A stretch of 64,000 bases of DNA from Caldithrix abyssi (lineage in GTDB: Bacteria; Calditrichota; Calditrichia; Calditrichales; Calditrichaceae): assembly GCA_011369465.1 (NCBI GenBank), contig DRQG01000023.1:1-64000 (forward strand), written 5' to 3'. Below are positions 1 through 64,000 of this stretch, piece after piece; the first letter of the stretch is position 1; the number at the start of each line of letters is the position of its first letter. The notes beneath the pieces are model-generated. The model was not told the DNA's origin and did not search any database. It was given only the letters and a program-made list of their open reading frames with translations. A program made the translations under genes and the position numbers.

Positions 1-390
1 ATATTAATTTTTACACCAAGAGCGAATCCATTTCCGCCAAAACCAATAAATGTTAAATCAAATGCTACTAACATAAATACTTGCCTTGGGATTGAATATA
101 AATTATTGAAAAAGAGTATAATTCCAATTCTCTCGGGGGGAATAGCCGTAAATTATTTAAGCGAGGTCAAAATAGAATCTTTATCGGGTAATTGGTTTAA
201 ATATACCGTACTGAAAGAAAGAGTAAGATTTGGTATAGCAGGGGGTATTGGACTGGATTATAGAATACAAGATAATCTAACAATCGGTATATCCGCAAGA
301 TATATAATGAATAATCTATTTAGTAAAAACGATTTAAGCGAGGAATTAAATACTTTGACATTAGGGCTGTTTGTTTTCTATAGCTTTTAA
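1..390 (+). CDS. Outer-membrane beta-barrel protein, 3' fragment
   Basis: The reading frame is open from the first base of the window, so this is the C-terminal 129 residues of a longer protein; a TTG at 106 is internal and not a credible start. The sequence alternates short hydrophobic strands with polar turns (for example GIGLDYRIQDNLTIGISARY) and ends in a strand with a terminal aromatic, LFVFYSF. A C-terminal Phe is the usual outer-membrane insertion signal. This suggests a porin-like or OmpA-type barrel in the outer membrane. The specific function cannot be judged because the N-terminus is outside the window. Base composition is AT-richer than the following genes. Confidence 0.55.
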   Translation: MLIFTPRANPFPPKPINVKSNATNINTCLGIEYKLLKKSIIPILSGGIAVNYLSEVKIESLSGNWFKYTVLKERVRFGIAGGIGLDYRIQDNLTIGISARYIMNNLFSKNDLSEELNTLTLGLFVFYSF

Positions 391-606
391 ATGCAATAAT
401 AGAAAGACAATTAAGCGTATTTTGACATTACCGAGAGAGATTTTACTTTGATGAAGCCAAATTTATTTCCGAGTTGGAGTATAAAGCAAACACAGAGTTT
501 TTTGAAGTGTCTTGGCGGGGTAAGGGAGGGCAACAGGTTTAATAGAGTGTTGCAAATCTGAGTTATAGCATCTATCGGTAGATTATCAGGATATTATTGA
601 AATAAA

Positions 607-2373
607 ATGTTTTCCTATATCTTTATGAAAATCCTTGAAAGACGGCCCCCGCGATATGATACGGGGATTAATATTCTTTCCGGCGGACATGCTGTAAAAA
701 TAAGAAAGCAGATTGTCCGGAATTTTGTGAAACCCGGTATGGATATACTTGATATCGGCTGTGGAACGGGTTCATTGCTTATCGATGCCGCGAAGGCCGG
801 CGCTGATGCCGCGGGTGTGGATATCTCAGAAGGTATGTTGGCGGTGGCCCGAAAACGGATCTCGGACAGCGGACTAAAAGACAGAATAAAGCTGTATAAT
901 GCCGGAGCCGTTGAGATTGAATCGCTCTTTCCTGAGAACAATTTTGATCTTATCGTATCTACTCTTGTTTTCAGCGAACTTTATGGCGAAGAAAGAGAAC
1001 TGGTTCTGAAGCAGATCAAAAAATTGTTAAAACCAGGCGGCATTTTTATTCTGGCCGGTGAAATTTCCCCCAAAAATCCTCTAAAACGAATCATCCATTT
1101 TTTGGTTCGTTTACCCTTAAGCGTTTTGACCTATCTTATAGCTCAAACCGGTACAAAACCATTAAAGGGAATTACGAATGAAATAAGCCGCGCCGGATTA
1201 AATATTACAAACGAAAATCGTTCTTTCCTGGATAGTTTTATCGTCATCACGGCTGTGAATCCGGCGGAAGAATGCTCTGAGCACGACGGATTATACAATA
1301 CGCTGAAAGCGGAGGATGACCGGTCGTTTATAAAAACCGTATGGGATTTCATTGGCCGTTGGTTCCCAAACCCTGTGGAACCGGGACTTCGGGCGATAGG
1401 TTTCCCGGATAGGAACGCGCCGGTTTTATTGACCTCTAACTTCCATCTTACGGTTAGACGAGTAGAAAAATCTTTAAAAAATGAAAATGCCTATCTGTTG
1501 GTCGCGCCGGCAAACGGGATTAATGTCTGGTGTGCCTCTTGCGGAGGCGAGTTGAATACGCATTCGGTCATAACCGCTATTAAAACGAGCCGGATCAATG
1601 AAAGAGTTAACCATCGCCGGATTATCCTGCCGCTGTTTTCAGCGCCCGGAATTGACCGCCAACTTCTTAAAAAAGAAACAGGACGAACCGGAATATTTGG
1701 CCCGGCTTATTCCAGAGATATTCCTTTGTTTATTAAAAACCATACATCGGTTTTTGAGTATAACAAAGCCGATTTTTTTCTCCGTTTCCGATTGGAAATG
1801 TTGCTATCGATGAATTTTATTGTCTGGCTAAGTATGGGCATACTCACACTACTCATTGATCCGAATTTGTTTTTCCCCCTCAGCGCTTATTTTTGGATAA
1901 CAGGATTTTTACTATACGCTGGGTTCCCGATAATACCGGGAAAAAGCGGCTGGTTAAAAGCCGTTGTCTTATCCGCAATAGAAATTATCACCATTGCCGC
2001 GGTTTCCGTCTTTGCACTGCACGTATCCGTATTCAGTTATTTGAATATGATGGTAATAGTGAGCGTAATTAATCTCTGGCTTGGTTTTGATCTGCGAGGT
2101 ATCGTTGCCGGATACCCCTCGGAGGCGGAATGGTTGATGCACAAGCTTGGTATGACCTCTTTTGGACATATCTTTTCAGCCGGGGTTTATAATCCCAACA
2201 AAATCCAGCAGAATATAGATCGTTGCAATAACTGCCGGTTTTGCCTCATGGTTTGCCCTAAAGGTGTATTCGGGATAGAAAATGGGAAAAAAATACGAAT
2301 TCTAAATAGAGGGGAATGTTTTGCCTGTAGCGCCTGTGTTACCCAATGTCCGGAAAAAGCCCTGTTTTTATGA
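607..2373 (+). CDS. Triple fusion: CpaM-like SAM methyltransferase + HgcA-like corrinoid domain + HgcB-like ferredoxin
   Basis: 588 residues, numbered from ATG 607; ATG 625 (M7, MKILERRPPRYD) is an equally good start and neither has a clear Shine-Dalgarno. Residues 7-220 are a class I SAM methyltransferase (ILDIGCGTG, 47-55) resembling corrinoid-protein-associated methyltransferases. Residues 270-400 match the HgcA/CFeSP corrinoid fold, with the cap-helix motif NVWCASCGG (306-314); Cys309 corresponds to the Co-ligating Cys of HgcA. Four membrane helices follow (about 405-515). The C-terminus is a 2[4Fe-4S] ferredoxin (C540/543/546/550 and C571/574/577/581), as in HgcB. In HgcAB the ferredoxin reduces the membrane-tethered corrinoid, which transfers a methyl group. 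The motif departs from the canonical N(V/I)WCA(A/G)GK, and the C-terminal vicinal cysteines of HgcB are absent, so mercury methylation should not be assumed. An HgcAB-like methyl-transfer role is inferred. Confidence 0.8.
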   Translation: MFSYIFMKILERRPPRYDTGINILSGGHAVKIRKQIVRNFVKPGMDILDIGCGTGSLLIDAAKAGADAAGVDISEGMLAVARKRISDSGLKDRIKLYNAGAVEIESLFPENNFDLIVSTLVFSELYGEERELVLKQIKKLLKPGGIFILAGEISPKNPLKRIIHFLVRLPLSVLTYLIAQTGTKPLKGITNEISRAGLNITNENRSFLDSFIVITAVNPAEECSEHDGLYNTLKAEDDRSFIKTVWDFIGRWFPNPVEPGLRAIGFPDRNAPVLLTSNFHLTVRRVEKSLKNENAYLLVAPANGINVWCASCGGELNTHSVITAIKTSRINERVNHRRIILPLFSAPGIDRQLLKKETGRTGIFGPAYSRDIPLFIKNHTSVFEYNKADFFLRFRLEMLLSMNFIVWLSMGILTLLIDPNLFFPLSAYFWITGFLLYAGFPIIPGKSGWLKAVVLSAIEIITIAAVSVFALHVSVFSYLNMMVIVSVINLWLGFDLRGIVAGYPSEAEWLMHKLGMTSFGHIFSAGVYNPNKIQQNIDRCNNCRFCLMVCPKGVFGIENGKKIRILNRGECFACSACVTQCPEKALFL

Positions 2374-2407
2374 TACCGGCTCATTTTATATCCTGATGTA
2401 AAAATAC

Positions 2408-2437
2408 TTGCATTTATTGTAAAGTATTTTGTAAAAT
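2408..2437 (+). promoter_or_regulatory. Possible sigma70-type promoter for the ribbon-helix-helix gene
   Basis: TTGCAT at 2408-2413 and TAAAAT at 2432-2437 are separated by 18 bases and lie about 110 bases upstream of the start at 2546, in an AT-rich stretch after the corrinoid fusion gene. Both hexamers are close to consensus, but this is visual matching only. Confidence 0.35.
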
Positions 2438-2545
2438 AGAGTTGTATTTACAAGATAACGATCATTTTAATCGCAAGGCCGGACGCATATTCCGCGGCAC
2501 GGCTTATTGTTATGTATCCGGATAGTCAACGAGGTAAAGGAAAGA

Positions 2546-2911
2546 ATGGATAAAAAGAGCAAATTGATCAATATTCGCATTTCTCCACAGGAATACGAAA
2601 AAATCAAAGCGGCTGCAAGTCAGTTGGACATGAGCGTGTCGCAATATATCCGCTATATGGCTACGGTGCTCACCGATTTGCCGGTTGATTTCAGCGAAAT
2701 GAACGAATCGTTGAGCAAGCATCGTCTGGAGAACGACCTGCAGCGCATCACTCAAAATCTGGAACGGCGGCGCCAACAAATCGATATGTTACTGCGCAGC
2801 GTGAATTCTGCGGCGCTTAAACTGGAAAGCCAGTTTAAAAAATTCCGCATGGAAACCGCACAGGAATTACATAAGGATTTTGAACGTATCCATTTGCTGG
2901 TGGAAGAGTGA
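2546..2911 (+). CDS. Ribbon-helix-helix / MobC-like DNA-binding protein
   Basis: 121 residues from ATG 2546, chosen because a GAGGTAAAGGAAAG purine-rich ribosome site precedes it; an upstream ATG at 2507 has none. The N-terminus (LINIRISPQEYEKIKAAASQ, then a second helix MSVSQYIRYMA) fits a ribbon-helix-helix fold as in CopG/Arc repressors and MobC mobilisation accessory proteins. The rest is a predicted long coiled coil (residues about 55-115, rich in Glu, Arg, Gln), also typical of MobC-like proteins. No relaxase or plasmid gene is nearby, so mobilisation is not supported. It precedes a DNA methyltransferase by 62 bases and could regulate it or partner with it. Confidence 0.55.
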   Translation: MDKKSKLINIRISPQEYEKIKAAASQLDMSVSQYIRYMATVLTDLPVDFSEMNESLSKHRLENDLQRITQNLERRRQQIDMLLRSVNSAALKLESQFKKFRMETAQELHKDFERIHLLVEE

Positions 2912-2973
2912 CAGAGTAAATTGCGAATCTATTCCTGAAATCATAATTTAAAACGACCCGACCCGCTATTTCT

Positions 2974-3744
2974 ATGAACGCCATTTTCATGAAGTCCTCT
3001 GAAAAGATGGAAGAAATCCCCGATCAATCCATCCGGTTGATTATTACTTCGCCGCCCTATTTTAATATTAAAGATTATGGCGTAGAAAACCAGATCGGCA
3101 AATCCAGTCGTTCCTACGAACACTATATCGAAAGTATGCTGCCCGTATGGCGGGAATGCTTCCGGGTGCTCAAACCGAACGGCAAATTGTGCATCAACGC
3201 GCCGCTTATGCCGATGAAAAAGAAAGACTATTCCACCCATCACAACCGCGATATTCTAAACATTAATAACGATATCGAGTTTTCCATTTTAAAAAATACA
3301 TCCTTCTACCGCTACGGATTGGTTATCTGGGATAAAGGACACACCGATCAATTAATGATGGGTTCTTACCCTTATCCGCCGAATTTTTATTTTCTGAATA
3401 CCATTGAATTTATTAATATCTTTGTGAAAGACGGGCCGCCGGAGAAGTTTCCCAAACCGTTTAAAGAAACGTCGCGTTTAAGCAGGGAAGAATGGCGGGA
3501 ATACATTTCCACCATCTGGCGCTTTAAACCGGAAAAAAATCGTAAACACCCGGCGCCGTTTCCCGTGGAATTACCCAAACGGCTTATCAAATTGTTTTCC
3601 TTTAAAGACGATGTGATTCTTGATCCGTTTATGGGCTCGGGTACTACCGCTGTGGCCGCTTTGCTCACCGGCCGGCGCTATGCCGGTTACGAGATTAATG
3701 AAGAATACGTCCGCCTGGCGCAACAGCGGATTGAGGAACTGTAA
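2974..3744 (+). CDS. Site-specific DNA methyltransferase, beta-type N4/N6 (DNA_methylase family)
   Basis: 256 residues. The catalytic motif IV, TSPPY (residues 25-29), lies near the N-terminus and the SAM-binding motif I, DPFMGSGTT (from residue 217), near the C-terminus. This is the beta-class permutation; TSPPY is most common in N4-cytosine enzymes, though some N6-adenine enzymes share it. The C-terminal GYEINEEYVRLAQQRI is the usual motif X/II region. The central part (about 90-190) would hold the target-recognition segment. No restriction endonuclease is next to it, so it looks like an orphan methyltransferase, possibly regulatory or left from a restriction system. It follows the ribbon-helix-helix gene in the same direction. 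No strong ribosome site precedes ATG 2974. Confidence 0.85.
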   Translation: MNAIFMKSSEKMEEIPDQSIRLIITSPPYFNIKDYGVENQIGKSSRSYEHYIESMLPVWRECFRVLKPNGKLCINAPLMPMKKKDYSTHHNRDILNINNDIEFSILKNTSFYRYGLVIWDKGHTDQLMMGSYPYPPNFYFLNTIEFINIFVKDGPPEKFPKPFKETSRLSREEWREYISTIWRFKPEKNRKHPAPFPVELPKRLIKLFSFKDDVILDPFMGSGTTAVAALLTGRRYAGYEINEEYVRLAQQRIEEL

Positions 3745-3777
3745 AGGTTGTGTGAAAATGCGAAATTAAGGCAATAA

Positions 3778-4092
3778 AGTCATTCCGTCCCGCTCGGGCG
3801 GGATCGGAATCCTGCTTTTAAGATATGGGATGCTGAAACGGGCTTTCCTATCGTCAGGCCCAGGTTCAGCATGACTCGTTACGTCATTCCGAACTTGATT
3901 CGGAATCTCATCTTCTAAAACATGGGATGCTGAAACAAGTTCAGCATGACTCGTTAAGTTATTCCGTCCTGTCCGGGTGGGATCGGAATCCTGCCTTGAA
4001 ACATGGGATGCTGAAACATGCCTGTTCTATTGTCGGGCCAGGGTTCGGAATGATATTTATTCGCAGTACCCTGTTTGGAGTGGACTCAATGG
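3778..4092 (+). repeat. Dispersed intergenic repeat family A (copy 1)
   Basis: This fills most of the 428-base gap before the acylase gene. It is built from palindromic words such as ATTCCGAACTTGATTCGGAAT and from repeats of ATGGGATGCTGAAAC and TTCAGCATGACTCGTTA. The same words, in opposite orientation, occur at 24175-24390 and 26762-27038. The right end (4070-4087, CCTGTTTGGAGTGGACTC) matches the terminal repeat seen in the other copies. Short open frames here are artefacts of the repeat. Confidence 0.8.
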
Positions 4093-4172
4093 CGTTTCAC
4101 GCAAATGCAGGTTAACCCCTTGCGCTAAAGCCCGGGGCGATGGATTAACACAATTTTAAAAACGGAGTAAGA

Positions 4173-6548
4173 ATGAAATCGAAAAAAAGAAAAATCGTAG
4201 TTTACATTGCGGGAACATTATTCGCGTTGATCGTTTTGGCCTTGACGGGCGGGTATTTCGTCCTGCGCGCCTCGTTGCCGCAGGAAAAGGGCAAAATACA
4301 ACTGGCCGGCTTGAACGGCGCCGTGGAAATCACTTACGATCAAATGGGCATTCCTCAGGTGTGGGCAGAGAACGAACGGGATTTGTATTTTGCCTTCGGC
4401 TATCTGCACGCCAGTGACCGCCTTTTCCAGATGGAACTGACCCGGCGTGTGGCCGGCGGGCGGTTGGCGGAAATCCTTGGCGATACGGTTCTGCCGCTGG
4501 ATATTATGCAGCGTTATCTGGGGCATTCCCGCATTGCTGAAGCACAGCTCCCGCACATTGATGCACAAGTTCGGGAGCTGCTGCAGGCCTACTCGGACGG
4601 TGTCAATGCCGGAGCGCAGGCGCTGGGCGCTCTGCCATTCGAATTCACTTTGCTGGGCATTGATTTTGAACCTTGGAACGTCCACGATTGCTTGACTCTG
4701 ATGAGCTTTCAGACCTGGTTTTCCAATTTTTTGATGAGCCGGGATGAGTTCATCGCCAAAATGTCTCTGAAAATGGATAGCACCTATCTGCAAAACCTCA
4801 AGGTAATATATCCCGGCTGGGTGCCCAAAACGGTACCGCAGAACGAGAAGCCGGTTTCCATACGCGAGCAATTTCGCCGTTCATTGGCCGGACAGCTTTT
4901 TGCCCATCATCAACTGCCTTTTCTGATGTCCCATTCTTCCAATTCCTGGGTGGTCAGCCCACAGCGCAGCGTAAGCGGAGCCGCCATGCTGGCCAGCGAT
5001 CCTCATCTGGACGTAAGCCGCCTGCCGCAGTTCTGGTATTATCTGGGATTGCATCTCAAGGGCAGCCGCAACGAAGTGCTGGGTATCAGCACACCCGGCC
5101 TGCCGTTCGTGGCAATGGGACACAACGGCAAGATTGCCTGGGCCTTTACGGTAGGGGGCATCGACGTAAACGATTATTATATGGAAAAGGTAAACGACGA
5201 TACCACCCGTTATTTAACACCCGACGGATGGAAAGATTTAACGGTTCATAATGAAGAAATCAAGGTAGCGGGAAAGGATGAACCGCTTCGCTTAACCGTT
5301 CGTATCACGCGGCACGGCCCGCTGGTTCTTAAAAACGATGCCTTGCATGTGCTTTATGCGCTGCGCTGGGCCGGCTTCGATGCTGATCTGAACAAAGCCT
5401 TTGCCGCCGGTTTTACCCTGCCGCTTATCGATAATTTTAACGATTTCCGCAAGGCGGTAACGGACTTCGGCGCGCTGGATGTGAACTGGACTTACGCCGA
5501 CGCCAAAGGCAATATCGGCTATCAACTCGGTACGCCCATTGCCATCCGTCCCTGGGATAACAGTAAAAATCTGCCCGTTCCCGGTTGGAAGGACGGCTAT
5601 GAATGGCAGGGCTACCGTTCACTGGATGAAACGCCGCACAGTTACAATCCTACCCGCGGTTGGCTGGCCACCTGCAATAACAAGCAGGATGAGGCCAATT
5701 TGGATTATCCTTTATATGGCACCTTTGCGCCCGAACGCATCGTACGCATCACTCAGCTTCTGCAAAGCAAAGAAAAATTTTCCGTGCAGGATATGCAAAA
5801 CTTTCAAATGGATCGTACCGACGCTTACGCCATGCACTGGAAAGATCGATTGGCCGGATGGCTTCGGCAGGAAGGCTATGGTGCGCAGGCCGGACAACTG
5901 GCCCGCTGGAACGGGCGGGCGGATGCCGCTTCCGGCGAGACGGCTTTGATCGCCCTCTTTTTTCACTATCTGCGAAAAGAAATCTTTGAAGACGAAACCG
6001 GTAAGGATTTGCGCTGGGTGCGGATGGGGCTGGTGCTGCAAATACTGGAAGACGAAAACGCGCCCTGGTATGACAACATCCGTACCAAAGACAAACGGGA
6101 AACACGTCAGGATATGATTAAAACGGCTATTCAAAAGGCCATGCAGCAATGGCAAGGTAAACCCTGGGGTGATTTTCAATCGCTTACCATGCGGCACCCC
6201 ATGTCCATCGTACCGCTGCTATCCGATATGCTCGGACTGCAAAACGGCCCCTTCCCCTGGGGCGGCACGCCGGGTACGCTTAATGCGTCATTCTATTTTC
6301 CCGATGAGAATGAGGAAGGCCATTTCAAATCCATTGTAGGCCCCAGTTGGCGGTTTGTTATAGATTTTTCCGATATCGACGCTGCCACCATGGTGCTGCC
6401 GGCCGGTAATTCCGGCAATCCGGCCAGCGAGCATTTTATGGACTTTTTCGAATTATGGCGCAGCGGCAAACGCTGGAATGTACCCTTTCATTATGAAAAA
6501 GTTAAGGAAAAAAGCGTGCGTACCATTGTGCTGGAAAAACAGGGATGA
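4173..6548 (+). CDS. Penicillin acylase family N-terminal-nucleophile hydrolase
   Basis: 791 residues, within the usual size of penicillin/acyl-homoserine-lactone acylase precursors. An N-terminal membrane anchor or uncleaved signal (about 8-32) targets it to the periplasm. The alpha chain has the family pattern GIPQVWAENERDLYFAFGYLHASDRLFQMELTRR. The autoprocessing site is at SSNSW (255-259); Ser256 is the expected beta-chain nucleophile after self-cleavage. A C-terminal PAGNSGNPASEHFMDFFELWRSGKR is typical of the beta chain. The family cleaves amides such as beta-lactam side chains, acyl-homoserine lactones or acyl-peptides; substrate cannot be read from sequence. The start has an upstream GGAG (ACGGAGTAAGAATG). 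Its stop overlaps the next gene's start by four bases, so the two are co-translated. Confidence 0.9.
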   Translation: MKSKKRKIVVYIAGTLFALIVLALTGGYFVLRASLPQEKGKIQLAGLNGAVEITYDQMGIPQVWAENERDLYFAFGYLHASDRLFQMELTRRVAGGRLAEILGDTVLPLDIMQRYLGHSRIAEAQLPHIDAQVRELLQAYSDGVNAGAQALGALPFEFTLLGIDFEPWNVHDCLTLMSFQTWFSNFLMSRDEFIAKMSLKMDSTYLQNLKVIYPGWVPKTVPQNEKPVSIREQFRRSLAGQLFAHHQLPFLMSHSSNSWVVSPQRSVSGAAMLASDPHLDVSRLPQFWYYLGLHLKGSRNEVLGISTPGLPFVAMGHNGKIAWAFTVGGIDVNDYYMEKVNDDTTRYLTPDGWKDLTVHNEEIKVAGKDEPLRLTVRITRHGPLVLKNDALHVLYALRWAGFDADLNKAFAAGFTLPLIDNFNDFRKAVTDFGALDVNWTYADAKGNIGYQLGTPIAIRPWDNSKNLPVPGWKDGYEWQGYRSLDETPHSYNPTRGWLATCNNKQDEANLDYPLYGTFAPERIVRITQLLQSKEKFSVQDMQNFQMDRTDAYAMHWKDRLAGWLRQEGYGAQAGQLARWNGRADAASGETALIALFFHYLRKEIFEDETGKDLRWVRMGLVLQILEDENAPWYDNIRTKDKRETRQDMIKTAIQKAMQQWQGKPWGDFQSLTMRHPMSIVPLLSDMLGLQNGPFPWGGTPGTLNASFYFPDENEEGHFKSIVGPSWRFVIDFSDIDAATMVLPAGNSGNPASEHFMDFFELWRSGKRWNVPFHYEKVKEKSVRTIVLEKQG

Positions 6549-7573
6549 GAAAAAGCCGATTCATTTCAATCTTAGTGTTTGCGCTGTTATTATTCACCTG
6601 CCAGAATAACCGGCCTGTTTATTTGACCGGACGCACGATGGGGACCGGTTATCACATAACCATTGCGGATGAACCGGCCGGACAGCGCATAACGGCGGCT
6701 TTACAAGCTTCCATCGATTCGCTGTTGCGGCAGGTAAACAATAAAATGTCCACTTACCTGAAAGACAGCGAAATTTCCCGCTTTAATCGCTGGCAAAAAA
6801 CCGATCCGTTTGTGGTATCGGTTGATTTTGTAAATGTGTTACGCACCGCATTGGATATATATAAAGAAAGCGGCGGCGCCTTCGATGTTACGGTAGCGCC
6901 GTTGGTGCGCTTGTGGGGCTTTGGTGCGGGAGCCGGAAGCGAAACAGTTCCGGATAACAGGCAAATCGCGGATGTGAAAAAACACGTGGGCAGCGACAAA
7001 ATCCGCATCATTAACGACAGCACGATCGCTAAAAATGATCCTCTGACGGAACTGGATTTGAGCGCCATCGCCAAAGGATACGGCGTGGATGCGGTTGCGG
7101 CCTTTTTGTCCCAACGCGGATACGCTCATTTTCTGGTGGAAATCGGCGGGGAAGTGGTTGCCAGTGGACTAAAGAACGGCCGGAAGTGGCGCGTGGGTAT
7201 AGACCATCCCGATTACGACGCCGTACCCGGCAACAATCTGGAAGCGGTTTTGTTGTTGAGTGATGCCGCGGTAGCAACCAGCGGCGACTACCGCAACTAT
7301 TTTATGGTCGGAGATACGGTGTACACACACGCAATCGATCCGGCTGCCGGTCGTCCCGTTACCAACGGCGTCGCTTCGGTAACCGTGGTCGCGCCCAATT
7401 GCACCTTAGCCGATGCCATGGCCACGGCAATAATGGTTATGGGCGCGGAAAAAGGCCTGAAATGGGTTGAGGATAGGAAAGGTGTGGAATCCTTTATCAT
7501 TGTCCGCACCCAAACGGGCTATAAAACGTTTGAAAGCAGCGGAATGGGGAGTATGATTGAAATAATGGATTGA
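6545..7573 (+). CDS. apbE: FAD:protein FMN transferase, ApbE family lipoprotein
   Basis: 342 residues, the usual ApbE length. A signal peptide with lipobox (LLLFTCQNN) suggests lipid anchoring facing the periplasm. Family signatures are GTGYHITI near the N-terminus, MSTYLKDSEISRFN, LDLSAIAKGYGVDAVA, GGEVVASG and THAIDPAAGRPV followed by VTVVAPNCTLADAMATAIMVMG. ApbE covalently attaches FMN to Ser/Thr of periplasmic or membrane subunits such as RnfG/RnfD and NqrB/NqrC, using FAD and Mg2+. No Rnf or Nqr genes lie in the window, so the target flavoprotein is elsewhere. It overlaps the acylase gene by ATGA. Confidence 0.93.
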   Translation: MRKSRFISILVFALLLFTCQNNRPVYLTGRTMGTGYHITIADEPAGQRITAALQASIDSLLRQVNNKMSTYLKDSEISRFNRWQKTDPFVVSVDFVNVLRTALDIYKESGGAFDVTVAPLVRLWGFGAGAGSETVPDNRQIADVKKHVGSDKIRIINDSTIAKNDPLTELDLSAIAKGYGVDAVAAFLSQRGYAHFLVEIGGEVVASGLKNGRKWRVGIDHPDYDAVPGNNLEAVLLLSDAAVATSGDYRNYFMVGDTVYTHAIDPAAGRPVTNGVASVTVVAPNCTLADAMATAIMVMGAEKGLKWVEDRKGVESFIIVRTQTGYKTFESSGMGSMIEIMD

Positions 7574-7712
7574 TGAAATAATGGATTGGTGAATTATTGA
7601 ATTAGTGGAAAAATGGAGTAGTGGAGTGCTGGAGTGTTGGATTATTGGAATTCCGTATTTTGGGAATAACACATATACAATGTTTCCATCACTCCAATAC
7701 TCCACCATTCTT
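7574..7712. repeat. Dispersed intergenic repeat family B (copy 1)
   Basis: The gap is made of AT-rich words such as ATGGATTG, GAATTATTG and GGAGTAGTGGAGTGCTGGAG, then their complement ATCACTCCAATACTCCACC, so the two arms can fold into a long imperfect hairpin. Similar copies lie at 20893-21100, 25290-25440, 27040-27165 and 30979-31175. Confidence 0.7.
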
Positions 7713-7745
7713 TAATTACTTGATCGCAGAAAAAGGAGCATTGCG

Positions 7746-8777
7746 ATGAAAGCAGTACGTATTCACGAGCACGGTTCTGCAGATGTATTAAAAATAGACA
7801 CCCTGCCAAAGCCGCAGCCGGCGGAAGATGAAGCGTTAGTCCGTATTAAAAGCACCGCCCTGAACCATCTGGACTTATGGGTGCGGGAAGGCCTGCCGGG
7901 AATAACGCTGCCGGTTATCATGGGCAGCGACGCGGCCGGCGTGGTGGAAGAAATGGGAGCACAGGCGGCACAACAGTTTCCCTGGAAACCGGGCGATGAA
8001 GTTGTATTAGCGCCGATTCGCTCCTGCGGTCATTGCTACATGTGCGCAAGCGGTAAAGAAAATCTTTGCGCCGAATTCCGTATTCCGGGCGAAGGCATGG
8101 ACGGCGTTCAGGCCGAATATGTGGCTTTACCGGCCCGTTTTCTCCTGCCCAAACCCGTAGAATTGAGTTGGGCCGAAGCCGCCGCTTTCCCTCTGGCTGC
8201 CATGACAGCCTATCACATGATGGTGCAGAAAGCCGGAGTCAGCCATCGGAATTGGGTGCTGGTGTACGGCGCCTCCAGCGGGGTGGGAAGCGCAGCCATA
8301 CAGTTTGCCAAAGCAATCGGCGCGCGTGTTATCACAACCGCCGGGTCGGATGAAAAAGCCGAATTGGCTAAAAAATTAGGCGCTGATTTCGTAATTCGTT
8401 ACAAAGAAGAAAAAATCGGAAAACGGGTACGGGAAATTACTAACGGCCGGGGAGCGGATGTCGTCATAGAACATACCGGAGCCCAAACCTGGCCGGAATC
8501 CCTGCGGGCTCTGCGCAAAGGCGGCAAACTGGTAACCTGCGGCGCTACTACCGGCCCTGTCGTAAAAATTGATATCCGCGCTTTGTTTATCAAACATCAG
8601 CAGTTGATCGGTTCCACAATGGGTACCATGCAGGACTTGTATGATATTGTGTCACTAATCGATCGCGGTTTGTTCAAACCTGTGATTGATAAAGAATTCT
8701 CGTTGAATGAAATAAGGGAAGCCCACCGACGTCTGGCTGAAGGCCGGCAGTTCGGGAAAATAGTCGTCCATTTCTAA
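7746..8777 (+). CDS. Zinc-type medium-chain dehydrogenase/reductase (alcohol dehydrogenase / quinone oxidoreductase-like)
   Basis: 343 residues with the two-domain MDR layout. An N-terminal GroES-like catalytic domain carries the four-cysteine structural zinc loop (CGHCYMCASGKENLC, about residues 95-109). It is followed by a Rossmann domain with the nucleotide-binding turn YGASSGVGSAAIQFAKAIGA (about 175-194). The classical catalytic-zinc GHE motif is replaced by GSDAAGVVEEMG, as in many quinone-oxidoreductase-like or crotonyl-CoA-reductase-like members. NAD(P)H-dependent reduction or oxidation of an alcohol, aldehyde or enone is likely; substrate is unknown. GAAAAAGGAGCATTGCG supplies a ribosome site before ATG 7746. 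It stands alone between repeat B and a promoter region. Confidence 0.85.
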   Translation: MKAVRIHEHGSADVLKIDTLPKPQPAEDEALVRIKSTALNHLDLWVREGLPGITLPVIMGSDAAGVVEEMGAQAAQQFPWKPGDEVVLAPIRSCGHCYMCASGKENLCAEFRIPGEGMDGVQAEYVALPARFLLPKPVELSWAEAAAFPLAAMTAYHMMVQKAGVSHRNWVLVYGASSGVGSAAIQFAKAIGARVITTAGSDEKAELAKKLGADFVIRYKEEKIGKRVREITNGRGADVVIEHTGAQTWPESLRALRKGGKLVTCGATTGPVVKIDIRALFIKHQQLIGSTMGTMQDLYDIVSLIDRGLFKPVIDKEFSLNEIREAHRRLAEGRQFGKIVVHF

Positions 8778-8803
8778 TCTTATCTTAACGCTTCATAGCA
8801 GCA

Positions 8804-8841
8804 ACTTTCCGGACCTCCCGAGTTTGATAATCCCGGAAAGT
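8804..8841 (+). terminator. Possible stem-loop downstream of the dehydrogenase gene
   Basis: ACTTTCCGG (8804-8812) pairs with CCGGAAAGT (8833-8841) across a 20-base loop, 26 bases after the stop codon. No strong U-run follows, so this is a weak terminator call. The rest of the gap up to about 9030 shows no other feature. Confidence 0.3.
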
Positions 8842-9030
8842 CTATCTACGTCTTTTCAGGGAAAATTCCATATAAACCGAGTGATTTGCGAGCGTTATCG
8901 CGACCACGAAGCATCGGGGGATCGTCCGCCTTAACGTAAAATAGATGGCGATAACACTTTCCCATTTAATGAACAATAACAATGATACAGATTGGCTTCT
9001 CATTCACTTTTATCCTGAAAATACGGTTTT

Positions 9031-9073
9031 AAAGTAAATAATACTTGACATAAAGTAAATAATACATTACATT
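9031..9073 (+). promoter_or_regulatory. Promoter with 14-bp direct repeats overlapping the -35 box
   Basis: A consensus -35 TTGACA (9045-9050) and a -10-like TACATT (9068-9073) have a 17-base spacer. A perfect direct repeat AAAGTAAATAATAC occurs at 9031-9044, directly upstream of the -35, and again at 9052-9065 in the spacer. The 21-base period is two helical turns, so two proteins would bind on the same DNA face and block polymerase. The downstream operon encodes a Xre-type regulator (10077-10280), the obvious candidate for autoregulation; that link is inference. Confidence 0.6.
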
Positions 9074-9120
9074 TATTGCGCAATGGGTAGGAGGTGCCAG
9101 TAATATAGGTATTCTTCAAA

Positions 9121-10053
9121 GTGCCAACGAAAAAAAGAAAAGTAACGGGCTGGATATTTTTTTCCATAGCGATACTTTTTACCTGTCTTTGGGCCTTTTG
9201 GGGAGCTATTGAGAATTTTCACGAAGGATGGTACTATACCTCTTTGTTAAAAAATGTGGGGCTCATGTTTATTCAATATATGAGTCCTATGATAGTTTTT
9301 ATAGCGCTAACCCTGCTCTCTGTCCGGAAAAATAAAACGGGCGCCGCATTATTCTTACTCTGCGCAGTTGTACTCTCTTTTTTGTTTAACCGCTTCAATC
9401 CATTTGTTATCCTGCCTTTTGTACTGCTGTCTGTTCTCAGCTGGTTTAGTGAATTTGATAATAAAAGATTAAAATATAAAATTGCGGTTTTTTTACCGCT
9501 CATCGTGTTTATTGCTTTTTCCATTGAACCGGCTTATCGGGTAAGCACCCGTTTGGATGACGGTAATTACGGGATGCGCATCATCCACGGCAACGGTGTT
9601 GTGCTGGTTTGGGCGCCGCGCGGCCCCGGCTGGCCGGATGAGGGAACTAATTGGTACGCGGCCGATAGTATCTGCCGCCATCTAAGTGAAGACGGTTTGT
9701 CCGTTACAGACAGTCCGCAAAATATCTGGCGGCTGCCCACTGCGGAGGAAGCGGTGCGTTCCATGCAGCGGCATGGCAAAAACTGCGCAGGCTATATAGT
9801 AGCGGAAAAAATACCGCACTACGCAGTGGAACCTGATAAGGAAACGCCGCTGTGGAATCCGCACAGCAAAATTATTTATTGGTGGACGGCCACGCCAACC
9901 GATTCCAACCATGCTTTGATAATCGCCTACAATGGTAAATTACGGAGCAGAGAAAAGCAATTTGCGGCAGGGAATTTGGGCTTCCGTGCGGTTAAAGAGC
10001 AAACCGGAGAAGATTCCGTTAAGAAAAAGATCATAATGAGCAAAAACAGGTAA
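9121..10053 (+). CDS. Membrane protein with C-terminal DUF1566-like domain
   Basis: 310 residues from GTG 9121; an in-frame stop lies 13 bases upstream, so no earlier start is possible, and the AGGAGG at about 9090 is too far away. About five hydrophobic helices span the first 145 residues. The remainder resembles DUF1566/Lcl-type domains, which share a C-type-lectin-like fold with formylglycine-generating enzymes: paired motifs GTNWYAADSICRHLSEDG, WRLPTAEEAVRSM and YWWTATPTDSNHALIIAYNG. The domain probably faces the periplasm. Function is unknown. It leads a four-gene operon with a Xre regulator and two further envelope proteins. Confidence 0.65.
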   Translation: MPTKKRKVTGWIFFSIAILFTCLWAFWGAIENFHEGWYYTSLLKNVGLMFIQYMSPMIVFIALTLLSVRKNKTGAALFLLCAVVLSFLFNRFNPFVILPFVLLSVLSWFSEFDNKRLKYKIAVFLPLIVFIAFSIEPAYRVSTRLDDGNYGMRIIHGNGVVLVWAPRGPGWPDEGTNWYAADSICRHLSEDGLSVTDSPQNIWRLPTAEEAVRSMQRHGKNCAGYIVAEKIPHYAVEPDKETPLWNPHSKIIYWWTATPTDSNHALIIAYNGKLRSREKQFAAGNLGFRAVKEQTGEDSVKKKIIMSKNR

Positions 10054-10076
10054 TCTTATTTAAGATCGGATAGTAC

Positions 10077-10280
10077 ATGCGCAATACGTTGAAGAGGCAA
10101 CGGGCAATCATCGGACCGATGACGCAGCAAGAACTGGCCGAGCGGGCCGGTGTAACCCGACAAACGATCATAGCTATCGAAAAGGGTTCGTTTAACCCCT
10201 CCGTTAAGCTGGCTCTTAAGCTGGCCAAAATACTAAAAACAACGGTAGAAGAATTATTTATTCTGGAATCCCGAGACTAA
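10077..10280 (+). CDS. Xre/YozG-type helix-turn-helix regulator
   Basis: 67 residues, one Cro/C1-type helix-turn-helix and nothing else. The recognition region MTQQELAERAGVTRQTIIAIEKG is followed by the family-typical NPSVKLALKLAKILKTTVEELF. Such minimal regulators usually sit beside small membrane-protein genes and repress their own operon, as here: the next gene is a multi-pass membrane protein. The direct repeats at 9031-9065 are the likely binding site (inference). ATG 10077 lacks a strong ribosome site, so translation may depend on coupling to the upstream gene 24 bases away. Confidence 0.9.
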   Translation: MRNTLKRQRAIIGPMTQQELAERAGVTRQTIIAIEKGSFNPSVKLALKLAKILKTTVEELFILESRD

Positions 10281-10290
10281 GGAGCGTACC

Positions 10291-10971
10291 ATGAAAAAAA
10301 TATCATCGAGTATGTTAAAATCCCTCTGGTTATTTGCCGTTGTGCTGGTGATAATGATCAGCAGCGGATTACCTATCTGGCTGTTGGTAACCGTTCTCAT
10401 TCTGTTGCTTGCTTTGCCTTTGCTGCGGGAAATAACCCATAGATCAGACGCTGATGAACGCCAGATTTACATCAGCCATTATTCCAGCCATCTGGCTTTG
10501 TATGTTTTTGTGGCCCTTATTCTGTTTGTAATGATCCATGATTATCAGCTTAGCGGAACGCAGCCGGATGTAAAATTTTACATGCTGTTACTGGTGCCAT
10601 TGGTTATTAAATTCATCATCAGTCTGCTGCAAAATTACGGGGCTGGTACAGCCGGAAGGTGGATCGGTTATTTTTTTGCTTCTGTGTGGCTGTTATTTGC
10701 CTTGCTGGACCACGGTTTTTCGCTGATGGGAGTAATTCAGGCTCTGCCCTTTATTGTGTTGTTTGCTCTGGCCTGGTATTCAAAAAAACAACCCTTGATA
10801 TGCGGTATCCTGTATATCGTATTGGCATTGGTCGGTTTGTTCTTCTTTAAAGGCTGGATTAAGATGGGGATTTACGGCCTGATCTTGATGTACACCCTGG
10901 TTCCGCTGCCCGTTTTTATCAGCGGAACGGCTCTGGTATTTTCTTCCATAAAAAAGGAGGAATTGCAATGA
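10291..10971 (+). CDS. Multi-pass membrane protein next to Xre regulator
   Basis: 226 residues with about seven hydrophobic helices. A conserved-looking cytoplasmic segment, HRSDADERQIYISHYSSHLA (from about residue 49), resembles the DER(Q) motif of DUF2178-type proteins that commonly accompany YozG-type regulators. No enzymatic motif is visible. ATG 10291 follows AAGGAGCGTACC, a good ribosome site, and its stop overlaps the next start by four bases. Probably an integral membrane protein controlled by the upstream regulator; biochemical role unknown. Confidence 0.65.
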   Translation: MKKISSSMLKSLWLFAVVLVIMISSGLPIWLLVTVLILLLALPLLREITHRSDADERQIYISHYSSHLALYVFVALILFVMIHDYQLSGTQPDVKFYMLLLVPLVIKFIISLLQNYGAGTAGRWIGYFFASVWLLFALLDHGFSLMGVIQALPFIVLFALAWYSKKQPLICGILYIVLALVGLFFFKGWIKMGIYGLILMYTLVPLPVFISGTALVFSSIKKEELQ

Positions 10972-11444
10972 AAGAAGGAAAAACGTTATCCGTAAAACTT
11001 CTCACGACTCTTTGTGCATTATTGTTTTTCCAGGCAGCTGGTGTTGCACAAAGCAGTCATCAAATCAATGTGTCTTTTGTGTTGAGCGGTCATATTTTTG
11101 TGGGTGTGGGCTACACTTACGGTTTTGACGCCAACTGGCAGGCCGGGATGACGGTTATGCTGGCGCCCGAAAAAGGTTTGCCGATGGCCTTTAATGTCGG
11201 CGGAGGATACCTGGGAAAGGGAGAACATTGGCGGGCGCGCTGGTGGGGCGAGTTCATGGTCATTGCCAGTCCACCGGATCCCAAGGAAAGAAAATACTTA
11301 CCTTTGATTAATTTTGTCCCGGGCCTTGTCTATTATAACGGTGACCAAACCACATATTCTGCGGAAGCATGGTTATCCTTTCTGCCGATCCAGAAAAAAT
11401 TTGCACCGACCGGGCTGGAATTTCAGGTTGGCCGACGTTTTTAA
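10968..11444 (+). CDS. Secreted / outer-membrane beta-barrel-like protein
   Basis: 158 residues with a signal peptide (hydrophobic core LLTTLCALLFFQAAG, likely cleavage after GVAQ). The mature part alternates strands and turns (FVGVGYTYGFDANWQAGMTVML) and ends in FQVGRRF, a terminal Phe typical of outer-membrane barrels. No known family is recognised. A strong AAGGAGG ribosome site lies inside the end of the preceding gene, which it overlaps by ATGA, so it belongs to the operon started at 9121. Confidence 0.6.
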   Translation: MKEGKTLSVKLLTTLCALLFFQAAGVAQSSHQINVSFVLSGHIFVGVGYTYGFDANWQAGMTVMLAPEKGLPMAFNVGGGYLGKGEHWRARWWGEFMVIASPPDPKERKYLPLINFVPGLVYYNGDQTTYSAEAWLSFLPIQKKFAPTGLEFQVGRRF

Positions 11445-11713
11445 TCGTTAGATAATCCTATTTAGATTCTGACCGGCGGGATCATTGACTTCGATGCAAA
11501 TAAGACTGTCCCGCCGGCCAAAACTTCAATTCTTACCAGTATTGTAATTGTTTTTTATTGCTTCTCTTATCGCACTTTAGTTTTGTATTTTTTTCTTATC
11601 TTTGCCCCTTTTCAGTTCGATGATACAGATAATTCCTAATTTGTTTATTTGAAAAAGATATCGATAGGTCTTTATCTCTTTAAACCAGATATAATACAAA
11701 ATTCGGTAAAAGT

Positions 11714-14700
11714 ATGAAAAAATCGAATGAAGAAGTCCTGCGTGAAGAAATCGAAGCATTAAAAAGAGAAAATAGTAATTTAAAAAAACAGGTAGAAAAT
11801 ATAAAGAACAGCGAAGCCTTTTATAAAGCGATTTTTAACTTTTCCCCGAGCGGCATCCTGGTAGAAGATGAAAATGGTATAGTGTTAGACGCAAACCCGG
11901 CGTTTTGCCGGACCTATGGCTATCCCAAAAAGGAATTAGTGGGGAAATCGGTTCAGGTTGTTACTCACCATGAAAACAGCGGATTGATCAAAAAGAATAT
12001 TCACAGAATATTAGAAGGCAAACAATTGCAATTTGTGGTTAAAAGTTGCAAGAAAGATGGCAGTACTATTTTTACAGAACTGAATGAGAGAAGTATCCGC
12101 CTTCCGAACGGCAGAACCGGTATTATCAGCATCTCATTTAATAAAACCGAGCATATACGTACTCAGGAAGCCCTGAAAAACAGTGAAAGAGAATTCAGGA
12201 ATCTGCTGAAGCTTTTACCTTATGGAGTGATTATTTATAATCTTGAGGGTAGAATTGTTTATGGTAATCGGGAAGTGAAAAGGATTTTTAAACACGATAA
12301 AAATAAACATACCGATTTCCTGGGAATTTCAGTTTTTGATTTTCTTCATAATGAAGAAGTAGAGAAAGTGAAGCATCGTTTTCAGGGATTATTAAAAGGT
12401 AAAAAGCAGCCACCAACCATAGAAAAGGTTTATGACTTTGAAGGAAATCTTATTGAAGTAGAGGTTGTATCGCGACGTACCATTTTTAACGGAAAACCCG
12501 CTTTGCTGGCCATTGTAATTGATGTCTCTGAGAGGATAAAATCAGAAAAAGAATTAAAACAGAGGGAACGCTATTTCCGCCGTTTATTTGAATACGCGCC
12601 TTATCCGGAACTTATTCTGATAGAAGAAAAAATTGCTGCCATTAACCGGGCTGCCTTGAAATTTTTCGGGGTAAAAAATGCCAACGAGCTAAAAGGGATA
12701 CCTCTAAAAAACATGGTATCCTCAAAAACGCCTTTAGGCAAATTAGATACGGATGAAGGCAAAGAAACCTTAACTTATAATAATATTCGAATTAAACCAA
12801 AACATAAAAAAGAAAGAGTGGCAAATATTACGGTTACTCGCACATATTTTGCCGGCCGGTCTGCCGTTCATGTTACCTTACATGATCTTACAGAATTGTA
12901 CCAAACCCTGGATAAATTACGTGAATCTGAAGAAACCTATCGTGAGTTGTTCGATAAATCTTCTGAAGCGATCTATGTTCAGGATAAGGATGGCGTTTTC
13001 CTGGATGTGAATCGAGGTGTTTTAAATATGTATGGGTATCCCAAAAAGTTTTTTATTGGCAATACGCCTGCCCCCTTATCCGCTCCGGGTTTGAATGATA
13101 TGGAAAAAGTCGTTAATCACCTGAAAAAAGCTTTTGCAGGAGAACCTCAACAATTTGAATTTTGGGGCATTCGTCGAAACGGTGAGGTGTTTCCTAAAAT
13201 TGTCCGTTTAAACAGAGGTAAATATTTTGGGAAGGATGTGATTTTTGCTTTCGCGATGGATATTAGCGAACAAAAAGTAACAGAACAGGCATTAAAGAAT
13301 ACCAATAAAACCCTTGAGTTGATGAATGCCGTCAGTAAGGTCGGCATATCCAGCCGAAGTCCGGAAGATTTGGCTGAAAAATTAGCCAGGGAATTACGTA
13401 AAGCGCTTCCTGTGGATGCCTTTATTTTAGACGGATTTTATCCCGGGACCAACAGTTATTATGGCTTCGGTAATTTTGATACAATAAACGGTCGGTTTCA
13501 AAAAGTACGGGAATTCCAACAAGGGTTCGATTGGACAAAATCAAAAAAAAGAAAAAAATTGTTCGAGGAAAAAAAACCTATTTTAATTTTGCGCCACAGG
13601 GGACAAATTAACCAGATCACAGCCAGCCGACAGCGTAAAGGTATAAAAGAAAAACCCTCCGTCTCATTGATTTATGTACCTCTTATTTTAAGTAACAAAG
13701 TTACCGGTGTCTTATCCATTCAAAGTTACGAATACAAGGCTTATACACAGGAGGATGTAAGGCTTTTGACCCATATAGGCCGCCAAATTGCTCCGGCTGT
13801 TGAAAGCTTATTGCTGAATAAAGAACTTATGGAACAGGCTATAAAACTGCGTGAAAATGAAAGACGCTACCGTCTTCTTTTTGACCATGCCATGGATTAT
13901 ATCCTGATTATTGATCCTTTCCATCCTCAGGGACCAACCGTTGTGGATGCAAATGAAGCTGCATTTAAAAAACATGGCTACAGTAGAGAAGAATTTATTG
14001 GTTTCCCGCTTTCAGCAATCGATAGCCCTGAAAACCAGAAGGTGATGCAGGAAAGGTTGCAAAAAATTCTTTCTAAAGAAACAATAGTTTTTGAGACAAG
14101 GCATACACGCAAAGATGGATCGACATTTCCCGTTGAAGTTAAAGCTCAACTAATACATTTACAAGGTAAACCGTATATTTACGCGATGGAACGGGATATT
14201 TCGGAGCGTAAAAAAGCGGAACAGAATATCCACCGTTTAGCCACTGTAGTAGAGCAATCCGTTGAAGCCATCGAAATTACAGATATTGATGGAAATATCC
14301 AATATGTAAATAAAGCTCTGGAAGAAATGAGTGGATACAATCGTTCCGAATTAATTGGCCAGAACGCCAGAATACATAAAAGCGGAAAACATAATCTGAA
14401 TTTTTATCAGGAATTATGGAAAACCATATTGAGGGGTAAAAAATGGCAAGGCATAATTATTAATAAACGAAAAAATGGCAATATATACTATGAAAAAGCC
14501 GTTATCTTTCCTATCAAGGATGCTTCGGGCAAAATTATTCAATTTGCTTCCGTTCGTCGCGACATAACTTTGGAACGTCAACTTGAGCAACAGCTGCAGC
14601 AAATGCAAAAAATGGAAGCAATCGGTACGCTAACCGGTGGGATTGCCCACGATTTTAATAATTTGCTTACAGTAATTAACGGGCATGCGGAAATCGGTTT

Positions 14701-15757
14701 AATGCGCGTCGAAGAAACGGATCAGGTACATAACGATTTATTATCTATCTTAAATGCAGGGAAAAAAGCTGAGAGGCTCACCAGCCAGTTATTGGCTTTT
14801 AGCCGGCGGCAGATACATGAATTAAAAATTTTACAAATAAATGAGTTGATTCGGGACTTGGAGAAGATGCTCCAACGGCTTATCCCTGAGGACATTTCCA
14901 TAACTACGCAGCTGGGAGAAGACCTGCCTTACATTAAAGCAGACCCGGCACAGATCGAACAAATTTTGATTAATTTGGTGGTTAATGCCCGGGATGCTTT
15001 GCAGGAACAAACCGTAGAATCATACAAAAAACAAATTATGATCAAAACCGAGACACAAGATATCGATGATTATCTTGTAAAAGAAAGGGTGGGAATTCAA
15101 AGTGGAGTTTATATAGTTATCTCGGTAAGTGATTCCGGCGTGGGGATAGAAGAGGACATAAAGGACAGGATATTTGAACCGTTTTTTACCACAAAAGAAG
15201 TAAACAAGGGCACCGGTTTGGGGTTGGCTACAGTGTATGGAATTGTGAAACAAAATAATGGCTATATTTTTGTAGAAAGTGAAAAAGGTCAGGGGAGTAC
15301 CTTCTTTGTTTACTGGCCTGTTACTTCCGAAGAGCCGCAAACGGAACTGGCACAAAAAATAGCCGAAGAGAACTTAGAGGGCCGAGAAACTATCCTTTTT
15401 ATCGAGGATGACGAAAGTGTACGCCAATTTGCCTGCCAGGCGCTAAGAACATTTGGTTATACCATTATAGAAGCACTCAATGGTAAAAACGCTCTAAAAC
15501 TGATTGAACGCGAAAAGCCTCGGATAGATTTTGCAATAACCGATCTTATTATGCCGGAAATGGACGGAAGAGCTGTCGGCCAAGAGCTCCAAAAATTGTT
15601 TCCGAATATTAAAACTTTATACGTATCCGGGTATGCGCATGACCATCTGGTTAAAGATGGAGCCCTCGAACCCGGTATAAATTTTTTACAGAAACCTTAT
15701 TCTATTCAGCAATTGCTTAAAATGATCCGAAAAATGCTTGATGCGAGGACAGGCTAA
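11714..15757 (+). CDS. Giant PAS/GAF hybrid histidine kinase with receiver domain
   Basis: 1347 residues with no membrane segment, so cytoplasmic. An N-terminal coiled coil (5-38) leads into serial sensor domains: PAS-like modules at about 40-150, 165-275, 290-395 and 410-520, a GAF domain at about 530-690, and two more PAS modules at about 720-835 and 845-960. The kinase core follows: HisKA with His979 in GGIAHDFNNL (CckA-like type), HATPase_c with N, G1 (DSGVGI) and G2 (GTGLGLATVYGIVKQN) boxes, then a receiver domain whose phospho-acceptor is Asp1277 (ITDLIMPEMDG). There is no DNA-binding output, so it probably feeds a phosphorelay via a phosphotransfer protein. A second hybrid kinase starts only 42 bases after its stop. 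Ligands are unknown. Confidence 0.93.
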   Translation: MKKSNEEVLREEIEALKRENSNLKKQVENIKNSEAFYKAIFNFSPSGILVEDENGIVLDANPAFCRTYGYPKKELVGKSVQVVTHHENSGLIKKNIHRILEGKQLQFVVKSCKKDGSTIFTELNERSIRLPNGRTGIISISFNKTEHIRTQEALKNSEREFRNLLKLLPYGVIIYNLEGRIVYGNREVKRIFKHDKNKHTDFLGISVFDFLHNEEVEKVKHRFQGLLKGKKQPPTIEKVYDFEGNLIEVEVVSRRTIFNGKPALLAIVIDVSERIKSEKELKQRERYFRRLFEYAPYPELILIEEKIAAINRAALKFFGVKNANELKGIPLKNMVSSKTPLGKLDTDEGKETLTYNNIRIKPKHKKERVANITVTRTYFAGRSAVHVTLHDLTELYQTLDKLRESEETYRELFDKSSEAIYVQDKDGVFLDVNRGVLNMYGYPKKFFIGNTPAPLSAPGLNDMEKVVNHLKKAFAGEPQQFEFWGIRRNGEVFPKIVRLNRGKYFGKDVIFAFAMDISEQKVTEQALKNTNKTLELMNAVSKVGISSRSPEDLAEKLARELRKALPVDAFILDGFYPGTNSYYGFGNFDTINGRFQKVREFQQGFDWTKSKKRKKLFEEKKPILILRHRGQINQITASRQRKGIKEKPSVSLIYVPLILSNKVTGVLSIQSYEYKAYTQEDVRLLTHIGRQIAPAVESLLLNKELMEQAIKLRENERRYRLLFDHAMDYILIIDPFHPQGPTVVDANEAAFKKHGYSREEFIGFPLSAIDSPENQKVMQERLQKILSKETIVFETRHTRKDGSTFPVEVKAQLIHLQGKPYIYAMERDISERKKAEQNIHRLATVVEQSVEAIEITDIDGNIQYVNKALEEMSGYNRSELIGQNARIHKSGKHNLNFYQELWKTILRGKKWQGIIINKRKNGNIYYEKAVIFPIKDASGKIIQFASVRRDITLERQLEQQLQQMQKMEAIGTLTGGIAHDFNNLLTVINGHAEIGLMRVEETDQVHNDLLSILNAGKKAERLTSQLLAFSRRQIHELKILQINELIRDLEKMLQRLIPEDISITTQLGEDLPYIKADPAQIEQILINLVVNARDALQEQTVESYKKQIMIKTETQDIDDYLVKERVGIQSGVYIVISVSDSGVGIEEDIKDRIFEPFFTTKEVNKGTGLGLATVYGIVKQNNGYIFVESEKGQGSTFFVYWPVTSEEPQTELAQKIAEENLEGRETILFIEDDESVRQFACQALRTFGYTIIEALNGKNALKLIEREKPRIDFAITDLIMPEMDGRAVGQELQKLFPNIKTLYVSGYAHDHLVKDGALEPGINFLQKPYSIQQLLKMIRKMLDARTG

Positions 15758-15799
15758 AATATGTACCTCTTGAATGGCATTTCCATAGGGAAATCTATA

Positions 15800-18700
15800 A
15801 TGGAAATAAAACATATAGTTAGGTCAATCCTTTTATTTAGTTTAATAGGCTTACTCCCGGGTTCAGTTCTTGAAGCTCGTCAATCTAAAGAAGGTCTAAA
15901 GTTCGGACAAATAAAGTTTGATCATATAACGGTTGAGGATGGCTTATCCAATTCCACCGTGTATTCCATCACTCAGGACAAAAACGGATTTATGTGGTTT
16001 GGTACAACAAACGGTCTCAATAAATATGATGGATACGAATTCACAGTTTTCCTTCATTCGGATGAGGATTCATCATCCCTTTCAAATAATAGCACCGGAA
16101 ATATCTATATTGATGACGAAGGAATTATTTGGGTAGGAACGTGGGGGGGCGGTTTAAATCGTTTTGACCCTGCAACAAATAAAGCAGTACATTACTTGAA
16201 CGATCATAACGATCCGACCAGTATCAGCGGTAACCGGGTCCAAAGCATTTATAAAGATAGAAACGGTATGCTTTGGGTCGGAACTTATGCCAACGGCTTA
16301 AATACATTGGATCCGAAAACGGGAAAATTTACCGTTTTTAAGCATGATCCTGACGATCCAGGCAGCCTAAGCAATAATCGTATTTGGGCAATTTGTGAAG
16401 ATCGTTACGGTACTATTTGGGTAGCTACCTCATTCGGTTTAAATCGATTTGACCGTAAAAAACAGGTATTCGTACGGTATTATATGGAAAAGGGGAATCC
16501 CCATAGTCTATCATCCAATATAATCCGTGCCTTGTTCCCTTCGCAAGGAGATACGCTATGGATTGGCACTCAAAACGGACTTAACCTGTTAAATTTGCGT
16601 ACGGGGTCGTTCGATCGGGTCTATTGGTCCGGCACTTCAACAGTACGATTCAATATATATAGCGTTAATTCGATTTTTGAAGATATTAACCGGAATCTCT
16701 GGGTTGGTCTGGGAGGTGGGCTGCTATACAAAAGCACAAAAACCGGTGAATTACAGCATTTCCAAAAAAACTCGGATGAGACGTATAGCTTGAGTGAGAA
16801 TGAAATACGTTCGGTATATGTGGATCGTTCCGGGATCGTATGGATAGGTACGCGTACAAGCGGTATTAATAAGCTAAATCCACATCGTAAACGGTTTGGT
16901 ATATTTATTCCATCCGGAAAATCAGGAAACGGAAGCCAGAGTAAAGTAATTCTCTCGGTATATCAAAAGAATGATTTCCTTTGGATGGCCACCCTCGATG
17001 GATTGCTTAGGTTAAACCGCAAGACGAATTCGGTCAGACAGTATTTTACACTGACTAAGCAAAATAAAAAAAATACGTACCAGGTTCTGCGCCATATTTA
17101 TCCATCCCCTCACGATTCATCCATTATTTGGTTGAGCGCTAATAAAACGGTTATCCGTTTTAATGTCTATACAGATCAATACACAACATACTATTTGAAA
17201 CAATCTTTGCCTAATTCCGCACGAATTACGAGGCCGCTCTCTTTATATGAGGAATCTAACGAAATACTATGGATTTCCGACTTCACAGGTGGGCTTATTA
17301 AATACAATTTAAAAAATCATTCTATCGTAAAGCAATTTGTTCACCAGCCAACAGATTCGACTAGCATAAGTCATAACGAAGTATGGTTTATTTACCCTGT
17401 TGATAAGAGCCATTTTTGGATCGGTACGGGTAACGGTTTAAATTATTTTGATAAACAAAAAGAAGTTTTTAAACGGTTTTATTTTGATGAAGAGCGAAAA
17501 CTCAACCGCCGGTTTTTTACAATTCACGTCACCTCGGATAGTATATTCTGGCTGGGCACAGATTACGGTCTGATCCGTTTTAACCCTTTGACGGGCCATT
17601 GGCAGAACTTTACCAGTAAGAACGGTTTACCCGATGATAAAATAGCATATATTAATCAAGATAATGACGGGAATTTATGGTTGAGCACGGAACATGGTCT
17701 GGCAAAATTTAATCCGCACAACGGAAAAGTCATCCCCTTTGATTTAACCGATGGACTGGTAAACCATGAGTATATTGTCGGATGCGGATATAGAAATGAG
17801 AAGGGAGAATTGTTTTTTGGGGGAACAAACGGACTGGACTATTTTAATCCGGAACAGATCTCTATAAACGATTTTGAACCGCCCGTTGTTTTAACCGAAT
17901 TAAAGATCCTTAATAAAAGAGTAAACATAGGTGAAAATTCTCCCCTAAAACAAATCATAAGTAACACCAGGCACCTTAAACTCTCATATAAAGATTATGT
18001 GTTCAGCTTTGCCTTTAGCGCCCTGGATTACAGCAATCCGAAGAAGATTAAGTATGCTTACAAGCTGGAAGGTATCGATGACGATTGGATCTATACTAAT
18101 GCGAATAACCGCACAGCTACCTACACTACATTACCCGGAGGCAATTATATCTTCCGGGTTAAGGCAACAAACAGCGATGGTATTTGGAGTAATCAACAGG
18201 TAGCCCTGCCTATACAAATTGTACCTCCCATCTGGAAAATGCAATGGTTTAGAATCGGCGTTATTTTTATTGGAATCATAATAATAACTGCTCTTTTTCG
18301 CTACCGCCTTCGAAAAATTCGGGAAAGAAGCGATGCACTCATGGTTATTAACAGGCAATTGAATGAACAAATTGCCGAACGCAAACGGGCTGAGGAAGAA
18401 AAAGAAAAATTGCAACAACAGCTGATTCAATCTCAAAAGATGGAAGCTCTGGGAACGCTGGCCGGAGGGGTCGCCCATGATTTCAACAATTTATTAACCA
18501 TCATTAACGGAAATACCGAACTGATTTTATTAAATACCACCAAAAAGGATAAATTCCATCGGCATCTGCGCGCTATTCATCAAAGCGGCATCCGTGCGGC
18601 AGAACTTACGCGCCAGTTGTTGGCCTTTAGCCGCAAACAAATGGTGAAACCCAGAGTGATTGACATCAATCAAACCATCAAGGAAATGAATACCTTATTA

Positions 18701-19597
18701 CGCCGTTTAATAACCGAAGACATTGTAATCAGTACGGAGTTGAAAGATGGAATCCCAAAAATCAAGGCAGACCCCGGACAAATTCAGCAAATTATTCTGA
18801 ATATCGTAATAAATGCCCGTGATGCCATTCTCGAACCGCATGAACCAAAGGAAAAAAGAATAACAATAAAAACTGATGTTCAATTTCTGGATGAAACGTT
18901 TGTCACTGAACATCCCGGGAGTAGAACCGGCGGATTTGTAGTCATTTCGATCTTAGATACAGGGAAGGGAATTGACCAGAGTTATATAGAACGAATTTTT
19001 GAACCCTTTTTTACAACAAAGGAAAAACATAAAGGAACCGGCCTGGGCCTGGCCACCGTGTATGGGATTGTTAAACAAAATGAAGGCATGATTTATGTTG
19101 ATTCGGAAAAAGATAAAGGCACCCGTTTTGATATTTATTGGCCGACCTCTGCTGAGCAGATGATGGATGACACTACTGATGAATCGGCAATTTATGCAGT
19201 TGGACGGGGAGAGCAAATCCTATTGGTGGAAGATGATGAAAATATCCGTCATTTCGTAAAGAATATTTTGGAAAATTATGGTTATAAAGTGGAAAAAGCG
19301 GAAAACGGCGCCGCCGCCGTTCAACTCATTCAGGATAAAAAAATAGTGCCTGATTTGCTGATAACAGACGTGGTTATGCCGGGTTTAAATGGCCGCCAAT
19401 TAGCAGAAAAGCTGAAAGACACCATTAACCTAAATCGTGTACTCTTCATCTCGGGTTACGCATTTGAGTATTTGAACAAAGAGAATGTGATGGATGAAAA
19501 AATCAATTTTCTGCAAAAACCCTTCAGCATTCCCTCTCTACTTCAGAAAGTTCGGGAAGTGATAGACGACATGAAAGGTGTTAAAAATACTGAATAA
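15800..19597 (+). CDS. Two-component propeller (Reg_prop / Y_Y_Y) hybrid histidine kinase with receiver
   Basis: 1265 residues from ATG 15800, preferred over ATG 15761 because a signal peptide (IVRSILLFSLIGLLPGSVLEA) follows directly. The periplasmic part has about 12-14 Reg_prop repeats (pattern DxxGxxWxGTxxGLNxxD), forming two propellers, then a Y_Y_Y domain (YKLEGIDDDWIYTNANNRTATYTTLPGGNYIFRVKA). One membrane helix (IGVIFIGIIIITALF) and a coiled coil precede HisKA (His906 counted from 15761, GGVAHDFNNL), HATPase and a receiver (Asp1203, ITDVVMPGLNG). Bacteroides HTCS proteins have the same sensor but end in an AraC domain; this one does not. It likely senses an external ligand and signals by phosphorelay with the neighbouring kinase. 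Confidence 0.93.
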   Translation: MEIKHIVRSILLFSLIGLLPGSVLEARQSKEGLKFGQIKFDHITVEDGLSNSTVYSITQDKNGFMWFGTTNGLNKYDGYEFTVFLHSDEDSSSLSNNSTGNIYIDDEGIIWVGTWGGGLNRFDPATNKAVHYLNDHNDPTSISGNRVQSIYKDRNGMLWVGTYANGLNTLDPKTGKFTVFKHDPDDPGSLSNNRIWAICEDRYGTIWVATSFGLNRFDRKKQVFVRYYMEKGNPHSLSSNIIRALFPSQGDTLWIGTQNGLNLLNLRTGSFDRVYWSGTSTVRFNIYSVNSIFEDINRNLWVGLGGGLLYKSTKTGELQHFQKNSDETYSLSENEIRSVYVDRSGIVWIGTRTSGINKLNPHRKRFGIFIPSGKSGNGSQSKVILSVYQKNDFLWMATLDGLLRLNRKTNSVRQYFTLTKQNKKNTYQVLRHIYPSPHDSSIIWLSANKTVIRFNVYTDQYTTYYLKQSLPNSARITRPLSLYEESNEILWISDFTGGLIKYNLKNHSIVKQFVHQPTDSTSISHNEVWFIYPVDKSHFWIGTGNGLNYFDKQKEVFKRFYFDEERKLNRRFFTIHVTSDSIFWLGTDYGLIRFNPLTGHWQNFTSKNGLPDDKIAYINQDNDGNLWLSTEHGLAKFNPHNGKVIPFDLTDGLVNHEYIVGCGYRNEKGELFFGGTNGLDYFNPEQISINDFEPPVVLTELKILNKRVNIGENSPLKQIISNTRHLKLSYKDYVFSFAFSALDYSNPKKIKYAYKLEGIDDDWIYTNANNRTATYTTLPGGNYIFRVKATNSDGIWSNQQVALPIQIVPPIWKMQWFRIGVIFIGIIIITALFRYRLRKIRERSDALMVINRQLNEQIAERKRAEEEKEKLQQQLIQSQKMEALGTLAGGVAHDFNNLLTIINGNTELILLNTTKKDKFHRHLRAIHQSGIRAAELTRQLLAFSRKQMVKPRVIDINQTIKEMNTLLRRLITEDIVISTELKDGIPKIKADPGQIQQIILNIVINARDAILEPHEPKEKRITIKTDVQFLDETFVTEHPGSRTGGFVVISILDTGKGIDQSYIERIFEPFFTTKEKHKGTGLGLATVYGIVKQNEGMIYVDSEKDKGTRFDIYWPTSAEQMMDDTTDESAIYAVGRGEQILLVEDDENIRHFVKNILENYGYKVEKAENGAAAVQLIQDKKIVPDLLITDVVMPGLNGRQLAEKLKDTINLNRVLFISGYAFEYLNKENVMDEKINFLQKPFSIPSLLQKVREVIDDMKGVKNTE

Positions 19598-19624
19598 GTA
19601 TAAACACGTGCTCTGTTCAATGCA

Positions 19625-20887
19625 TCAATATTCAATAGGCGGTTGTCCCGATATCTTACGCACGCAAATCAGATTCTTCGTTAATATTGTACCCACTAAA
19701 CTCAATATAGCAACAGTAATAAATAGCGCTTCATATCCGATAAACGGAATGAGCAAACCGCCGATTACCGGAAAAGCAATGGTTGGCATCTGCAAGGTGT
19801 TTTTAACGGCCACATAGGTGGGCAGCTCATCCTGCGGGGCAAACTCCATCAGATAATTTGCCGTACCGGTAACCACACCTTTGAAAGTCATACCCACAAA
19901 TAAAAAGACAGCTGCGTAGGCGTAGGGATGAAGAAGGGGTAAGAATAAAGCCATCAATGGTGCCATAGAACTGGCTACCCCCACAATGATCATCACCAGC
20001 TTAAAATTATAGCGATCGCCAATCCAGCCCAATACGGGCCCGCTTACCAATTCACCTACAATTTGAATGGTTACAAAAATCCCTATTATATCCAGGGGCA
20101 TGGACAATTTTTCTTTGGCGTAAATAACATAGAAAGGAAACAGAATCATACCGGCATTGAGAAAAAATTCGGCAAAAACAAAGCGCATGAAGTTACGATC
20201 GGAACGCACCAGATTTTTAATGCGATGTTTATAGGAAATTTGTTGGGAAGATGTTTTTTGTTTGCCTTTCGGTTCTTTGAGTGAATAGAAGCCGAAGAAA
20301 GCAATGAAAAGAGCCGATGAAGTAAGTAAAAAGAGTAAAGCGTAGTTTTCCGCAAAGCCGTTCCCACGCGAAAGAATGATCTTGGTGAGATAACCCGCCG
20401 CCATGCTGAGCGCGCCGCCGAATAAAATCTTGGCCCCGGACAACCTGCCCCGCGCGCCGGTGGGAATGGATTTGGCCAGAATATCATAATAGGTAACATC
20501 GCCCATACCGCCGGCCAGGAAGAAAACCAGAGTTACCGCAAAATAAACAATAGCCACGATCTGCGGATTGGACTCGGCAAAGAAATATGTTACAACGGCG
20601 ATGGCCAGCCAGCTCACGCCGCGGATGGATACGGCCATGAGTAGGAAGATTTTCTTATAAGGCCGTTTCTCGATGATGGGAGCCAAAAACAATTGCGGCA
20701 GAATTGTTCCGGCACGGTTAGCGGCGAACAGCACTCCCGAAAGCAGTGATGAGCCGGTGATTAAATAGATAAAAGATGACTGTATGGTGGTTAACTGGGA
20801 AAAAGCAGTGGCAATATTCAGAAATACGCCATGGAACAGAAATGCCAAAAAATTTCTTCTATAGGATTTTTCACCAAAAACTTTCAT
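19625..20887 (-). CDS. Major facilitator superfamily transporter
   Basis: 420 residues with about 12 hydrophobic helices. The N-terminal half contains AANRAGTILPQLFLAPIIEKRPYKKIFLLMAV, an MFS motif-A-like loop after helix 2, and the second half GWIGDRYNFKLVMIIVG, the equivalent loop after helix 8. It resembles uncharacterised bacterial MFS permeases; substrate is not evident. It lies on the minus strand, convergent with the propeller kinase (27 bases apart) and divergent from the DUF134 operon. Confidence 0.82.
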   Translation of the reverse strand: MKVFGEKSYRRNFLAFLFHGVFLNIATAFSQLTTIQSSFIYLITGSSLLSGVLFAANRAGTILPQLFLAPIIEKRPYKKIFLLMAVSIRGVSWLAIAVVTYFFAESNPQIVAIVYFAVTLVFFLAGGMGDVTYYDILAKSIPTGARGRLSGAKILFGGALSMAAGYLTKIILSRGNGFAENYALLFLLTSSALFIAFFGFYSLKEPKGKQKTSSQQISYKHRIKNLVRSDRNFMRFVFAEFFLNAGMILFPFYVIYAKEKLSMPLDIIGIFVTIQIVGELVSGPVLGWIGDRYNFKLVMIIVGVASSMAPLMALFLPLLHPYAYAAVFLFVGMTFKGVVTGTANYLMEFAPQDELPTYVAVKNTLQMPTIAFPVIGGLLIPFIGYEALFITVAILSLVGTILTKNLICVRKISGQPPIEY

Positions 20888-20892
20888 ATTAA

Positions 20893-21100
20893 GCTCTTAA
20901 AAGAATGGATGAATGGTGAATTGTTGAATGAATGAATTAATGAATAAATGGATTAATGGAGTAGTGGAGTATTGGAGTACTGTTAAAACAAGTATATACT
21001 GCGCAATACTTCAATAACCCATTACTCCAATACTCCATCACTCCAATACTCTATTACTCCCCATTCACAAAAATCCATTAATTCACTCTTCTACTCCCGT
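20893..21100. repeat. Dispersed intergenic repeat family B (copy 2)
   Basis: AT-rich words ATGAATTAATGAATAAATGG and GGAGTAGTGGAGTATTGGAG are followed by complementary words (ATTACTCCAATACTCCATCA), giving a long imperfect inverted repeat between the MFS gene and the DUF134 promoter. Confidence 0.7.
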
Positions 21101-21162
21101 ACTTCTTAAATGTTCCTTTGGATGCCAACATAAACATAAAGTTGCATTTCCCACAAAAAAAC

Positions 21163-21192
21163 TTGACAAAATGAACATATGTTCATTATATT
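21163..21192 (+). promoter_or_regulatory. Promoter of the DUF134-MinD operon
   Basis: A consensus -35 TTGACA (21163-21168) and a near-consensus -10 TATATT (21187-21192) have an 18-base spacer. The start at 21239 is about 45 bases downstream. A perfect palindromic operator occupies the spacer. Confidence 0.75.
21172..21185. promoter_or_regulatory. Palindromic operator 1, TGAACATATGTTCA
   Basis: A perfect 14-base palindrome inside the -35/-10 spacer, where a bound protein would repress. An identical copy lies downstream. The first gene of the operon encodes a helix-turn-helix DUF134 protein, the likely ligand (inference). Confidence 0.75.
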
Positions 21193-21205
21193 GCGTTCAA
21201 TGAAA

Positions 21206-21219
21206 TGAACATATGTTCA
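21206..21219. promoter_or_regulatory. Palindromic operator 2, TGAACATATGTTCA
   Basis: An exact second copy of the palindrome, centred 34 bases from the first, just downstream of the expected transcription start and before the GGAGG ribosome site (21230-21234). Two identical sites suggest cooperative binding. Confidence 0.75.
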
Positions 21220-21238
21220 ATCAAAGACCGGAGGTTAC

Positions 21239-21682
21239 TTGAGAGGACCGTATCGCAAACGTCGGGTACAGCGACCGCCGCAGTTCAGCAATTTTAAACC
21301 CAGCGGCATTCCGCGTAAATATCTGGATTCCATTGAACTGACGGTGGACGAGTTCGAAGCCATTCGTCTGGCCGATTATTTGCAAAAGGAACATGCGGAA
21401 GCTGCGGAAATGATGCAGATTTCCCGACCGACCTTTACACGGCTCATCCAACAGGCGCGCCGTAAACTGGCTACGGCGATAATCGAGGGTATGGAGCTGG
21501 TGATTATCGGCGGCAATATCGATTTTGAACATACATTGCACCGCTGCCATGACTGTGGGGAAGTCATTCAGTTGCCTGTGGACGTGTCAGAAGAGGACTG
21601 TCCCGGCTGCGGTTCGCAGAATGTGGAAGATTTAGCCCGGTCGTTTATTATGGGACGGCATCATAGAGGAGGGCGGAGATAG
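21239..21682 (+). CDS. DUF134 family helix-turn-helix regulator with zinc ribbon
   Basis: 147 residues from a TTG start placed by GGAGG four bases upstream; no alternative in-frame start exists before the conserved region. The N-terminal half matches DUF134: KRRVQRPPQF, FKPSGIPRKYLDSIELTVDEFEAIRLADY, then the helix-turn-helix EAAEMMQISRPTFTRLIQQARRKLATAIIEG and VIIGG. The C-terminus adds a zinc ribbon with two CxxC pairs (CHDCGE, CPGCGS), possibly a metal or redox sensor. DUF134 proteins are regarded as transcription regulators and often accompany MinD/NifX-like genes, as here. Two palindromes at its promoter suggest autoregulation (inference). The MinD gene follows four bases later. Confidence 0.88.
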   Translation: MRGPYRKRRVQRPPQFSNFKPSGIPRKYLDSIELTVDEFEAIRLADYLQKEHAEAAEMMQISRPTFTRLIQQARRKLATAIIEGMELVIIGGNIDFEHTLHRCHDCGEVIQLPVDVSEEDCPGCGSQNVEDLARSFIMGRHHRGGRR

Positions 21683-21685
21683 TTT

Positions 21686-22549
21686 ATGAAAATAGCCGTT
21701 GCCAGCGGGAAAGGAGGTACGGGAAAAACGACATTAGCCACCAATCTGGCGGCCTTTCTATCCGAAAGAAGGCGGGTCGTCCTGATCGATCTGGATGTGG
21801 AAGAACCGAATTCCGGCTTGTTTATTAAAGGGCAAATTCTCAAAAAGGAAGATAAATATAAAATGATACCCGAGTGGAGCGGGGAATGTAGTTTATGCGG
21901 CATCTGCCAGGATGTGTGCGAATTTCATGCCGTGTTGCGTCTGGGAACGCAGATTATGGTTTTCCCGGAATTATGCCATAGTTGCTATGCTTGTTCGGAG
22001 CTCTGCCCGGAGTCGGCGTTACCCATGGTTCCCAAAAAAATGGGTTCGATTAAACAAATACAAACAGATGGATTCGCTTTTGTTGAAAGCCGGTTGGATA
22101 TCGGAGAAGAACAGGCGGTTCCTCTTATCGCCCAAACCCATAAATATATTGAAGCGAATCTTAAAGATGAGGAAATCCGAATCTATGATTCACCGCCGGG
22201 GACTTCCTGTCCGGTAATCGAAGCGACCAAGACGGCGGATTTTGTTATCCTGGTCACCGAGCCGACACCTTTTGGTCTGCACGATTTATCGCTGGCGGTG
22301 GAAACTATGCGCGAGCTGAAAAAAGATTTTGGGGTGGTCATAAATCGTTTTGACCTGGGGAATGACGACGTACCGGATTATTGTGAGAAAGAAGGAATAC
22401 CTGTATTGGCCCGTATCCCCAATGACCGGCACATCGCGGAACTGTATTCACAGGGCAAACTTATTTATAAGCATGTACCACAGGTGGAAACGCAATTGCA
22501 AGCTATCGAACAATTTTTGGAAGAGAAGCTGAATGGAGGCCGCTCATGA
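21686..22549 (+). CDS. MinD/Mrp-type P-loop ATPase with inserted 2[4Fe-4S] ferredoxin domain (first of pair)
   Basis: 287 residues. The deviant Walker A SGKGGTGKTT (7-16) with signature Lys9 is that of MinD/ParA/Mrp ATPases. A ferredoxin domain is inserted after the first third, with C68/71/74/78 and C97/100/103/107. The switch region YDSPPGTSCPVIEATKTADFVILVTEPTPFGLHDLSLAVE is conserved. Homologues in anaerobes come as adjacent pairs, as Orp3/Orp4 beside the Mo-Cu orange protein in Desulfovibrio, and are thought to act in Fe-S or metal-cluster handling. GGAGG precedes the start, and the stop overlaps the next gene by ATGA, suggesting a heterodimer made in equal amounts (inference). Confidence 0.92.
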   Translation: MKIAVASGKGGTGKTTLATNLAAFLSERRRVVLIDLDVEEPNSGLFIKGQILKKEDKYKMIPEWSGECSLCGICQDVCEFHAVLRLGTQIMVFPELCHSCYACSELCPESALPMVPKKMGSIKQIQTDGFAFVESRLDIGEEQAVPLIAQTHKYIEANLKDEEIRIYDSPPGTSCPVIEATKTADFVILVTEPTPFGLHDLSLAVETMRELKKDFGVVINRFDLGNDDVPDYCEKEGIPVLARIPNDRHIAELYSQGKLIYKHVPQVETQLQAIEQFLEEKLNGGRS

Positions 22550-23439
22550 AAGAAATTGTCGTAATTTCCGGAAAGGGCGGCACCGGGAAAACGTCGATTA
22601 CCGCATCTTTTGCCTTGTTGGGGGGTAAGAATGTAGTGGTTGCCGATTGTGATGTGGATGCGGCGGATATGCATTTGCTGCTTCAGCCCGATTTTAAGCA
22701 GGCGGAAGATTTTTACAGCGGCCTTTTAGCGCATATCGATACGGATAACTGTACCAACTGTGCTGTTTGCGCTGATGTTTGTCGTTTTGACGCCATTCCG
22801 GTTATCGATGGCCAGCATACGATTAATGAAATAAGTTGTGAAGGGTGTAGTTACTGTGCGCGGGTTTGTCCGGAAAAAGCCATTCGGATGGAAGAGCGGA
22901 ATGTGGGACAGTGGTTTGTTTCTACCACCAAAATCGGCAGTACGCTGGTGCATGCGCGCCTGGGAATTGGTGCTGAAAATTCAGGAAAATTGGTGGCTAA
23001 AGTGAAAAACGAAGCCAAAGTCATTGCCGAAAAAAACAAAGCCGAGTTAGTTTTGGTGGATGGATCGCCCGGTGTGGGCTGTCCGGTGGTTTCATCACTG
23101 TCAGGAGCCAGCTATGTGGTTCTGGTCACCGAACCGACCGTTTCCGGACTGCACGATCTAAAGCGTGTTTATGAGCTGGTGCATAAATTCAATATCAGCG
23201 CCGGCTGCATTATTAATAAAGCCGATCTTAATCCTCAGATGACCGATGAAATTATGGACTTTATGGCCGGGGAAAATATAGATCATTTGGCTAATTTGCC
23301 TTACGATGAGACCTTTACAAAAGCCGTGACACAAGGAAAAACCATTGTTGAATTCGATGAGAACGGTTTGAGAAGAATTCTGGAAGATAGTTGGGAAAAA
23401 GTAAAAAAAGAATCGGATAAACAAAGAAGAGGAATTTAA
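22546..23439 (+). CDS. MinD/Mrp-type P-loop ATPase with inserted 2[4Fe-4S] ferredoxin domain (second of pair)
   Basis: 297 residues, a paralogue of the preceding gene. Deviant Walker A SGKGGTGKTS (8-17); Walker-B-like VVADCDVDAADMHLLL; inserted ferredoxin with CTNCAVCADVC and CEGCSYCARVC; and DGSPGVGCPVVSSLSGASYVVLVTEPTVSGLHDLKRV. Four-base overlap and a GGAGG ribosome site inside the upstream gene point to coupled translation. The probable role is ATP-dependent assembly or transfer of a metal-sulfur cluster, with the NifX-like proteins encoded next as clients (inference from family and context). Confidence 0.92.
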   Translation: MKEIVVISGKGGTGKTSITASFALLGGKNVVVADCDVDAADMHLLLQPDFKQAEDFYSGLLAHIDTDNCTNCAVCADVCRFDAIPVIDGQHTINEISCEGCSYCARVCPEKAIRMEERNVGQWFVSTTKIGSTLVHARLGIGAENSGKLVAKVKNEAKVIAEKNKAELVLVDGSPGVGCPVVSSLSGASYVVLVTEPTVSGLHDLKRVYELVHKFNISAGCIINKADLNPQMTDEIMDFMAGENIDHLANLPYDETFTKAVTQGKTIVEFDENGLRRILEDSWEKVKKESDKQRRGI

Positions 23440-23441
23440 AA

Positions 23442-23780
23442 ATGAAAATTGCTTTCACCACCAAAGGAACAACCTGGGATGCTGCGACGGACCCCCGTTT
23501 CGGGCGCACCGAATACATTCTGGTTTATGATACGGAAACAAATGAATTAATGTCTTATGACAATAGGGCTATCGCAAATGAGGCGCACGGCGCCGGACCG
23601 CAAACGGCTCAAAAACTTTTTGAAATGAATCCCGATATTCTGATAACCGGAAATGGCCCCGGGGGTAACGCCGCGGCTGTGCTGGAAAAGAGCGGTTTGA
23701 AAATTTACATCGGTGCGGGAGAGATGACGGTTAAGGATGCTTATGAGGCGTATAAAAACGGTAATTTAAAGGAATTCTAA
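23442..23780 (+). CDS. NifX/NifB-type (MTH1175-like) dinitrogenase iron-molybdenum cofactor domain protein
   Basis: 112 residues, a single Nitro_FeMo-Co domain (RNase H-like fold): MKIAFTTKGTTWDAATDPRFGRTEYILVYD, then GAGPQTAQKLFEMNPDILITGNGPGGNAAAVLEKSGLKIYIG. The domain binds Fe-Mo or other metal-sulfur cofactors in NifX, NafY and orange protein. The ordinary MTH1175 family is uncharacterised. The gene starts two bases after the MinD gene and its stop codon abuts the next start directly. The absence of nif genes argues against nitrogen fixation; handling of a Mo/Cu/Fe cluster is the more likely theme. Confidence 0.88.
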   Translation: MKIAFTTKGTTWDAATDPRFGRTEYILVYDTETNELMSYDNRAIANEAHGAGPQTAQKLFEMNPDILITGNGPGGNAAAVLEKSGLKIYIGAGEMTVKDAYEAYKNGNLKEF

Positions 23781-24176
23781 ATGGATAAGATAATAGCGGC
23801 ATTTGCTACCGTTGATGGTAAAACCTTTGTTAATCGACATTTCGGCGATGCCGAACAATATCTGATATACGAAATTACACCAATGGAAGCGCAACAATTA
23901 ACCATCATCAGAAACACTACGGAAGAAGAAAAAACACACGCCGATCCGAATAAGGCAAAAAGCATCGGCCAATTGATGAAAAAGAGGGGCGTACAGGTTT
24001 TAGTGTCTAAAAAATTTGGCGCTAACTTAAACCGTATGAAAAAACAGTATGTTTGTGTTTTGATAAGTAATGATTATATAGAAGACAGCTTAAAGACCAT
24101 ACAGCAAAATTTTGAGCGGATAACAAATGAATGGCAAAAAGGAAGCGAGAGGCATTTTTTAAATTTAAAGGGATGA
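23781..24176 (+). CDS. Second NifX-like (Nitro_FeMo-Co) domain protein
   Basis: 131 residues. The N-terminus AAFATVDGKTFVNRHFGDAEQYLIYEI fits the cofactor-binding domain (metal-site pattern HFGDAxxYxIY), and the middle QLMKKRGVQVLVSKKFGANLNRMKKQYVCVLIS follows the family fold, though more divergent than its neighbour. A C-terminal tail of about 25 residues is not conserved. The start codon immediately follows the previous stop. The TGA stop (24174-24176) lies at the very edge of a dispersed repeat, so the tail may have been altered by the insertion. Confidence 0.72.
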   Translation: MDKIIAAFATVDGKTFVNRHFGDAEQYLIYEITPMEAQQLTIIRNTTEEEKTHADPNKAKSIGQLMKKRGVQVLVSKKFGANLNRMKKQYVCVLISNDYIEDSLKTIQQNFERITNEWQKGSERHFLNLKG

Positions 24177-24390
24177 GTACACTTTGGAAAGGTTACTGCC
24201 TGAACCCTGGCCACATGCCAAGACAGGCTCGTTTCAGCATCCCATACCTTAAGGTAGGATTCCGAATCAAGTTCGGAATGACGTACGAGTCATGCTGAAC
24301 TTGTTTCAGCATCTCATGTCTTAAGGTAGGATACCGATCCCGCCCGGGCAGGACGGAATGACATATCGAGTTATGCTGAACCAAGCTCAT
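24175..24390 (+). repeat. Dispersed intergenic repeat family A (copy 2)
   Basis: It begins with GAGTACACTTTGGAAAGG (24175-24192), matching the terminal sequence of the copy at 26762. It continues with the words CCTGAACCCTGG, GTTTCAGCATCCCAT, GATTCCGAATCAAGTTCGG and GGACGGAATGAC, inverted relative to the 3778 copy. The second terminal repeat is not evident. Confidence 0.78.
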
Positions 24391-24427
24391 TTTTAATTAA
24401 CAGTATTAAAAAAAGGAGGGTAATACT

Positions 24428-24775
24428 ATGCCACGAGGAGATTGTACCGGCCCTTTGGGTGAAGGCCCGATGACCGGCAGAGGATTGGGTTATGGGGGCG
24501 GTTACAGCACCCCCGGCTATACAAAAGGTATTGGCAGAGGTCTTGGATTGGGCTTTGGACGCGGACGCGGATTTTTCGGCAGGGGAATCGGTCTTGGAGC
24601 AGGAAGAGGTTATTTTTGGCAGCGCGAAGAAGTAGCACCGCCGGATAATGTGAAATCTACCGATAGCTTCGAACGTATCCGGGTCGATGTCCAGGCATTG
24701 CAAAACGGCCTTAGTGCTATTCTGGAAAGGTTGAATAAACTGATGCCCCAAAAAGAGGAAAAAGAGAGTGAATAA
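24428..24775 (+). CDS. DUF5320 glycine-rich protein
   Basis: 115 residues. The N-terminus PRGDCTGPLGEGPMTGRGLGY is the hallmark of DUF5320 proteins. It is followed by a Gly/Arg-rich low-complexity tract (about 25-70) and a C-terminal predicted coiled coil (SFERIRVDVQALQNGLSAILERLNKL). The family is uncharacterised but recurs beside NifX-like and MinD-like genes in anaerobes, which fits this locus. A strong AAGGAGGG ribosome site precedes ATG. Its end overlaps the next gene by eight bases if the latter starts at 24768. Confidence 0.85.
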   Translation: MPRGDCTGPLGEGPMTGRGLGYGGGYSTPGYTKGIGRGLGLGFGRGRGFFGRGIGLGAGRGYFWQREEVAPPDNVKSTDSFERIRVDVQALQNGLSAILERLNKLMPQKEEKESE

Positions 24776-25295
24776 CGGCATTGTGACGGAAATAAGATAT
24801 ACACCCATAGGGGTCATACATAGCCCCTTCGCCGAACCGGCAGGTGTACCTATTCAGGGAGCGGTGGAAAATAAAGTAGATGCGGTAGCGGAAGTTTTTT
24901 CCGAGTTTGCAGAGGGGTTGACCGATTTGGATGGTTTTTCACATGCTATTCTGATCTATCATTTTCACAAATCAAAAAAATACAAATTGAAGGTTGTACC
25001 CTATCTGGATAAGGTAAAGAGGGGGGTGTTTGCTACCCGTGCTCCTTCCCGTCCCAATAGCATTGGTCTGACGGTAGTACAAATTCTTAAAATCGAAAAA
25101 AATAAAATCTATTTTCGCAATGCGGATATGATAGAAGGGACTCCTTTACTGGACATCAAACCATATATCCCGGATGTGGATATTCAACAGGTACGCCGGA
25201 TCGGTTGGCTGGAAGGCAAGGTATATCGTATGGAGACAACACAGGATGACAGCAGGTTTCAGGCAAAAGAAAACGATGGAATGATGGAAGAATGA
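24768..25295 (+). CDS. TrmO/TsaA-like SAM-binding protein
   Basis: 175 residues from GTG 24768, supported by AGAGGA upstream; GTG 24783 is the alternative. The sequence follows the TsaA/YaeB (TrmO) domain: YTPIGVIHSPF, then GLTDLDGFSHAILIYHFHKS, and the signature VFATRAPSRPNSIGLTVVQIL. TrmO methylates N6 of t6A37 in tRNAs using SAM. This short form lacks the C-terminal extension of enterobacterial TrmO and is the type common in archaea and anaerobes, where its target is less certain. It overlaps the DUF5320 gene. Confidence 0.85.
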   Translation: MNNGIVTEIRYTPIGVIHSPFAEPAGVPIQGAVENKVDAVAEVFSEFAEGLTDLDGFSHAILIYHFHKSKKYKLKVVPYLDKVKRGVFATRAPSRPNSIGLTVVQILKIEKNKIYFRNADMIEGTPLLDIKPYIPDVDIQQVRRIGWLEGKVYRMETTQDDSRFQAKENDGMMEE

Positions 25296-25440
25296 ATTGT
25301 TGAATTGATGAATTATTGGATTAATGGAGTATTGGAGTAATGAAAGTGCAGTCATTTTGCTAAATTGCCAATGACCCAATGACCTAATGACCAAATGACT
25401 TTTCAACTAAAGACAAACTCCACCACTCCAATACTCTATT
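25290..25440. repeat. Dispersed intergenic repeat family B (copy 3)
   Basis: Left arm GAATTATTGGATTAATGGAG, core GTGCAGTCATTTTGCTAAAT with tandem AATGACC(T/C)AATGACC words, right arm CCACCACTCCAATACTC. The core recurs in reverse complement at 30979-31175, so the pair is inverted around the genes between them. Confidence 0.72.
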
Positions 25441-25459
25441 TATTAAAAAGGAAAATCGT

Positions 25460-25996
25460 ATGGAAAAAATCGAGAATCTTTCCCGGGATGATTTACTGAA
25501 GTTAATCGACGTATATGCCAAAAACTGGCTGGCGCATGATGGCTGCTGGTTTTTAGCCGCTGAGGAACAATACGGCATGGATACGGCTATGGAACTGGAT
25601 ACGAAATCCTGGGAACGGTTTGCCGTTTCCGAAGCCAGAAGAATAATGAAGGCCTTTGATATTCCGGCCGACGGCGGTTTGGAAGCTTTGGAGAAGGCGT
25701 TCTCCTACCGTTTATATGCGGCTATCAACAAACAGGAAATCGAATGGGTAAACGATAAAACCATGATTTTTCGCATGATTGAATGCCGGGTACAGAAAAC
25801 GAGACGACAAAAAGGACTACCGGATTTTCCGTGTAAATCTGTGGGCATTGTTGAATTCACCCAGTTTGCCAAAACTGTGGATGCGCGTATCCGAACCCGT
25901 TGCATTGCCTGCCCGCCGGATAAAGCGGAAGGATTTTATTGCGGCTGGGAATTTACCCTCGACACATCCGGCGGGGAAAATGAAAATGGCGGGTAA
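25460..25996 (+). CDS. DUF6125 family protein
   Basis: 178 residues. It has the DUF6125 pattern: LIDVYAKNWLAHDGCWFLAAEEQYGMDTAMELDTKSWERFAVSEARRIMKAF at the N-terminus, and RTRCIACPPDKAEGFYCGWEF near the C-terminus. It is related to the L-2-amino-thiazoline-4-carboxylic-acid hydrolase-like superfamily, but no catalytic assignment is justified. Three cysteines in the C-terminal part could bind metal. AAAAGGAAAATCGT precedes ATG 25460. The following gene overlaps its end by 17 bases. Confidence 0.7.
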   Translation: MEKIENLSRDDLLKLIDVYAKNWLAHDGCWFLAAEEQYGMDTAMELDTKSWERFAVSEARRIMKAFDIPADGGLEALEKAFSYRLYAAINKQEIEWVNDKTMIFRMIECRVQKTRRQKGLPDFPCKSVGIVEFTQFAKTVDARIRTRCIACPPDKAEGFYCGWEFTLDTSGGENENGG

Positions 25997-26732
25997 ATAC
26001 TTTAAAAGCGATTTAACATGGCTGGATAAACTTATGCCGCAAGGGATTTCGATTCCCTCAAGCAATCTGATTTCCGGGCCGGCAGGGGCGGGCAAACCGC
26101 TCGTCGGAGCTATGTTCTCGGATGCCTGGCTCAAAAAAGGGGGGACATTGATTCATCTGCTTATCAATTTTAAACAAGATTATGCGGAAAATTTATTGAA
26201 ACATTTTAGTCCGGGTCTGACGGGGTACGAAGAACGGATTGTTTTCATCGAATTCGATCCTCAAATGGATTCGGTGGAAAAAACAGGAGAGAATACCATA
26301 AAAGCCAATTTGTTAAAACCCGAACATTTCGACGCGGCTTTGAGAATCGCGCTAAGGCTGCTGCCGCAAACAGAATTGGGCGCGTTGATGTACGGCTCGG
26401 CTTTAAATATGCTGCTTTTTTCCGCAACCTACGGTCAGGTAATGCATCAAAAAATATTGCAGCTATTGCGCAGCGAACAGAACAGCTTGTTTACCATATC
26501 GAACAATGTTACGGAAGAGCAAACAGAGGAATGGGAGAACGCTGCGGATAATGTGTTCTATACACACGGTACAGGTATCATGCACTTGGCTTTCAAGATT
26601 GTTAAAATGAAGGAAACAAGCTTTAGCAATGAGGAGGTGGAAGTACCCCTGTCCGAGGACGAATTGTACAGTATTCGTACCGAGGCGGAACAAGCCAGAA
26701 TGAATTTGATACCAATCATCAGGAGGATCTGA
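25980..26732 (+). CDS. RecA/KaiC-like protein with altered Walker A
   Basis: 250 residues from ATG 25980, chosen because GGCGGGG lies just upstream; the frame is open further 5' but overlaps the DUF6125 gene. The start resembles KaiC/RadA-type proteins: GIPxP-like entry, then a P-loop SGPAGAGKPLVG (32-43) in which Pro40 replaces the Thr/Ser that coordinates Mg2+ in GK[ST]. Downstream segments TLIHLLINFKQDYAENLL and LFTISNNVTEEQTEEWENAADNVFY match KaiC-like architecture. ATP hydrolysis is doubtful; nucleotide binding or a scaffold role is possible. Function in this cluster is unknown. Confidence 0.65.
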   Translation: MKMAGKYFKSDLTWLDKLMPQGISIPSSNLISGPAGAGKPLVGAMFSDAWLKKGGTLIHLLINFKQDYAENLLKHFSPGLTGYEERIVFIEFDPQMDSVEKTGENTIKANLLKPEHFDAALRIALRLLPQTELGALMYGSALNMLLFSATYGQVMHQKILQLLRSEQNSLFTISNNVTEEQTEEWENAADNVFYTHGTGIMHLAFKIVKMKETSFSNEEVEVPLSEDELYSIRTEAEQARMNLIPIIRRI

Positions 26733-26761
26733 TAGATAAGAAAAAAATTTGTTGAATTGTT

Positions 26762-27038
26762 GAGTCCACTCTAAAAAGGGTACTGCGAATAAAATGTCAC
26801 CCTGAACCCTGGCCTGACGCCAGGACAGGCTCGTTTCAGGGTCTATTGATTTTATCGAAGTTATGGATTCCGATCCCGCCCTGGCGGAAAGGAATGACAC
26901 GAAAAGTCATGCTGAACTCGTTTCAGCATCCCATGTCTTGAGGCGGGATTCCGAATCAAGTTCGGAATGACGTAACCTGTCATGCTGTCTCGTCAGGGCG
27001 GGACGGAATGACTTCTACAACCTTTTTAGAGTGAACTC
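26762..27038. mobile_element. MITE-like element, repeat family A (copy 3) with terminal inverted repeats
   Basis: The left end GAGTCCACTCTAAAAAGG (26762-26779) and the right end CCTTTTTAGAGTGAACTC (27021-27038) are inverted repeats matching at 17 of 18 positions. Between them lie family A words (CCTGAACCCTGG, GATTCCGAATCAAGTTCGG, GGACGGAATGAC). No open frame for a transposase is present. The structure is that of a non-autonomous element about 277 bases long. It fills, with repeat B, the 492-base gap before the ferredoxin gene. Confidence 0.65.
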
Positions 27039-27039
27039 A

Positions 27040-27165
27040 TTGATGAATTTTTGAATTGTTGAATTAATGGAGTGCTGGAATTGTCCGCTCAGGGGTAAAA
27101 ATAAGACCTGCAATTTGTGCAGACCGATTCTCATCATTCCATCTATTCAATAATTCATTCATCCT
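27040..27165. repeat. Dispersed intergenic repeat family B (copy 4)
   Basis: Abuts the MITE-like element. AT-rich GATGAATTTTTGAATTGTTG and AATGGAGTGCTGG words are followed by complementary ATTCAATAATTCATTC words. Confidence 0.6.
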
Positions 27166-27203
27166 GAAATAAACGGCAACCGTATGCAGTACAGGACATT
27201 TAA

Positions 27204-27473
<270 letters not shown>

Positions 27474-27587
27474 CACGGAAAAGCATACTGCCATTGCCTT
27501 TGAGAAATTAACTCAATTCGGGCATAGGGAATACGTATAAGATTCCTTATGCCCGATTATTCACGAATTAGCAGAATGGAGGTTATT

Positions 27588-27899
27588 ATGCTGGATATGA
27601 TTGTAAATTGTAACTCGATGGAATGGCAGGATGCCGGAGAAGCCTATCCGCGAGGAACGCAAATCAAAGTTTTACGGGATGATGAAGGCGGACGCACGGT
27701 TATTTTAAAAGTGCCCAAAGGGTTCAAAATCGAAGGACATACGCATATCAAAACGGAACAGCATTTTATTTTAAAAGGTCAATACGAAATGAATGGGCAG
27801 GTTTACAGTCAGGGTACCTACCAGCTCATTCATCCGCAAATGACCCACGGGCCGTTCACTTCACAAACGGGTGCGGAAATTTTGATAACCTGGTGTTAG
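27588..27899 (+). CDS. Cupin domain protein
   Basis: 103 residues from ATG 27588, selected because GGAGG lies five bases upstream (the frame is open from 27549). A single small cupin barrel: GRTVILKVPKGFKIEGHTHIKTEQHFILKGQYEMNGQVY contains the metal-site pattern HxH...E(x)H, and later HPQMTHGPF supplies the last His. A metal-dependent or ligand-binding role is likely, but the substrate is unknown. Nine bases separate it from the metallo-beta-lactamase gene, so they are co-transcribed. Confidence 0.85.
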   Translation: MLDMIVNCNSMEWQDAGEAYPRGTQIKVLRDDEGGRTVILKVPKGFKIEGHTHIKTEQHFILKGQYEMNGQVYSQGTYQLIHPQMTHGPFTSQTGAEILITWC

Positions 27900-27908
27900 G
27901 TAATTAAA

Positions 27909-28550
27909 ATGCTGAGAATACAAATCATTTATGATAATACTTCCGGTAAGAGCAACTTAAAGGCAGATTGGGGATTTGCTGCTTTGGTGGAGGCGCACGA
28001 ACGTCGCTTTCTTTTTGATACAGGCGCCAATGGAGAAATCCTGTTAGAAAACATGCGCACACTGAATATCGATCCGAAAACGATCAGTGATGTTTTTATA
28101 TCGCACGGCCATTTTGACCATACCGGTGGATTATCCCATTTTCTGAACGAGAACAGCAATGTTCTGGTACATCTTCCGCCTTCGTTCCGGGGTGTACGTA
28201 CTGCCCGGGAAGTAAAATACTATGACCGGCCCGAACAAATATATCCGGGCTTTTACACTACAGGCGAACTGGACCAAATTGAACAAAGCCTTATTGTGGA
28301 AACGAAAAGAGGGCTGGTTGTCATCGCTGGCTGTTCTCACGCCGCGATGGATAAAATGCTGGATGCGGCACGCAATTTCGGTACGGTATATGGGATTATT
28401 GGCGGATTGCACGGCTTCAATCGGTATGATTTATTTTCCGCTTTGCAATGGATTTGTCCGACCCATTGCACACAGCATATACAGGAAATTGCCAAACGAT
28501 TTCCCAAAGCTTATGTGGAAGGCGGAGCCGGGCGCGTCTTCGAAATTTAA
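27909..28550 (+). CDS. Metallo-beta-lactamase fold hydrolase (RFA-P synthase-like)
   Basis: 213 residues. The N-terminus FAALVEAHERRFLFDTGANGEILLENM is followed by the metal-binding signature SHGHFDHTGGL (HxHxDH) and a second metal region VVIAGCSHAAMDKML and GGLHGF. The overall pattern matches the COG1237 group, annotated from one archaeal member as a 7,8-dihydropterin ribofuranosylaminobenzene phosphate synthase; that specific role should not be assumed. Two-metal hydrolase activity is expected. It sits between the cupin and radical SAM genes in the same direction. Confidence 0.87.
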   Translation: MLRIQIIYDNTSGKSNLKADWGFAALVEAHERRFLFDTGANGEILLENMRTLNIDPKTISDVFISHGHFDHTGGLSHFLNENSNVLVHLPPSFRGVRTAREVKYYDRPEQIYPGFYTTGELDQIEQSLIVETKRGLVVIAGCSHAAMDKMLDAARNFGTVYGIIGGLHGFNRYDLFSALQWICPTHCTQHIQEIAKRFPKAYVEGGAGRVFEI

Positions 28551-28585
28551 CTGTGCGTCTGAAACCATGTATAAGGAAATACATC

Positions 28586-29521
28586 ATGGATATCACCTTT
28601 GGCCCCGTGCCTTCACGGCGGTTGGGTCGCAGCCTGGGTATAAACAATATTCCGCCTAAAATTTGCAGTTATGCCTGTATTTATTGCCAGGTAGGTAAAA
28701 CGCTTAAAATGCAGATTGAGCGCAAAAAGTTTTTTGAGGCGGAGGATATTCTTAATTCCGTGTCGAAACGGCTCAGGGAGGTGCGCAAACGGGGAGAAAG
28801 TATTGATTTCCTTACCTTTGTGTCGGATGGAGAACCAACGTTGGATGTTGAACTGGGCCGCAGTATAGAAGCATTAAAAACGTTTCAAATCCCCATTGCG
28901 GTTATCAGTAACGGAACACTGATAGACCGGAAAGAGGTGCAAAATGACTTGTATAAAGCCGATTGGGTATCATTCAAAGTAGATGCGGCAGAGGAAACGG
29001 TGTGGAGAAAAATAAACCGTCCGCACAGGAAACTCGATCTTGCTAAAATGATGGAAGGTATGTTGGTTTTCAGAGAACATCTTAGCGGTATCTTAGCGAC
29101 GGAAACGATGTTGATAAAGGGGGTAAACGATTCACAGGAGGCCATTGAAGATATTACCGCCTTTTTAGTTCGTTTAAAACCGGATTTTGCCTATATATCC
29201 ATACCAACCCGGCCGCCGGCAGACGAAAGCGTTGTTGCAGCGGATAGCGTCGCTGTGGAAAGAGCGAGGGATATGTTTGCCGACCAGCTGAACCGGGTGG
29301 AAGTGCTTAGTGGGTACGAGAGCAATACGTTCACTTATACCGGTGATATACGCCAGGATATACTTAACATAACGGCCGTGCATCCCATGCATAAAGAAGC
29401 GGTTCTGAAAATTTTACAAAAGGCTGGCGCCGATTGGGATACAGTAGAAGAAATGTTGCAAAACAAGGAACTTAAAAAAACCGAATATAATGGTCATTTG
29501 TTCTTTCTGAGGAGCTTTTGA
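28586..29521 (+). CDS. Radical SAM protein, COG0731 family
   Basis: 311 residues from ATG 28586, at the conserved start DITFGPVPSRRLGRSLGINNIPPK; the open frame upstream overlaps the metallo-hydrolase gene. C27/C31/C34 (CSYACIYC) bind the SAM-coordinating [4Fe-4S] cluster. SDGEPTLD and VISNGTLI are the usual barrel motifs. COG0731 includes the archaeal wyosine tRNA enzyme Taw1, but bacterial members with this short architecture are uncharacterised. A C-terminal winged-helix-like segment (about 235-311) may bind nucleic acid. One base separates its stop from the next start. Confidence 0.9.
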   Translation: MDITFGPVPSRRLGRSLGINNIPPKICSYACIYCQVGKTLKMQIERKKFFEAEDILNSVSKRLREVRKRGESIDFLTFVSDGEPTLDVELGRSIEALKTFQIPIAVISNGTLIDRKEVQNDLYKADWVSFKVDAAEETVWRKINRPHRKLDLAKMMEGMLVFREHLSGILATETMLIKGVNDSQEAIEDITAFLVRLKPDFAYISIPTRPPADESVVAADSVAVERARDMFADQLNRVEVLSGYESNTFTYTGDIRQDILNITAVHPMHKEAVLKILQKAGADWDTVEEMLQNKELKKTEYNGHLFFLRSF

Positions 29522-29522
29522 A

Positions 29523-30554
29523 GTGATTGTTCCCATATTTAAACATGCGCTGATGATCACCAGCTTTGTTTTCATTATGATGCTTTTGATTGAGTATATT
29601 AATGTGCAGACACGCGGTTCATGGCAGGACTCGCTTAAGAATAACCGTTGGGGACAATATGTCCTGGGCTCTCTATTGGGCGCTTTGCCCGGTTGTTTGG
29701 GCGCTTTTACCGTTGTGTCGTTATATTCGCACCGCGTTGTCAGCCTGGGGGCGCTGGTCGCCACTATGATTGCCACCAGCGGGGATGAAGCGTTTGTAAT
29801 GTTCTCCCTGTTCCCGTTAAAAGCGCTCTGGATTACGTTGTCACTATTTTTACTTGGGATAGTTACAGGCGCGCTAACCGACGTATTGTTTAAAAAGCAG
29901 GATGCGCTTCTTGGTCATATTGACCATGAATTGCCTATTCACCAGGACGATTATTGCAACTGTTTTCCCCGTGGGCAAATTTGGCAGCAACTTAAACATA
30001 TCAATATGCCCAGGGCCTTGTTGATAGGAATATTTGCTTTTTTCTTATTCTTTCTGGTTAGCGGTTCTCTGGGACCTAAAGCATGGGACTGGAAAAAAAT
30101 TACTTTTGTTCTAAGCGCCGCGTTCGGGTTATTTGTGAGTTCCACCGTACCTGATCACTTTTTGGAAGAGCACTTATGGAAGCATGTGGTAAAAAAACAC
30201 TTGCCCCGGATTTTTCTGTGGACGTTCGGCGCCTTGTTAGTCATGCATCTTTTGGAAAGTTACATGGATGTCCATACCTGGATACACGATAATACCGTAC
30301 TGGTGATGCTCGTCGCTGTTTTAATTGGTATTATTCCTGAGTCCGGCCCACATCTGATTTTTGTAACCATGTATGCCAGCGGGACGCTTCCGTTCAGTAT
30401 CCTTCTGGCCAGCTCGATCGTCCAGGATGGGCACGGAATGTTGCCGATGCTGGCCATATCGCGTCGGGGATTTTTAGTAGTGAAAGGAATTAATATATTT
30501 GTTGGATTACTGATTGGTGTTGCGGTGTGGTATGTCTCAACAGGCTTGCCATAA
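29523..30554 (+). CDS. Putative 10-TM heavy-metal exporter (ArsP_2 family)
   Basis: 343 residues from GTG 29523. About ten hydrophobic helices are arranged as two related halves, both with a small-residue-rich motif: GSLLGALPGCLGAFTVVSLYSHRVVSLGALVATMIATSGDEAFVM in the first, and LIGIIPESGPHLIFVTMYASGTLPFSILLASSIVQDGHGMLPML in the second. This is the pattern of the putative 10TM heavy-metal exporter family. A hydrophilic central loop with HIDHELPIHQDDYCNCF supplies His, Asp and Cys metal ligands. It follows the radical SAM gene by one base. The substrate ion is unknown. Confidence 0.82.
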   Translation: MIVPIFKHALMITSFVFIMMLLIEYINVQTRGSWQDSLKNNRWGQYVLGSLLGALPGCLGAFTVVSLYSHRVVSLGALVATMIATSGDEAFVMFSLFPLKALWITLSLFLLGIVTGALTDVLFKKQDALLGHIDHELPIHQDDYCNCFPRGQIWQQLKHINMPRALLIGIFAFFLFFLVSGSLGPKAWDWKKITFVLSAAFGLFVSSTVPDHFLEEHLWKHVVKKHLPRIFLWTFGALLVMHLLESYMDVHTWIHDNTVLVMLVAVLIGIIPESGPHLIFVTMYASGTLPFSILLASSIVQDGHGMLPMLAISRRGFLVVKGINIFVGLLIGVAVWYVSTGLP

Positions 30555-30606
30555 GGCTTTATGATTTGATAAAATACAATGAACGTTAAAAATAGAAAGG
30601 ACTTCC

Positions 30607-30978
30607 ATGAAAATAGCCATTGCTTCAAATGACGGCCAAACCATAGCCGGCCATTTTGGTAGAACACGCGGATTCGTTTTTTACGAAGTAGAAAACGGAA
30701 AAATTGTTCATAAAGAATATCGGACAAACGATTTTACCGGCCATGCCCGCGGTATGAGCGGTCAATCACATGACATGGATCGTCATGGTCCAATCCTTTT
30801 CGCGTTGTCCGGCTGTCAAGCCGTAATATCGCAAGGCATGGGACGCCGTATATATGACGATTTACAGTCGGCAGGTATCGAGGCGTTTATTGTCAGGGAA
30901 ACCGATACGGACAAAGCCGTCGAACTCTATATAAAACAGGAGTTGCAAGATAACCCCGACGAGGGCTGTGAACATTGA
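30607..30978 (+). CDS. NifX/MTH1175-like dinitrogenase iron-molybdenum cofactor domain protein (third copy)
   Basis: 123 residues. MKIAIASNDGQTIAGHFGRTRGFVFYEVENGKIV is the canonical start of the Nitro_FeMo-Co domain, with the metal-site HFGR. A His/Met/Asp-rich insertion (GHARGMSGQSHDMDRHGP, about 50-67) adds possible metal ligands. ALSGCQAVISQGMGRRIYDDLQSAGIEAFIV closes the fold. AAAGGACTTCC precedes the start. It lies 52 bases after the heavy-metal exporter, suggesting a metal-carrier and exporter partnership (inference). Confidence 0.9.
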   Translation: MKIAIASNDGQTIAGHFGRTRGFVFYEVENGKIVHKEYRTNDFTGHARGMSGQSHDMDRHGPILFALSGCQAVISQGMGRRIYDDLQSAGIEAFIVRETDTDKAVELYIKQELQDNPDEGCEH

Positions 30979-31175
30979 CAATGAATTATTGGATTAATGG
31001 ATTGGAGTGGGGGAGTTTGTTCGTAGTTTAAAAGTCATTAGGTCATTAGGTCATTGGGACATTTGCAATTTAGCATAATGACGGCACCCTCATTACTCCA
31101 ATACTCCATTACTCCATTACTCCATTACTCCATTAATCCAATAATTCATCAATTCATCAATTCAACAATTCACCG
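30979..31175. repeat. Dispersed intergenic repeat family B (copy 5)
   Basis: ATTAGGTCATTAGGTCATTG and GCAATTTAGCATAATGACGG are the reverse complement of the core at about 25345-25400. Right-hand words ACTCCATTACTCCATTACTC and ATAATTCATCAATTCATCAA are short tandem iterations. Confidence 0.72.
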
Positions 31176-31219
31176 TTTTGTTAAAGATCGTTGAAATTTT
31201 TAGGAAAGGAAATCCGACC

Positions 31220-31405
31220 ATGAGTGTACCGAGAAATCAGGGAATGGGCAGCGGGGGATATTGTATTTGTCCCAAATGCGGATTGAAAACACCCCATCAA
31301 CGCGGCGTACCCTGCCAGGAAACACGTTGTCCCGAATGTGGCGTGAAGATGCTGAGGGAAGGTTCGTATCATCACAATCTGCTAAAGAAGAAAAAAAGCG
31401 GTTGA
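31220..31405 (+). CDS. Small zinc-ribbon protein
   Basis: 61 residues from ATG 31220, placed by AGGAAAGGAAATCC upstream. Two CxxC pairs (CPKCGL and CPECGV, with extra CIC and PCQ cysteines) form a rubredoxin- or zinc-ribbon-like fold, and a Lys-rich tail ends the protein. Similar small ribbons occur next to NifX-like and DUF5320 genes. It may bind metal or act as an accessory to the neighbouring NifX-like protein; no specific function is known. Confidence 0.7.
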   Translation: MSVPRNQGMGSGGYCICPKCGLKTPHQRGVPCQETRCPECGVKMLREGSYHHNLLKKKKSG

Positions 31406-31469
31406 AGAAATAACAAATATCAAAAGACAAATTCCGAATAAATTCCATACAAAAACATTTGGAATTATC

Positions 31470-33362
31470 GTGAAATTCGCTCTTTTATCAAAAAGGGAAC
31501 AGGAAATGCAATTATGTAACTCTTTCATAATGGCTCCGGTTAAGCTTGGATACAGCGACGGCAGCGGTACAATTAACGAGCGGCATTTGCGTTTTTATGA
31601 TGAGCGCAGCAAGTTTATCGGTGCTATCACACCAGAACCATTGTATCTGGATGCCGGTCTGCGGGAAATTCCCACCCAAATCGGTATTGATAATGATGAT
31701 AAAATTGCCGGCCTCAAAGAATTAACGGATTTGTTACATAAAAACGGTGCCAAAGCCATTGCCCATTTGAACCATCCCGGGCGTATGGCCAATCCGAAAC
31801 TGCCCGGTAATCATTATCTTTCGGCCACCGACCAGCCTTGTGAAAACGGCGGAGCAACTCCAAAACGGATGGATGAAAGCGATATGCAGGCGGTACGCGA
31901 TCTATTTGTTCAGGCGGCTATTCGTGCTGAAAAAGCCGGGTTCGATTTTATTGAACTGCAATTCGGGCACGGGTATCTGCTGGCTCAATTCCTTTCTCTG
32001 GCCGTAAACGACAGGAACGATGTCTATGGTGGTTCGTTCGAAAATCGTATCCGCTTTCCGCTTTCCGTTTTTGAAGCCGTAAAAGAGGCGGTGGGCCTGC
32101 CTCTTATTGTGCGTGTAAGCGGTGAAGAAATGACGCCGCAGGGTATTAAAATAAATGAAACGATCGCTTTGGTAAAAATACTGGAAGAAAAGGGCGCTTC
32201 GGCCGTGCACGTATCCGCAGGTACCGTTTGTTCGACGCCGCCCTGGTTTTTCCAACACATGTTTGTTCCCAAAGGAAAAACCTGGGCCTTTGCTGCACAA
32301 GTCAAAGAACAAATACACATACCGGTCATTTTTGTCGGACGAATCAATTCAACGCGGGATGTGGATCGGATAAAAAATGAGTATTCTGCTGAATATATTG
32401 CTCTGGGTAGAGCCTTAATCGCCGACCCGGATTTTGTGGCCAAATACGAGCAAGAAATAAACCGCCGTATTCGTCCTTGTTTGGCCTGTTCCGAAGGTTG
32501 CCTGGGCGGCGTGCGTTCCGGCCGGGGACTGGGATGCGTTGTTAATCCCACAGTTGGACGTGATAAGCAGGAGTTTGAGAAAACGAATGCGCCCAAGTAT
32601 TATGCGGTTGTGGGTGCAGGTTTGGCTGGAATGGAAGCGGTCTTAATGCTGAAGCTGCGCGGCCATAAAGTAGATTTATTTGAAAAAGACAGATTGGGCG
32701 GCCAGTTTAATTTGGCCTGGTTGCCTCCCAATAAGGAATCGCTAAAGGAAATTGTCGATTATTATGAATACGAATTGAAAGAACATCAGGTACCCATTAT
32801 TTTTAAAGAGGCTGGTGAACAGGATGTCCTTAGCGGTGGTTACGATGCGGCAATCATTGCCACCGGCGCCCGGCCTGCCATCCCGCCGATTAAAGGATTG
32901 AAGGAATTTTATTGGGCGGAATTTTTGTTGGATGAAAATTTACCTGAAAATAAAAAAATAGTGGTTATCGGTGGCGGCTTGATTGGTATTGAAATAGCCA
33001 GCAAATTAGTAGATAAGAATAATGAAGTGGTTGTTGTGGAGATGCTGAATGAAATAGCGCGCAGCATGGAAATGATCGAGAAAAACATGACGCTTAAGAA
33101 ACTGAATATGAAGAATGTACCAATTTATTTGAATACCAGGGTGGAAGAAGTGGACGACGACAAGGTGTATCTTAGCGGTGAGCGTCAGGTCCTGCTGGAA
33201 AATGTGGATCATATTGTGGTGGCAACCGGTATGAAAAGCTATCATCCCCTGGCTGATGCGCTCAAAGAAAAAATGGAAGTGCATGTTATCGGCGATGCCA
33301 AAAAAGTAGGTAAAGCGCAGGAAGCTATTCGCGATGGTTATACGATTGCTCTTGAATTGTAG
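31470..33362 (+). CDS. Old-yellow-enzyme-type NADH:flavin oxidoreductase (2,4-dienoyl-CoA reductase-like, FMN/4Fe-4S/FAD)
   Basis: 630 residues, matching the three-part 2,4-dienoyl-CoA reductase / trimethylamine dehydrogenase family. An FMN TIM barrel comes first (to about 330; GFDFIELQFGHGYLLAQFLS, NDRNDVYGGSFENRIRFP). A [4Fe-4S] site has C337/C340/C344/C356. FAD (VVGAGLAGMEA, about 380) and NAD(P)H (VVIGGGLIGIEIASKL, about 500) Rossmann folds follow. Electrons pass NAD(P)H to FAD, 4Fe-4S, FMN and substrate. The GTG start at 31470 is tentative; ATG 31506 is an alternative. The methyltransferase gene follows 11 bases later. The substrate could be an enoyl-CoA or another enone. Confidence 0.9.
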   Translation: MKFALLSKREQEMQLCNSFIMAPVKLGYSDGSGTINERHLRFYDERSKFIGAITPEPLYLDAGLREIPTQIGIDNDDKIAGLKELTDLLHKNGAKAIAHLNHPGRMANPKLPGNHYLSATDQPCENGGATPKRMDESDMQAVRDLFVQAAIRAEKAGFDFIELQFGHGYLLAQFLSLAVNDRNDVYGGSFENRIRFPLSVFEAVKEAVGLPLIVRVSGEEMTPQGIKINETIALVKILEEKGASAVHVSAGTVCSTPPWFFQHMFVPKGKTWAFAAQVKEQIHIPVIFVGRINSTRDVDRIKNEYSAEYIALGRALIADPDFVAKYEQEINRRIRPCLACSEGCLGGVRSGRGLGCVVNPTVGRDKQEFEKTNAPKYYAVVGAGLAGMEAVLMLKLRGHKVDLFEKDRLGGQFNLAWLPPNKESLKEIVDYYEYELKEHQVPIIFKEAGEQDVLSGGYDAAIIATGARPAIPPIKGLKEFYWAEFLLDENLPENKKIVVIGGGLIGIEIASKLVDKNNEVVVVEMLNEIARSMEMIEKNMTLKKLNMKNVPIYLNTRVEEVDDDKVYLSGERQVLLENVDHIVVATGMKSYHPLADALKEKMEVHVIGDAKKVGKAQEAIRDGYTIALEL

Positions 33363-33373
33363 AAAGGAATGAA

Positions 33374-34027
33374 ATGACTAAGATTTATCCTGATTCCCAT
33401 GTGGAAATACAAGGCTTTATGGCCAGACACTATGATACGGTAATGAATCTCATTTCGGGCGGCATGTATGCCAAATTTATCCGTTCGGCTGTTCAGGCAA
33501 TGCATTTGCAATCGGGTGAATATGTCCTTGACCTGGGTTGCGGAACAGGACGTAACGCTTGTCTGATGCGGCCTTATCTGGGCGATACCGGTTACCTCTT
33601 AGGCCTGGATATCTCGGATGAGATGGGCGAACAATTCAAAAAGAATTGCCGGCAGTACGATAATGTGGATTTTCGTAACCAGCGGATCGACATCCCGTTT
33701 GAAATTGGAAAAGAATTCGATACGGTATTTATGAGTTTTGTGCTGCATGGTTTGCCGCATGAGATCCGTCTGAACGTGCTGGACAACATTTATAAAAATC
33801 TGAAGCCCGGCGGCCGTTTTTGCCTGCTGGACTTCAGCGAGTTTAAATTGAAAGAAATGCCTGCGCTATACCGCTGGTTGTTCACTACCTTTGAATGTAA
33901 ATACGCCTTCGATTTTGTAGAACGGGATTGGGAACCTGTTTTTAAGGAGAAAGGCTTCAAAAAAACGGGGGAAACGTTTTGGTTTAAAAATTATGTGCGC
34001 CTGCTTACTTTACAAAAAACGGAATAA
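33374..34027 (+). CDS. Class I SAM-dependent methyltransferase
   Basis: 217 residues. Motif I VLDLGCGTGRNACLM (about 52-66), motif II LGLDISDEM, and a later LKPGGRFCLLDFSEF are standard. The N-terminal ARHYDTVMNLISGGMYAKFI resembles the start of the methyltransferase part of the corrinoid fusion at 607 (RYDTGINILSGGHAVKI), which may indicate a related subgroup. The C-terminal part is the menaquinone/ubiquinone methyltransferase-like type, but no biosynthetic neighbours support a quinone role. It lies between an oxidoreductase and an isoprenylcysteine-methyltransferase-like gene, so a lipid or cofactor substrate is plausible. Confidence 0.85.
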   Translation: MTKIYPDSHVEIQGFMARHYDTVMNLISGGMYAKFIRSAVQAMHLQSGEYVLDLGCGTGRNACLMRPYLGDTGYLLGLDISDEMGEQFKKNCRQYDNVDFRNQRIDIPFEIGKEFDTVFMSFVLHGLPHEIRLNVLDNIYKNLKPGGRFCLLDFSEFKLKEMPALYRWLFTTFECKYAFDFVERDWEPVFKEKGFKKTGETFWFKNYVRLLTLQKTE

Positions 34028-34032
34028 GATTG

Positions 34033-34566
34033 ATGGATAAGATCGTACGAATTGTAATATGGTTTTTAATGATATTCGGTGGAGCTGCTGCCGGTCTTTA
34101 TTTGGATGCGCTTTGGTGTCCTCAATGGTTGACCGACCCCTTGTTTCATATTATCAGCTTTATTGTGGGAGTGGTTCTGGTGAAGCTGGTAGTGAACAGC
34201 AGCCGCAATACGGGAAGATTGCTGGCGCGGCTGGGCAGGGAAGGTAACCTGCCGCGTTTGCAGACCAATAAGCTGGTTACCGAAGGATACTATGCCTGTA
34301 TGCGTCATCCAATGCATTTGGGCTTGCTGCTTTTTCCTCCGGCGGCAGCCTTTTTAATCGGTTCCGTATCGTTTATTCTTATCATTGCGCCTCTGGAAAT
34401 GGTTTTTATGGTGGCGATGGTCAAACTGGTTGAAGAACCGCAGGCGTTGCGCAAATTCGGCAAAGCCTACGAAATATATAAGAAACAGGTGCCCATGTTT
34501 TCACTGCGTTGGGAATGCTTGCAAAGCCTTTTTTCAGGTACGAGTAAAAAATTAGAAGATAATTAA
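34033..34566 (+). CDS. Isoprenylcysteine carboxyl methyltransferase-like membrane methyltransferase
   Basis: 177 residues from ATG 34033, three bases after a possible TTG. About four to five membrane helices carry the ICMT/phospholipid methyltransferase signature: LVTEGYYACMRHPMHLGLLLFPPAAAFLIG and, near the C-terminus, EEPQALRKFGKAYEIYKKQVPMF (pattern RHPMHxG and E..L...FG..Y..Y...VP). Bacterial homologues methylate small membrane or isoprenoid-linked substrates with SAM; the true substrate is unknown. Five bases separate it from the preceding methyltransferase gene. Confidence 0.85.
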   Translation: MDKIVRIVIWFLMIFGGAAAGLYLDALWCPQWLTDPLFHIISFIVGVVLVKLVVNSSRNTGRLLARLGREGNLPRLQTNKLVTEGYYACMRHPMHLGLLLFPPAAAFLIGSVSFILIIAPLEMVFMVAMVKLVEEPQALRKFGKAYEIYKKQVPMFSLRWECLQSLFSGTSKKLEDN

Positions 34567-35008
34567 GGATAAAATATTAAAAATTTTAAATATTAAGAAA
34601 ATAATCACATATTTTATTATAATTTGCAAAATATTAGGCATAATGACCATTAAGGAAATAAAAAAAACTGTATTAATATGTAATTAAGTCGTAATAAACC
34701 TAAAATATATGATTTTAAATTTGATTTATTTTTAAATTTCTTACTTTTTTATCATCTTTAATAAACATCCTAAAAAAACCACTTATTGTCTTCCCATTTT
34801 TAATAAGACGTAACTCCCAGAATAAACAAGAAGATAGGCCTGCGTATCCTAAAAGAGTTTTGAAGGCGTTGAACAGTTATTTTTTATTATACGGAATCTA
34901 AGTTAAATAAAAATAATTAGATGTATGTTCTGTGCCTATTGGCATCAGAGTTGCAAAAAGTGAAATCTATAATCGACGTTTACGGTAAAATCATTTTGGA
35001 AAAAACAG
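34567..35008. other. AT-rich intergenic region upstream of the Mbs-like operon
   Basis: 442 bases, visibly much richer in A and T than the surrounding genes, with no credible coding sequence. TATAAT occurs at 34618-34623, but without a good -35 at the right distance. This must contain the promoter of the following 13-gene operon; I cannot place it with confidence. Confidence 0.5.
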
Positions 35009-35497
35009 ATGTCGAAATTTATTTTCAGTTTTATTGTTTATTTTGCCTTTTGGGTCGCTTTTACTTCCACCCTCAGAACGGACGAAGTGCTTGCCGGAGC
35101 TATCGTTGCCTTACTCATGTCCTGGCTTACCGGACAACATTTCTCGGAAACCGGAATGAAAAACCTTTCGCCAAGAAAGCTATGGTACGCTTTCCTCTAC
35201 CTTTTCGTGTTTTTATGGGAAATGCTCAAGGCCAATGTGGATGTAGCCCGCCGGGTAATCATGCCTAAAATTCCCATTAATCCCGGTATTGTGGAAGTGC
35301 CCACTAAACTGCAAAGCAATATCGCCAAACTGGCTTTGGCCAATTCGATCACCTTAACGCCCGGAACGCTTACCGTGGATATCATCGATGACAAACTTTA
35401 TATCCATTGGATTGATGTACGGACCGAAGAACCTGAAGAAGCTTTCCGGCAGATTTCCGGCGTGTTCGAAAAGTATATTAAGGAGATTTTTGAATGA
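35009..35497 (+). CDS. MrpE-like subunit (MbsA/MbhA) of the Mrp-linked respiratory complex
   Basis: 162 residues. Two N-terminal membrane helices (FIFSFIVYFAFWVAFTS and VLAGAIVALLMSWLTG) precede a soluble domain with the MrpE signature LWYAFLYLFVFLWEMLKANVDVARRVIMPKIPINPGIVEVPTKLQSNIAKLALANSITLTPGTLTVDI. MrpE is part of the Na+/H+ antiporter module that couples redox work to ion transport. It is the first gene of the operon and overlaps the next by ATGA. Its position corresponds to mbxA/mbsA in the archaeal operon. Confidence 0.92.
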   Translation: MSKFIFSFIVYFAFWVAFTSTLRTDEVLAGAIVALLMSWLTGQHFSETGMKNLSPRKLWYAFLYLFVFLWEMLKANVDVARRVIMPKIPINPGIVEVPTKLQSNIAKLALANSITLTPGTLTVDIIDDKLYIHWIDVRTEEPEEAFRQISGVFEKYIKEIFE

Positions 35498-35742
35498 TAT
35501 ATGTTTTTTTCGGCATTATCATCGTTGCCATAGTACTGGCTATGATTCGTTTGATTCTGGGACCGACCACGCCGGACCGCGTAGTGGCTCTGGATACCTT
35601 GACAACCATTTCCACCGCTTTGCTGGTTCTTCTGGGTCTGTTTTTCGAACGCTTCATCTACATTGATGTGGCGCTGATTTATGCCGTACTGGGTTTTGTG
35701 GGCGTATTAACCGTTGCCCGCTATTTTGAAGGAGGCTTATAA
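35494..35742 (+). CDS. MrpF-like subunit (MbsB)
   Basis: 82 residues with three membrane helices. LILGPTTPDRVVALDTLTTI is the MrpF signature between helices 1 and 2. It is an antiporter-module subunit in the cytoplasmic membrane. It overlaps its neighbours by four bases and one base (TAATG), showing tight translational coupling with MrpE and MrpG. Confidence 0.92.
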   Translation: MIYVFFGIIIVAIVLAMIRLILGPTTPDRVVALDTLTTISTALLVLLGLFFERFIYIDVALIYAVLGFVGVLTVARYFEGGL

Positions 35743-36101
35743 TGGAAACCGTTCTGAATATTATCGGTTATACGCTGACTTCCGTCGGAGTGGTCTTTTT
35801 GTTTTTTGGCGCCCTCGGTATCCTGCGCATGCCGGATGTGTATAACCGCATGCAAGCCGGAACCAAGGCCACTACACTGGGCGCTTTCGGTACCATTTTG
35901 GGTGTCGGCTTTATCAATCCCGAATGGTTTTTCAAAACAGCCATCATTGCCGCTTTTATTCTGATTTCCAACCCCATCAGCAGTCACGCTCTGGCGCGCG
36001 GCAGCCATAAAATCGGTATTAAGCTCTGGCAGAAAAAGGATATCGATCATTATGCACGCGCCGAAGCTACTTTGCAGGAACAGGAAGGAGACGGGGAATG
36101 A
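35742..36101 (+). CDS. MrpG-like subunit (MbsC)
   Basis: 119 residues with three helices. LGILRMPDVYNRMQAGTKATTLGAFGTILGVG is the MrpG signature. The polar C-terminal tail (EATLQEQEGDGE) is cytoplasmic. The order E-F-G is that of the Mrp, Mbh and Mbx operons. It overlaps the next gene by ATGA. Confidence 0.92.
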   Translation: METVLNIIGYTLTSVGVVFLFFGALGILRMPDVYNRMQAGTKATTLGAFGTILGVGFINPEWFFKTAIIAAFILISNPISSHALARGSHKIGIKLWQKKDIDHYARAEATLQEQEGDGE

Positions 36102-36343
36102 TATTGACAATTCTGGAAATAATTCTTGTCGTTGTATTGATTGGTGCGGCCCTATTGGCTGTGTGGTACCGGGATCTGGTAGCTGCGGTTATCGCCAGTT
36201 CGGTGGTGAGCCTGATGCTTTCGATTATATTCTATATTTTGCAGGCACCCGATGTTGCCCTTACCGAAGCCGCAATCGGCGTGGGTTTGACCACCATTAT
36301 ATTTATGATTGCCATACGCAAAACCAAGAGGTTTGAAGAATGA
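36098..36343 (+). CDS. DUF4040 subunit, MrpA C-terminal-like (MbsD)
   Basis: 81 residues with three helices. DLVAAVIASSVVSLMLSIIFYILQAPDVALTEAAIGVGLTTIIFMIAIRK matches the DUF4040 segment, which in MrpA is a C-terminal part and in Mbh/Mbx is the separate subunit D. The conserved APDVALTEAAIG loop has the Asp/Glu pair expected in the ion path. Overlaps on both sides are four bases. Confidence 0.92.
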   Translation: MILTILEIILVVVLIGAALLAVWYRDLVAAVIASSVVSLMLSIIFYILQAPDVALTEAAIGVGLTTIIFMIAIRKTKRFEE

Positions 36344-37026
36344 GAAAAGTATTTGCCATGCTCTTTTTGGCCATAATCGGTTTTTATCTGTTTAACACGT
36401 TTGCGCTGATTCCTTTCGGTAAAAATAAAATGAACGCAGATGTAGCCGCTTCTTATTTAAATAGTGGCGTGCAAAAAACCGGAGCGGTAAACATCGTAAC
36501 TTCTATCGTAGTCAATTATCGCGGTTTCGATACTTTGGGTGAAGTAACTGTGTTATTTCTTGCCGCTACCGGTATGGGCGCATTGCTGTTCCGTAAAAAA
36601 CCGATGCAGCGTTCGCGGCAAAATGCCAGCGTTATCGTTAAAACCGGCGCGCGAATTCTTTTTCCGCTGATTATCATTTTGGGTGTTTATGTTTTTGTAC
36701 ACGGCCATCTGACGCCGGGCGGAGGCTTCCAGGGCGGCGCTATCATCGCTTCCGGTTTCCTGCTGATGTTTATGTCCTATCGGACATACAAGGTAAACCA
36801 TAAGGTGCTATCCCTGTTCGAAACCTTTGCCGGTACCTCCTTCGTGTTGCTGGGATTATTCGGCCTGATTTGGGGGACCAGCTTTCTGGCCAATATCCTG
36901 CCTTTCGGCGAAGCCAATACGCTGTTCAGCGCCGGGATTATCCCCTTAATTTACATTGCCGTAGGAATAAAAGTCGGTTCGGAACTGACGGCTGTGCTGG
37001 ATACGATGTTAAAGACCGTAAAATAA
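36340..37026 (+). CDS. Fused MbhE/MrpB-like subunit (MbsE/F)
   Basis: 228 residues that join two Mbh subunits. The first 80 residues resemble MbhE (TSIVVNYRGFDTLGEVTVLFLAATGMGALLF). From about residue 95 the MrpB domain follows (HGHLTPGGGFQGGAIIASGFLLMFMSY), ending with AGIIPLIYIAVGIKVGSELTAVL. Together about six helices. In the archaeal Mbx/Mbs operon E and F are likewise represented by one gene, whereas Mbh has two, so this supports the Mbs-type assignment (recalled gene order). Confidence 0.88.
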   Translation: MRKVFAMLFLAIIGFYLFNTFALIPFGKNKMNADVAASYLNSGVQKTGAVNIVTSIVVNYRGFDTLGEVTVLFLAATGMGALLFRKKPMQRSRQNASVIVKTGARILFPLIIILGVYVFVHGHLTPGGGFQGGAIIASGFLLMFMSYRTYKVNHKVLSLFETFAGTSFVLLGLFGLIWGTSFLANILPFGEANTLFSAGIIPLIYIAVGIKVGSELTAVLDTMLKTVK

Positions 37027-37037
37027 CAGGATAATAT

Positions 37038-37379
37038 ATGATTTACTACATCGGAGCTTTTAGTTTAATACTGATCGGCATCTACGCGGTGCTGGTAAAA
37101 CGCAACCTGATAAAAATTGTGATCGGTTTGTCTCTGGTTGACGCCGGTGTGCACCTGCTGCTCATCGCCATTGGCTATATCAAAGACAAGACGGCGCCGA
37201 TCTTTTCAAATCCTTCGCTTTCTGCAGGCGATATGGTGGACCCTGTGCCTCAGGCGCTGGTATTGACAGCAATAGTCATCGGTGTGGCGGTTACGGCCCT
37301 GGCGCTGACCATTGTCATCCGCCTGTATGACCATCACAAAACGCTCAACATTAACAAAATCAGAGAACTGAAGTGGTAA
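37038..37379 (+). CDS. MrpC/NuoK-like subunit (MbsG)
   Basis: 113 residues with three helices. The family signature DPVPQALVLTAIVIGVAVTALALTIVIRLY is present, and the Leu/Ile-rich helices before it match MrpC and NuoK. NuoK-type helices hold glutamates in the ion pathway; here the first half has few acidic residues, as in MrpC. It is directly followed by the large antiporter-like subunit, whose GTG at 37373 overlaps the stop. Confidence 0.92.
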   Translation: MIYYIGAFSLILIGIYAVLVKRNLIKIVIGLSLVDAGVHLLLIAIGYIKDKTAPIFSNPSLSAGDMVDPVPQALVLTAIVIGVAVTALALTIVIRLYDHHKTLNINKIRELKW

Positions 37380-37384
37380 CGACT

Positions 37385-38866
37385 ATGAATACATTGCCTT
37401 ATTTCGATCCGGCCCTGATGATCGCCTTGCCTTTGCTGGCGGCCTTTTTAATTCCGTTGCTCAAACGGGCTTCCGAACGGATTCCCAAATTTGTTCCGCT
37501 GCTCATACTGGGGTTTAATCTGTACGAGTCAATCGCTTTGCTGCCGCACAGCCTGCAGAAACCGATTGTGGTGATTATTGCCGCCTGGCAGCCGCCGTTG
37601 GGCATCAACCTCACCATAGGGCCCTTGGGAAATATTCTGGCGCTGATAATATCGCTGGTTGGTTTTGTGGTGGCCGTCTATAACATTAAATTTGTACTGG
37701 AAGAGCCCGGCGAAAAATACTATATGCTCTTTTTACTAATGATTACCGGCGCTACAGGAATGGTGCTTACCGGCGATCTGTTTAATCTTTTTGTCTTTCT
37801 CGAAATTACCAGCATATCGGCCTATGCGCTTACCGCTTTTATTCGTGACCGTAACGGCGCGGAAGCGGCCTTCAAATATCTGCTGATCGGCTCTATTTCT
37901 TCTACGATGATATTATTGGGCATTGCGCTTATTTACGCCAGCACCGGTACCCTGAATATGGCTGATATTGCTCAGAAAATCGGACAGGTGGATTCCCGTA
38001 TCACTCTGGCAGCGCTTATTTTGATGATTGTCGGCTTTGGTGTGGAATCCGAAATATTCCCTCTGAACGGTTGGGCGCCGGATGCCTATTCGCAGGCGCC
38101 GACGCCTGTGGGCGCGGTATTTGGCGGTATTGTCGTTAAAGCCGGGGTTTATGGGCTGGCGCGGGTCATTTATACCATTTTCAGTTTTCAGGGCGTCTTT
38201 CATTTTATTTTGATTATGGGCATCATCACCCTGCTTATGGCAGAGATGTCCGCCCTGAGGCAAAAACAGATTAAGCGCATGTTGGCTTTTTCTTCCATCG
38301 GCCAGATGGGGCTGGTACTTATTGCCTTGGGGTTGGCCACGCAGAATGCCGTTGCTGGCGGTTTGTTTCAGATGTTTAATCACGCTTTAATCAAACCGCT
38401 GCTCTTTCTTTCTGCCGGTTATTTGGTCTATTATTCGGGCAGTAAGGATATCGGGGATCTGGACGGCATGGGCAAAATAAAACCGGTAACCTCCTTCTTT
38501 TTTGCTTTCGGCGCTTTTGCCTTGATGGGCTTGCCGCCGCTCAACGGTTTCTGGAGCAAACTGATTATCATTTCGGAAACGGTGAAATCCGGTTATATCG
38601 TCTTGGCCGCACTGGCTTTAACCGGCAGTATCATCGAAGCGGTGTATTATTTACGGGTGGTCGGGCGCCTCTATTTTAAATCACCGGAAGAGCATGTCAA
38701 AACAAAATATGTGCACGCCTCGGCGGTGGTTGCCATGAGCATCCTGGCCGGTTTGGCGCTTTTTGCCGGCTTATTCCCTGACGTCATCTTGCATTATCTG
38801 CAGCCGGCGGCGCGCGAATTGATGGATAAAACGCAGTATATTCAAGCGGTGATTGCGATTAAGTAA
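37385..38866 (+). CDS. MrpD/NuoN-like antiporter subunit (MbsH)
   Basis: 493 residues from ATG 37385; GTG 37373 is also possible. About 14 helices of the proton-conducting antiporter family. TM5 has DLFNLFVFLEITSISAYALTAF with the essential Glu; TM7 AAFKYLLIGSISSTMILLGIALIYASTG carries the partner Lys; and the TM8-9 region has NGWAPDAYSQAPTPVGAVFGGIVVKAGVYGLAR with a further Lys. These are the ion-translocating residues of complex I subunits L/M/N and MrpD. Being one of two consecutive large antiporter subunits matches MbsH/MbsH'. Confidence 0.93.
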   Translation: MNTLPYFDPALMIALPLLAAFLIPLLKRASERIPKFVPLLILGFNLYESIALLPHSLQKPIVVIIAAWQPPLGINLTIGPLGNILALIISLVGFVVAVYNIKFVLEEPGEKYYMLFLLMITGATGMVLTGDLFNLFVFLEITSISAYALTAFIRDRNGAEAAFKYLLIGSISSTMILLGIALIYASTGTLNMADIAQKIGQVDSRITLAALILMIVGFGVESEIFPLNGWAPDAYSQAPTPVGAVFGGIVVKAGVYGLARVIYTIFSFQGVFHFILIMGIITLLMAEMSALRQKQIKRMLAFSSIGQMGLVLIALGLATQNAVAGGLFQMFNHALIKPLLFLSAGYLVYYSGSKDIGDLDGMGKIKPVTSFFFAFGAFALMGLPPLNGFWSKLIIISETVKSGYIVLAALALTGSIIEAVYYLRVVGRLYFKSPEEHVKTKYVHASAVVAMSILAGLALFAGLFPDVILHYLQPAARELMDKTQYIQAVIAIK

Positions 38867-38899
38867 GATAAAAGATTAAAACGATAGGTTGAAAATATT

Positions 38900-40759
38900 A
38901 TGAAACCTGTGGCTCTGGTATTATTGATTTTATTCGGCAGCTCAATACTGTCTTACACTCTGGGTAAGGTGCATTCCCTTATAGAGAACACCATCGCCCT
39001 CATTGCACTGCTGTGGGCGGGAACTGTTTTTGCGATGCAGTATGGCGTCAGCGATACCTTCTCTTTTTCGATGGCGGGATTTGATATTGTCTGGCGTATC
39101 AGCATACTGAGCTGGTTTTTCGGGATGATGGCGTTTATCATCGGGCTGGGCGTGGTAATCTATTCAATGGCCTTTATGAAAGACAAGGAACGCATCGGTT
39201 ACTACTGTTTTGCGCTGTGTATTACTATCGCCGGCACCATTGGCATTGTCGTCAGCGCTGACCTGATTTCCTTCTTTTTCTTCTGGGAAATTATGACCTG
39301 GTCGTCGTTCCTGATGGTAATTTACTATCGCTATGAAGCGCAGAAGGCCGGGATCAAGTATTTCGTCATGAGCTTAATCGGCGCCTATTCCATGCTGCTG
39401 GCCATTTTTCTGATTTATTCTCACACCCACTCAACGCGCTTTGATGTATTAACCGTGATGTGGGAAAATTTCAGCAGCGGTTTACAAATTGCTCTGCTCA
39501 GCCTGTTTTTTGTCGGATTTGGTGTGAAGGCAGCCATTATGCCTCTGCATACCTGGGCGCCGGATGCTTACCGGATTTCGCCTTCGCCGTTCACCGCCTT
39601 CTTTTCCGGAATCCTGTCCAAAATGGGTATTTTCGGATTGATCCTTCTGTTCTACGTGTTCAGCGCGGGGTCGCTGGCCGCGCATTTTGTAACGGTGAAC
39701 GGAGTTGCCCTGCCCGGTTATTTGCTGGCCTGGTTCGGCGCGCTTACGGCGTTGATTGCCACCATCATCGCTATTGTGCAGGATGACGCCAAACGTCTGC
39801 TGGCCTATTCATCGGTGGCGCAGTTGGGTTACATCGCTCTGGGTATCGGTTTATCCAGCTCTTTGGGACTGGCCGGAGCCATGTTTCATGCGGTCAATCA
39901 CACCATTTTCAAGGTGATGCTCTTTATGGCTGTCGGTGCGGTTATCTATCGCACGGGTACCTATAAATTCAGCGAACTGGGCGGATTGATTACCCGTATG
40001 CCTTATACGTTTTTCGTGGTTCTTCTGGGCATCATCACCCTGGCCGGCATTCCGCCGCTGTCGGGATTTGTAGGCAAATGGATGCTGTACGAAGCATTGC
40101 TGCAGCAAAAGATGGTTTTTCTGGCGATTGTAACCTTTGCCGCCAGTACGGCCGCGTTTCTTTATTGCTACCGTTTGATCTTTACCATTTTCCTCGGCCA
40201 ACGCCCGGAACGGTTCGATCATATTAAAGAAGTCCCCTGGTCGATGCGGGCGCCCATGCTGCTGCTTTCGTTGCTGACCATTTATCTGGGGATGTATCCT
40301 TATCATCTGATTGATTTAATCGGCAAAGTGGAAAGCACCTTGTTCGGTATCGTTCCGGTGGATATGTCTCAGTCGGTGCTTTTTTCCCGCATGGGTTCTG
40401 TAAATACGCTTACGGTGATGAATATTGTGGGCGTGGTTTTTGTGCTGGTGTTTGTCTTGTTTAATACCCTGTATAAGCGTTCGCGCAAGGTCGTTTTGAA
40501 GGATATTCACACCTCGGGCGAGGTACCGGGGCCGCATATCAATCTGCATTACGCGGTTGATTTTTACCAGCCCTTTTCGCGTGGTGTAAGCGCCATCTTA
40601 AAACGCAGCGCAGACCGGCTGTACGCGGCCATCGGAGAGAATCTGGAAAACCTGTTCGATCTGATGCGCTATATTTACACCGGAAACGGGCAGACCTATG
40701 CCATGTATGTGGTTATTTTTCTGGCCTTGTTGTTTGTGTTTAGTCAATGGTTGGTTTAA
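38900..40759 (+). CDS. NuoL/MrpD-like antiporter subunit with C-terminal extension (MbsH')
   Basis: 619 residues. A second antiporter-type subunit with about 14 helices: FFFFWEIMTWSSFLMVIYYRYEAQKAGIKYFVMSLIGAYSMLLAI (TM5 Glu, TM7 Lys), LHTWAPDAYRISPSPFTAFFSGILSKMGIFGL, and QDDAKRLLAYSSVAQLGYIALGIG. Beyond the core a hydrophilic segment (about 530-595) leads to a final helix (MYVVIFLALLFVFSQWL), reminiscent of the lateral-arm extension of NuoL. Duplicated H subunits distinguish Mbx/Mbs from the single-H Mbh hydrogenase. It is 33 bases after the first H gene. Confidence 0.92.
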   Translation: MKPVALVLLILFGSSILSYTLGKVHSLIENTIALIALLWAGTVFAMQYGVSDTFSFSMAGFDIVWRISILSWFFGMMAFIIGLGVVIYSMAFMKDKERIGYYCFALCITIAGTIGIVVSADLISFFFFWEIMTWSSFLMVIYYRYEAQKAGIKYFVMSLIGAYSMLLAIFLIYSHTHSTRFDVLTVMWENFSSGLQIALLSLFFVGFGVKAAIMPLHTWAPDAYRISPSPFTAFFSGILSKMGIFGLILLFYVFSAGSLAAHFVTVNGVALPGYLLAWFGALTALIATIIAIVQDDAKRLLAYSSVAQLGYIALGIGLSSSLGLAGAMFHAVNHTIFKVMLFMAVGAVIYRTGTYKFSELGGLITRMPYTFFVVLLGIITLAGIPPLSGFVGKWMLYEALLQQKMVFLAIVTFAASTAAFLYCYRLIFTIFLGQRPERFDHIKEVPWSMRAPMLLLSLLTIYLGMYPYHLIDLIGKVESTLFGIVPVDMSQSVLFSRMGSVNTLTVMNIVGVVFVLVFVLFNTLYKRSRKVVLKDIHTSGEVPGPHINLHYAVDFYQPFSRGVSAILKRSADRLYAAIGENLENLFDLMRYIYTGNGQTYAMYVVIFLALLFVFSQWLV

Positions 40760-40788
40760 TCGGTTATCATTAAAAAATAGTAAAGATT

Positions 40789-41691
40789 ATGCAAACAGAA
40801 CAAATTATATGGATTATCTTGATGCCCTTTGTCGGGGCGGCAGTCGGCCTTACCTATATGGGGATCGGCCGCAAAATTATTGCCCGGGTGCAGCACCGTT
40901 ACGGGCCGCCTATTTTTCAGAATATTGTGGACGTCCTTAAGCTGTATTCCAAAAAGACGGCCATTACTCACGGGGTTATGTTTCATCTGGCGCCCAATTT
41001 GGCCATCACGGGTACGATTTCCACCCTGATGTTTATTCCCATTCTTAGCGGCGACTATCCCATCCGGTTGTTTAGCTTTCAGGGGGATTTGCTGTTGATT
41101 ATGTATATCATGGTGTTCGGTTGTCTGGCCATGGCGCTGGGGGCGGGGCAATCGGGCAATCCCAATTCGGCTATCGGCGTTAGCCGCGGCTTAACGCAAA
41201 TGTTGGGTTACGAAATTCCCTTTGTCATCGCGTTGGTCATTCTGATGGTGCAAAATAATACCACGTCGCTGCTGGATATCATTGCCGCACAAAACACGGT
41301 GGCCAGGTGGAATATTTTTCATTCTCCCTTTGCCTTCATTGCCGCCATGTTCGCCTTTTTGGGTATGATGGGTAATAAGCCTTTTGATGTACCCATTGCA
41401 CCGGCGGAAATTGCCTCGGGGCCACCGTCTGAGTTCGGTGGTAAATATTTAGCACTGATGCAAACCAACCGCGGCATGTTTGCTTTTGTGAAACTGGTCT
41501 TGTACACGGATTTGTTTTTGGGCGGAGCGGCCACGTTTGTTGCTTTGCTGGTTAAAACCTTTGCCCTTTATCTGGTCCAATTGTTTGTCGGTATTGTGAA
41601 TCCGCGCTTCCGCACCGAGCAGTCAATGACCTTTTTCTGGAAATGGCCGTCGGTGATCGGGCTGATTGGGCTGGTGCTTGTTCTTTTGTAA
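40789..41691 (+). CDS. NuoH/MbhM-like membrane subunit (MbsM)
   Basis: 300 residues with about eight helices. Signatures: RVQHRYGPPIFQNIVDVLKLYSKK (the RxGP loop near the catalytic interface), and PFDVPIAPAEIASGPPSEFGGKYLALMQTNRGMFAFVKLVLYTDLFLGG (the acidic quinone/interface loop of NuoH). It links the peripheral redox arm to the antiporter module. It follows the H' subunit by 29 bases and is separated from the J subunit by a repeat-bearing gap. Confidence 0.93.
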   Translation: MQTEQIIWIILMPFVGAAVGLTYMGIGRKIIARVQHRYGPPIFQNIVDVLKLYSKKTAITHGVMFHLAPNLAITGTISTLMFIPILSGDYPIRLFSFQGDLLLIMYIMVFGCLAMALGAGQSGNPNSAIGVSRGLTQMLGYEIPFVIALVILMVQNNTTSLLDIIAAQNTVARWNIFHSPFAFIAAMFAFLGMMGNKPFDVPIAPAEIASGPPSEFGGKYLALMQTNRGMFAFVKLVLYTDLFLGGAATFVALLVKTFALYLVQLFVGIVNPRFRTEQSMTFFWKWPSVIGLIGLVLVLL

Positions 41692-42001
41692 GTACATAGT
41701 ACATAGTATTTAGTACTTAGTAGGAAGTTGAGAGGAATAAGGTAAAAAGGAACATCGTGGAGACTGAGCTCACCCTTCGACAGGACTTCGGCGTGAGCTC
41801 AGTCGAACGCTCAGGGAACGGAGGCTGAGCTTTGCCTGTCCCGACTTGTCGGGGTCGAAGCCGATAGTGAAGATAAATGGTAAAACGAATTGAACGGATT
41901 AAATAAAGAAATTATCGAATGATGGAGCAACAGACGAAGCGTAAAACAGCAATTCAACAATGTAATACTCCATCATTACATACAAAATTCAGGACAGAAC
42001 A
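41692..42001. repeat. Intergenic gap with dispersed repeat family C
   Basis: 310 bases inside the operon. It begins with short AGTACATAGTATTTAGTACT iterations, then at 41760-41870 carries words of a Cys-free, GC-richer repeat: GAGCTCACCCTTCGACAGG, GTGAGCTCAGTCGAACGCTC and CCCGACTTGTCGGGGTCGAA, with internal palindromes. An AGGA ribosome site precedes the J gene. No gene is visible. Confidence 0.65.
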
Positions 42002-42544
42002 ATGAAAGAAGATTGGGGAAGAGAAGCGGGAAATATTATCAGCAACTGGGCGCGAAAACATTCCCTGTGGGTGCTGGCCTACGGAACCGGCTGCGGCGCC
42101 ATTGAAATTCCGCCGACAATGACTTCCCGCTATGACGCCGAACGTTTCGGTATCAGCGGCATGGCCACGCCGCGCCAGGCTGATGTGCTGCTGATTACAG
42201 GGTACCTCTCCGTCAAAACGCTTAAACGGGTTATCCGTTCGTATGAGCAGATGCAGGCGCCCAAATATGTGATCGGTTTCGGTTCCTGCACCATCAATGG
42301 CGGTATGTATTGGGATTCGTACAATACCGTTAAACGATTGGATGATTATCTCCCGGTTGATGTATTCATCAACGGTTGTATGCCGCGTCCCGAAGCGGTA
42401 ATTGACGGATTCGTAAAATTGCAGGAACTCATCGCCAGCAAAAAAGCCAACGGTTGGATCCGCTATCAGGAAAATCTGGACTGGTACCGGGCCAATCAGA
42501 AAAAAGTAATCAAAAACTGGAATATGCCGGATTATAACTGGTAA
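42002..42544 (+). CDS. NuoB/MbhJ-like small Fe-S subunit with only three cysteines (MbsJ)
   Basis: 180 residues. The fold and motifs are of NuoB/MbhJ: YGTGCGAIEIPP (C31), VIGFGSCTINGGMYWDSYN (C96) and FINGCMPRPEAVIDGF (C126). These are the only cysteines in the protein. NuoB has a tandem Cys pair and Mbh-type hydrogenases a CxxC at the first position; here only one Cys is present, so the proximal [4Fe-4S] cluster would have an open coordination site. My recollection is that this is also described for P. furiosus MBS, where that cluster is the proposed site of sulfane-sulfur reduction. It may therefore be the catalytic subunit (inference). Confidence 0.9.
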   Translation: MKEDWGREAGNIISNWARKHSLWVLAYGTGCGAIEIPPTMTSRYDAERFGISGMATPRQADVLLITGYLSVKTLKRVIRSYEQMQAPKYVIGFGSCTINGGMYWDSYNTVKRLDDYLPVDVFINGCMPRPEAVIDGFVKLQELIASKKANGWIRYQENLDWYRANQKKVIKNWNMPDYNW

Positions 42545-42560
42545 AAAATGAACCGTAATT

Positions 42561-42578
42561 CCCCCTTAATAAAGGGGG
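42561..42578. repeat. Short palindrome CCCCCTTAATAAAGGGGG
   Basis: A 7-bp stem with a 4-base loop in the gap between J and K, followed by a second AAAGGGGG word. It is typical of a small dispersed intergenic repeat; no U-run follows, so a terminator inside this operon is unlikely. Confidence 0.5.
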
Positions 42579-42667
42579 ATAAAGGGGGTTGTTAAAACCA
42601 GTCTTAGGTTATCCTTTTGTGGGTTAAAAACAACATTTGTATTCATTAAGTCGAACAGAGAACAACT

Positions 42668-43237
42668 ATGAATCACGAAGAACACATCATAAACACCATT
42701 CACACCACCTTCAAATCAGCGGAGGCGGAAATCCAGCGTAAAGGCCGTTTGCTTATTCGCCTGCGCAGCGATCTTTTGCCGGCCTTTGTCAGCTATCTTA
42801 AAAACTATCTGGATTTTAATCATCTGGTGATGATAAGCTGTGTGGATTGGATGGAAGACAACCAGTTTGAGCTGGTCTATCATCTTTATTCGTATGCCCA
42901 AAAAGTGCATGCAATGGTCAAGGTGCGTTTAAACCGCAGCCAGCCGCAAGCGCAAACCATCCTGCCTTTCTGGGATCAGGCCGGTACATACGAGCGCGAA
43001 ATCCACGAAATGTACGGCGTGTATTTTGAAGGTCATCCCGATTTGAGCGAATTCATTTTGGAAGATTGGGATGACATACCGCCCATGCGCCGCGATTTCA
43101 AAACCCGTGAATTCGTAAATGAAAATTACGAATGGCGTAAGGGCAGGGAAGACGCGCAGGATGTACGCCGGACCATTTCCGAACGATATGATGAAAAATT
43201 ACCGCAGTTTAACAACGACGATAAAGCCAATGGATAA
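42668..43237 (+). CDS. NuoC/MbhK-like subunit (MbsK)
   Basis: 189 residues, the 30-kDa-subunit family. Signatures: LVMISCVDWMEDNQFELVYHLYSY, then TILPFWDQAGTYEREIHEMYGVYFEGHPDLSEFILEDWDDIPPMRRDFKTREF (NuoC motif ERExxDMxGxxFxGHPDLxRIL). It is a structural scaffold for the L subunit. The extended C-terminus overlaps the next gene's start by eight bases. Confidence 0.92.
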   Translation: MNHEEHIINTIHTTFKSAEAEIQRKGRLLIRLRSDLLPAFVSYLKNYLDFNHLVMISCVDWMEDNQFELVYHLYSYAQKVHAMVKVRLNRSQPQAQTILPFWDQAGTYEREIHEMYGVYFEGHPDLSEFILEDWDDIPPMRRDFKTREFVNENYEWRKGREDAQDVRRTISERYDEKLPQFNNDDKANG

Positions 43238-44351
43238 TACAATGACGCAAGTGGAAAAAGAAACCACCCTGTATTTGGGACCGCAGCATCCGGGCATTAC
43301 CGGAAACATGATGATCGAACTCAAAGTAACGGGTGATACGGTTCAACGGGCCAAAACCCATGTGGGCTACCTGCATCGCGGATTTGAGAAACTGATGGAA
43401 GAACGCTTGTGGATGCAGTGCTTCCCCATCGTCTGCCGTATCTGTGTGCCGGAACCTGACCCCAATGAAGAGAATCTGGCCCGGGCCATCGAGGAAATCG
43501 AAGGCCGGGAAGTTCCGGAACGGGCGCAGTACATCCGGGTGATGGTGCTGGAGCTCTCGCGCATCGCCAGTTATTTTTTGTGGATGGGCGGACAGGCCGG
43601 TTCCATGGGTCTGTACACCATGCCGCAATGGACCGTGGGTGACCGTGATTATATTCTGGACTTATTTGAAGAACTGACCGGCGGACGCGTGTATCACATG
43701 TACATCTGGGCCGGCGGTGTGCGCCGCGACCTGCCCGACGGTTTTGCCGGAAGAGTGCGCCGCGTGCTGGATTATCTGGAAGAACGTCTCACCGATTACG
43801 ACCGGCTCTTTTTCCAGAACGCTTTGTTCCTGAAGCGTTCGCAGGGCGTGGGCGTGATTGACAAAGACAAAGCCATGGAATGGGGCGTGGTCGGCCCGCC
43901 GTTGCGCGGCTGCGGTATTGCACACGACGTACGCAAAGATGAACCGTACGAAGTGTATGATAAACTGGATTTTGAAATCATTACCCACGAAGGCGGCGAT
44001 ATTTACGCCCGGGCGATGGTGCGCCGCAGGGAAATCGAGCAGTCCATTTCGATTATTCGTCAGGTGCTGGATAAGATGCCCGGCGGCCCGGTGCACAACC
44101 CCGGCCCCAATCCCCTAAAATGGAAACTGCCTGCGGGCGAAGCTTATGTACGCACGGAATCGGCCCGCGGAGAGTTTGGCTATTATGTAGTAAGCGACGG
44201 CAGTCTCAAACCGCGCCGCATTCACGTGCGCGGCCCGGCCTATGTGCATGGCGTAAGCCTGCTGGAAAAAATGCTGGTGGGCGCCAATATCGCCGATGTG
44301 AGCGTCATTATGAACAGTCTGGGCACCTGCCCGCCGGAAATTGAACGATAG
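43230..44351 (+). CDS. NuoD/MbhL-like large subunit with incomplete [NiFe] ligand set (MbsL)
   Basis: 373 residues from ATG 43230; ATG 43242 is possible, and the frame is open further 5' inside the K gene. The family fold is clear (LGPQHPGITGNMMIELKVTGDTV, HVGYLHRGFEKLMEER). [NiFe] hydrogenases need two CxxC motifs. Here the N-terminal one is kept as C69-R-I-C72, but without the surrounding RxCGxC...H consensus. At the C-terminus SLGTCPPEIER keeps Cys367 and has Glu370 where the last Cys would be. A normal Ni-Fe site is unlikely. This supports an Mbs/Mbx-type or other energy-converting hydrogenase-related function rather than H2 evolution. Confidence 0.9.
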   Translation: MDNTMTQVEKETTLYLGPQHPGITGNMMIELKVTGDTVQRAKTHVGYLHRGFEKLMEERLWMQCFPIVCRICVPEPDPNEENLARAIEEIEGREVPERAQYIRVMVLELSRIASYFLWMGGQAGSMGLYTMPQWTVGDRDYILDLFEELTGGRVYHMYIWAGGVRRDLPDGFAGRVRRVLDYLEERLTDYDRLFFQNALFLKRSQGVGVIDKDKAMEWGVVGPPLRGCGIAHDVRKDEPYEVYDKLDFEIITHEGGDIYARAMVRRREIEQSISIIRQVLDKMPGGPVHNPGPNPLKWKLPAGEAYVRTESARGEFGYYVVSDGSLKPRRIHVRGPAYVHGVSLLEKMLVGANIADVSVIMNSLGTCPPEIER

Positions 44352-44372
44352 CATTCAGGAAGAGGCAATACA

Positions 44373-46154
44373 ATGAAGAATATCAAGGGCGTTTTTCTTC
44401 CCTTTTCGGCCTTAAAATTTTTAGGCAAAAAACCGCACACGGTGCGCTATCCGCTGGAAAAGAAAAAGACGGCGGAACGTTATCGCGGTTTTCATTATAA
44501 CGATATCGAAGAGTGTATCGGCTGCGGAACCTGCGCCACCATCTGCCAGAACGAAGCCATCGACATGATTAAAATTGATGGGATTGAGCCGAAAAAAGGT
44601 GATTCCGGTCTGCGTCCCCGCGTGGATAACGGCCGCTGCTGCTGGTGCGGGCTGTGCGTGGAAATGTGTCCCACCGGTTCGCTCTCGCTGACCGATCAAT
44701 ACCTGCAAACCACACCCGACCCGGAATCCTTTCTGCTGATACCCGGTGTGGATCATCCCGAATACGGCGAACACAAAAGCTTCGTCAAGGATGATGAAAT
44801 CCGTCTGCTGGATTTGCAGCGCGTTCCCATGCGCGAACTGGACGGCGCGGAACGGGTTAAGTCTTTTGCCGAAGTGGTACTGGGCTACATGCAGGAAGAA
44901 GCGCGCCGCGAAGCCAGCCGATGTGTGGACTGCGCCATTTGTGTTACGGCCTGCCCGGATCACATGCACATTCCCGAATACATCGCCGCTATAGCCGATG
45001 CCGACGACGAACTGGCCCTCAAGTATATTTACGACAACAATCCGCTGCCCGAGCTGTGCGGTAAGGTTTGTACGCGGCAGTGCGAAACCGTCTGCGCCAT
45101 TTCCCATTTGGGCGATCCCATTGCCATTCGCTGGCTAAAGCGCTACGCCACCGAGCAGTTCCCCGATCCGGCAGTTATACTCAATCCCAAAATTGCCGAA
45201 CCCAACGGCAAAAAGGTGGGCATTGTGGGCGGCGGTCCTGCAGGCCTCTCTGCCGGGTTCTACCTGGCATTGCGCGGATTTGACGTCACCGTGTACGAAG
45301 CCCTGCCCAAAGCGGGCGGGATGACCTTTGCCGGTATTCCCAAATACCGCTTTCCTGAGGATAGCCTGGACAAACAGATTTCCTACATGGAAAAGATCGG
45401 CGTAAAGATTAAAACCAACACACGCATCGGCAAGGATATCTCTTTTGAAGAGCTGGAAAAGCGGCACGACGCTCTGTTCCTCGGCGTGGGATTCCACGTG
45501 CCGTATAGGCTGGGCATCATCGGCGAAGATTTGAAGAATTCCATCCAGGCGGTTGATTTCCTGCGCGAAATCAATTTGGGCAACAAAGTGGATGTGGGCG
45601 ATAAGGTGGTGGTCATCGGCGGCGGGAACGTGGCCATCGACGCCGCGCGGGTAGCCCGTCGTTTGGGCGCGGAAGTAACCATTCTTTACCGTCGGCGCGT
45701 GGAAGATATGCCCGCCGACTGGGAGGAAATTGAAGGCGCCGAGCATGAAGGCGTAAAAATTGTTCCGCAGGGGATTCCGCTGGAAATTATCGGCAAGGAC
45801 GGCAAAGTGGCGGCCATTAAATACGGTATGGCCGAAATGGTGCCCGACCCCAAAGGCGGCCGGCCGCGTCCTAAGCTGATTGAGGGCGACGAGCACACCA
45901 TGGAAGTAACCTCTGTAATCGGCGCCATAGGCCAGGAAGCGGATTATTCCTTTTTGCCGGAGCGTATAAAGGAAAAGCTGGAAATCGAGCGCGGTCGCAT
46001 CAAAGTAAATGAATATAAACAAACCACTATAGATTACATTTTTGCCGGCGGCGATACGGTTAACCGTACTATGGACGCCATCAGCGCCATCGCCGACGGA
46101 GTGAAGGCGGTAGAAGGCATCGAGCGGTTTTTGTTGGGGGATAAGAATAAGTAA
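44373..46154 (+). CDS. Fusion of NuoI/MbhN-like ferredoxin subunit with GltD-type FAD/NAD(P)H oxidoreductase (MbsN-GltD)
   Basis: 593 residues. Residues 1-130 are the N subunit with two [4Fe-4S] motifs: C48/51/54/58 (CIGCGTCATIC) and C89/92/95/99. From about 160 a GltD/NfnB-like oxidoreductase begins. Its N-terminal Fe-S domain has C184/187/190/194 and CGKVCTRQCETVC. The FAD fold follows (VGIVGGGPAGLSAGFYLALRG), then an NAD(P)-binding fold (VVVIGGGNVAIDAARVARRLG followed by ILYRRR, whose arginines suggest NADPH), and FAGGDTVNRTMDAISAIADG. The fusion gives the membrane complex a flavin port for NAD(P)H. I recall a separate GltD-like gene after the Mbx operon of Thermotoga; here the two are one polypeptide. 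AGGAAGAGG precedes ATG. Confidence 0.92.
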   Translation: MKNIKGVFLPFSALKFLGKKPHTVRYPLEKKKTAERYRGFHYNDIEECIGCGTCATICQNEAIDMIKIDGIEPKKGDSGLRPRVDNGRCCWCGLCVEMCPTGSLSLTDQYLQTTPDPESFLLIPGVDHPEYGEHKSFVKDDEIRLLDLQRVPMRELDGAERVKSFAEVVLGYMQEEARREASRCVDCAICVTACPDHMHIPEYIAAIADADDELALKYIYDNNPLPELCGKVCTRQCETVCAISHLGDPIAIRWLKRYATEQFPDPAVILNPKIAEPNGKKVGIVGGGPAGLSAGFYLALRGFDVTVYEALPKAGGMTFAGIPKYRFPEDSLDKQISYMEKIGVKIKTNTRIGKDISFEELEKRHDALFLGVGFHVPYRLGIIGEDLKNSIQAVDFLREINLGNKVDVGDKVVVIGGGNVAIDAARVARRLGAEVTILYRRRVEDMPADWEEIEGAEHEGVKIVPQGIPLEIIGKDGKVAAIKYGMAEMVPDPKGGRPRPKLIEGDEHTMEVTSVIGAIGQEADYSFLPERIKEKLEIERGRIKVNEYKQTTIDYIFAGGDTVNRTMDAISAIADGVKAVEGIERFLLGDKNK

Positions 46155-46164
46155 CAACCTGTCG

Positions 46165-46360
46165 TTGTCCGCCCGTCATTGCGAGGATTCCCGACTTGTC
46201 GGGAAGATGAAGCAATCCTCTCTTCACTGTTGGGATTGCTTCGCACCCGATAAATCGGGTACTCGCAATGACGGTAAGGGCTTGTCATCGCGAGCGAGGA
46301 ACGAGCGTGGCGATCCTCTGACAGACAAATGGTGGATTGCTTCTCATCAATGTAACAGGG
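46165..46360. repeat. Dispersed intergenic repeat family D
   Basis: CGTCATTGCGAG (46174-46185) and CTCGCAATGACG (46262-46273) form a perfect 12-bp inverted repeat around smaller palindromes (CCCGACTTGTCGGG, CCCGATAAATCGGG). A related half-copy follows (GTCATCGCGAGCGAGG, GGATTGCTTCTC). This type of repeat is common in intergenic DNA of many bacteria. No gene is present in the 437-base gap. Confidence 0.75.
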
Positions 46361-46377
46361 CCTATTGTTGACCAATC

Positions 46378-46451
46378 GATGCCATCGCTCTAAGCGATGG
46401 CATCGGTTTAGCCAGTCTGATTAGCTGCCTGTAAAAGACCTTCTTGGTCTT
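46378..46451 (+). other. Structured leader region upstream of the dihydroorotate-dehydrogenase-like gene
   Basis: GATGCCATCGCT (46378-46389) and AGCGATGGCATC (46393-46404) form a perfect 12-bp stem with a CTA loop; AAGACC and GGTCTT (46435-46451) form a second hairpin. Neither is followed by a U-run. The position, 140-210 bases before the start codon, suits a 5' regulatory structure or a terminator for the operon upstream. No known riboswitch class is recognised. Confidence 0.4.
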
Positions 46452-46591
46452 CAAAACCCGGAAGGCCTGCGGGTAGAGGGATTGATTGACACACGATAAA
46501 TCGTATGCGGGCAACAACCAATTGTCATTTGTTTTTTGTAATTTGGTGCTTACAAGAGATACTCATACACATTATAGAATAGAGGTAAAAT

Positions 46592-47584
46592 ATGGTTGAT
46601 TTAAAAACAACGTATATGGGTTTACAACTGAAGAACCCGCTCATTGCCGGCAGTTCCGGTTATACGGAAACTGTGGAAATGATGAAACAGTTGCAGGACG
46701 CCGGCGCGGGCGCGGTGGTGCTTAAATCCATCTTCGAAGAAGAAATCATGATGGAAATGGATCACACTTTGCGCGAAAGCGGTAAGGAAGGTTTCGATCC
46801 GGGTGTGTTTGATTACTACGATTACAAGATTAAAGATAACTATCTCACCCATTACATCAAACTGATTAAGCAGGCCAAAGAGGCTTTGTCCATCCCGGTG
46901 ATTGCCAGCATCAATTGCGTATCGGGGCACGAATGGCCCTATTTTGCCAAACAACTGGAAGAGGCCGGAGCGGATGCCCTTGAACTCAATGTTTTTACCC
47001 TGCCCACCAATACCACGCGCAGCTGCGCAGAGACCGAACAGCTCTATTTTGATTTGATCCAAAAAATAAAAGCAACCGTCAGTCTGCCCGTATCCCTTAA
47101 AATCAGCTATTATTTCAATAATCTGGCCTCATTTATTCAAAGATTGTCCGACAGCGGTATTGACGGGCTGGTGCTGTTTAACCGTTTTTACAGCCCGGAT
47201 TTCGATATCGAATCGTTCAAAGTAACTTCCGCCAACGTACTCAGCAGCCCCGACGAATTGTATTTGCCGCTGCGCTGGATTGCCGTTATGTCCGACCGCG
47301 TTTCCTGTGATTTGGCGGCTTCCACCGGCGTGCACGATTCCGAAGCGATGATCAAACAATTGCTAGCCGGAGCCCAGGCGGTGCAGATTGCCTCGGTTTT
47401 GTACAGCAGCGGTGTGCATGTGATTAAAACCATTCTTGACGGTTTGGAAGAGTGGATGGATAAAAAAGGTTTCGCCTCTGTTGATGATTTCCGCGGTAAA
47501 ATGGCCCAGAGCCGCAGCGACAATCCCGAATTATACGAACGCGTTCAGTTTATGAAATACTTCCGCGGGATGGATCAGGGATAA
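46592..47584 (+). CDS. Dihydroorotate dehydrogenase-like flavoprotein
   Basis: 330 residues, a TIM barrel of the class 1 dihydroorotate dehydrogenase superfamily: DLKTTYMGLQLKNPLIAGSSGYTETVEMMKQLQDAGAGAVVLKSIFEEEI at the N-terminus, IPVIASINCVSGHEWPYFAKQLEEAGADALELNVF in the middle, and LAGAQAVQIASVLYSSG, the phosphate-binding loop for FMN, near the end. The IEExN-type DHOD active-site sequence is not preserved, and such proteins are named DHOD-like; they may act on another substrate. No pyrimidine genes are nearby. It lies 437 bases after the Mbs-like operon and has its own terminator. Confidence 0.85.
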   Translation: MVDLKTTYMGLQLKNPLIAGSSGYTETVEMMKQLQDAGAGAVVLKSIFEEEIMMEMDHTLRESGKEGFDPGVFDYYDYKIKDNYLTHYIKLIKQAKEALSIPVIASINCVSGHEWPYFAKQLEEAGADALELNVFTLPTNTTRSCAETEQLYFDLIQKIKATVSLPVSLKISYYFNNLASFIQRLSDSGIDGLVLFNRFYSPDFDIESFKVTSANVLSSPDELYLPLRWIAVMSDRVSCDLAASTGVHDSEAMIKQLLAGAQAVQIASVLYSSGVHVIKTILDGLEEWMDKKGFASVDDFRGKMAQSRSDNPELYERVQFMKYFRGMDQG

Positions 47585-47612
47585 AGGGGACTGGATTTCT
47601 ATTACCCGAATG

Positions 47613-47651
47613 AGCGCTAATCCGGAGGTGCGGATTTAGCGCTATTTTTTT
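47613..47651 (+). terminator. Rho-independent terminator after the DHOD-like gene
   Basis: AGCGCTAATCCG and CGGATTTAGCGCT form a nearly perfect stem with a GAGGTG loop, followed by ATTTTTTTG. It lies 29 bases after the stop codon. Confidence 0.85.
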
Positions 47652-48148
47652 GTATTTCCCATAGGACTTCTTCTTAAAGGATGGTGTAGAGAGCGGTCTG
47701 AGAGTATATAAAATAACAAACCGATCCGCCAAGAAGAAGTAAAAGTGTCGATTTGTTTATTTTTACAATATCCCCGTAAACACCGGATGCCGATACTATT
47801 ATTGCGCCCGCTCGTTGAGTAAAATGCGTTACGTTTTGATGCAAGGAAGAAATAAACAAGTTCCCCCGGCCTGCTTATTCTACTGCTTAATCTATCATAT
47901 ACATCAATTGGATTACTGCTGAATAAAATCCGGCGCGCCAACAGCCAAATTTAATTTGATGATTAGAACCTTAAAAAAAAGAATCTGTTCTTCGTATCCA
48001 TCACTTCTTTAATAATAGAATTAACGGAAAGATGTGCTCAAATATTCCAAAATATTATTTAGTCGAAAAACGGTGAAAGTTTTACATAGCGGAACACAAT
48101 TCCACAATACGGATCGGCGTGTGTTATCCTTTTATAGTGGGTGCCAGG
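47652..48148. other. Intergenic region with no recognised feature
   Basis: About 500 bases between the terminator and the convergent FadL-like gene. Short open frames on the minus strand (47674-47941) lack homology signals and ribosome sites. I see no gene, RNA or repeat here. Confidence 0.5.
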
Positions 48149-49534
48149 TTAAAAAGAAAATCCGAAAATGAACTTAATATTATAGTAGTTAACATCTATA
48201 TTCCCAACTTCTCCCAGATCATCGCCCGTTAAATTTGGTAAAAGTATGGATAAAAGCGAATTGGAATTTGAAGATCCGAATCCAACAGATATACCGGAAG
48301 TGATAAAATAGTCAAATACTTTAAAGGCTGCGCCGCTGGTGATAAAATACTTGTTGTAATTGGCCAAATTCAAGACACCATTTACATCCGGAATTTTAGA
48401 AGAAAAATCGGTGCGTAAAGCAACGTAAAAATCGATATCATTTTCATAGCTGTGCTGGAAACCGATTCCGTAGTTCAAAACGGATCGGGAGGCATTATGC
48501 ACATCCAGGTTGATCTTTTCCCCGTCTACCGGATCGGTAACATCCCGTGCTTTAAGGGCTGTATAAACGGGTATTTCCTTAAACCATTCCAAACTTAAAT
48601 GCCAAGTAGTTTTTCCGGTTTTAAAGGAACCACCGATTCCGATAGTAAACGGATATTTATAAACGGTGTTGTTTGTGGATTGTGTGATACTCAGAATGGA
48701 TGATTCTGTATTGGATTGATCGGTGGGCACATTTATCCGCGAATCCAGATAAGTAAGGCTGGCCCAACCAAACAATGGAATACTCGGAAGTATACTGGTT
48801 ACCCCCAGGGAAAAAGAGTCATCCTCGTAGAAGACACCTAATTTGGTAAAAATACGGATATTGGATATATCGTATTTTCTCTGATATTGAAGAGACATAC
48901 CATCTTCGGCAGAAAAGGTACGCTGAAACGAAAATCTGTTTTGTGCTTCCTCATTACGATAGGAACCGTATAAAGTACAGCCAATCCCCAAATTCTTACT
49001 GTATGTATAAGACCAGGTAATGCCTCCCCAGTATTCGGTTATGTTCCGGAAATAAATAAGTTCATCGTATTCATCCTGAACAATTATGGGAACATCATTA
49101 TCTTGATCCGATGGTATGTTGTACAATTCAATTTGGTGGAAGATATCCTCTTTTTCCAGGTAACTGATAACAAAATTGTGCTTTGATTTTCGATTTTCAG
49201 TCAACCGAATAGCAAAAATGACCGGCGCCGGGCGGGTTTTAATAGAATTGTACTCTTTTCCCTGGTAGTTTGGGAGATGCCATTTCATGTAAGTTATATC
49301 AAAAGCATGGGTGGATATAACCAGAGACCGTTCCGAGCTGAATGAAACCGCACCCGGATTATAATAAACAGAACTCAAGTCCTTTACACTGCCGATAACA
49401 ATCCCGCCGAGCAAATCGGCCCGCGTTCCGTACTGGTTGCTCCAATAGTGGGTATCCTGAGCGCGAAGCGTGCCAATGTATAGCAGATAAACCATGCTAA
49501 AAACTAACCAAAGGGTATTACATAACTGTTTCAT
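48149..49534 (-). CDS. OmpP1/FadL-like outer-membrane transport protein
   Basis: 461 residues with a signal peptide (LWLVFSMVYLLYIGTLRA, cleaved before QDTHYW). The mature start YWSNQYGTRADLLGGIVIGSVKDLSSVYYNPGAVSF matches the OmpP1/FadL/TodX pattern (xxGGAxxAxxDDxSAxYYNPA), which forms the plug region. Later alternating strands end in NIKFIFGFSF with a terminal Phe. Such barrels import hydrophobic compounds; the substrate here is not known. It lies upstream of no obvious partner and is transcribed with the other minus-strand envelope genes. Confidence 0.75.
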   Translation of the reverse strand: MKQLCNTLWLVFSMVYLLYIGTLRAQDTHYWSNQYGTRADLLGGIVIGSVKDLSSVYYNPGAVSFSSERSLVISTHAFDITYMKWHLPNYQGKEYNSIKTRPAPVIFAIRLTENRKSKHNFVISYLEKEDIFHQIELYNIPSDQDNDVPIIVQDEYDELIYFRNITEYWGGITWSYTYSKNLGIGCTLYGSYRNEEAQNRFSFQRTFSAEDGMSLQYQRKYDISNIRIFTKLGVFYEDDSFSLGVTSILPSIPLFGWASLTYLDSRINVPTDQSNTESSILSITQSTNNTVYKYPFTIGIGGSFKTGKTTWHLSLEWFKEIPVYTALKARDVTDPVDGEKINLDVHNASRSVLNYGIGFQHSYENDIDFYVALRTDFSSKIPDVNGVLNLANYNKYFITSGAAFKVFDYFITSGISVGFGSSNSNSLLSILLPNLTGDDLGEVGNIDVNYYNIKFIFGFSF

Positions 49535-49642
49535 CTTTAAAAAATATTTACTCCAGGTTGCTCTCTTTTTTTGTACGGGTCAATCGTAAATATTCGAAAT
49601 AAAAGTAACCGATACGGGAATAAGGCAGAATTGAAAACGAAT

Positions 49643-51076
49643 TTAAAACCTGTAACTCAAAAACAATCTTTGTTCGTTATTACGGAGATCAATGTTATCA
49701 TATTGGGCATAGATTCCACGACGATGGTATAAGAGGTACTGCAGGCCGATATTTAAATGTCTGGTTAAACGAAATCGAATTTTAGGTTCCAGAATGCCAA
49801 TATATTCATCACCCGGTGCGCCTTGTAAAGTATGCACCCACCAGAAGCTGTATTCGAGATTAAATATACCGATGGGAAATAACCAGGAAAGGGAAGCCCT
49901 GGCGCTTGCGCCCCAACCCATATTGTATGTACGGGCGGAATCCAGCGCTTCCACTTCGTAATGGGGAGCATAATCAGAGTTAGCCGCACCCATGGGCATA
50001 ACGCCAAGGTTCAAATTCGTAATCAAAATGTGTTTTTTTGATGTCGGGGTGCGGAAGGCAACACCTGGTGCTAAACTATAGCCGGCAAGTTCATAAACAT
50101 TATTTTTCAGATAATCTATATATTGAAACAGGCCCCAGAGTAACCGGTTTCCATTACCCAGCGATTTTTGTTTGCCAACAATGATACCGTGAATTCGGAA
50201 CTGGCCTAAAACGGGTTGTTTACCGCCAAAATTAAGCAGGGTAGTAAAGCGAAAATAATCCATAGGTTTATAGGTTCGGCTCCGGAAAGGTCGTCCGTAT
50301 AAATAATTTAAAGTAAACACCAGATTTTTATCGCCGTTCTGGAAATCGGTCCCTTCAGCTACATTATTTGGACCAATTGTAATCTCACCTACATTCGGTT
50401 GTGATTCATAGAGGTCTTCTTCCAAATAACGCGAAGTCCTGCCGTAAATAAGGCGATTAAACAAGCGGCCCGGATTATAAATACCGGCGGCCAATTCCCG
50501 CCAAAATCTCTTACTACCAGATAAACTTTCATTCAGGATTAAGTCGGAGAAGCGATAGAACATTTCGCCGTACATCGCTCCTCCAAAGGAAGTCATAATG
50601 AAATCATTGATAGCCGGCGGTTCGATTTCCATAAAAAATTCCCATTGCCAACTGCCAAAGGCGGTTACACCCAATGATGTCCAGTATCCGTAACCGCTGG
50701 ATCGGGCAAAGTTATAATACATGGCTCCCTGAAAGGGATGTCCGAACATATTGGTAATCAGGTTATCGGCATCCCAATCCCACCCGCCTTTGAAATTGTT
50801 TTTAACGGATTCAAAACTGATACGGGCGTGTTTAGCGCCCATTACATAATTATTAAACAAATTTAAAGCAATATTAGAGCCGAGTGCCTCTGCGAAAGGA
50901 ATCCATACAGGTTGAGGAGGATTAAAACGTTCAACCAGTTCCACAGGAGGAATGTAAACCGTATCCCGCCAGAATAAACTTGTTGTTTTCTGTTCTGAAA
51001 TACGATCCGGGGTATTTTGAGAAAAAGAAAGCAAAGGACATACAATAAGAATGAGTACCGGCATTATCCGTTTCAT
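49643..51076 (-). CDS. DUF3943 outer-membrane-associated protein
   Basis: 477 residues with a signal peptide (MPVLILIVCPLLSFS). The DUF3943 signature is present: ALGSNIALNLFNNYVMGAKHARISFESVKNNFKGGWDWDADNLITNMFGHPFQGAMYYNFARSSGYGYWTSLGVTAFGSWQWEFFMEIEPPAINDFIMTSFGGAMYGE. The C-terminal half alternates strands and ends in RLFLSYRF, suggesting a beta-barrel. Function is unknown; the family is found mainly in Bacteroidota and related groups and in Proteobacteria. Confidence 0.82.
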   Translation of the reverse strand: MKRIMPVLILIVCPLLSFSQNTPDRISEQKTTSLFWRDTVYIPPVELVERFNPPQPVWIPFAEALGSNIALNLFNNYVMGAKHARISFESVKNNFKGGWDWDADNLITNMFGHPFQGAMYYNFARSSGYGYWTSLGVTAFGSWQWEFFMEIEPPAINDFIMTSFGGAMYGEMFYRFSDLILNESLSGSKRFWRELAAGIYNPGRLFNRLIYGRTSRYLEEDLYESQPNVGEITIGPNNVAEGTDFQNGDKNLVFTLNYLYGRPFRSRTYKPMDYFRFTTLLNFGGKQPVLGQFRIHGIIVGKQKSLGNGNRLLWGLFQYIDYLKNNVYELAGYSLAPGVAFRTPTSKKHILITNLNLGVMPMGAANSDYAPHYEVEALDSARTYNMGWGASARASLSWLFPIGIFNLEYSFWWVHTLQGAPGDEYIGILEPKIRFRLTRHLNIGLQYLLYHRRGIYAQYDNIDLRNNEQRLFLSYRF

Positions 51077-51177
51077 TGAAAAGCCCGCCCACAGTTTAAA
51101 TGATCCAAATGTGAAATATAATCTGTCTCATAGTAATATCCCGAACAGAAGCCTGGTTCGGCGGAACAGAATCGGGA

Positions 51178-51480
51178 TTAATTTATCCTTTTTTTCTCAT
51201 CATTCTGCCTGGTTATAATCACATTTCGGGTATCCTTTGGTTCGAAAAAGTCCGGTTTGGAATCCTGAACAAAGTGGCGGTTGTTGTCCTTTAACGGATA
51301 ATAATGACCTGGAAATGGACGACCGACCCAGATACCACCACCCGGATACGGCCCGATCCATGGCCCTGGAACTGCAACACCCACGCCCACAGAAATATGG
51401 GCCGGCCCTGCGCAGCCGAACCATAGGAAGGGTAAAGCTGCAAAAAAAACAAGGATAAACGATTTTAAACTTTTATTCAT
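51178..51480 (-). CDS. Small proline/glycine-rich lipoprotein
   Basis: 100 residues. A signal peptide ends in the lipobox PFLWFGC (Cys23 the likely lipidated residue). The short mature protein is rich in Gly, Pro and aromatic residues (VGVAVPGPWIGPYPGGGIWVG). No family is recognised. It lies between the DUF3943 and glyoxalase-like genes in the minus-strand envelope series. Confidence 0.65.
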   Translation of the reverse strand: MNKSLKSFILVFFAALPFLWFGCAGPAHISVGVGVAVPGPWIGPYPGGGIWVGRPFPGHYYPLKDNNRHFVQDSKPDFFEPKDTRNVIITRQNDEKKRIN

Positions 51481-51535
51481 TTTGACATCTCCTGCTATTG
51501 AAATAAGGATAACGATCTATGCGACAAGCCGGCCG

Positions 51536-52444
51536 CTAAGGTTGATTGATAGGCCATTTTTGCAAGGCCAGAACAGCTCCGGTAGGGTCCGCAATAAAGG
51601 CCACGCTGCCCTGACGTATATCTTTATTGGGCGGAAGATATACTTTTCCTCCCAGCTTTTCGACCTTGCTCATCAACGGTTGGGGTGCATCTACTTTAAT
51701 ATAAGGAAGCCAGTTGGGACGCACACCTTTCCATGGCAGCTGGGTAATACCTGCCCGCGCGTACCCGTCTTTATTCATTACATAATAATGCCAGGTAGTA
51801 CCGGAAATTTGTATGTCTTTCAGTTCTTCGCTGTCATAACCGACAAGCGCTTGATAGAAAGAAACGGCGGCTTCCACATCAGTGGTTAAATTCTCTTCCC
51901 AAAGCCATTCATATACCTGTGGCTCCTCATCTAACGGATCACCGACGGCTGAATGAAGTAAAGCAATTAAGGCGCCCTGGGGGTCTTGTACGATGGCCAT
52001 TCGTCCACGTCCATTTATATTTTTGGGTTCTCGAGTCACTTTACCGCCCTCTTTTTTGAAGAGAGCTACGGACTTATCTACGTCCGGAACCGAGAGGTAA
52101 GACATCCATTGCGCAGAGTATCCTTTTTCTCTGATATCTTCCACAAAGACGATACCTCCGATGGGAGTTCCGTCTTTAAGAATGGTTGTATAATCGGATG
52201 AAGCAGCGCTTCCATCAGCAAATGTCCATCCAAAAAGTTCTCCATAAAATTTTTTTACTGCTGACACATCGTAGGTAAGCAAATCACGCCAAACGAATTT
52301 ACCGTATAAATATTTGCCGGTCGGTTGCTGAACTACCGCTGGAACGGTTAGTTTCGCGGAAGTGCAATTTTGAAAGATGAGAGCAGCACTAAATATAAGA
52401 ATAATTGTAACCACACGATTCAGGTGTTTTTTTTTGAAACGCAC
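51536..52444 (-). CDS. Lipoprotein with two VOC (glyoxalase-like) domains
   Basis: 302 residues. The signal peptide has lipobox LIFQNC. Two tandem VOC modules follow: the first from GKFVWRDLLTYDVSAVKKFYGELFGWTF to GRMAIVQDPQGALIALLHS, the second from VYEWLWEENLTTDVEAAVSFYQALVGYD to GSVAFIADPTGAVLALQKW. This is the arrangement of CFP32-like VOC proteins, here exported and membrane-tethered, which is unusual because most VOC proteins are cytoplasmic. Metal ligands are not obvious, so it may be a binding protein rather than an enzyme. Confidence 0.82.
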   Translation of the reverse strand: MRFKKKHLNRVVTIILIFSAALIFQNCTSAKLTVPAVVQQPTGKYLYGKFVWRDLLTYDVSAVKKFYGELFGWTFADGSAASSDYTTILKDGTPIGGIVFVEDIREKGYSAQWMSYLSVPDVDKSVALFKKEGGKVTREPKNINGRGRMAIVQDPQGALIALLHSAVGDPLDEEPQVYEWLWEENLTTDVEAAVSFYQALVGYDSEELKDIQISGTTWHYYVMNKDGYARAGITQLPWKGVRPNWLPYIKVDAPQPLMSKVEKLGGKVYLPPNKDIRQGSVAFIADPTGAVLALQKWPINQP

Positions 52445-52489
52445 ATCAAAATCCTCCGATAGCTAAATTTTATAATTTTGCCGCGATTA

Positions 52490-53290
52490 TTAGTTTAGAA
52501 TTGCAGGTTCGAACAAATAACGAAGATTCAATCGTCCTATTGATTCGAACCGTTGGTCTCCATATAGATGGGTCACAAAGTCTCCGGAAATTGCCCAATG
52601 TTTATCGATCATATAGCCGAGAGTACTACGCAACAGATATCTGGTGCGGTAAACGCCTTTAAAATCGATAATGATTTCCGGCGTTAAGGTAAACCAATGC
52701 CCACGTTCGGTAGATAATGTATTTCGTACTCTAATACTCATTTCATTCAGAGCAGGTGCTTCCATTGTTCCTCCAAATGAATAGTACTCCTGAATAATTG
52801 GAGCAATCAGAAAATCTTCGCCAAGATAAAATGCAGCTATAAGATAAGGGCTCGAAACATATTGCCCTAAACCGGTTCCGTTTTGAGAGTCACCGCTGTT
52901 TAGGGAAACATCCGTACCTATGGCAAAGGAAGCAAAACCGCTTTTATTTTGTTTGTTTATTAATCTGATTAAAAATCCAATGTTTATGTCGCCAATGCCG
53001 GATACCTTTGCGGATGGCAAAACCGCATAGTAATAAGGAATTCCCACACCAATACTTACCCAATCGGTAAAAGCAATATCACCGTTTATTATGGTCCCGA
53101 AGATATCTCCGCTGGCAATGAACTGAGCTTCGGCAATACTGATATCGATGCGTGTGCGGGGTTCGCTGGGATCCGTCCCGTTTTTGCTAAGGCCGGCTGC
53201 AACGACCTGACCATGTAGGAATAAGAGGAAAAACATGGCTAATTTTAGAATAATCCCGGAAACAAACTTCATATTCGATTTTATTGCCAT
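52490..53290 (-). CDS. Outer-membrane beta-barrel protein
   Basis: 266 residues. A signal peptide (LAMFFLLFLHGQVVAAG) precedes alternating strand-turn patterns (DWVSIGVGIPYYYAVLP, IGDINIGFLIRLINKQNKSGFASFAIGTDVSLNSGD). It resembles transporter/porin-like alpha-amylase-free barrels that appear in MtrB-like or DUF3187-type annotations, but I do not assign a family. Expression is probably independent, as a large hairpin lies upstream at 53337-53368. Confidence 0.6.
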   Translation of the reverse strand: MAIKSNMKFVSGIILKLAMFFLLFLHGQVVAAGLSKNGTDPSEPRTRIDISIAEAQFIASGDIFGTIINGDIAFTDWVSIGVGIPYYYAVLPSAKVSGIGDINIGFLIRLINKQNKSGFASFAIGTDVSLNSGDSQNGTGLGQYVSSPYLIAAFYLGEDFLIAPIIQEYYSFGGTMEAPALNEMSIRVRNTLSTERGHWFTLTPEIIIDFKGVYRTRYLLRSTLGYMIDKHWAISGDFVTHLYGDQRFESIGRLNLRYLFEPAILN

Positions 53291-53336
53291 TTTAAAAATG
53301 AACCACTATTACAATAGTGTTTTGTGTAAAATATCA

Positions 53337-53368
53337 CTCTATGCTCTGGGCGGAACCAGAGCATAGAG
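53337..53368 (-). terminator. Strong hairpin between envelope genes
   Basis: CTCTATGCTCTGG (53337-53349) and CCAGAGCATAGAG (53356-53368) form a perfect 13-bp stem with a GCGGAA loop. On the minus strand it lies 160 bases after the DUF4136 gene and is followed by TGATATTTTA, a weak U-run, so termination is possible but not certain. Confidence 0.5.
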
Positions 53369-53527
53369 ATAATTTATTTTGTGGGAGCTATGAATTCCGA
53401 TCCAAAGGATGGGGAAACAAATACATTACCGGCCATTTTAAAGCAGACCTAAAAATGTACTAAAAAAAGATAATAAGTCCGGCATTTCTCGCGAAATGTA
53501 CCCGATCCGGAATGGATTCATTTAATC

Positions 53528-54064
53528 TTATTTTCCGGAGGGTGGAAAATCTTTCAGCGCTTCGGCAACAAGATGACGAAGTTCGGCAGGATCCTGTCCG
53601 GTGGAACTACCTATAACCTTGGTAACTTTTCCGCGCCAGGCCAGTTCTTTATCTTTTGCATCAACCAAATCGATGACCAGGGTTGCCTCATCGTATTGGC
53701 TCACATCTATCCTTCCTCCACCGTATGGGCCCCACCAGGGATCGTACCAGCCATAACTGCCCCAGTTGGTTATCTGGGTTTTTTCACGTACTCCGGCGTG
53801 AAGAACCACCACAAACGAAGCGGATTCGTCATCCACATATTTGAACCCCTTATTTTCCAGCTCTGCTTTTACGGCGTCGGCAATGCGTTTTTTGATCAAG
53901 GGATGTTTGGCCAGTTCGTCACCTGGAATTGTTTTACCTTTATAAATGGCGAAAGTCTTAAAAGTAGTAAAATCTTTACCGTGATCATAGTCGGTAACAA
54001 CAGTCACCGAAGAGCAGCCGAATACAAACAAAGCCACTAAAACTAAAACAGCTATTTTTTTCAT
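53528..54064 (-). CDS. DUF4136 lipoprotein (paralogue 1)
   Basis: 178 residues. The signal peptide has lipobox LFVFGC. The mature start SSVTVVTDYDHGKDFTTFKTFAIYKGK is the DUF4136 hallmark (YDxxxDFxxxKTYxW), and the family ends in TLVIDLVDAKDKELAWRGKVTKVIG. A GWYDPWWGPYGGGRID loop is typical. These proteins are anchored to the outer or inner membrane; function is unknown. A close paralogue is encoded immediately upstream on the same strand. Confidence 0.9.
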   Translation of the reverse strand: MKKIAVLVLVALFVFGCSSVTVVTDYDHGKDFTTFKTFAIYKGKTIPGDELAKHPLIKKRIADAVKAELENKGFKYVDDESASFVVVLHAGVREKTQITNWGSYGWYDPWWGPYGGGRIDVSQYDEATLVIDLVDAKDKELAWRGKVTKVIGSSTGQDPAELRHLVAEALKDFPPSGK

Positions 54065-54107
54065 AATGACGTTCCTTTCAATAAAAGTGCATTAAAAGCG
54101 GTCCATT

Positions 54108-54131
54108 CCCGTCGGGTATATTACCGACGGG
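54108..54131. other. Stem-loop between DUF4136 genes
   Basis: CCCGTCGG (54108-54115) pairs with CCGACGGG (54124-54131) around an 8-base loop, in the 125-base gap between the two DUF4136 genes. It may attenuate transcription or stabilise mRNA ends. No clear U-run follows on either strand. Confidence 0.4.
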
Positions 54132-54189
54132 TAAGAGCCAGAATGCAAAAAATGATACATGAAGATGGATCACGCTCTCATCCGGATAT

Positions 54190-54768
54190 TTATTTTACAG
54201 GAGGAAAGTCCTTAAGGATTTTTGCAGCGTATTCTCTGATTTCTTCTAAATCTTCCTTACTGCCCGTAAGCTCCCTAACCACCGAAGTGCCCATCCCGCG
54301 CCAAATCAGTTCTTTCTTTTTTAAGGAGATTATATCAATTATAGCCGTGCCTTCGTCATATTGACTTATATCCACCTGATTATGACCATAGCCCCACCAT
54401 CCAGAATCATACCAGCCGTATCCGTAGCGGTAAGGTCCTACAGGGCCATGAGGGCCCAGGTTTGTGACCTGAGTTTTTTGCTTTACCACACCGTGTACAA
54501 AAACGGTAAAGTCGGCATCCGCACCTTCTTTGTAAACAAAACCCTTTTCTTCCAAAAGATCCTTTATTGCACTTTCTACACGCTTTTTCAGAAGGGGGTT
54601 TTGAGCTATGGCATCATCTTCCGAAGTTTTACCGGAGTAAATATTAAATGTCTTATATTCGCTAAAATCCACATCTCGGTCGTAATCGGTTACTACGCTA
54701 ATGGAAGAGCAGCCGAAAAAAACGAGTAAAAAAATAGAAAAGATGAGAGATGATTTAAATAAACGCAT
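54190..54768 (-). CDS. DUF4136 lipoprotein (paralogue 2)
   Basis: 192 residues, a tandem paralogue of the gene at 53528. Lipobox LLVFFGC, then SSISVVTDYDRDVDFSEYKTFNIYSGKTSEDDAIAQNPLLKKRVESAIKDLLEEKGF, and TAIIDIISLKKKELIWRGMGTSVV. The two share the sequence S(V/I)xVVTDYD and the same order of motifs, which indicates a recent duplication. Function is unknown. Confidence 0.9.
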   Translation of the reverse strand: MRLFKSSLIFSIFLLVFFGCSSISVVTDYDRDVDFSEYKTFNIYSGKTSEDDAIAQNPLLKKRVESAIKDLLEEKGFVYKEGADADFTVFVHGVVKQKTQVTNLGPHGPVGPYRYGYGWYDSGWWGYGHNQVDISQYDEGTAIIDIISLKKKELIWRGMGTSVVRELTGSKEDLEEIREYAAKILKDFPPVK

Positions 54769-54877
54769 AATTAATCCTCTTTAGATAAGTATACACAACA
54801 ATTTAAACAAATTAATCAAGCTTATCAAACGATGCCGTTAATAATTAGTTCCATGACGAAGAGTTTTGGTACATTAA

Positions 54878-55441
54878 TCAAAAACCGATACTTACACCCA
54901 AACTGTAAAACGGTTCCCAATTTTTATATGGTGATTTGTCATTTTGAAGTAAATCGAAAAGCACCTCAGCATAAGCAAAAACATTTTTACCCATGCGCTG
55001 AACATAGCCGCCGCCCACGAAGAGAAAGGGAACCCAATCTCGTACAGATTCAAAATTATTTACGCTGTACTGATAACTCATATAAGCAGGTTCTGCATGC
55101 AGATAAATTTGTGGAATAACTCTGTATCTGGCAAATAAACTGGCACCGTAATTATGATAGGTTACATCGCTGTTATATCTTCCGTCATTAATATATTCGT
55201 AACGGAATTTTGCTCCCACCGAAAATTTCGGGCTTACCCTGTAACCAACCAGCGGTTCGGCGCTAAAGCGCGTATAATTGCCAAAGTTAAATCCTACCGT
55301 ACCGCCGTAAAATACCTTTTGGGTATTTTGTTTCTTTTGTGATTTCATAGTTTTAAGGGAATCCGCATTTGCATTCTGCTGAGCAAACCCAAAACTAATA
55401 CTTAGTAATAGCACTAAGGTTAATGCTGTTGTTTTTTTCAT
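54878..55441 (-). CDS. Small outer-membrane beta-barrel protein
   Basis: 187 residues. A signal peptide (LTLVLLLSISFGFAQQ) precedes an eight-strand-sized barrel: FYGGTVGFNFGNYTRFSAEPLVGYRVSPKFSVGAKFRYEYIND, then YGASLFARYRVIPQIYLHAEPAYMSYQY, ending in YSLGVSIGF with terminal Phe. It resembles OmpW/OmpA-type porin-family barrels. Divergent from the MscS gene; the 260-base gap between them is AT-rich and should hold both promoters. Confidence 0.65.
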   Translation of the reverse strand: MKKTTALTLVLLLSISFGFAQQNANADSLKTMKSQKKQNTQKVFYGGTVGFNFGNYTRFSAEPLVGYRVSPKFSVGAKFRYEYINDGRYNSDVTYHNYGASLFARYRVIPQIYLHAEPAYMSYQYSVNNFESVRDWVPFLFVGGGYVQRMGKNVFAYAEVLFDLLQNDKSPYKNWEPFYSLGVSIGF

Positions 55442-55702
55442 TGTACTACATCCCTGGTATATTTATTTTATGGTTAATTAATAAACAAAAAACGTATTCG
55501 CCGAAAAATATATTCCTTAAATGTTCGCATGAAATGAGGTGGCCAGATCAAATATTCAAAAAAACTAAATACAGATTAATTTTAAAGCAAGCTATTTTTA
55601 ATCTAAGTAGCATATTTATCCTAAAATTTTGTAATTTCGAATCGTTTTTCGGTTAATCATAAACAGTTCTGTCTCTCTTAAAACTATCTAAGGAAATCCG
55701 CT

Positions 55703-58168
55703 ATGCTTTTTTCTTTAACAAGTGATAGTCGCCGCCTTTTAGTCGGTTTTCTTCATGTGGCATTAGCATCTGTAGTTTTTTCCCATGTCGGGTATGCTCA
55801 AAAAAACGATTTGCAAAAAGATGCTATCGAATTAACAGAAATTGCCATTAAATCGGAAGAAACCCAGAATGAAATCCTGCAAATAAAAAAAGAGCTGGAA
55901 GACCGGGAAGACATTAATAAAATACAGGATAGCTACGTAAATTTTGTAAAATCTCTTGATCAAAGCAAAGAAAGTTTTTTAGACGATAAAAACAGGTATA
56001 ATACACTTTCACGGCTTGAAGAACCGGAACGTTTCTGGATGATGTCAAAAAATACAATAGATGCCTGGTTGACTGCAGTACAAAATAAAATACACCGCTT
56101 TGATGCCAGTTTAAAGCGATTAGAATATTTAGATAAAATCTGGCAAAACACGCTGTCCGCTGCCAGAAGTAACAAAGCGCCAACAGCTATTTTGCAGAGA
56201 ATTCGTCTAATATTACAAGATGTTAAAAAAACCAAATCGGAAGTGAAGAGCGTTTTGAACGGGATTTTGACTTTACAGTCAAAGATGGCCGAAACAGATT
56301 TATTGATAAAAGAAATGCTTAATTCAATCGAGAAATTGAAAAAGGAGGCGGGCGCTTCGTTATTTACCCTGAACAACCCGCCCATTTGGGAAGCATTTGA
56401 CGAAAGAGAAATCTCCGGTTTCTTCACTGAAACTGTCTATCGGGGGGTGTTAAAACGATATCAGATTTTAATAAAATATATAACGGATTATTATTATCGA
56501 TTTTTTTATCAGTTGTTTATCTTTTTTGTTTTATCATTTCTTTTTGTATCCTCGAAACGCCGGTGTCGTACTCATTCTCCTGAGGAAGAAGTTGTCCCTG
56601 GGAAAGATATTCTACGCTGGCCGTTTATTCTAGCCTTTCTGTTTTCCCTTGGTATGACTCCTGTTATACATCCGCATGCTCCTTATTTTATGGTAGATTT
56701 GAGCTTATTCCTTATGCTGTTTCCACTACTTCATATCCTGCCCCGGCTGCTATCCAGTTTTTATCAAAAAATCTTGTACTTTTTTATTCTCTCTTTCTCA
56801 TTGAGTGAAATCAGCTCTCTTGTCATTCCCGGGTCTTTATTTCAACGCTTGATTTCTATGGGTTTAACCATAGCAGCAGTAATTTTTCTATACGGCATAT
56901 TGCGCTATCAAAAAATAAGCAAGCAGGTTTCCGGTAAAAAGCTTGCCGTTGTGTTGCACTGGGCTGGGCGTCTGGCCATTGTGCTGCTTGCTATCGCCCT
57001 TGCGGCAAATATCATCGGCGCCTTTGCCCTGGCTCAGTTTCTTGTGCATGGCGTCTTGTTCAGCGGTTTTATGGCAACGGTTATTTCTGTAGGCGTTCTG
57101 GCTGTCAATCAACTATGGAATGTTTTTCTGCATTTGGATTTTGTACAGTCATATCGCAGCATTTCCCAAAACAGTGAAATTATTCGTGTTCGTTTTAACA
57201 AAATTATGTATTGGTTGGCAATGTATTGGTGGCTGGTACAAACGTTAAAAGTTTTTCAACTTTACGAAGGATTTAAAGGAGGTTTTCTCTCGGTAGTGGG
57301 ATACAGGTTAACGGTGGGCAGTTTTGCCGTATCCCTGGGAGATGTTCTGATTTTTTCGGTTACTATTTTTTTATCGGTACTCATTTCACGCTTTATCCGT
57401 TTTGTATTGGAAGAAGATGTTTTACGTAAGGTCAAATTACCGCGCGGGGTAGGGGGGAGCATTTCCATGCTTACCCACTATGCCATATTAATTATCGGAT
57501 TTACCATTGCCGTGTCGGCAGCGGGCATCGAATGGAGCCGATTTGCCCTGATTGCCGGAGCCCTGGGCGTTGGTATCGGATTTGGATTACAGGATGTGGT
57601 GAACAATTTTGTTTCGGGATTAATCCTTATTTTTGAACGTCCGGTGAAATTGGGAGATGTGATTGAACTGGCAGATTTAAGGGGAAATGTGAAACGAATC
57701 GGTATCCGTTCCAGCACAATCCGTACATTTGAGGGGGCGGAAGTGATCGTACCCAACAGTCATCTGATTTCGGAGAAGCTCGTCAACTGGACTTTATCCG
57801 ACCGACTGCGCCGCATTTCCATACCGGTAGGTGTAGCTTACGGTACCAATCCTAAAACCGTGATCGGAATACTTGAGAAAATAGCAGAGAAGAATGAGGA
57901 TGTGTTGGAAAAACCCGCACCCAGCGCCGTTTTTATGGGATTCGGAGAGAGCTCACTTGATTTTGAATTGCGGTTCTGGACAAGAAATTTTGATGACTGG
58001 GTGACGATTCGGACAAATATAAGCATTCAAATCAATGAAGCGCTGGCTAAGAAAGGTATCGAGATTCCTTTTCCACAAAGAGATATCCACATCATTTCCA
58101 ACGCACCGGATGACCCGCCAGATATCAGGGCAGAGCGGGATAAAAAAAATAAAGATAAAAAGAAGTAG
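55703..58168 (+). CDS. Large MscS-family mechanosensitive channel
   Basis: 821 residues, the size of MscK/YbdG-like multi-domain MscS homologues. A signal peptide (about 1-32) is followed by a periplasmic coiled-coil region (about 35-240), about nine to ten membrane helices (from about 260), and the MscS core: ALIAGALGVGIGFGLQDVVNNFVSGLILIFERPVKLGDVIEL, with pore-lining Gly/Ala packing, then the beta domain FEGAEVIVPNSHLISEKLVNWTLSDRLRRISIPVGVAYG and the C-terminal domain ending in EIPFPQRDI. It releases solutes during osmotic downshift. AAGGAAATCC precedes ATG. Its stop codon lies inside a strong terminator stem. Confidence 0.93.
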   Translation: MLFSLTSDSRRLLVGFLHVALASVVFSHVGYAQKNDLQKDAIELTEIAIKSEETQNEILQIKKELEDREDINKIQDSYVNFVKSLDQSKESFLDDKNRYNTLSRLEEPERFWMMSKNTIDAWLTAVQNKIHRFDASLKRLEYLDKIWQNTLSAARSNKAPTAILQRIRLILQDVKKTKSEVKSVLNGILTLQSKMAETDLLIKEMLNSIEKLKKEAGASLFTLNNPPIWEAFDEREISGFFTETVYRGVLKRYQILIKYITDYYYRFFYQLFIFFVLSFLFVSSKRRCRTHSPEEEVVPGKDILRWPFILAFLFSLGMTPVIHPHAPYFMVDLSLFLMLFPLLHILPRLLSSFYQKILYFFILSFSLSEISSLVIPGSLFQRLISMGLTIAAVIFLYGILRYQKISKQVSGKKLAVVLHWAGRLAIVLLAIALAANIIGAFALAQFLVHGVLFSGFMATVISVGVLAVNQLWNVFLHLDFVQSYRSISQNSEIIRVRFNKIMYWLAMYWWLVQTLKVFQLYEGFKGGFLSVVGYRLTVGSFAVSLGDVLIFSVTIFLSVLISRFIRFVLEEDVLRKVKLPRGVGGSISMLTHYAILIIGFTIAVSAAGIEWSRFALIAGALGVGIGFGLQDVVNNFVSGLILIFERPVKLGDVIELADLRGNVKRIGIRSSTIRTFEGAEVIVPNSHLISEKLVNWTLSDRLRRISIPVGVAYGTNPKTVIGILEKIAEKNEDVLEKPAPSAVFMGFGESSLDFELRFWTRNFDDWVTIRTNISIQINEALAKKGIEIPFPQRDIHIISNAPDDPPDIRAERDKKNKDKKK

Positions 58169-58199
58169 AAACCGTATGCAGCGGTTTCTACTTCTTTTT
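58160..58199. terminator. Bidirectional terminator overlapping the MscS stop codon
   Basis: AAGAAGTAGAAACCG (58160-58174) and CGGTTTCTACTTCTT (58182-58196) form a perfect 15-bp stem followed by TTT on the plus strand and preceded by an A-rich run that gives U residues on the minus strand. It serves the convergent MscS and outer-membrane genes. The TAG stop (58166-58168) is in the left arm. Confidence 0.88.
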
Positions 58200-58210
58200 A
58201 AGGAAACTTT

Positions 58211-58834
58211 TTACCAGTAATAAAAGGCCAGTCCCAGGTCAATTCCTATGTAAGAATAGCCCTTAGGATCCCCCGTAATAGACTTGCCGGCAGCTACGGA
58301 ATAATTATATCGTAAATTTGTATATAAACGGGTCTGCCGGGTGATAGGATAGGTGAAGCCTGCCTCCGGTACAATGGTAAAATGCCAATTGGAAGCTTCC
58401 AGTGTGAATAGGCCGATATCAAAACGTTCGCGTATATAAGAAATGCCGGCACTACCGCCCAGGTAGAATTGTATTGTATTTCGGCCGCCAAAATAGTAAT
58501 GCATATTGGCCAAAAGCGGGAAGGTATTAATATAATGCCACTGTTTTCCTGTAATATCACCGTTAAAAGAATCCGAACGAAAAGAAAGTTGTTCGTCTCT
58601 TGTTGTACGGAAGATGTCCCAGCGGATAGAAAATCCGGCAGTTAAACGCGGGCGAACGAAAAAACGCATATCAACGCCGAACCCGCGCATGTTAAGATCG
58701 TTGCCTACAAAATTTTTCATATCTTCGTTTTGTGCCATCGCCCATCCCCAGGATATAGATGTAAAACCGCTTTGGGCCTGAACGGTGTATCCGATAAAAA
58801 GTGTGAAAAGCAGAATATATTTGATCTTCTTCAT
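58211..58834 (-). CDS. Outer-membrane beta-barrel protein
   Basis: 207 residues. A signal peptide (ILLFTLFIGYTVQAQ) precedes strands such as RGFGVDMRFFVRPRLTAGFSIRWDIFRTT and TIQFYLGGSAGISYIRERFDIGLFTLEASNWHFTIVPEAGFTYPITRQTRLYTNLRYNYS, ending in LAFYYW. It resembles OmpA/OprF-like porin-family barrels without a peptidoglycan-binding part. Forty-two bases separate it from the upstream DUF4136 gene on the same strand, so both are probably one transcript. Confidence 0.65.
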   Translation of the reverse strand: MKKIKYILLFTLFIGYTVQAQSGFTSISWGWAMAQNEDMKNFVGNDLNMRGFGVDMRFFVRPRLTAGFSIRWDIFRTTRDEQLSFRSDSFNGDITGKQWHYINTFPLLANMHYYFGGRNTIQFYLGGSAGISYIRERFDIGLFTLEASNWHFTIVPEAGFTYPITRQTRLYTNLRYNYSVAAGKSITGDPKGYSYIGIDLGLAFYYW

Positions 58835-58876
58835 CTTATTTTTCCCTTTTATTTAAATTCTTCAAAAATGAAGGAT

Positions 58877-59530
58877 TTAGTTTTTTCCCAGATAATCTGA
58901 TTGCTTAAAAGCCTGGTCAATCAGTCGCTCGATTTGATCTCTGGTCGCAGTAGTGGAATTGCTCAGCAGTCCATTCATAGCTGCAAACCAGTAAACAGGA
59001 ACCGGTTCATCCGAATTCGTAACCTCATTCGGATTGGCAATCTGGATTAACAGCGTTCCCACTGAGTAGCTGGTAGTATAGTAGTAAGGAGGATAGTACC
59101 ACCCCCATCCCCAACCGGGGCCCCACCAACCGCCCCAGCCGGGATAACCCCACCAGCCGCCGCCAATTACATAATTTTTATTGGCCACTACAGCGGCAAC
59201 CACGGCTACATCGGGTTTGGGCAGAGTAGTGTCGTTCGGTACATAGGTATAACCGATTTTTTCCATATTAGCTTTAATCTGACTCAGAATGACAGGATCC
59301 CATTTATCCTTCACTTCGATGGAACCTTCCAGTTTGATGACTGTATCGGCAAGGGCAAAGGTTGTGATTTTGCTGAAATCAACATCCTTATCAAACGCGG
59401 TAATAACAACGTCTAAATCTTCGGATGAGGTTGGGCCATCGGGATAACAGGCAACCAAAGCGAAAGAAGTAAAAAAGATCACCAATCCACTCAGAAAAGT
59501 AGAAGGTCTGAATGATTTTACGAACTTCAT
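58877..59530 (-). CDS. DUF4136 lipoprotein (paralogue 3) with Gly/Trp-rich loop
   Basis: 217 residues. Signal peptide with lipobox FALVAC, then LDVVITAFDKDVDFSKITTFALADTVIKL, the DUF4136 start, less similar to the other two copies. The central loop is a striking low-complexity Gly/Trp/Tyr tract (GGGWWGYPGWGGWWGPGWGW and following), seen in shorter form in the other paralogues. The C-terminal YWFAAMNGLLSNSTTATRDQIERLIDQAFKQSDYLGKN is typical of the family. Function is unknown. Confidence 0.85.
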   Translation of the reverse strand: MKFVKSFRPSTFLSGLVIFFTSFALVACYPDGPTSSEDLDVVITAFDKDVDFSKITTFALADTVIKLEGSIEVKDKWDPVILSQIKANMEKIGYTYVPNDTTLPKPDVAVVAAVVANKNYVIGGGWWGYPGWGGWWGPGWGWGWYYPPYYYTTSYSVGTLLIQIANPNEVTNSDEPVPVYWFAAMNGLLSNSTTATRDQIERLIDQAFKQSDYLGKN

Positions 59531-59843
59531 ATTGTTCTCCTTAAAAAGAATATATTTATTTCACAAAAAAACAAAAATATGGTAATTTCTGGCCGGTAAA
59601 ACTCAAAATCTTTACTTTCAACGCCTGAAAATATAAAAGTTCCCTCTCTATTATGCAAAAAATAGTCAGACATTGTACACATTTAAGCTACGTATATACG
59701 AAATTGCAGCAAAAAAAATTCCAATCCGCATATAACTGGCATTTTTTATTTTCTTTTAATAAAAAAAGACCTATATTTTATTAGATAGTTCGGTTACTTA
59801 ACTTACCTATTTTTGTATCCAAAATTTTAACAAAGGAGCTCCT
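59531..59843. other. Intergenic region between divergent DUF4136 and nagB genes
   Basis: 313 AT-rich bases that must carry promoters in both directions. The nagB ribosome site is AAAGGAGCTCCT, a palindrome that includes the Shine-Dalgarno. No gene or strong promoter match is visible. Confidence 0.45.
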
Positions 59844-60653
59844 ATGCGTTTACTTATCCACCCAGATTATGACGCTATGAGCAAATGGACCGCTCATTAT
59901 GTGGCGTACAAAATTAATAAGGCCAACCCCACTTCGGAAAAGCCCTATGTACTTGGTCTGCCAACCGGATCTTCACCCATTGGTACCTATAAGGAGCTGG
60001 TAAACCTCTATAAAAAAGGTAGGGTTTCGTTTAAGAACGTGGTTACCTTTAATATGGATGAATATGTCGGTATACCGGAAGACCATCCCGAAAGTTATCA
60101 TTATTTTATGTGGCATCATTTATTCAGTCATATTGATATTCCCAAAGGCAATGTAAATATTTTGGACGGCAACGCTCCCGATCTGGAAGAAGAGTGCCTC
60201 CAATACGAGAAGAAGATCGAAGCCGTCGGAGGGATAGACCTCTTTTTGGGCGGGATTGGTCCGGACGGGCATATCGCGTTTAACGAACCGGGTTCTTCAC
60301 TGGCCTCGCGTACCCGCATTAAAACATTGACCTATGATACCATTGTAGCCAATTCACGTTTTTTTGATAACGATATTAACAAAGTACCTAAAACAGCGCT
60401 TACGGTTGGCGTGGGCACGGTGATGGATGCCCGGGAAATTTTAATTTTGATCAGCGGATACAACAAAGCAAGGGCGCTTCAAAAGGTGGTGGAGGAAGGC
60501 GTAAACCACATGTGGACAGTCTCTGTGTTGCAGCTTCACAGAAAAACAATGATTTGTTGTGATGAGGATTCGACCATGGAGCTGAAGGTAGCCACTGTAA
60601 AATACTTCAAGGATATTGAAGCGGAAGCATTAAAAAACTTACCGGCTGTTTAA
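59844..60653 (+). CDS. nagB: Glucosamine-6-phosphate deaminase
   Basis: 269 residues, the length of E. coli NagB (266). Signatures: [51 protein letters not shown] with the catalytic Asp, and [31 protein letters not shown] with the ring-opening His and Glu. It converts glucosamine-6-phosphate to fructose-6-phosphate and ammonia in the cytoplasm, for amino-sugar catabolism or cell-wall recycling. [15 protein letters not shown] carries the residues of the hexameric form. No nagA gene is adjacent. A strong AAAGGAG precedes ATG. Confidence 0.96.
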
Positions 60654-60732
60654 CGTATGTGCGTTAATAGATGTCGGCAAAGCAGTCCATATCGGCAATT
60701 TAGCGCATGATTTATATTTCATGCACTAAGTA

Positions 60733-60792
60733 CCGGTAGGGAGAACTCTGCTATCGTTCTGCAAAAACGAAGTGCTCGGGTACCCCTACCGA
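60733..60792. other. Imperfect long stem structure between nagB and LysE-type gene
   Basis: CGGTAGGG (60734-60741) and CCCTACCG (60784-60791) enclose a smaller hairpin (ATCGTT with AACGA). Shortly after, GTACTT and AAGTAC form another. Lying between convergent genes, it may end both transcripts, but no U-run is present. Confidence 0.35.
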
Positions 60793-60881
60793 AACAGTTC
60801 GCAAAATAAAATATTTCGTTGTCGTGTACTTTACTGAAGTACGGGAACCGCTAAAACCCCGGTAAAGAATGAAAGGGGAAG

Positions 60882-61718
60882 TTAAGCCAGTAAATCTTTT
60901 AAGGAAGACGCAAAAAAGAATATACCCAGTAACATCAAAAGATAACCGAGGGCTAAAATAAGACGATTTATGGTATTGGGATTGAATATTTTTCGCCATT
61001 TAACTACCAGGGTGCCCAGGAAATAGAACCAGATTGTAGAACCGGCTGCTACGGCGGCAGCGAACAACCAGCTCAAAATTAAGCGGGTGGTTCCGTTGCC
61101 GCTTTTTGTTCCCGGGGAATCGGCCGGCTTGCCCTGATTTTCTATCTTACCGATAACATGTTCCAGAGCGTCTTTTTTCTCTTCCAGCTGTTTGTTGATG
61201 TTTGAATTTTCGATATCATGAATGGTATGGTTCATCTGAGCGCTGAGCCCGCCTGTGTTGTATCCCATCGATGATACGACGGTAATGGCTAAAAATGAAG
61301 CGATCAACCAACCGACAAATAAAGCCGGATTGAGAAAATTAACCACCAAACCGGTTCGAAATCCCCCACGGTTATTATGCTTTGCCGTAAGAAGCTGAGC
61401 GTTATCCGGCTGTTCAAAATCCAGTTTTCTTTTTGTAGTTCGGTAACCTAAAATCACCAGAAAAACAGAACCAATAAGCAGAAAATACGGGATATACGGC
61501 TGGTAATAACTGTACAGGCTGGAAAACGCATAAACTGCCACAAAAGTGTAAAGCAAATCCGCTAAGGAAGCGCCATAGGCCACGCGATGGCAGTATCTTA
61601 AACGGCCCTTTAGTCCGTTTGATACGATAATGATGCTTATCGGCCCAGCGGCCGGTAAGGAAAACAATATACCGGTAATCAAACCGGCTAACAATAAAAT
61701 AATTGCCGTCTCTGTCAA
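60882..61718 (-). CDS. LysE-family exporter
   Basis: 278 residues with about six helices. The N-terminus LLAGLITGILFSLPAAGPISIIIVSNGLKGRLRYCHRVAYGASLADLLYTFVA carries the LysE/RhtB pattern (GxxxxxxPGPxxxxxxxxxxxxGxxxgxxxxxGxxxGd). VVNFLNPALFVGWLIASF is the second-half repeat. A hydrophilic insertion (about 175-225, NSNINKQLEEKKDALEHVIGKIENQGKPADSPGTKS) makes it longer than the usual 210 residues. Amino-acid or small-molecule efflux is likely; substrate unknown. It is divergent from the trypsin-like gene. Confidence 0.85.
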   Translation of the reverse strand: MTETAIILLLAGLITGILFSLPAAGPISIIIVSNGLKGRLRYCHRVAYGASLADLLYTFVAVYAFSSLYSYYQPYIPYFLLIGSVFLVILGYRTTKRKLDFEQPDNAQLLTAKHNNRGGFRTGLVVNFLNPALFVGWLIASFLAITVVSSMGYNTGGLSAQMNHTIHDIENSNINKQLEEKKDALEHVIGKIENQGKPADSPGTKSGNGTTRLILSWLFAAAVAAGSTIWFYFLGTLVVKWRKIFNPNTINRLILALGYLLMLLGIFFFASSLKDLLA

Positions 61719-61934
61719 AACTGTTTCTTTCTGTCGAAATATAAGTCTTTGAAACTGTGCGACTTCCGCAGTTTACCCACCGTCTCTTGTCGGGAAGTAT
61801 TATTAAACCTGTTGTGAAATATAGTAATTCGGATAAAAAAATTCCAATTATACTATCGTTGGCCAAAAGTTTTCTTTTATTGCTGCTATTCCGTAACTTT
61901 ATGAAATCAAAAGATAATACAGGGTCTGTTTTCT

Positions 61935-62996
61935 ATGAAAAAAAAATATGCAATGCTCATTTTGCTGCTCTCTCTGGCAATGGGATGTACTCAAAAGAAG
62001 GTAGTTAAATTGAATCAGGTTGCGGATGGGAAGTACGACTCGGAATTTCCTGCGGCACCTGTATCGAAGGCAATCAATCGGGCTGTGCAATCGGTTTTTC
62101 TGGTAAACAGCCTGCATTTTTATCGGGGATATGATTTTGATTTTGATGAAAAAATAACGATTGACGACGTCAAATCCGGCCGCTTTCCCGGTAGGGAAGA
62201 TACGCCGATTATATATGAAAGACCGTCAGCCGGCTCGGCTACTCTGATTTACAACCGCAACGGTAAGATGGCCTTTTTAACCTGCGCACATACGGTAAAT
62301 GCGGATGATACATTGATTACGTATTATAAAATCGGTGAGAACAAAACAGAATATATAAGCACGATGCTTATTTTGGTAAAGCAGCAAATCAATCTGGTAT
62401 CCGTACCGGGCAAGGAAGATGTGGAAATTTTGGCCGTTGATAAAAAGAAAGATATTGCTGTAATCGGAAAGCAGGTTTCCCCCGATAAGGCAAAAGGCTA
62501 TTTTGTCTTCCCGTATCCGGTGGGCAATGCAAAGGAACTCGACTGGGGAACACTGGTCTATGTTATCGGCTATCCGTACGGTAAAAAGATGGTTTCACAG
62601 GCGCTGGTGAGCAGTCCTAACTACGATTGGGATCATTCTTTCCTTATCGATGCTACGTTGTACCGCGGTGTGAGCGGTGCGGTGGTCATGGCGTTGCGTG
62701 ACGGGCCGCCGCATTTTGAGCTGGTGGGCATTGCCCGGGCGCTTTCAGCGGAAGCCTTGTACTACTTAACTCCGGAGGATAGTTACAAGAAAAAAGCTCT
62801 GCCTGTCCGTCGAGAATACGAAGGGAAGTTATATGTAGAGCCTCATCTAAAGGTGGCTTACGGTTTGACGTTTACCGTATCCTCGGAAGCAATTCGGGAT
62901 TTCTTTGAGAGAAATAAAGATGTTTTTGAAGACAAAGGGTACTTTTTTGATTCGGAATACTTTCGTTCCGGTAATTCGCATAAACCCGGCTTTTAA
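61935..62996 (+). CDS. Trypsin-like serine peptidase lipoprotein
   Basis: 353 residues. Lipobox LLLLSLAMGC predicts a membrane-anchored periplasmic protein. The trypsin-like triad is readable in order: His in MAFLTCAHTVNADD, Asp in DKKKDIAVIGKQV and Ser in YRGVSGAVVMALRDG (GxSG; the usual GxSGGP is changed to GVSGAVV). The middle NAKELDWGTLVYVIGYPYGKKM fits HtrA/trypsin_2-type folds. No PDZ domain follows. Degradation or processing of envelope proteins is likely. AAAAAAA-rich bases and no strong Shine-Dalgarno precede ATG. Confidence 0.8.
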   Translation: MKKKYAMLILLLSLAMGCTQKKVVKLNQVADGKYDSEFPAAPVSKAINRAVQSVFLVNSLHFYRGYDFDFDEKITIDDVKSGRFPGREDTPIIYERPSAGSATLIYNRNGKMAFLTCAHTVNADDTLITYYKIGENKTEYISTMLILVKQQINLVSVPGKEDVEILAVDKKKDIAVIGKQVSPDKAKGYFVFPYPVGNAKELDWGTLVYVIGYPYGKKMVSQALVSSPNYDWDHSFLIDATLYRGVSGAVVMALRDGPPHFELVGIARALSAEALYYLTPEDSYKKKALPVRREYEGKLYVEPHLKVAYGLTFTVSSEAIRDFFERNKDVFEDKGYFFDSEYFRSGNSHKPGF

Positions 62997-63009
62997 GCTG
63001 TAAATTTGC

Positions 63010-63038
63010 TTGACATACTAAAGGGAAGTTAATAAATT
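63010..63038 (+). promoter_or_regulatory. Promoter of the tRNA-Gln / bL25 transcript
   Basis: TTGACA (63010-63015) and TAAATT (63033-63038) have a 17-base spacer; a start at about 63045 would lie 30 bases upstream of the tRNA. Confidence 0.65.
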
Positions 63039-63074
63039 ACGCAACTGCTATATATTTAGCATTTTGTTTGAGTT

Positions 63075-63146
63075 TGGGGTGTGGCCAAGTGGTAAGGCAG
63101 CGGATTTTGGTTCCGCCATTCGTAGGTTCGAATCCTGCCACCCCAG
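63075..63146 (+). tRNA. tRNA-Gln (anticodon TTG)
   Basis: 72 bases fold into a cloverleaf. The acceptor stem TGGGGTG pairs with CACCCCA; the anticodon stem GCGGA/TCCGC has loop TTTTGGT and anticodon TTG at 63107-63109; the T-arm contains GGTTCGAATCC. The discriminator base is G. The 3' CCA is not encoded (GCAGG follows), so it is added enzymatically. Confidence 0.95.
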
Positions 63147-63162
63147 CAGGTTATGAATGAAT

Positions 63163-63189
63163 AATGCAAGCGTCGGCTTGCATTTTTTT
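63163..63189 (+). terminator. Rho-independent terminator after tRNA-Gln
   Basis: AATGCAAGC and GCTTGCATT form a 9-bp stem with a GTCG loop followed by TTTTTTT. It separates the tRNA from the bL25 gene. Confidence 0.9.
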
Positions 63190-63266
63190 ATCGGGTTTAA
63201 AGCGGATGATCGGGATGGATTTGCCCCGGCTCCGCAGCACTTTTAGTACAATGGTAGGAGTTAAGA

Positions 63267-63923
63267 ATGTCAGAGTCTTCAATAGTAGTGGAAAAACGCG
63301 CCGAAAGAGGTAAGGCCCACGCTCGCCGGATGAGAAGAAGCGGCCGGTTACCGGGCGTGATTTATGGCGAGGTGGAACAGCCGGAAACTGTCCAATTGGA
63401 TGAACATCAGTTCGACCTGTTCCTTAAAAAAGGCCACTCCCTGGTAACCCTGAAACTGAATGGAAAAGAACAGCGCGCCGTGGTGCGTGAGGTTCAGCGT
63501 CATCCGGTTACCGGCAAAGTGCTTCATGTGGATTTTATGGTAGTGCGCAAGGGTCATAAAATCAATATGGTGGTTCCGGTTCGTTTGGAAGGCACCCCTA
63601 AGGGTATCAAAGAAGGCGGTAGATTGTATGAATTGACCACCGACCTCAATATTAATGTTTTACCGAAAGATATTCCTGACGAAATCGTGATCAATATTGA
63701 ATATCTCGGTTTAGGTGAAACGATTCGTGTTAAAGATGTGGAGTTGGAAGGTGTGGAATTCCTGGATGATCCCGACGAAGTGATTTGCCGTATCGAAACG
63801 CCTAAGGTAGCCGAAGAAGAAGAAGCTGAAGAAGCCGAGATGGAAGGCGAAGAAGAAAGTGCAGAGCCGGAAGTGATCACCGCCCGCGATAAGGAAGGCG
63901 AAGAGGGATCCTCAGGAGAATAG
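63267..63923 (+). CDS. rplY: Ribosomal protein bL25 (long Ctc/TL5 form)
   Basis: 218 residues. The N-terminal 5S-rRNA-binding domain has ERGKAHARRMRRSGRLPGVIYGE, and the C-terminal TL5/CTC domain has VHVDFMVVRKGHKINMVVPVRLEGTPKGIKEGG (about 75-180). It ends in an acidic Glu-rich tail (about 180-218). The longer form is usual in many bacteria and in general-stress protein Ctc. TAGGAG precedes ATG. It is followed immediately by pth, a common pairing (rplY-pth). Confidence 0.95.
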   Translation: MSESSIVVEKRAERGKAHARRMRRSGRLPGVIYGEVEQPETVQLDEHQFDLFLKKGHSLVTLKLNGKEQRAVVREVQRHPVTGKVLHVDFMVVRKGHKINMVVPVRLEGTPKGIKEGGRLYELTTDLNINVLPKDIPDEIVINIEYLGLGETIRVKDVELEGVEFLDDPDEVICRIETPKVAEEEEAEEAEMEGEEESAEPEVITARDKEGEEGSSGE

Positions 63924-63933
63924 GTCCCCTTAG

Positions 63934-64000
63934 GTGAAGCTCATCGTCGGTTTAGGAAATCCGGGAACTAAGTATCGGCTTACCCGTCATAATATCGGTT
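63934..64000 (+). CDS. pth: Peptidyl-tRNA hydrolase, 5' fragment
   Basis: GTG start at 63934, ten bases after the bL25 stop. The readable 22 residues, KLIVGLGNPGTKYRLTRHN and onward, are the conserved Pth N-terminus: the GLGNPG loop, Tyr for tRNA stacking and catalytic His in RHN. The enzyme frees tRNA from stalled peptidyl-tRNA. The gene is cut by the window end. Confidence 0.93.
   Translation, partial: MKLIVGLGNPGTKYRLTRHNIG

Follow-up and report, generated by a model that had tools for sequence, protein, structure and literature searches.

Within the 64,000-nucleotide stretch of DNA analysed here (the window), a single reading frame encodes a protein that combines a SAM methyltransferase, a membrane-anchored B12 domain and the ferredoxin that presumably recharges it. 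The gene and its parts are as follows.

607-2373, + strand: complete fused gene, 588 amino acids, with an ATG start and no internal stop (open reading frame and translation)
607-1254, + strand: CpaM-type class I SAM methyltransferase domain, residues 1-216 (NF043040, Methyltransf_31, Foldseek)
1255-1356, + strand: linker, residues 217-250 (alignment of six fusions, codon-position divergence)
1357-1746, + strand: HgcA/CFeSP-type corrinoid-binding domain, residues 251-380 (PF03599, NF043039, structural match)
1522-1533, + strand: NVWC cap motif, residues 306-309 (present in all relatives scanned but one)
1780-2082, + strand: four predicted membrane helices (AlphaFold2 secondary structure, hydropathy)
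2188-2370, + strand: HgcB-like ferredoxin (Fer4_9 at residues 539-585, E 7e-08; tail survey)

The first-pass annotation, made from the letters alone, had proposed one chain with these three domain identities, and curated models, structure comparison and conservation all bear it out. Separate NCBIfam and Pfam searches recovered the CpaM, HgcA-like and HgcB-like parts, neither a frameshift nor an assembly join was found, and the central domain lies squarely in the HgcA/CFeSP family. Curated families cover residues 3-216 (CpaM) and 242-586 (HgcAB-like), and matches below cut-off place HgcA at residues 256-498 and HgcB at 533-586. The AlphaFold2 model of the whole chain has a mean pLDDT of 89.9 and a pTM of 0.86; Foldseek with this model returns SAM methyltransferases, yeast Coq5 at the top, and PHMMER of the HgcAB half alone returns CFeSP.

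The methyltransferase domain scores 262.3 bits on NF043040 (CpaM, a hypothetical equivalog family) against a cut-off of 180, covering profile positions 1-214 of 216. Its SAM loop, LDIGCGTG from residue 48, is intact, and Pfam matches the N-terminal part with Methyltransf_31, 25 and 11 (Methyltransf_31, E 7e-21). Membership in CpaM also turns on association with a corrinoid protein, which here takes the form of fusion. The likeness thus extends from an end-to-end match at residues 3-216 to the adjoining corrinoid protein, although the usual CpaM is a separate gene of about 220 amino acids that overlaps the corrinoid gene by 4 bases. Transfer of methyl from SAM to the corrinoid is a putative activity of the family.

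Downstream of the linker, CdhD (PF03599) matches residues 254-374 (E 4.8e-18), and NF043039 (HgcAB-like) scores 365.5 bits (cut-off 285) over profile positions 1-349 of 350, with the family's architecture of cap-cysteine corrinoid domain and ferredoxin on one chain. The NF043039 proteins share its NVWC motif, its membrane helices and a ferredoxin at the C-terminus, but the usual members stand alone at about 350-390 amino acids, whereas this one carries CpaM in frame ahead of residues 242-586. Taken by itself, the HgcAB half finds the published HgcAB model 9a0b as its first structural match and next the CFeSP large subunits 2ycl, 4c1n and 4djd, whose corrinoid domain can be overlaid on it across 130 residues at about 2 A. 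The CFeSP large subunit (CdhE/AcsC) nevertheless differs as a Wood-Ljungdahl protein with no cap cysteine, membrane helices or SAM methyltransferase. An assignment of the fused protein to that subunit was rejected, PF03599 having matched at profile positions 265-385 only and not over its full length. Cys309 of the NVWC motif is, by analogy, the putative lower ligand of cobalt; its equivalent is Cys93, the role of which has been described (PMC7305189, PMC11588087).

Between the corrinoid domain and the ferredoxin, helices are predicted at residues 392-417, 419-438, 448-469 and 475-492. Their even number would leave ferredoxin, corrinoid domain and methyltransferase on one side of the membrane; with the five helices of HgcA (PMC7305189) they would not share a side, and four fits a ferredoxin fused at the C-terminus. 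The ferredoxin itself has two canonical CxxCxxCxxxC [4Fe-4S] motifs, CNNCRFCLMVCP and CFACSACVTQCP, and the chain ends 7 residues past the second.

The fusion is conserved. In a scan of one genome per species across bacteria and archaea, of which the best 80 loci were examined, at least five further genomes have this three-part frame as well, with identities of 52-70%, so that triple fusions number at least six. The five are assigned, by the phylum names of the binned genomes, to Spirochaetes (L041, 70%), Desulfobacteraceae (L042, 70%), Bacteroidetes (L043, 66%), Bacteroidales within Bacteroidetes (L044, 64%) and an Olavius-associated proteobacterium (L045, 52%). All six form one clade in the corrinoid and methyltransferase trees alike (SH-aLRT 99 in both), placed among two-gene systems in the corrinoid tree, and their nearest unfused relatives have CpaM and the HgcAB-like protein as two genes. 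This pattern fits a gene that was fused once and then passed between distant bacteria; no plasmid-borne copies were found. Among 40 genomes of the window organism's own phylum, which is small, only one other (G031) rises above the HgcAB-like cut-off, and its CpaM is a separate gene overlapping the HgcAB-like gene.

The fusion goes back to an operon. CpaM followed by an HgcAB-like gene is the commonest arrangement among relatives (47 loci among those listed), and of 29 separate pairs with clean coordinates, 22 share exactly 4 bases between the CpaM stop and the HgcAB-like start, a sign of translational coupling. CpaM is fused to the corrinoid gene or lies immediately upstream of it at 78 of 80 loci with enough context, a proportion biased upward by a query that contained the methyltransferase. 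The two exceptions are L117, where the corrinoid match is incomplete, and L083, which has no recognisable CpaM within 6 kb. L083 also belongs, with L097, L099 and L105, to an HgcAB-like branch that has a cysteine-rich CSCPTC tail past the second cluster. What is novel is consequently the fusion of CpaM, its association with HgcAB-like proteins being a regular operon partnership. HgcA-HgcB fusions do exist, as the first-pass annotation had stated, but thermophiles are not their only hosts: no other architecture is as common among the relatives found, and they occur in many phyla.

Other fusions occur. Chloroflexota and Asgard archaea have the methyltransferase in frame with the corrinoid and membrane part (L048-L059, L075, L086, L101, L110 and L115), as in the triple fusion, but the ferredoxin is a separate gene just downstream and the proteins take another place in the tree. 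In the Chloroflexota loci L048, L049, L051, L052, L055, L057 and L059, that ferredoxin is a short gene immediately downstream. The fused clades lie apart in the trees and at least three changes are required, yet AU tests do not reject all fused sequences as one clade (p 0.117) or the triple-fusion clade together with Chloroflexota (p 0.197). Independence of the triple, Chloroflexota and Asgard fusions was therefore not accepted as proven, a single origin being allowed by these tests. Variation is seen elsewhere as well. Three loci (L012:620-2118, L114:6001-7499 and L119:6004-7502) have a Nitrospina-type CpaM and a 289-residue HgcA-like protein, with no ferredoxin domain and no neighbouring ferredoxin detected. 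In two related genomes (L054:5408-11737, L107:5420-11684), CpaM and the HgcAB-like gene directly follow a gene for a POR-family oxidoreductase subunit (shown for L054), and in L107 a radical SAM protein of about 1300 amino acids comes after them; the two additional proteins are a possible electron source and partner.

NCBIfam already has curated, named models for each of the two component families, and in the literature fused HgcAB proteins have served as paralogues for rooting HgcA trees (PMC7438021, PMC7573106). In the open-access literature searched, neither the triple fusion nor a pairing of CpaM and HgcAB was found to be mentioned. What HgcA-type proteins do in nature, and where their methyl group comes from, are long-standing questions.

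It was 2024 before SAM was identified as the donor. The conserved joining of a SAM methyltransferase and an HgcAB-like protein, together with the CpaM-HgcA fusions of Chloroflexota and Asgard archaea, ties a SAM enzyme physically to an HgcA-type protein. Further, the triple fusion offers one gene for expression and assay.

On balance, and with moderate confidence, we favour a corrinoid methyltransferase of the CpaM/HgcAB-like type that is fed by SAM, anchored in the membrane and contained in one chain. The C-terminal ferredoxin would take low-potential electrons and bring bound cobalamin to Co(I), the N-terminal CpaM domain would take CH3+ from SAM and deliver it to that Co(I) on the HgcA-like domain next to it, and Cys309, as lower axial thiolate on methyl-Co(III), would favour departure of the methyl as a carbanion or radical. 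The methyl would then pass to an acceptor that is probably either soft or an electrophile, metal(loid)-like or associated with the membrane, and Co(III)/Co(II) would be reduced once more. We infer binding of the cofactor, the direction of methyl flow and the class of acceptor, and the proposed order from SAM to Co(I), Cys309 ligation, release and ferredoxin reduction is drawn by analogy with purified HgcAB. In that system, SAM supplies the methyl by way of a methyl-cobalamin whose cobalt has a cysteine thiolate on its lower side, and the HgcB clusters must provide electrons for cobalt to return to Co(I) (PMC11588087). That the dicluster ferredoxin is part of the fused chain hints that each turnover calls for reduction, as it would if the methyl left as a carbanion. 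The three consecutive methyl-transfer steps of the first-pass annotation become two, SAM to cobalt and cobalt to acceptor, each proposed here, with the ferredoxin as electron supply. More tentatively, and with more doubt than belief, an enzyme that methylates its own cobalamin and releases the group reductively as carbanion or radical would invert methyl polarity on one chain, and might be an example of the physiological reaction that mercury methylation by HgcAB descends from or split off from.

The genome around the window agrees with some of these expectations. It holds no other PF03599 protein, so that no route from a CFeSP donor was found, and a Wood-Ljungdahl role for the fused protein was rejected because the genome has no CFeSP. 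Seven B12-binding matches and a cobalamin adenosyltransferase are present and CobS was not found in the genome, content as expected of a user of salvaged B12 with no Wood-Ljungdahl corrinoid protein. Elsewhere in the window, two clusters recognised by eye could bear on low-potential electron supply, namely clustered MinD/Mrp-type ATPases with small NifX-like proteins (21239-24176) and a membrane-bound hydrogenase or complex I-like operon (35009-46154).

Across the neighbourhoods surveyed, no partner gene is conserved enough to give the physiological methyl acceptor a name. The commonest neighbours are TetR regulators (7/55) and PEMT (3/55), and neither a cobalamin riboswitch nor another RNA lies near the fused gene, the window giving a single tRNA match only. 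The Asgard CpaM-HgcA fusions (L096:4282-7659, L101:4787-8084, L110:5983-8029 and L115:6004-7949) offer more. In the Lokiarchaeota loci L096 and L101, the fusion directly follows an ACR3-like arsenite exporter gene, which is close to ACR3 arsenite exporters (270-272 bits versus 282.8); an ArsR-family regulator lies beside the fusion in L096, with a homologue in L101 too. The separate HgcB-like ferredoxins of L101, L110 and L115 have extra cysteines (GCGC and a CCG/CCN tail), unlike the triple fusion. For the Asgard branch it is thus sensible to think first of a metal(loid) acceptor, although the evidence does not carry it over to the triple-fusion clade.

Whether CpaM contacts cobalt at all deserves consideration, given that purified HgcAB needs no separate methyltransferase in order to use SAM (PMC11588087) and that CpaM consequently need not be the methylator of cobalt. 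The domain might instead be UbiE-like and methylate from SAM an organic, perhaps membrane-bound, substrate on which the corrinoid and ferredoxin parts would then react, the fusion serving for channelling. UbiE/MenG models do match it (E 4.7e-17), the quinone methyltransferase Coq5 is its closest structural neighbour by Foldseek, and the PEMT-type enzymes noted above, which make up 3 of 55 operon-like neighbours, are membrane methyltransferases. However, the domain scores 262 bits on CpaM and 62 on UbiE, a corrinoid protein stands alongside in nearly every locus, and no quinone or lipid pathway genes recur nearby, all of which makes this explanation unlikely.

It is less likely still that an MtaA-like methyltransferase of the URO-D family passes the corrinoid methyl to a thiol, so feeding a thiol methyl pool, or works in reverse. 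URO-D genes whose best solved match is a methylcobalamin:CoM methyltransferase (4ay7) do adjoin the fusions of L041 (upstream) and L045 (downstream, 59 bases), but these are two of six fusion loci; none was seen beside the fusion in L042-L044 or in the window. The second URO-D gene of the window's genome lies on another contig near a B12-binding protein, and SAM can methylate thiols with no help from cobalamin. That MtaA-like gene and its 226-residue B12-binding neighbour (G000 contig C44:27792-30210; L126, L123) resemble a separate corrinoid methyltransferase system.

In favour of an all-in-one HgcAB that methylates mercury, the chain has the NVWC motif and a dicluster ferredoxin besides its corrinoid and membrane domains, and purified HgcAB takes its methyl from SAM (PMC11588087), but this reading is highly improbable. 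The fused protein scores 132.4 bits on the HgcA model NF040863 (cut-off 275), on which the true HgcA of L013, L014 and L015 reach 392-447, and 44.9 bits on the HgcB model NF040864 (cut-off 99). It does have the cap-helix cysteine of HgcA (Cys309), but four predicted helices and not five. In the tail survey, the fused protein lacked both the equivalent of HgcB Cys73 and the C-terminal cysteine tail, whereas the genuine HgcB of L013, L015 and L120 have GVGC and tail cysteines. Mutation of Cys73 abolishes mercury methylation (PMC7305189), and Methanococcoides methylutens and Pyrococcus furiosus, which have fused HgcAB, gave no methylmercury under the conditions tested (PMC5893877). Mercury HgcA and HgcB are, further, encoded by separate genes, and no CpaM-like gene stood beside genuine HgcA at any of 17 loci scanned (15 distinct sites), with flanks of mostly 1-1.5 kb and a few shorter at contig ends. 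Membership in the mercury-methylating HgcA/HgcB was accordingly ruled out on score, cysteines and helix number, and the missing Cys73 and C-terminal cysteines make mercury an unlikely natural acceptor on sequence grounds. The fusion is also a warning against counting as mercury methylators those HgcA-like metagenome hits that have CpaM adjoining and no HgcB cysteines. Conservation of the fusion in several distantly related bacteria points to a self-contained methyl-transfer machine, the target of which is probably not mercury.

That assembly or a frameshift joined separate genes, as a single draft genome and a position close to the contig end might suggest, has a negligible chance of being correct, since the same fused frame and conserved junction recur in five more diverged genomes of one clade (L041-L045). 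The linker is variable at its start and conserved at its end, where IKxxWDxxGRWFPNPVEPGLR runs into the corrinoid domain; in the form IKSxWDxxGRWFPNPVEPGLR it is nearly invariant, and the alignment of the six fusions has no large gaps across the linker. Divergence at third codon positions exceeds that at first and second positions in every domain, the linker included in the analysis, as expected of a selected reading frame, and together with the shared frame and junction this argues that the fusion is neither chance nor artefact. Apart from GTG at codons 217 and 257, neither of them with an obvious ribosome site, the region of the junction has no alternative start in frame. The stretch GGAGGATGA at the junction was considered as the relic of an old start and rejected, as two indels would be needed and the other fusions do not have it. 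Directly downstream of the fusion, at 2507-3744, lie a NikA-like mobilization protein and an N4/N6 DNA methylase, possibly the remains of a mobile element that brought the fusion.
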